From a virus: 20,252 nt of DNA. Of the stretch, positions 1 to 20,252 are shown in pieces. The notes beneath the pieces were generated by a model that was given only the letters and a program-made list of their open reading frames with translations, was not told the origin of the DNA and did no database searches. Position 1 is the first letter of the stretch. Each line of letters begins with the position of its first letter. The position numbers and the translations under genes were made by a program. Where the stretch lies: positions 1 through 20,252 of the IMG/VR virus record IMGVR_UViG_3300010883_000687, one strand, 5' to 3'.

Positions 1-2
1 CT

Positions 3-38
3 GGAGTTCCACCAGTCCCGGTACCAATGTGGTTATAA
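3..38 (+). CDS. Possible 3' end of an upstream gene (partial)
   Basis: The window opens inside or just after an upstream gene. All three forward frames are open at base 1, so the true frame cannot be fixed. The frame beginning at base 3 ends in a proline-rich tail, GVPPVPVPMWL, before TAA at 36-38, which looks most like a protein C-terminus. The frame from base 2 runs to TAA at 86-88 but would cover the AT-rich promoter-like stretch. The frame from base 1 stops at 43-45. In T4-like phages the gene before gp25-type genes is often a baseplate hub or spike protein, but nothing here proves that. Frame choice is a guess. Confidence 0.25.
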   Translation, partial: GVPPVPVPMWL

Positions 39-76
39 CGATTAACGTCCACAACAACAAAAATGTTATGATTAAG

Positions 77-88
77 ATATTTATATAA
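77..88 (+). promoter_or_regulatory. Candidate late-promoter element, copy 1
   Basis: The AT-rich string ATATTTATATAA lies 18 bases before the ATG at 107. The core ATATTTATWTA recurs in the gaps before 11274 and 15014. Its reverse complement contains TATAAATA, the T4 late -10 consensus, so the strand of action is uncertain. If it works on the + strand it would serve the 107-11189 baseplate operon. The start at 107 has a GAGG ribosome site at 97-100. Confidence 0.35.
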
Positions 89-106
89 GAGTAAATGAGG
101 TAAATT

Positions 107-598
107 ATGAAAAAAACAAGCAAACTAGTCGAAATAATAAAAGAAGCAGTCCGTGATGTCGTTCGAGAAGAACTAAAAGCTGCGCTAGGTAAAAAATCTT
201 TAACGAAGGAAAACATTGAACATGGAATGAGTTTAGTAGATATACAAAATTCTCCTAAAAATCCACATGAACAAGGAACACAACCAGCTAAAAGGGAAGA
301 TTTTACTTTTACAAGTGACCCAGCAATCAATAAGATATTGAATGAAACAGCTAATGCCCAAAAAGATGAAGAATGGAAAACAATGGGAAACAAAGAATTC
401 AATAGAGAAGACGCTCGATCAGGCCTAGCTGGTATGATGGGATATGGTGATATAGCACAAGGCACACCACCTGGAAAACCTTCAGTTGAACAAATGCTAC
501 CAAACGATAGAAAACATGTACAATTGGACTCAAACATGGCAGATGTATTAACTAGAGACTATTCAAAACTAGTTAAAAAAATGAATGAAAAGAAATAA
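107..598 (+). CDS. Hypothetical protein heading the baseplate operon
   Basis: A 163-residue protein with no family I can name. The first 30 residues are Lys/Glu/Val-rich (KLVEIIKEAVRDVVREELKAAL) and should form an amphipathic helix, possibly a coiled coil. The middle (about 45-130) is polar, rich in Asn, Gln, Pro and Lys, and probably poorly ordered. The end (about 140-163, MADVLTRDYSKLVKKMNEKK) is again helical and basic. There is no signal peptide or membrane segment. The ATG is preceded by GAGG six bases upstream. It lies 9 bases before the gp25-like gene, so a role in tail or baseplate assembly is likely from context only. A small virion or assembly protein is my best guess; a chaperone is possible. 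Confidence 0.8.
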   Translation: MKKTSKLVEIIKEAVRDVVREELKAALGKKSLTKENIEHGMSLVDIQNSPKNPHEQGTQPAKREDFTFTSDPAINKILNETANAQKDEEWKTMGNKEFNREDARSGLAGMMGYGDIAQGTPPGKPSVEQMLPNDRKHVQLDSNMADVLTRDYSKLVKKMNEKK

Positions 599-607
599 GT
601 AGTAGAT

Positions 608-1060
608 ATGGCAATACCAAAGAGAGAAATATTTAGAATTAATCCTGATGATATCGATGAGAATGTAGCTATTGGTATAGATCTTCCACTTGTTGCTCAA
701 AATGGAACTCCATTCTCACAGACGCATTTGACAATTCATGCGGCAAAGGCCAATCTTAAGAATTTAATATTAACTAGAAAGGGAGAAAGACCTTTTCAAC
801 CATGGTTTGGTACTAGTATTTACGATTTTCTATTTGATAATAATATTCCAGAAATGTTGGTTAAAATGGAAAATGAAATAAATGAAGCAATAGATTATTG
901 GCTACCATACCTAGACATCAGAAACTTAGAAGTTAGAGTAGCTGGTTCAAACCATGGATTTAGTGACAATTTTAATGGAGTACAAATACAGATAGATTTT
1001 TCATTAAAGGGAAATAGGTTTAGTGAAGAATCTATTGTAGTCGTGATAGGGACAGAATAA
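608..1060 (+). CDS. 25: gp25-like baseplate wedge subunit
   Basis: This 150-residue protein belongs to the T4 gp25 / P2 gpW family, often labelled 'gp25-like lysozyme' although the family is structural. The diagnostic segment is at residues 50-72, LKNLILTRKGERPFQPWFGT, followed by a helix around 80-97 and a beta-rich C-terminus (about 100-145). T4 gp25 is 132 residues, so this copy has a slightly longer N-terminus. In the T4-type tail gp25 sits at the inner baseplate with gp6 and gp7 and helps start sheath assembly. The ATG has only a weak ribosome site (AGTAG). The last A of its TAA is the first base of the next gene's ATG, so the two are probably translationally coupled. The gp6 homologue directly downstream strongly supports the assignment. 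Confidence 0.93.
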   Translation: MAIPKREIFRINPDDIDENVAIGIDLPLVAQNGTPFSQTHLTIHAAKANLKNLILTRKGERPFQPWFGTSIYDFLFDNNIPEMLVKMENEINEAIDYWLPYLDIRNLEVRVAGSNHGFSDNFNGVQIQIDFSLKGNRFSEESIVVVIGTE

Positions 1061-2940
1061 TGACATTAGTAAAAAAAGAAGTAAAATACTTAAATAAAGA
1101 TTTTTCTCAATTCAGAGATAAACTGCAAAATTTTGCGAAGGTATATTTTCCAGATACCTACAATGATTTTAATGAATCCTCACCAGGAATGATGTTTATC
1201 GAAATGGCAGCCTATGTTGGAGATGTATTGTCATTATATATTGACAATCAACTTAGAGAATCAATGCTATTACACGCAGAAGAATCTCAAAATATTTACG
1301 ATATTTCACAGGCACTAGGATATAAACCTCAACCATCAACAGCCGCAACAACAATCCTAGATATATTTCAGCAAGTACCTGCAATTGGAAATGGATTAGA
1401 TATTGGTCCAGATTTTAGATATGCATTAGAAGTTGAAGAAGGATTAACTGTGAAATCAACAGAGAATACTGACATTGAATTTAGAACTTTAGAGAATTGC
1501 AATTTTCAATATTCTAGCTCTTCATCCCCAACAACTGTTTCAATATATAAGGTTGACAAGGACACTAATATTCCACAATACTATTTATTACAAAAATCAA
1601 CAAAGGCAATATCTGGTAAATTAGAATCTGAGATATTTAAGTTTGAAAGTCCTAAAAAGTTTGATAGAATTAGGTTAGGTCCAACTAATATCTTAGACAT
1701 AGCCGATGTGCGTGATGTTGATGGAAATAGGTGGCATGAAGTAGATTATCTAGCCCAAGATACGGTATATATGGACATCAAAATGGGAGATGACACAGAT
1801 CCGTTATTATCTACTTGGACAACTGAAGTGCCATATATATTGTCACTTAGAAGAGTTCCAAAAAGATTCATCAAGCGAATAACATCAGATAATCAAATGG
1901 AATTACACTTCGGAGCAGGAGTTTCAGCAAATGCAGACGAAGTAATACTTCCTAACCCTTCAAATGTCGGTATGCAACTTCCATATGGAAATATTAGCGG
2001 ATTAGACAATGCATACGATCCAACAAACGTTTTATTCACAAAGTCATATGGCCAAGCACCTTCAGATACGTCAATGGTTGTAAGATATTACACAGGAGGT
2101 GGAATTGCATCAAATGTATCATCAAAAACGTTAACTGATATATCTGGAAAAGCATTTGTTGGCGCATATGAAACCTTAAGTGATTCTGTTTTAACGTTTT
2201 GTAAAGATTCTATAGCGGTTACAAATCCAGAAGCTGCAACAGGAGGAAGAGGCCAAGAAACAGTTGAAGAAATAAGACAAAACGCGTTGGCAGTATATGC
2301 TTCTCAAAATAGAGCCGTAACCAAGGAAGATTATATTGCGAGAGTTTATTCTCTTCCAGGAAAATTTGGAAGTGTTGCAAAGGCATACATAGAACGAGAT
2401 GAACAACATAATACAGATACGGGTGCATCCGAATTTAATCCATTGGCATTAAATATATACACACTATCATATGATTCAAATAAGACTTTAATTCCATCAA
2501 ATACTGCAATTAAAACAAATTTGAAAACATATCTAAAAAAGTTCAGAATGCTAACAGATGGTATAAACCTTAGAAACGCATTTGTCATTAATATTGGAGT
2601 TAAGTTTGATATAATTACTCGTCCAAATACTATTACCAAGGAAGTTTTACTTAGAACTATCCACGAAACAAAAAAATATTTTGAGATTGACAAATGGCAA
2701 ATAAACCAGCCAATCTCAATATCAGACCTTGCGGCTACCCTAGACCAAGTTGAAGGAGTTCAATCTATTGTCAGTCTGCAGATAACAAACTTATTTGATT
2801 CAGAGTCAGGATATTCTGGAAATTATTATGATATTCAAGAAGCAACTAAAAATAACATAGTTTATCCTTCTTTAGATCCTAGTATATTTGAAGTAAAATT
2901 TCCAAACACTGACATAGAAGCTAGAATAATTGGAGCATAA
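1060..2940 (+). CDS. 6: gp6-like baseplate wedge subunit
   Basis: This 626-residue protein matches the T4 gp6 / P2 gpJ family; T4 gp6 is 660 residues. Visible landmarks in order: NESSPGMMFIEMAAYVGDVL at 38-57, running on to IDNQLRES (gp6 N-terminal region); PNPSNVG near 298 and a GGG-containing stretch near 345 (central domain); GGRGQETVEEIRQNA near 394 and AVTKEDY near 419 (the J-like core); and a beta-alpha C-terminal region with DLAATLDQVEGVQSI near 555-570. gp6 dimerises and links neighbouring wedges into the baseplate ring around the hub. The start overlaps the gp25 stop by one base, with AGGGA at 1048-1052 as ribosome site. No frameshift or missing segment is apparent. Confidence 0.95.
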   Translation: MTLVKKEVKYLNKDFSQFRDKLQNFAKVYFPDTYNDFNESSPGMMFIEMAAYVGDVLSLYIDNQLRESMLLHAEESQNIYDISQALGYKPQPSTAATTILDIFQQVPAIGNGLDIGPDFRYALEVEEGLTVKSTENTDIEFRTLENCNFQYSSSSSPTTVSIYKVDKDTNIPQYYLLQKSTKAISGKLESEIFKFESPKKFDRIRLGPTNILDIADVRDVDGNRWHEVDYLAQDTVYMDIKMGDDTDPLLSTWTTEVPYILSLRRVPKRFIKRITSDNQMELHFGAGVSANADEVILPNPSNVGMQLPYGNISGLDNAYDPTNVLFTKSYGQAPSDTSMVVRYYTGGGIASNVSSKTLTDISGKAFVGAYETLSDSVLTFCKDSIAVTNPEAATGGRGQETVEEIRQNALAVYASQNRAVTKEDYIARVYSLPGKFGSVAKAYIERDEQHNTDTGASEFNPLALNIYTLSYDSNKTLIPSNTAIKTNLKTYLKKFRMLTDGINLRNAFVINIGVKFDIITRPNTITKEVLLRTIHETKKYFEIDKWQINQPISISDLAATLDQVEGVQSIVSLQITNLFDSESGYSGNYYDIQEATKNNIVYPSLDPSIFEVKFPNTDIEARIIGA

Positions 2941-2942
2941 TT

Positions 2943-4067
2943 ATGATTTATAGTATAACTTCGTCCAAGGACACAACAATATATGAACAATTTGTAACTA
3001 AAAACACAGGCCTAGACGAAATCCTTCAACTGGAAAAGATAATTTCTTCGTCTGAAACAGCAAAGACATATAACTCTAGAATAATGTCACATTTTGATTT
3101 AACACACATCTCAAAATCGATTCTATCAGGAGATATAAAAGACACGTTTGAGGCTAAATTAAAACTATATACTCAAATGTCAATAGCTTTACCATACGAC
3201 TATTCCATATCGGTAAACGCAATATCTCAATCTTGGAACATGGGAATAGGTAGAGCCACTCACAATCCAAAAACAACTGAAGGAACAAGTTGGACAAATG
3301 CTAATACGGCAGCCGCTGAAGAATGGCACACATCTTCTGTAGCCTATCCGTTTGCCACAGGTACCACTGGTAGCCTATCAACTCAAACAGCTAAAGGCGG
3401 AGGAACTTGGTGGACAGGAAGTGATATTTCTCAGAACTTTACATATGAATCTTCCGATTTATCTGTTGATGTTACCGGTATTGTTAGACCATGGCTTAGT
3501 GGAAGTTGGGATGGCGGACCTGTTATTGCAAACGAAGGATTTATGATTAAGCGAACAGACACTGCAGAATATGATGGTGCAAATTATGGTACTATTAATT
3601 TCTTTTCTAAGGAAACTCACACAATTTACCAGCCAAAACTTCAGTTTGCATGGAATGACTTTTCTCCACTAACCGCAAGCCTATCACAATTAGATATTGG
3701 AGGTGATACTTTTGTGTATGTTAAAAATAATCGAGATAAAATTCACATGGATAGTAAAGAACGATTTAGATTAGTCGGAAGAGACAGGTATACAACAAAG
3801 ACATATTCAAACACATCTGCAGATTTAACAATAAAACATCTACCAACAAATTCATATTGGGCAATTGAAGATTATCAAACTGGAGAAAAGATAATTGACT
3901 ATGATACTAGTTATACAAAAATTAGTTGTGATACGGGTGGCAATTATTTTGACCTTTGGTTAGACCAATTAGAAATAGAGCGAAGATATAAAATAGTAGT
4001 AAAAAGTGTTAGTGGAAGTATTACAAAAATATTTGATAACGATTTAACATTCAAAGTGGTAAAATAA
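2943..4067 (+). CDS. DNRLRE-like beta-sandwich virion protein
   Basis: This 374-residue protein starts two bases after the gp6 stop, with GGAG at 2931-2934. Residues about 85-240 follow the layout of DNRLRE-type beta-sandwich domains: a strand ending in a Trp-rich segment (VNAISQSWNMGIGRAT, about 90-106), a threonine/tryptophan-rich loop, DVTGIVRPWLSG near 175, GFMIKRTD near 199, then SKETHTIYQPKLQFAW near 222-237. The rest (about 245-374) is beta-rich and resembles a second domain with no name I can give. These folds in secreted or surface proteins bind partners or carbohydrates. In this operon it is most likely a peripheral baseplate protein, sited where T4 encodes gp7/gp8. The domain call rests on motif pattern only; a generic structural protein is the safe reading. 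Confidence 0.85.
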   Translation: MIYSITSSKDTTIYEQFVTKNTGLDEILQLEKIISSSETAKTYNSRIMSHFDLTHISKSILSGDIKDTFEAKLKLYTQMSIALPYDYSISVNAISQSWNMGIGRATHNPKTTEGTSWTNANTAAAEEWHTSSVAYPFATGTTGSLSTQTAKGGGTWWTGSDISQNFTYESSDLSVDVTGIVRPWLSGSWDGGPVIANEGFMIKRTDTAEYDGANYGTINFFSKETHTIYQPKLQFAWNDFSPLTASLSQLDIGGDTFVYVKNNRDKIHMDSKERFRLVGRDRYTTKTYSNTSADLTIKHLPTNSYWAIEDYQTGEKIIDYDTSYTKISCDTGGNYFDLWLDQLEIERRYKIVVKSVSGSITKIFDNDLTFKVVK

Positions 4068-4068
4068 C

Positions 4069-5379
4069 ATGTCAAAACCAAGATATAGAAAAAATATTGT
4101 ACAAACAACTGAGAATCCTCAGCTTAGGGGTACCGCCACCGAAAATCACGACGCAATCTCAGAAAAGGAAATATATGTAACTCACCCGTCGGATGACGGA
4201 ATAGTCAATATCACAACATCTCAGCAAGATTATTATCCTTGGGATGCAGGAGCTCACATAATTACAGAAGAAATTGAAGATTTTAAGATAAACTTAGAAT
4301 TTGACTATTTAACAACAGACGCAGACAAAACACATAGAGATCTATCTGGCAACATAATATCACAAAACAATAGTTCAGATATTGGCCAGGATCTTGTAAT
4401 TGTTCCACAGCGCCATGTATTAGAAAAACATCAATATGTAGACATTGTCGATGTCGATATTACAGAATTAATACAAAAAATAGAGTATGGTCCTACGGGT
4501 CCTCCAATATTGCGAGAAAATCCTAATTCTCTCAAGACAACAGGAATACTTATTTTCCCTACACATGGTACATCTGATGGCCAAATAACAGATGGCGACA
4601 GTATTTTTGAAGACCCGATGTTAGCAACTATTGTTTATCAATTTCCAGGAAACCACAGTAGAGTATTGATTGCAGATGCATATAGTTATTTAGGAGAAGA
4701 TGACGTGGAAATTGAAGACGAACTAACATATGAATGGGTATATAATTCCGATGCACCAGCACAATATGGCTTAGCAACTAGAAAAAAGATTAGTAATAAA
4801 ATCGTAAGCACAGAAAAGAAACTATCTTTAATAAATGGAACAATATTTGATACTGGATTTTATTATTGTAGAATTAAGAATTCAAAAGGAACAACTAATA
4901 CGTCAGAATTATACATACTTTGCAAAGGAGGATTAATTATTGAGCGAGAGGCACTAACAGATCCGGAAGGAACGTTCATAGGATATGGCCAACCAACTGG
5001 AGAATTGCTTGAAGACCAAAAACACAATATGCAGTTTCATAAAACAGCCGGCTGGATGGATTTTGATACCACTGAAAACCAATGGATACGAACATCTTGG
5101 GATCGGAATTCTGAAGAATGGTATAGGCGTGATGCTTACAATGACTATGATCCATGGAGAACTCCAAAGTATGGTCCGGAGCCACAATCAAATGATGATG
5201 TAAAGGAACAATTAGCATCTCCAACCAAGTCAAATTATGTTAGTAAAGATGCCATAGCTAAAAGAGCCCAACCAGTACGACAAGAAATAGGAATATCACA
5301 AGTACAAAAAGTAGCAAGAAATGTTATAAAAAATAATGTTTTAGGTAGAAGTAGAAGAATAATAAACCCGGGATTATAA
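4069..5379 (+). CDS. Virion structural protein with Ig-like domain
   Basis: A 436-residue protein that starts one base after the previous stop and has no clear ribosome site. Residues about 190-287 look like an immunoglobulin-like domain: a WVYN strand near 223, then DTGFYYCRIKN at about 261-271, the D-x-G-x-Y-x-C pattern of I-set and V-set Ig folds, and a closing strand SELYILC. No cysteine sits before the Trp, so the usual Ig disulphide partner of C267 is missing; C285 is the only nearby cysteine. The N-terminal part (1-180) is beta-rich and unassigned. The C-terminal 50 residues are basic and Gln-rich. Ig-like domains are common on phage capsid and tail surfaces, where they give weak adhesion. 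Context puts this one on the baseplate. Its last base overlaps the next start (TAATG). Confidence 0.87.
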   Translation: MSKPRYRKNIVQTTENPQLRGTATENHDAISEKEIYVTHPSDDGIVNITTSQQDYYPWDAGAHIITEEIEDFKINLEFDYLTTDADKTHRDLSGNIISQNNSSDIGQDLVIVPQRHVLEKHQYVDIVDVDITELIQKIEYGPTGPPILRENPNSLKTTGILIFPTHGTSDGQITDGDSIFEDPMLATIVYQFPGNHSRVLIADAYSYLGEDDVEIEDELTYEWVYNSDAPAQYGLATRKKISNKIVSTEKKLSLINGTIFDTGFYYCRIKNSKGTTNTSELYILCKGGLIIEREALTDPEGTFIGYGQPTGELLEDQKHNMQFHKTAGWMDFDTTENQWIRTSWDRNSEEWYRRDAYNDYDPWRTPKYGPEPQSNDDVKEQLASPTKSNYVSKDAIAKRAQPVRQEIGISQVQKVARNVIKNNVLGRSRRIINPGL

Positions 5380-8300
5380 TGACTTGGAACAAGAAATACA
5401 AAGAAACAGACCTTAAGCTTATACCGTCAAAACCAATTCTATCTGATTTTGGCAAAGCCCTTGATGTCGAAGACCGCGTAGAATTCAGTATACATTCAGC
5501 AGATGGTGAAAGCTTATTGTTTTCTAACATAGACCTAGAAACATATAAGGTTGCAGAAGGTGGAATTCTTGATGATGGCACAATAAATAGTGATTCTGTT
5601 ATATTTTTAGATATACATAATGATATTAGAGAATATGTATCATCTGGAACATTTCTGGTAAAATATAATTTCTACAGAACAGTTGTTGGAACTCCAGGCG
5701 ACGGCGTTAACGATTTATATATTGACGAAATAAGTGCCAGTAGAAAGGAAATACGATTAAAGATAAGTGGAGATGCCACTCAAATAGAACAAGAAATATT
5801 TGAAGATTTTGGTGATAAATTATCTATAAAAGGAGATGTTGCACACTGGGTAGACGTCCACGTTAATTTTGGTGGCGGAATAGTTCCATTGGCTGTTAAT
5901 TGGCAACTTGACAAGGTTTCTACTTCTGAATTTCCATACTCAATTGTACTAAAACTATATGACCCTCTTCCAGTTGAAATAACTAAAGGCGCTCCATGTT
6001 GGATTGTACAAGAAATGATAACACCTATTCAGGAAACTGTTTTTGTTGAATCTCCTGAAATAGAACTACAAATAAACATGTTACGACCTGCAAACTTCAC
6101 AGCAGGTAGTGATGAAAATTTAGGAAGTGGAACAACTGGTTTTGAATCGTTCAATTCACTAACAGCTGCAAAAGAAGGAGTCTTAAATAAAATACTAAAC
6201 AACTATTTTTCAGGTAGTATCGATAGTATTACCCCTGTCGTAGATTATAGAAGATTTTCTCACTTTGTACGATTTGGATCTGCTGAAGAGCGAATAACTA
6301 ATTTTAGGTATAAGCTTTCCCAAATGGAGTACTATGATACACAAATACTTGAACTCCAAGCAAATCCCCATTCGGCATCATACCATTATCTTGCAAATAT
6401 AGATACACATAAAACTCGAAAAAATGAAATTGTTTCAAATTTTGACAACTATGAAAAGTTCCTATATAATGAATCAGCGTCATATGCAACCAGCTCGTTA
6501 GGAGAGTTCTATCCAACAACTTGGCCAAAACAGTCTGCTATACAATATCCTAAGTCCCCTTATATATGTCAATCTGTAACCTCATCAGCCGCAATGGATT
6601 GGTATGATGGAGCAATCGCATCTGCATCATATTTTGATACACACAATATACATTCCCTAGCTAATACAGCCATTCCGTTACATATACACCAAGATCCAAC
6701 AATTGGTGGAGAAGAAAATGTAAATGACGGATATGTAAAGTTTGTAAATATGATTGGCCAATTCTATGACGAAATTTACCTATATATTTCAGCAATTCCA
6801 GAAATATGGGATAGACATAACGTAATTGATGCAAGACTTATTGAAGGACAATTCTCAGGATCAGATATGATATCGAAAGATTTATTATTTGCCGGACTTC
6901 AAAGCTTAGGATACCAACAGTGTACACCAGCCGATGATTCAGATTTATGGGCATATCTACTGGGAACGGATGAAGATGGCCATTATGGTGATAAAACAAT
7001 AAATGAGCGCATAGGAGATTGGGGATATTGGAATGCTCCTGATGATATGTTTGCAAGTGCAAGTTATGTGGAAGGAATTTCTCCATTTACTCAAACAAAA
7101 ATATATGCTTCAGATTGGTACCAAACATCACATTCAGTTGCACTACAGGACGTTCGACATGAGTATTCAAAGAGAATTCTAAACAACCTACCATATTTAA
7201 TGAAATCAAAGGGAACGTTAGAAGGACTAAAAGCCTATATGAATATATATGGCGTACCCCAAAGTCTATTTAAGATACGAGAAGCTACTGCTCCACCACC
7301 TGTAGATTATTTTGCAAATCACTATTATGAGTATGACTATTATAATTATGCATTAAGTTTTAATGGTTCTTGTGCACTAACTGCTTCATGGGACAAGATT
7401 GTAGATCCAACCATCAAAGCCGATCAAAATAATAGAGAACAATATCCAGACACAATAGAATTTAGGTATAAGATTCCAGATATGTTGGACCACAAACTCC
7501 AATGTGGAAAATTAAATTTTGAAATACTTGACAATAATGCTAATAAAAAAGATATGGTTGTTGTCCAAATTAATTCAAGTTCATTTGTTGCTGTAGAACA
7601 TGCATCAAGATTACCAAGTGGAAGTGAAACATATAATTTTCCAACTGGTGAAAATAGCAACTATGGTAGAATGACATTTGCACTAGGAGTAAACGATGGA
7701 ACATATCAATATCCTGTGACATATTTGTCATGTTCGACTGATTGGCAACCTATTTATGATGGTGATTGGTGGAATTGTATGGTACGAAGAAATGCACCAA
7801 CAGCTACAACAGTGCCGGTACAAATCGCAGAAACATTTACATATGATCTTTTCTGTAAAAAAGCATCAGACTGGTCAGGCGCAACGATTTCACATGCATC
7901 TTCTGCAAGTATGACTCAGAACGGTGGAACAACCTATGGAAAATTAGCAAATCATAGTTGGAATTCCGATGGATTTGACGATACCCAATATGTTAGCTCA
8001 AGCTTCTATACTCCTGAAAACAATTACTCAGATTTTTCAATCGGATATGCTGAAGGACACTTTGGATCCAACTATGATTCTTTCTTTGTTGGAGGAGCGG
8101 TTCACAGTACAGAATGGGGAATAAATAGAACTCCAGGAATATTGTATAATAACTTTAGTGGCTCAATGCAAGAGCTACGTTTTTGGGTAAAACCACTATC
8201 AGAATCTGCATTTGATAATCATGTATTTAGTCCTATGGCTATTGACGGAAACACATATACTTCATCATATTCTGACCTTATAGCTAGATGGTCTCTAGGT

Positions 8301-11189
8301 GCTGACTTAAAAACATACCCAATTATTACTGGTACAAAACTAAGATCTTCTCATCCTAACCAAGACATTGACCGTCCATTCTCTGGAAACAGAAGTACAT
8401 ACTTAACGTCAAGTGGATTTACCGGCCTCAACGATTACGAAGACCAATATGAACGAGTTTCAACTATAGTACCAAATTATATTGGAATGGATTCTCGCGA
8501 AAAAATAAGAATTGAAGACAATGAACTTGTAAATGGAACCTTAAGTAGCACAAAAAAATCATCTGTAAGTGCAAGAGATTCTGCACCAAAAGATGAAAAT
8601 AGAATTACAATAGAACTAACACCAGTTGACGGAATCAATATTGATATAGAACACCAATTGGGTGGAATAGACTTTAATGATTTAGTTGGAGATCCTCGCG
8701 CAAGATACATGGAATATTATCCAGATGTTGTATATTATGATAGTCATTATTGGTTAAAGCACTTCGGACCGTTCAGATATGCAGAATTTTTTAATCTTGT
8801 AAAATATTATGATGGACAAATTCTCTGTCAGCTGAGAAAGAATGTTCCAGCTAGAAGCCAACCTAACTTTAGTATTACAATTCAACCGCATATACTTGAA
8901 AGACCTAGGTTTCCTTGGCGAATACCCGATATAGAACATGATCTGATAGAAGGAAAAATGGCAGCAAGGGTTCATTTGCATGGTGCAACAACTGAATTAG
9001 GACGATTTAAGCATAATGGTCCTGGAGATCCATTTTATTCTGATTGGGATAAACGCGGACCATTAGAATCTAGATATGGCGACCTAATTAACCCAAGCCA
9101 CAGGTTTGGCCACAGAGACCAAGCGCACATGTTGCCTCCTATTGATATGTCATATGGATTTGGTGGCCAACATGAACGAGAACGAAACCCTTTAAGCCTA
9201 TACAATACAACTGTTGGAGAACTTGAAGCAACTATTAAGAATGACCCATTTGCACCAATAATACTAGATATGGGATGTTGGGAAAGAGACCAACATATAG
9301 ATGCAAGATATGAGTTTATGGTACCAGTTCACTGGGGTTCTTCTAAAGGAAGTTTTTGGAACTATACAGTTTCGCCACAAACATCAACAGCCGCAACGGC
9401 AGCTTCAACTGAACTACATATAAATGGCACATGGCCTCCAGCAGCAGAAGGATATTTTAACTCAAGTGAAATAGTTCTAACTGCACAAGATGGAACAATT
9501 ACTCCAATAATTGTAGGTGACGCAAGAGCAGCAGCGGCAGCCTCAGCAACGATTACTTTCCCTAATCCTACCAAAACAGAATCTATGGATGAAGGAATAG
9601 CTGTAATACATAGTGCATCGCTATATTTATCCGACACCACCGGCTCATATTTTGAATTCAACGGAACAGGTTCTCTACTTCAACCTGATGGATCTATAGT
9701 GTCAGAATCTGTTCATTCACTAGAAGATTATGTGAATGACCTTAAAACTAAAATACACGCCCACGTCAGCTTTAGTGCAACTACTGGTTCAAGTGGCGAA
9801 GGTTTTAGGTATATTGCAATAACTCAAACTCGAGCTGCAACTATGCCAAATCACCAACAATTAGCAGACAATACTACTTGGATAGATTATAATTCAAACG
9901 TACTGAGTGGATCTTTATTCCACACAAACATGGATCTTCCAACAGCCGACGAATGGACGTCACCATATGTAATATCTACTTCTTTTTCTGGAGGCAAGAC
10001 ACTAATAAATGCAGCTGCCGGTGCAGGTATCACATATACTGCAACTAGAGGAACATTAGCAACTAGAGTACGAACAGCAATCCACGCAGTTAGTGGATTC
10101 ACATGTGGAACTGTCCGCAATGTTGGTGATACTAGTATAATTCCTGTTACACAATCAACTGTTGGTGAAGATGGAAATACTCATATTAAAGGTAATTTCT
10201 TTGGTCCTTGGAATATATATTATCCTGAATATGGATATAATAAAAATTTAAGTAGAATACCAGGCAGCTATCTTCCTTTAGGAACAGGCGCACAACCATT
10301 TACAGATGGAAAAGATATTACCTATGCAAACAATATTACACTAGTTGAGGATACTACTAAGACTTTCATTACCCAGTCAAATCCGTATTGGGATAGAGAT
10401 GTTGTACATATAATTAGCCATCCATCTGATCCTAGAGAAACTGAAAGATGGTACGATTTTAATAAGCAAGAATATATTGGTAGCAATTTATTTCCAAACA
10501 AAGAAATGTCACAGGTTAACAGACAAGTTAATTTCCCAGTTGTAAATGCTGGACTAACATCATACGCAGATCAACGAAGTTGTAGAGATAGAGGAAAAGA
10601 GTGGTTCTTCCCATTTATTGGAAACCATAGAGAATCATTCTACAAGTCACGTGAAACATTTCGTTTCGCAACTGAGTTAAGCCAGTCATTAGGTAAAAAA
10701 GTACCACATACACAATTCGGCCAGTCAAGTATTGGTTATGGAAATCTTATTGGAGAATCAATCGTTTCACATAGTGGAGCAGCTATTCAAAATATAGCAG
10801 CAATATCAGTAATGAGTAGATCTGCACAATATCAAGATTATAGAGCAAAAGGAATACAAAATTTAATATATGACGGATGTATAATGTCAGCATCAGACTT
10901 TAATATTGATTCTCCACAAACATGTGATGGAGGACCAATTGTTGAAATAATCGACACAACACCATTTGTATTAACGGTTGCAGAACCAACTCTCGGACAA
11001 GGACCTGGTATAGTACAAGGAGAAGGTAGTGGTAGAGGAATAGGCAAGTATTCAGGACGAATTGTTGAACGAGGCGTTGCAGCAGGCAGAGGACAAGTAT
11101 TTAACAGCGGAGAAGGTAGAAGGATAAGATATAGTGTACGAGCTAATCCAGGAAGCAATTCGCCAATTAATCAAGACAAAGCGCGATAA
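5379..11189 (+). CDS. Giant gp7/gpI-like baseplate wedge protein with LamG-like insert
   Basis: This 1936-residue protein is much larger than T4 gp7 (1032). Order along it: an N-terminal beta-rich region (1-270); a helical stretch, HFVRFGSAEERITNFRYKL, near 296-315; a segment at 592-636 with RILNNLPYLMKSKGTLEGLK and YGVP, resembling the P2 gpI tail-protein motif; a concanavalin/LamG-like region at about 655-985 ending in ELRFWVKPLSESAFDNHVF; then a conserved-looking stretch with PARSQPNFSITIQPHILERP near 1157. Residues about 1344-1601 hold two related beta modules, each ending in an 'ITQ/VTQ' strand. Near 1832 is DGCIMSASDF. The last 60 residues are Gly/Arg-rich. The position after gp25 and gp6 fits the third wedge-core protein. 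The gp7/gpI equivalence is inferred, not proven. Confidence 0.9.
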   Translation: MTWNKKYKETDLKLIPSKPILSDFGKALDVEDRVEFSIHSADGESLLFSNIDLETYKVAEGGILDDGTINSDSVIFLDIHNDIREYVSSGTFLVKYNFYRTVVGTPGDGVNDLYIDEISASRKEIRLKISGDATQIEQEIFEDFGDKLSIKGDVAHWVDVHVNFGGGIVPLAVNWQLDKVSTSEFPYSIVLKLYDPLPVEITKGAPCWIVQEMITPIQETVFVESPEIELQINMLRPANFTAGSDENLGSGTTGFESFNSLTAAKEGVLNKILNNYFSGSIDSITPVVDYRRFSHFVRFGSAEERITNFRYKLSQMEYYDTQILELQANPHSASYHYLANIDTHKTRKNEIVSNFDNYEKFLYNESASYATSSLGEFYPTTWPKQSAIQYPKSPYICQSVTSSAAMDWYDGAIASASYFDTHNIHSLANTAIPLHIHQDPTIGGEENVNDGYVKFVNMIGQFYDEIYLYISAIPEIWDRHNVIDARLIEGQFSGSDMISKDLLFAGLQSLGYQQCTPADDSDLWAYLLGTDEDGHYGDKTINERIGDWGYWNAPDDMFASASYVEGISPFTQTKIYASDWYQTSHSVALQDVRHEYSKRILNNLPYLMKSKGTLEGLKAYMNIYGVPQSLFKIREATAPPPVDYFANHYYEYDYYNYALSFNGSCALTASWDKIVDPTIKADQNNREQYPDTIEFRYKIPDMLDHKLQCGKLNFEILDNNANKKDMVVVQINSSSFVAVEHASRLPSGSETYNFPTGENSNYGRMTFALGVNDGTYQYPVTYLSCSTDWQPIYDGDWWNCMVRRNAPTATTVPVQIAETFTYDLFCKKASDWSGATISHASSASMTQNGGTTYGKLANHSWNSDGFDDTQYVSSSFYTPENNYSDFSIGYAEGHFGSNYDSFFVGGAVHSTEWGINRTPGILYNNFSGSMQELRFWVKPLSESAFDNHVFSPMAIDGNTYTSSYSDLIARWSLGADLKTYPIITGTKLRSSHPNQDIDRPFSGNRSTYLTSSGFTGLNDYEDQYERVSTIVPNYIGMDSREKIRIEDNELVNGTLSSTKKSSVSARDSAPKDENRITIELTPVDGINIDIEHQLGGIDFNDLVGDPRARYMEYYPDVVYYDSHYWLKHFGPFRYAEFFNLVKYYDGQILCQLRKNVPARSQPNFSITIQPHILERPRFPWRIPDIEHDLIEGKMAARVHLHGATTELGRFKHNGPGDPFYSDWDKRGPLESRYGDLINPSHRFGHRDQAHMLPPIDMSYGFGGQHERERNPLSLYNTTVGELEATIKNDPFAPIILDMGCWERDQHIDARYEFMVPVHWGSSKGSFWNYTVSPQTSTAATAASTELHINGTWPPAAEGYFNSSEIVLTAQDGTITPIIVGDARAAAAASATITFPNPTKTESMDEGIAVIHSASLYLSDTTGSYFEFNGTGSLLQPDGSIVSESVHSLEDYVNDLKTKIHAHVSFSATTGSSGEGFRYIAITQTRAATMPNHQQLADNTTWIDYNSNVLSGSLFHTNMDLPTADEWTSPYVISTSFSGGKTLINAAAGAGITYTATRGTLATRVRTAIHAVSGFTCGTVRNVGDTSIIPVTQSTVGEDGNTHIKGNFFGPWNIYYPEYGYNKNLSRIPGSYLPLGTGAQPFTDGKDITYANNITLVEDTTKTFITQSNPYWDRDVVHIISHPSDPRETERWYDFNKQEYIGSNLFPNKEMSQVNRQVNFPVVNAGLTSYADQRSCRDRGKEWFFPFIGNHRESFYKSRETFRFATELSQSLGKKVPHTQFGQSSIGYGNLIGESIVSHSGAAIQNIAAISVMSRSAQYQDYRAKGIQNLIYDGCIMSASDFNIDSPQTCDGGPIVEIIDTTPFVLTVAEPTLGQGPGIVQGEGSGRGIGKYSGRIVERGVAAGRGQVFNSGEGRRIRYSVRANPGSNSPINQDKAR

Positions 11190-11224
11190 ATAATTAGCGC
11201 AATATATATAAAATTAGTTTATCG
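11184..11224 (+). other. Inverted repeat spanning the end of the giant gene
   Basis: CGATAAA at 11184-11190 is the exact reverse complement of TTTATCG at 11218-11224, with a 27-base AT-rich loop. The left arm overlaps the TAA stop of the preceding gene. A nested GCGC pair (11181-11184 and 11197-11200) offers an alternative small hairpin. There is no T-run after the right arm, so it is not a classic intrinsic terminator. It could be an mRNA-stabilising 3' hairpin or chance in AT-rich DNA. Confidence 0.3.
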
Positions 11225-11227
11225 GTG

Positions 11228-11238
11228 ATATTTATTTA
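11228..11238 (+). promoter_or_regulatory. Candidate late-promoter element, copy 2
   Basis: ATATTTATTTA, preceded by TCGGTG, lies 35 bases before the ATG at 11274 in the 84-base gap. The block TCGGTKATATTTAT (11222-11235) recurs before the TTG start at 15014, and both genes then carry CAAGGAGAAA. GATAAATA at 11185-11192, close to the T4-type late consensus, is a second candidate in the same gap. Confidence 0.4.
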
Positions 11239-11273
11239 TGATATAAACTGGTTACTAAACAAGGAGAAAAACG

Positions 11274-11948
11274 ATGGGATATTTAGACAAAACAACAATC
11301 ACTGTAGATGCAATTCTTACCAAGAAAGGTAGAGAACTTCTAGCAAAAAATAGACAAGCATTTGACATTACTAGATTTGCACTTGCAGATGATGAAATAG
11401 ATTATGCCCTATGGGATGTTAACCACGCATTGGGTACAAATTATTATGGACAAGCAATTGAGGCAATGCCAATAATTGAAGCAAGTCCTGATGAAAACCA
11501 AATGATGAAGTATAAGTTGGTAACGTTACCTAAAAATATTTCAAAGATGCCAGTAGTAACCGCATTACCAGGTGCAATAACTCTTACATCAGCAGGTCAA
11601 TCTGCAGTAGTTGTTCCATCAACAACAAACTTTCAAAATGGAAATAATACGTATGGATATACGGCAATCTTATCTGATAGTGATGCATGCTATTTGAATA
11701 TTGCACCAGGAGGTGCCATAGACTCAAGATTTAATCCATCTGTTCCATATGCAGTAGATGCAAATGTCAAATCAATAAGTGTTGTTGGAAAATCGTTTCA
11801 AATTGTTGCGAAGGCACAACCACTCACAGCAATATCAACTACATTAACAATAATCGGAAATGAAACTGGAGGATCTGCAACGGTAGTAATAACAGTTGAC
11901 AAACAGACAATTAGTACAAATGTACTAGAATCACCAGTATATAGATAA
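11274..11948 (+). CDS. Putative virion protein, marine T4-like type
   Basis: This 224-residue protein begins MGYLDKTTITVDAILTKKGR, then a short acidic stretch (FALADDEIDYALW, about 46-58) and YYGQAIEAMPIIEASPDENQ. I recognise this N-terminal half as a type found repeatedly in tail gene clusters of marine T4-like phages, without an assigned function. Residues about 95-224 are a beta-rich domain high in Thr, Val, Ser and Ile, probably a surface beta-sandwich. The start has a strong AAGGAG site seven bases upstream and follows the 84-base gap with a candidate promoter, so it may head its own transcript. No signal or membrane segment is seen. A structural role (tail or baseplate accessory) is inferred from context. 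Confidence 0.82.
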   Translation: MGYLDKTTITVDAILTKKGRELLAKNRQAFDITRFALADDEIDYALWDVNHALGTNYYGQAIEAMPIIEASPDENQMMKYKLVTLPKNISKMPVVTALPGAITLTSAGQSAVVVPSTTNFQNGNNTYGYTAILSDSDACYLNIAPGGAIDSRFNPSVPYAVDANVKSISVVGKSFQIVAKAQPLTAISTTLTIIGNETGGSATVVITVDKQTISTNVLESPVYR

Positions 11949-11961
11949 GGGAAGATAAAAA

Positions 11962-13179
11962 ATGGCATCATATAAAGACTCAAGAGGAAATCCTGTATCA
12001 CCAGCTAGATTGAGCCCATCTAACGCGGCCAACCAAAGCGATAGAGCAAACACTGATAGGTTAAAGCCTCAACAAGAACCAAATAGACGACCTTACGTAA
12101 GACCAAGGCCAAATCCAATAACACCAAGAGCTATAACTTCAATCTTTTCAGATTTTGGACCAGACGATGTTGTTGAAAATCTAGATTCAGAAGTAGTAAC
12201 TGCCGCATTATTTTCAGAAAACACTGGAGAAATTGCTGGAATGTTTACTTCATCGGCCCAAAGCCAAAGCTCTGGTGAATATTATTTAGATGTTTATCAA
12301 AAAGATCCATCAATAAACGCAAATCAAGAAATACAATTTGCAATTTCATATGGACACTATGCTGGATCAGGGTCTAGACCTCCACAATATGCTTCTAAAG
12401 GTTTTACACCATCTAAAGCAATATACACCCAATATGCAAATACATTGTTAAGTCCAGGAGACGATAGATTTACAATCGTAACACCACATGCACAATCAAC
12501 TGCAAATTTAACTTCTATATATGCTCTTAATTTTCAAAGAACTCGTATGAAAGAAAAGATCGATCCAGGTAATTGGGAATTGCATATTGGAGGAGACGGA
12601 TATCCTATAAAACTTATTGATGATTCAGCAGTATCTGATGGAACAGTAACTGAAGCTGGTAGAGTTTATCACATTAGAAGTGGAACAATTGATACAGGAG
12701 TAAATGCAGACGCTACACAATATGGTTTAGTATATCCTGATATGGGAATATTAATTTTAGATGCTAAAGGAATTAGTGGTTCTGCAAAATTAGATTTAGA
12801 TGAAACATCATTTGCATATTCTTCAACACCAGTTACAGTATCCAATGCAAATACAACTGCAATATTTAAGCACCTAAGTTCGTCAGATGGTACAAATGTC
12901 GGATATTTAGCTGCAAGAAGTAAGGAAACTATTCATTCTACGCATTATTTCATTAGAGTTAAGAATAGCGAATTTAACTTCTCAAACAACCCAACTTATA
13001 CATCAGGATCAGGCGGAACATTTGCAAACCCAACATTTTTCAGAGATCCAAAATCATATATCACTAGCATTGGACTATACAATGACAATAATGAATTATT
13101 GGCAATTGCCAAACTTAGTAAGCCATTATTGAAAACATATTCAAGAGAGGCTCTTGTTCGTGTAAAATTAGAATTCTAA
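11962..13179 (+). CDS. Virion structural protein with shared C-terminal domain (A)
   Basis: A 405-residue protein with AAGGGA at 11947-11952 as ribosome site. Residues 1-55 are polar and rich in Pro, Arg and Asn (NRRPYVRPRPNPITPRA), probably a flexible linker or docking tail. The middle (about 60-310) is beta-rich, with FQRTRMKEKIDPGNWELHIG near 193-212. The last 80 residues contain RVKNSEFNFSNNPTY and YITSIGLYNDNNELLAIAKL, then KPLLK and a closing beta strand. The same C-terminal pattern ends the next gene, so the two proteins are partial paralogues. This motif is one I associate with structural proteins of marine T4-like phages; no function is assigned. Likely a baseplate or fibre-base component. 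Confidence 0.83.
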   Translation: MASYKDSRGNPVSPARLSPSNAANQSDRANTDRLKPQQEPNRRPYVRPRPNPITPRAITSIFSDFGPDDVVENLDSEVVTAALFSENTGEIAGMFTSSAQSQSSGEYYLDVYQKDPSINANQEIQFAISYGHYAGSGSRPPQYASKGFTPSKAIYTQYANTLLSPGDDRFTIVTPHAQSTANLTSIYALNFQRTRMKEKIDPGNWELHIGGDGYPIKLIDDSAVSDGTVTEAGRVYHIRSGTIDTGVNADATQYGLVYPDMGILILDAKGISGSAKLDLDETSFAYSSTPVTVSNANTTAIFKHLSSSDGTNVGYLAARSKETIHSTHYFIRVKNSEFNFSNNPTYTSGSGGTFANPTFFRDPKSYITSIGLYNDNNELLAIAKLSKPLLKTYSREALVRVKLEF

Positions 13180-13193
13180 ATTGAGGAACATAC

Positions 13194-14954
13194 ATGTCAG
13201 AAGTATTTAAGACTTTTAAGAAAGATGACGTGTCTAAGCGAGACTTTAAAGCCAATAAGCAATATACACTCACAATGGCTAATTTCTCAGCCTCGTATAG
13301 ACCCGATCAACCCATGGTGTTCGGAAATCCCCAAGTATCTGTTGTCCCTACACTTTATGGATATGTAGGAAAGGCGGACAGATTTACAGAATTTACTAGT
13401 GGTAGTGAAGACTTAAATTCAATCGCACCAATTCCTTCAAGATCTATATGGGATAATCTTTGGCACATGTATTATAGAAATTGGCCAGAACCTAGTAAAG
13501 TTTTTTGTACATCTGGAGATTCCCGTGAACATAGAGAACTATATGATACTGCATATGTAATTTCTGTACCACATTATATGTATGGCGATGGAATACATCC
13601 TGGAACTGTTGATATCTCTTTTCCATCAACTCCAACCGGCCAAACCATAAACTTAACGGATGATAAATTTGGAAACCTATATAATAATGCGTATGCAAGT
13701 TCTAGTGGAGTTTCATTAGATGCAAGCATTCCTCCAAATGGAACTGTTTTATATCTTCCATTCAAAGATCTTACAACAAATCAATATATGCCAGCATATG
13801 GAAAAGGTTTTTTAGATACGCAAGTTGCATCTGGAAATATAAAGGATTACGGTAAATTTGAAACCACTATTCAATCAAATAGAATAAAGGTCATAACTGG
13901 AAGTGCATATGGAACAGGAATTGAATTTACGGGACAATATGGATCTGCATCCGCAATCCCAGCAGACGACACTTCCGCACAAACCAAGGAAAGTTGGAGC
14001 TATGCAACAATATCACCAACAGCCATTCCTGCACCCGGAGGTCACCTAGACTTTATTGAAAATGAAGATTTTGCAATTTCATTCTATGTTAACGTACCAT
14101 CAGCCCAACAATATGATATAGACAATAATTTCAACTATATATTTTCAACAAAGGATGACTTAACTTCATATTCATTTTTTGCGAGTATTGCATTTAATAA
14201 TAGTACAAAGAAAATTGTGGCAAAGCGAAGAGATGGACATGGCCAAACATCTATTTGTACTTCAACAACTTCTGTAAATGATGGAAACTGGCACCATATA
14301 TTATATCAAAAAACAGGAAATAGCCTACAATTATATGTAGATCAGTCATTAGAATCTTCTGCAACACATGCCGATGTAGGCCAAATTAGAAATAACCAAA
14401 CATTTATATTGGGAGCTAATGTTTCTGAGGTAGAAGGAGCTCTAGATCTATCAACAAACACAAGGCCAGTTTATGACCATATAAAGCAAGTGTTTAGAGG
14501 ATCCTTAGACGAATTTAGAATATATAGTGGCTCATTGACCAGTGCACAGGTAAATTATATGGGCACATCAAAAGGAACAGGCCAAAATCATTGGGGAAAT
14601 GTGTTTTATTCCCATGGCCAAATCGTACTGACACATCCATCTTCAGCATATACCGCAAAAGGCCCCGAAAAAGCAACAGTAACTTTTAGAGGAACGTCAA
14701 AAATTACAGAAAACATATATACATGTGACATTAAAGCAAATGAATATAACCAAACTTTGAATCCTTCAACAATAGAGAATCATAAAACGAAGGAATTATA
14801 TCATTTTACGAATACCGACGTATGGAACCCGTACATCACAAAGATAGGTTTATACAACGATGAAGGCCAATTGCTAGTTATTGGTTCATTATCACAACCA
14901 ATGCAAAAGATACCTGAATATGATATGACTTTTGTTGTAAGGTTTGACACTTAG
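13194..14954 (+). CDS. LamG-domain virion protein with shared C-terminal domain (B)
   Basis: A 586-residue protein whose ATG follows TGAGGA at 13181-13186. Residues about 80-140 contain WDNLWHMYYRNW and VISVPHYMYGDGIHPGTVDI, parallel to the 'FQRTRMKEKIDPGNW' part of the preceding protein. Residues about 258-455 are a LamG/concanavalin-type fold: DFIENEDFAISFYVNV, then NDGNWHHILYQKTGNSLQLY near 361-380 and FRGSLDEFRIYSGSLTSAQV near 434-453, the classic final strands. Residues 506-586 repeat the C-terminal domain of the preceding gene (YITKIGLYNDEGQLLVIGSL). So this looks like the same backbone with a LamG insertion. LamG folds bind glycans, which suggests host surface contact or fibre attachment; that part is inference. 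Confidence 0.87.
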   Translation: MSEVFKTFKKDDVSKRDFKANKQYTLTMANFSASYRPDQPMVFGNPQVSVVPTLYGYVGKADRFTEFTSGSEDLNSIAPIPSRSIWDNLWHMYYRNWPEPSKVFCTSGDSREHRELYDTAYVISVPHYMYGDGIHPGTVDISFPSTPTGQTINLTDDKFGNLYNNAYASSSGVSLDASIPPNGTVLYLPFKDLTTNQYMPAYGKGFLDTQVASGNIKDYGKFETTIQSNRIKVITGSAYGTGIEFTGQYGSASAIPADDTSAQTKESWSYATISPTAIPAPGGHLDFIENEDFAISFYVNVPSAQQYDIDNNFNYIFSTKDDLTSYSFFASIAFNNSTKKIVAKRRDGHGQTSICTSTTSVNDGNWHHILYQKTGNSLQLYVDQSLESSATHADVGQIRNNQTFILGANVSEVEGALDLSTNTRPVYDHIKQVFRGSLDEFRIYSGSLTSAQVNYMGTSKGTGQNHWGNVFYSHGQIVLTHPSSAYTAKGPEKATVTFRGTSKITENIYTCDIKANEYNQTLNPSTIENHKTKELYHFTNTDVWNPYITKIGLYNDEGQLLVIGSLSQPMQKIPEYDMTFVVRFDT

Positions 14955-14966
14955 TAAGATTCGGTT

Positions 14967-14979
14967 ATATTTATATATA
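14967..14979 (+). promoter_or_regulatory. Candidate late-promoter element, copy 3
   Basis: ATATTTATATATA, preceded by TCGGTT, lies 34 bases before the TTG start at 15014, within the 59-base gap after 14954. It shares TCGGTKATATTTAT with the element before 11274, at nearly the same distance from the start codon. The matched spacing and the shared CAAGGAGAAA leader make chance less likely. It would serve the tail-fibre genes. Confidence 0.42.
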
Positions 14980-15000
14980 GTTAAGAAATGCACAACAGGC

Positions 15001-15006
15001 AAGGAG
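15001..15006 (+). promoter_or_regulatory. Strong ribosome site deciding a TTG start
   Basis: AAGGAG sits seven bases before TTG at 15014-15016. There is no ATG in a usable position, and the protein read from this TTG (M-A-L-V-F-R-D) has a normal fibre N-terminus. The same leader, CAAGGAGAAA, precedes the ATG at 11274 at equal spacing. Confidence 0.8.
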
Positions 15007-15013
15007 AAATATT

Positions 15014-15979
15014 TTGGCATTAGTATTTAGAGACATAAAAGGAGCACCACTTACCCATGATGAGGTAGATGGCAATTTCAGGCATCTAACAGGATCACAT
15101 GAGATATCTGGTAGTATATATGTACAAGGATCAGTATCGGCCAGTGGCAACCTAACTGGTAGTAATCTAATGCTAACGTCAACAGACTCAGTATTAGGTG
15201 TTTCTACTTTGAGTGCATCTAACTGGATAATTGCTCAACATATAACAGCATCTGGAAATATATCTGCAAGTGGAACAATATACGCAAATAATTTCCAATC
15301 AACAGGTGGTGATGTAGCCGGAATATCGTTTAATGACGATCTTAATATAACAGGTGACATCACATCATCTACAACTATAAAGGCAGAACACCTAATTTCA
15401 ACAGATGATGCAGTAATTGCAGATCTTTTAACAGTAGGACATATAACTTCAACTGGAAATTCAATTTTAGGAAATGCAACAACTGATACACATACAATTA
15501 CAGGAAATATAACAGCTTCTGGAGATTGGAATGTATCAGGTAATATAAGTGCAAGTGGATATGTTAGTGCTTCAGGCTTACATGTAGCTGGAAATACAAA
15601 TATTGAAGGTAATCTTGTTTTAGGAGGTAATTTAACAACTGACGGTAATGTCACATCGGGAGATGCAGATTCTGATTCTATAACATTCAATGCAGATATT
15701 ACTTCTGAAATTAGACCAAATACTGATGATATATATGACATGGGTACTTCTACACTTAGATGGAGAAACATTCATGCTGCAACAGCACAAGGTGAAGTAA
15801 GTGTACAAAATAAAATAACAGCATCTGGAACGTCAATATTGGCAGATGCACAAAATGGAATTTGGCTAGGACCATTCTCAATAAGTGGTACAGTCGATAT
15901 AGGACTAGGTAGCAATTACGTTATATCTAGTTTCAATAGGTTAAACGAAATAGATTTAATAAATTGTAGTGACTACTAG
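15014..15979 (+). CDS. Tail-fibre-type repeat protein (short)
   Basis: A 321-residue protein starting at TTG. The N-terminus, GAPLTHDEVDGNFRHLTGS, has the 'LT-x-x-EVD-x-NF-x-x-L' pattern seen at the base-attachment end of many phage fibres. Residues 30-230 are built of short beta repeats such as ITASGNISASG, GDIT and GNLTTDGNV, typical of a trimeric beta-helical shaft. Near 233-255 is IRPNTDDIYDMGTSTLRWRN, a shaft/hinge motif also found in the next gene. The C-terminus is unusual: 'NGIWLGPFSISGTVDIGLGS' and a Cys-containing end (INCSDY), with no recognisable head domain. It may be the proximal half of a two-part fibre. It lies 27 bases upstream of the long fibre gene. Confidence 0.85.
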   Translation: MALVFRDIKGAPLTHDEVDGNFRHLTGSHEISGSIYVQGSVSASGNLTGSNLMLTSTDSVLGVSTLSASNWIIAQHITASGNISASGTIYANNFQSTGGDVAGISFNDDLNITGDITSSTTIKAEHLISTDDAVIADLLTVGHITSTGNSILGNATTDTHTITGNITASGDWNVSGNISASGYVSASGLHVAGNTNIEGNLVLGGNLTTDGNVTSGDADSDSITFNADITSEIRPNTDDIYDMGTSTLRWRNIHAATAQGEVSVQNKITASGTSILADAQNGIWLGPFSISGTVDIGLGSNYVISSFNRLNEIDLINCSDY

Positions 15980-16006
15980 ATTAGATAAAAAACGAGGGAA
16001 AATAAA

Positions 16007-19000
16007 ATGAGTAGACTTAATGTAAACAGTGTAAACCCCCACGATGGAGTAAAACTCTCCATAACGGGTTCAACAGATGGAGCACTTATAATTAGTGCAT
16101 CGGGAGATAATGACACAAATCCATTATTGGAAGTGCAAGGATCGATATCCGCATCAGGAAATTTAACAGCATCTAATGCACTCTTTACGGGAAACATTAG
16201 AGTCATTGGAGAAGCAGTAATAAGTGCTTCAGCAGCCGGTGGTATATTCTTAGGAGATGCAAATACTGACAATGTAATATTCGGAGCAGATGTTAGTTCA
16301 AGTGTAATTCCAAATAATGATGACACATTTGACTTAGGGTCAAATTCACAACAATGGAAAGACCTATATTTAGACGGAACAGGATTTATTGACGCAATAG
16401 ACCAATCAGATACCACTGTAACTAATAATCTAAAAGGTGATTGGACTTGGCTAGATGATGGATCTGTACAGTCCCTAAAAGTTGACTCATCAAATGGTAA
16501 TGTCGGAGTTAAAGTAGCAGACCCTAACCAAGAATTTGAAGTTGCTGGTAGAATATCAGCCAGTGCACAACTTTCTGTTGGTGGTGCAGGTACTATTGAT
16601 GGTCACATTACAGGTTCAGGTAATCTTACAATATCAGGTGCATCATACTTTGCAGGCGATATCACATCATCCGGTGATTTACTTATTAAGTCACTTAAAG
16701 GTCCTTCAAGAATACAATTAGATGGAGATGCAGCTCTTCCTACCATTGATAATGATACAATCATGGTATTCCAAAGAAACTATTCAGGTTCTGCAAGTGC
16801 AGGAGTATCTATTATTGGTCACGCTGCTGGTGAATCTATAATTAAATTAGGAGACACTGATGATGAAGATGTAGGAAGAATAAGATATCAGCACACTGAT
16901 AATTCTATGGACTTCTTTACAAACAATGCCCAAGGAATGACTCTTGATGCTTCAGGAAATGTAACAACATCAGGAGCAATAAACATTGGCCATCATAGTG
17001 GTTCATATTCAAAGTTTGTATTAGATGGAACTGGAGCTCTTCCTACCATTGATAATGATACAATAGCAATATTCCAAAGAAATTTACCAGGTAGTTCAAC
17101 TGCAGCTATATCTGTTATTGGACATGTTGGTGGAGAATCTATATTGAAATTAGGAGATACTGATGATGAAGATGCAGGAAGAATAAGATATCAGCACACT
17201 GATGATTCTATGGACTTCTATACAAATGGTTCCCAAGGAATGACTCTTGATGCTTCAGGAAATGTAACAACATCAGGAGCAATAAATATTGGCCATCATA
17301 GTGGTTCATTTTCAAAATTCCAATTAGATGGAGCAGGAGCTCTTCCTACTATTGATAATGATACAATCGCATTATTTCAAAGAAATTTACCAGGTAGTTC
17401 AACTGCAGCAATAACTATTCTTGCCCATGTAGGTGGAGAATCTATATTGAAATTAGGAGATACTGATGATGAAGATATAGGTAGAATTAGATATATGCAC
17501 TCAGATAATTCCATGGACTTCATCACAAACAATACGCAACAAATGTCTATTGATGCTTCAGGAAACATAACAGCATCAAATAATATAAGTTCAAGTGGAT
17601 ATATGAGAGCTCCATATGTACATATAGGAAATATTACACCAGGAGGTATGAGACTTGGAGAAACAGGCGGTGCAGGAGTTGGTGGAGTAATGAAATTCGG
17701 AAACAGTGCAGAATTTTCAGCAACATTAACAAACTTAACTGCGTCAGGAACAATTACTGCTGCAGCAGCTACTATAACAACATTAACTGCAACTCATGGT
17801 GAATTTGATACAATAAACACTACTCAAATTACATCATCCATCGTAACTGCTTCAGTAATTTATTCAAGTGGCTCAAATATCTTTGGCGATGCAGGAGATG
17901 ATACACATACATTTAACGGTAACATAACAGCATCAGGTACTATAAGTGCAAGTAGCTATATAAGAACTCCATTCCTTCGTATAGGAGCTATTACACCAGG
18001 AGGTATGAGACTTGGAGAATCAACAGCAGGTATAATGAAATTTGGAGATGGTGGAGAATGGTCAGCAACATTAACAAACTTAACTGCATCAGGTAATATA
18101 AGTGGTTCATCTACTTCACAAGTATATGCCCAAGCCGGAAACTTTGACAGAGACGTTGGCGCTCAGTTTGTTAATGCAACTAATTATGTTACTAGTGTTA
18201 ATATAACAGCATCTAACAATATAATTGCAACTGGTTCTTTAGAGATTCAAGGAAATACTGAGTTAGGTAATGCTGCAACATCACACGTAACGGCTTCAGG
18301 TAATATATCATCAAGCGGATATATGAGAACTCCATTCCTTCGTATAGGAAATCAAACACCAGGAGGTATGAGACTTGGAGAATCAACAGCAGGTATAATG
18401 AAATTTGGAGATAGTGGAGAATGGTCAGCAACATTAACTAACTTAACAGCCTCAGGTAATATAAGTTCAAGTGCTAATTTAATTGGAAACAATATAAGTT
18501 CTTATGGAAATATGTCTACTGCAGGCGATTTAGAAGTTCTAGGATTGACAACGCTTGGAGATTCTTCCGCAGACACAACAACCGTTCACGGTAACCTTAC
18601 AGCCTCCGTTAATATAAAGGCCGCAGGTAATATAAGTGCAAGTGGAACCCTATATGGAAGCGAAGCACATATAACTGGTCACATAACAGCCTCAGGAAAT
18701 ATAAGTGCAAGTGGAAATATGTTTGCAAACCAATTAACAGCAATACATGATATGTCTGCAGGAAGAGATTTAGAAGTTCTAGGAAATACAACGCTTGGAG
18801 ACTCATCATCAGACGTAACAGTTGTTCATGGTAACCTTACAGCATCGGTTAATATAAGTGCAAGTGGTAATATATTTGCAAACCAAATAACAGCAATACA
18901 TGATATGTCTGCAGGAAGAGATTTTGAAGTTCTAGGAACTACAACTCTTGGAGACAGTGCAGCAGATGTTGTTGGATGTAATGCGCAATTCAGACCAGGA

Positions 19001-19426
19001 GCAGGAGGAATGATGAAAACTGTTCCAGCTGTAGTTGCAGATTCAACACCACAAACATTAACAATCGCTGCAAATGCAGGTAGAACAAATGTACTTCCAG
19101 ACTTTTCAGGTGATTCAATTATTAACTTGCCAACACCAACTGTTGCAGGACAATATTATCACTTTATTTATGGAGGAGCAGCTGTAGATGCACATGCTGT
19201 AGTAATTAGAACGTTAACAACAGATAACAGTGTATATGTTAGAGGTGCAATAACACACTTAGACACTGATAATCAGATTGCATCTGTAATCTGTACTGGA
19301 ACCCCTGAAGCTTTGACACTAGATCTTCCATCAGCGATAGATCTTCATTTCTTAGCCGTAACCACGGGAGTATGGTACATATGGGGAACAGCAACATCAG
19401 CAACGACTCCAGTATGGTCAACGTAA
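16007..19426 (+). CDS. Long tail-fibre protein with tandem shaft repeats
   Basis: A 1139-residue protein with GAGGGA at 15991-15996 as ribosome site. The N-terminus (MSRLNVNSVNPHDGVKLSIT) and a DDTFDLGSNSQQWKDLYLDG motif at about 105-124 match phage fibre proteins. Residues 234-536 are three tandem 101-residue repeats, each with ALPTIDNDTI, FQRN and KLGDTDDED. Residues about 525-820 hold three copies of a block with ITPGGMRLGE and MKFG; residues about 830-990 hold three copies with 'DLEVLG-TTLGDS'. The C-terminal 145 residues (from FRPGAGGMMKTVP, about 995) form a non-repetitive beta domain with HFIYGGAAVDAHAVVI, probably the tip or trimer-capping domain. It likely contacts the host. No chaperone gene follows directly; the next gene is a nuclease. 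Confidence 0.92.
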   Translation: MSRLNVNSVNPHDGVKLSITGSTDGALIISASGDNDTNPLLEVQGSISASGNLTASNALFTGNIRVIGEAVISASAAGGIFLGDANTDNVIFGADVSSSVIPNNDDTFDLGSNSQQWKDLYLDGTGFIDAIDQSDTTVTNNLKGDWTWLDDGSVQSLKVDSSNGNVGVKVADPNQEFEVAGRISASAQLSVGGAGTIDGHITGSGNLTISGASYFAGDITSSGDLLIKSLKGPSRIQLDGDAALPTIDNDTIMVFQRNYSGSASAGVSIIGHAAGESIIKLGDTDDEDVGRIRYQHTDNSMDFFTNNAQGMTLDASGNVTTSGAINIGHHSGSYSKFVLDGTGALPTIDNDTIAIFQRNLPGSSTAAISVIGHVGGESILKLGDTDDEDAGRIRYQHTDDSMDFYTNGSQGMTLDASGNVTTSGAINIGHHSGSFSKFQLDGAGALPTIDNDTIALFQRNLPGSSTAAITILAHVGGESILKLGDTDDEDIGRIRYMHSDNSMDFITNNTQQMSIDASGNITASNNISSSGYMRAPYVHIGNITPGGMRLGETGGAGVGGVMKFGNSAEFSATLTNLTASGTITAAAATITTLTATHGEFDTINTTQITSSIVTASVIYSSGSNIFGDAGDDTHTFNGNITASGTISASSYIRTPFLRIGAITPGGMRLGESTAGIMKFGDGGEWSATLTNLTASGNISGSSTSQVYAQAGNFDRDVGAQFVNATNYVTSVNITASNNIIATGSLEIQGNTELGNAATSHVTASGNISSSGYMRTPFLRIGNQTPGGMRLGESTAGIMKFGDSGEWSATLTNLTASGNISSSANLIGNNISSYGNMSTAGDLEVLGLTTLGDSSADTTTVHGNLTASVNIKAAGNISASGTLYGSEAHITGHITASGNISASGNMFANQLTAIHDMSAGRDLEVLGNTTLGDSSSDVTVVHGNLTASVNISASGNIFANQITAIHDMSAGRDFEVLGTTTLGDSAADVVGCNAQFRPGAGGMMKTVPAVVADSTPQTLTIAANAGRTNVLPDFSGDSIINLPTPTVAGQYYHFIYGGAAVDAHAVVIRTLTTDNSVYVRGAITHLDTDNQIASVICTGTPEALTLDLPSAIDLHFLAVTTGVWYIWGTATSATTPVWST
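16706..17614 (+). repeat. Three tandem 303-bp in-frame repeats
   Basis: The landmark TACCATTGATAATGATACAA begins at 16741 and 17044, and its variant TACTATTGATAATGATACAA at 17347: two intervals of exactly 303 bases, or 101 codons. Units are roughly 16706-17008, 17009-17311 and 17312-17614. Units 1 and 2 are very similar at DNA level. The 3' end of unit 3 has diverged into a different shaft sequence. The exact period and the preserved frame point to duplication by recombination within the fibre gene. Confidence 0.9.
17606..18460 (+). repeat. Three dispersed copies of a fibre-shaft block
   Basis: A block of about 140 bases encoding R-x-P-x-x-x-IG, TPGGMRLGE, MKFG and SATLTNLTASG starts at 17606, 17963 and 18326. 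The intervals are 357 and 363 bases, both multiples of three. Copies 2 and 3 are nearly identical over about 130 bases; copy 1 differs more and carries a four-residue insertion (VGGV region). The sequence between copies differs, so these are not simple tandem repeats. Confidence 0.85.
18508..18970 (+). repeat. Three copies of a DLEVLG-type shaft block
   Basis: Blocks containing GATTTAGAAGTTCTAGGA or a close variant start at 18527, 18767 and 18920, at intervals of 240 and 153 bases (80 and 51 codons). Each encodes 'D(L/F)EVLG-TTLGDS'. The last two copies also share an upstream leader encoding FANQ(L/I)TAIHDMSAGRD. The shorter last interval reads like a deletion of 29 codons of shaft between copies 2 and 3. 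Confidence 0.8.
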
Positions 19427-19455
19427 TAGTTAATTAAACAATAAAGGTTATAAAT

Positions 19456-19845
19456 ATGGCAAGAAGAATTAAACAAATAAATGGGTATAGAAGCGGCTTT
19501 GAGAATAAGGTCGCTTCCGCTCTTTTAGAACAAAAGGTAAAATTTGGTTATGAGGTGACACAAGTACAATATATCAAACCTCAAACAAATCACAAGTATA
19601 CTGTAGATTTTACTCTTCCAAATGGCATTCTAATTGAAACAAAGGGCCGATGGACTATGGAAGATAGAAAGAAACATATTCTAATCAAACAACAACATCC
19701 AGAGTTAGATATTAGATTTGTTTTTCAAAATCCAAAGGGAAAAATAAGAAAAGGTTCTAAAACAACATATTCCGACTTCTGCGACAAAAATGGAATACTA
19801 TGGGCAGATAAAGATATTCCTTCTGCATGGCTATTAGAAAAATAA
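19456..19845 (+). CDS. T7-type endonuclease I (Holliday junction resolvase)
   Basis: A 129-residue protein of the phage T7 gp3 endonuclease I family (T7 enzyme 149 residues). It cleaves branched DNA such as four-way junctions during recombination and packaging. E16, D51, E61 and K63 match the T7 catalytic set (E20, D55, E65, K67) with identical spacing (35, 10, 2). Other family landmarks are YRSGFENKVASAL, YTVDFTLPNGILIETKGRW, KQQHPELDIRFVF and KGSKTTYSDFCDKNGILWA. Its start has AAAGG eight bases upstream. It follows the fibre gene by 29 bases and precedes the primase, so it belongs to a DNA-metabolism module. T4 itself uses the unrelated endonuclease VII (gp49). The assignment is firm; the exact biological substrate is inferred from the family. 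Confidence 0.95.
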   Translation: MARRIKQINGYRSGFENKVASALLEQKVKFGYEVTQVQYIKPQTNHKYTVDFTLPNGILIETKGRWTMEDRKKHILIKQQHPELDIRFVFQNPKGKIRKGSKTTYSDFCDKNGILWADKDIPSAWLLEK

Positions 19846-19856
19846 ACACCTCACAT

Positions 19857-19898
19857 TTTACCAGGTAAAGAATTTTTATTATATTATAACTATATAAT
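19857..19898 (+). promoter_or_regulatory. Possible sigma-70-like promoter before the primase
   Basis: TTTACC at 19857-19862 could serve as a -35 box. At 17 bases downstream lies TATATT (19880-19885), with TATAAC (19885-19890) and TATAAT (19893-19898) close by. The last overlaps the ATG of the primase. A promoter here would give a very short or absent 5' leader, in line with the lack of a ribosome site. AT-rich DNA makes such matches common. Confidence 0.3.
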
Positions 19899-20252
19899 GA
19901 GCAACTTAAGACTACATCAAATATTAGAACAAGTGCTGGGTTCATCGAGATCAAACAAGCACACTGGAGAAGTTGGTTTTCACTGTCCTTTTTGCAAGCA
20001 CCACAATAAAAAATTTAATATTCATGTACCGACGGAAAAATGGCATTGCTGGATTTGCGCTGCAAAGGGTAGAACAATTATGTCATTATTTAAGAAATTA
20101 AAAGTTTCTGCAGACATATTAAACAAATTATCAAAAATAACAGGAAAAAAGGTATTTTTTGATGATGGTAAAAAATATGAAGATTTATCTCTACCCCTTG
20201 AATTTATTCCACTATATAAGGCAAATAAAAAGAATCCAGAATATTCCAATGC
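19897..20252 (+). CDS. DnaG-type DNA primase, N-terminal part (cut by window edge)
   Basis: 118 residues are visible and the frame is open at the window end. The protein begins MSNLRLHQILEQVLGS and carries a zinc ribbon: C30-P-F-C33 and C51-W-I-C54, with 17 residues between pairs. This spacing equals that of bacterial DnaG zinc domains (C-x2-H-x17-C-x2-C), but the usual histidine is a cysteine. 'HCWICAAKGRTIMSLF' matches the fold around the second pair. Near the end, LSLPLEFIPLY resembles the linker before the catalytic domain. The TOPRIM core would lie beyond 20252. Primases make RNA primers for lagging-strand synthesis. No ribosome site precedes the ATG, and the preceding 17 codons back to the endonuclease stop are open with no other ATG. 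A helicase-primase fusion cannot be excluded. Confidence 0.88.
   Translation, partial: MSNLRLHQILEQVLGSSRSNKHTGEVGFHCPFCKHHNKKFNIHVPTEKWHCWICAAKGRTIMSLFKKLKVSADILNKLSKITGKKVFFDDGKKYEDLSLPLEFIPLYKANKKNPEYSN

Follow-up and report, generated by a model that had tools for sequence, protein, structure and literature searches.

A 1936-residue protein with an internal laminin-G-like domain as a candidate gp7/gpI-type baseplate wedge subunit of environmental tailed phages

Genes at the locus and the ORF Z family

As listed in Table 1, the window (the whole 20,252-base virus record that was analysed) carries a gp25-type and a gp6-type wedge gene, followed by genes X and Y and by ORF Z, a single open frame with an ATG start. 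The original prediction of a 1936-residue protein at this place holds, as the frame is collinear in the sister virus L002 and in further relatives. The gp6 assignment upstream of Z is secure at the level of sequence comparison. Two genes separate gp6 from Z (gp6, X, Y, Z), unlike in T4 and P2. Genes for gp25 and gp6 were found upstream of Z in 64 of the 66 loci with enough upstream sequence and gene X (~374 aa) in all 96 with enough sequence, while most loci are devoid of gene Y; these are raw counts, in which near-identical contigs and early-ending loci were taken as they stand. The synteny of gp25, gp6 and X indicates that the Z locus is a contractile-tail baseplate operon. Gene X itself is linked to gp6 as tightly as Z is, gave no useful-level match to PDB sequences or PHROGs, and also carries inserts in two loci (L052 and L074).

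Table 1. Genes of the window and segments of ORF Z, with the basis of each assignment.
Feature	Position	Strand	Basis
gp25-type wedge subunit	608..1060	+	Pfam GPW_gp25 4.6e-11; phrog_261 1.6e-15
gp6-type wedge subunit	1060..2940	+	phrog_219/6/10646; hhalign T4 gp6 95.8%, HTVC008M gp6 96.6%
Gene X, 374 aa, conserved, no assigned function	2943..4067	+	upstream of Z in 96/96 loci
Gene Y, 436 aa, sparsely conserved, no assigned function	4069..5379	+	5/66 loci
ORF Z, 1936 aa, candidate gp7/gpI-type wedge protein	5379..11189	+	open frame and orthologues
Conserved core block N, Z residues 1-645	5379..7313	+	in all family members examined
'LP..I..D...F..F...Y' block, Z residues 431-478	6669..6812	+	by-eye likeness to T4 gp7 and marine T4-like gp7-position proteins
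KGT signature block, Z residues 603-635	7185..7283	+	hhalign shuffles vs P2 gpI and gp7-type profile; sub-threshold PF09684
Laminin-G/ConA-like domain, Z residues 654-1029	7338..8465	+	profile and predicted fold; missing in immuto clade
Conserved core block C, Z residues 1036-1182	8484..8924	+	homologue alignment
Clade-specific extension, Z residues 1183-1337	8925..9389	+	unmatched outside the window's clade
Beta module, first half, Z residues 1338-1386	9390..9536	+	alignment to single-module relatives
~157-aa insert, Z residues 1387-1543	9537..10007	+	window and L002/L003 only; splits beta module
Beta module, second half, Z residues 1544-1616	10008..10226	+	alignment to single-module relatives
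C-terminal tail motif, Z residues 1813-1885	10815..11033	+	recurs near C-terminus in several distant homologues
224-aa conserved gene, downstream of Z	11274..11948	+	after Z in 101/129 loci
405-aa gene	11962..13179		C-terminal domain in common with the 586-aa gene, hhalign 99.3%
586-aa gene	13194..14954		Laminin_G_3 4.4e-14
Further tail-fibre-like gene	15014..15979		phrog_4549
1139-aa gene, end of cluster	16007..19426		weak beta-solenoid matches

Searches of PHROG and Pfam with ORF Z of the window returned no match, no Pfam family exceeding the threshold anywhere along its length. The family as a whole has no PHROG entry and is touched by Pfam only in the laminin-G stretch; no description of it was found in the papers searched. 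The family is nevertheless large, comprising hundreds of viral contigs, with at least 591 matches confirmed by alignment search. L002 encodes a Z of the same length that is collinear end to end (83%), and relatives at 60-63% have proteins of ~1787-1820 aa, collinear with that of the window except for one insert. Distant homologues are found in Microcystis phage Mel-JY01 (WWT39511, 1336 aa, with a laminin-G domain), in a 484-kb uncultured phage (1400 aa) and in Flavobacterium phage immuto (KNV73_gp109, 1265 aa, without it). The Mel-JY01 and immuto loci keep the same gene order; neither protein has a C-terminal extension like that of the window's Z. In one clade (L036, L052, L021, L053, L074 and others) insertions of ~900-1900 residues lie near residues 106-156 of the N-terminal core, giving homologues of up to 3353 aa. 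A Pfam scan of three of these (L036, L052, L021) yielded only one sub-threshold CBM_4_9, in L052.

The laminin-G-like domain and its junction

Three routes converge on a laminin-G/ConA-like domain at Z residues 654-1029: Pfam in homologues, profile comparison and predicted fold. Laminin_G_3 was matched by 7 of 72 homologous segments (best 1.4e-6), although no Pfam model matched the window's own segment, and the family profile of the segment found the neurexin-1-alpha LNS domains with E=6.7e-5. The AlphaFold model of residues 1-1190 has a mean pLDDT of 70.9, rising to ~90 across much of the segment. Foldseek alone gave no PDB match for this model at E<=0.001, whereas VIA placed 4dqa, titled putative carbohydrate-binding protein, first (Z-score 16.7), followed by PAPP-A (16.1) and by laminin, agrin, neurexin and pentraxins (11-14). 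Over residues 654-1029 the likeness to the LamG/LNS domains of PAPP-A, agrin, neurexin and BACOVA_03559 and to pentraxins is one of fold (Z-scores 11-17), at only 9-16% identity. The laminin-G-like region that had been proposed at about 655-985 was borne out by these three routes, with its limits corrected.

The segment lies between conserved blocks, as the original prediction had it, and homologues differ in its presence. In a first survey of 93 family ORFs, core N and core C were separated by 280-409 aa in 91 and by 15-16 aa in the other two, which come from one MAG contig and from immuto. With the immuto protein as query, 21 loci were obtained (one of them, L094, being immuto itself); 20 reach core C, all with a gap of 14-18 aa and no match to the laminin-G domain. 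Given this near-empty junction, the domain is a discrete unit with an 'empty-site' counterpart.

The domain is old and nearly universal in the Z family. In a tree built from core block sequences, the rows without it make up one side of a branch with SH-aLRT 100; with the root at the midpoint they are nested among the carriers, which reads as one loss, while rooting the tree on the stem of these rows would give one gain instead. On the midpoint root, which is provisional, a single loss fits better, as the simpler course. The proposal that a core protein had taken up inserts thus stands in that the core is conserved and discrete segments lie between its conserved blocks, but not as regards a recent uptake of the laminin-G domain.

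Among close relatives of Z the domain is ~66% identical, on par with the core. Median pairwise identity across the family is 25% for the domain, compared with 44.5% for residues 401-645 and 40% for core C; the first 400 residues of core N (29%) are nearly as divergent as the domain.

A second laminin-G match in the window, in the 586-aa downstream gene, also lies between two blocks that are near-adjacent in relatives. The gap between these blocks is 0-138 aa in 37 ORFs and 271-442 aa in 34 including the window, where some ORFs represent the same contig twice and the large gap was confirmed as laminin-G in the window only. That the domains of this gene and of Z are copies of each other is not supported, as 479 of 1000 shuffles equalled their likeness.

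The C-terminal third of ORF Z

Two related beta modules had been suggested at residues 1344-1601. This could not be upheld: residues 1401-1512 and 1513-1625 are no more alike than shuffled sequences (260 of 1000 shuffles equal). Relatives instead contain a single module, whose halves align to Z residues 1338-1386 (27.9 bits) and 1544-1616 (49.7 bits), while the ~157 residues between them score 1.1 bits against the module profile, a value equalled by 28 of 197 shuffles. Since the halves align to single-module relatives and the middle scores like shuffles, we read the region as one module split by an insert, with no demonstrated duplication. The insert is shared by the window and L002/L003 and occurs in none of the other clade members covering the region. 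L002 and L003 are identical to each other across residues 1-1200, and with the window they form a clade (support 100/100) whose position among the other members is not fixed by the tree. A search for the module in phages gave no match, and the AlphaFold model of the C-terminal part (pLDDT 33.5) was set aside.

Relation to gp7/gpI-type wedge proteins

P2 gpI (Tail_P2_I, PF09684) and T4 gp7 have been treated as one class in work on TssG (PMC6300606). Like them, Z is encoded in a gene region with gp25/gpW- and gp6/gpJ-type wedge genes and contains the KGT block; a place directly after gp6/gpJ, which is usual in this class but not strictly defining, is not that of Z. Z further differs in being 11 times as long as gpI and ~1.9 times as long as gp7, and in its internal laminin-G domain. 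No significant whole-length similarity links Z to either protein.

The resemblance is concentrated in the KGT block. When the C-terminal part of core N (~270 residues) was compared with 10 gpI sequences by hhalign, the best alignment fell at 'LLKTKGT..ikALin.YGIP' with a score of 24.5, which none of 200 column shuffles attained (best 23.7); as about a quarter of the shuffles also start at this block, it is the score and not the place that counts as evidence. Against a block profile of T4 gp7, HTVC008M gp055 with its relatives, and S-ShM2_093, the Z block scored 26.3 (0 of 200 shuffles, best 20.3), and gpI scored 26.3 against the same profile (0 of 200); the motif had already been noticed when this profile was cut around it, one row (L318) was wrongly cut, and the several shuffle tests were each taken singly. 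At the same place two homologues show sub-threshold Tail_P2_I matches (E 0.0085 and 0.024). Gene X as the gp7 counterpart is not supported, its score with the KGT profile (14.7) being equalled by 9 of 60 shuffles.

Broader comparisons were negative. Whole-length hhalign of Z against T4 gp7 gave nothing; as gpI against full T4 gp7 was likewise negative by the same profile method, this result carries little weight. With the C-terminal part of T4 gp7 alone, 22 of 200 shuffles were as good. An HMM search of A2 had no match in T4, P2 or S-ShM2, nor had the Tail_P2_I HMM in T4, S-ShM2 or HTVC008M, meaning that this model misses T4 gp7 as well. Foldseek and VIA listed no baseplate wedge for the Z model, their list being filled by laminin-G matches that mask the core. 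Of the proposal that Z is a gp7-type wedge protein, what persists is a signature that is specific to the gp7/gpI class though weak, not a whole-length match to T4 gp7. The proposed size of almost twice T4 gp7 is correct as a figure; it is weak evidence because the whole-length profile comparison was negative and because Z is separated from gp6 by two genes.

Taken with the synteny, these data make it probable that Z is a gp7/gpI-type baseplate wedge subunit with a lineage-specific C-terminal third. Its core (residues 1-645 and 1036-1182) would join the gp25-gp6 wedge of a contractile-tail baseplate, and the laminin-G domain would project from the fixed core junction, presumably exposed. By analogy with (gp6)2-(gp7)1 wedges (PMC6300606), the core may sit inside the wedge with the domain projecting from it. 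The suggested reach of a single polypeptide from the inner baseplate to the outside would be a conjectural extension of this picture. The domain would most likely contact a host-surface glycan, as its predicted fold suggests, or else an adjacent protein of the tail or fibres, and the C-terminal third would be an extension bearing a further small insert.

Z might instead be a surface protein, an adhesin or akin to a fibre, whose gene lies next to the wedge genes, its KGT likeness being due to chance. The laminin-G fold, the lineage-specific extensions and the fibre-like genes downstream are in line with this, yet the conserved helical core, its retention in phages of Microcystis and Flavobacterium, the near-invariant gp25-gp6-X synteny and the shuffle tests of the KGT block make it rather improbable.

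We also consider it unlikely that Z is a second-layer baseplate protein of the VrlC/A511 gp106 kind, the gp7 role then falling to gene X or Y. According to published work, gp7 is missing from pelagi- and cyanomyophages and VrlC takes its place; VrlC was proposed as the gp7 replacement in marine T4-like phages (PMC7029224). In pelagiphage HTVC008M the order gp25-gp6-1016 aa-462 aa-VrlC (2001 aa) gives VrlC the same rank as Z in gp25-gp6-X-Y-Z and a similar size, and A511 gp106-type proteins bear carbohydrate-binding folds (PMC11406892). However, Z compared with the single HTVC008M VrlC sequence by hhalign and hmmsearch stayed at noise level, so that a VrlC identity finds no support in sequence; moreover, the KGT block is in Z and not in gene X, and gene Y is missing from most loci.

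Within the assignment of Z to the wedge, the laminin-G domain could be purely structural, serving inter-wedge contacts or fibre docking with no receptor binding, a compatible option that we regard as somewhat doubtful. Its near-universal presence and its core-like identity among close relatives, unlike that of typical receptor-binding tips, speak for a structural role; against it, a whole clade does without the domain, the domain outpaces its neighbours in divergence at long range, and its top structural match bears the title 'putative carbohydrate-binding protein'. More broadly, we advance tentatively, as a real possibility, that Z represents a widespread, hitherto undescribed family of gp7/gpI-type wedge proteins that carry, at a fixed junction, a lectin-fold domain within the chain, the wedge as well as the fibres being a contact organ and the same core accepting inserts at other points.

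Wedge proteins with an extra carbohydrate-binding-type domain are already known. Vp4 Gp119 (BW3), a wedge protein, has two CBMs that are absent from its homologues Deep-Blue Gp177 and A511 Gp105 (PMC11406892). Gp119 and A511 gp106-type proteins resemble Z as wedge or second-layer baseplate proteins with additional domains of this type; they belong to Herelleviridae of Gram-positive hosts and carry CBM folds whereas Z carries laminin-G, and the likeness noted here is one of domain type. An internal laminin-G domain in a gp7/gpI-type wedge protein with a laminin-G-free sister clade, in a family without a PHROG, was not found in the collections and literature searched, whose limited coverage makes this no proof of novelty.

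If Z is indeed such a wedge subunit, this large protein, so far uncharacterised and encoded on hundreds of contigs of environmental tailed phages, can be named as a part of the baseplate, and Z proteins with and without the laminin-G domain provide a natural test of the domain's role. The KGT block would then also help to locate the gp7 equivalent in those marine T4-like phages that were reported to be devoid of gp7. Cyanophage S-ShM2_093 (6198 aa; L131:13455-24288) and HTVC008M gp055 (1016 aa; L253:13436-16486) resemble Z in being large, encoded after gp6 and provided with a KGT block; unlike Z they lie directly after gp6, and they have no HMM match to it. Their block is like that of T4 gp7 and gpI, though gp7 has been reported absent from these phages.
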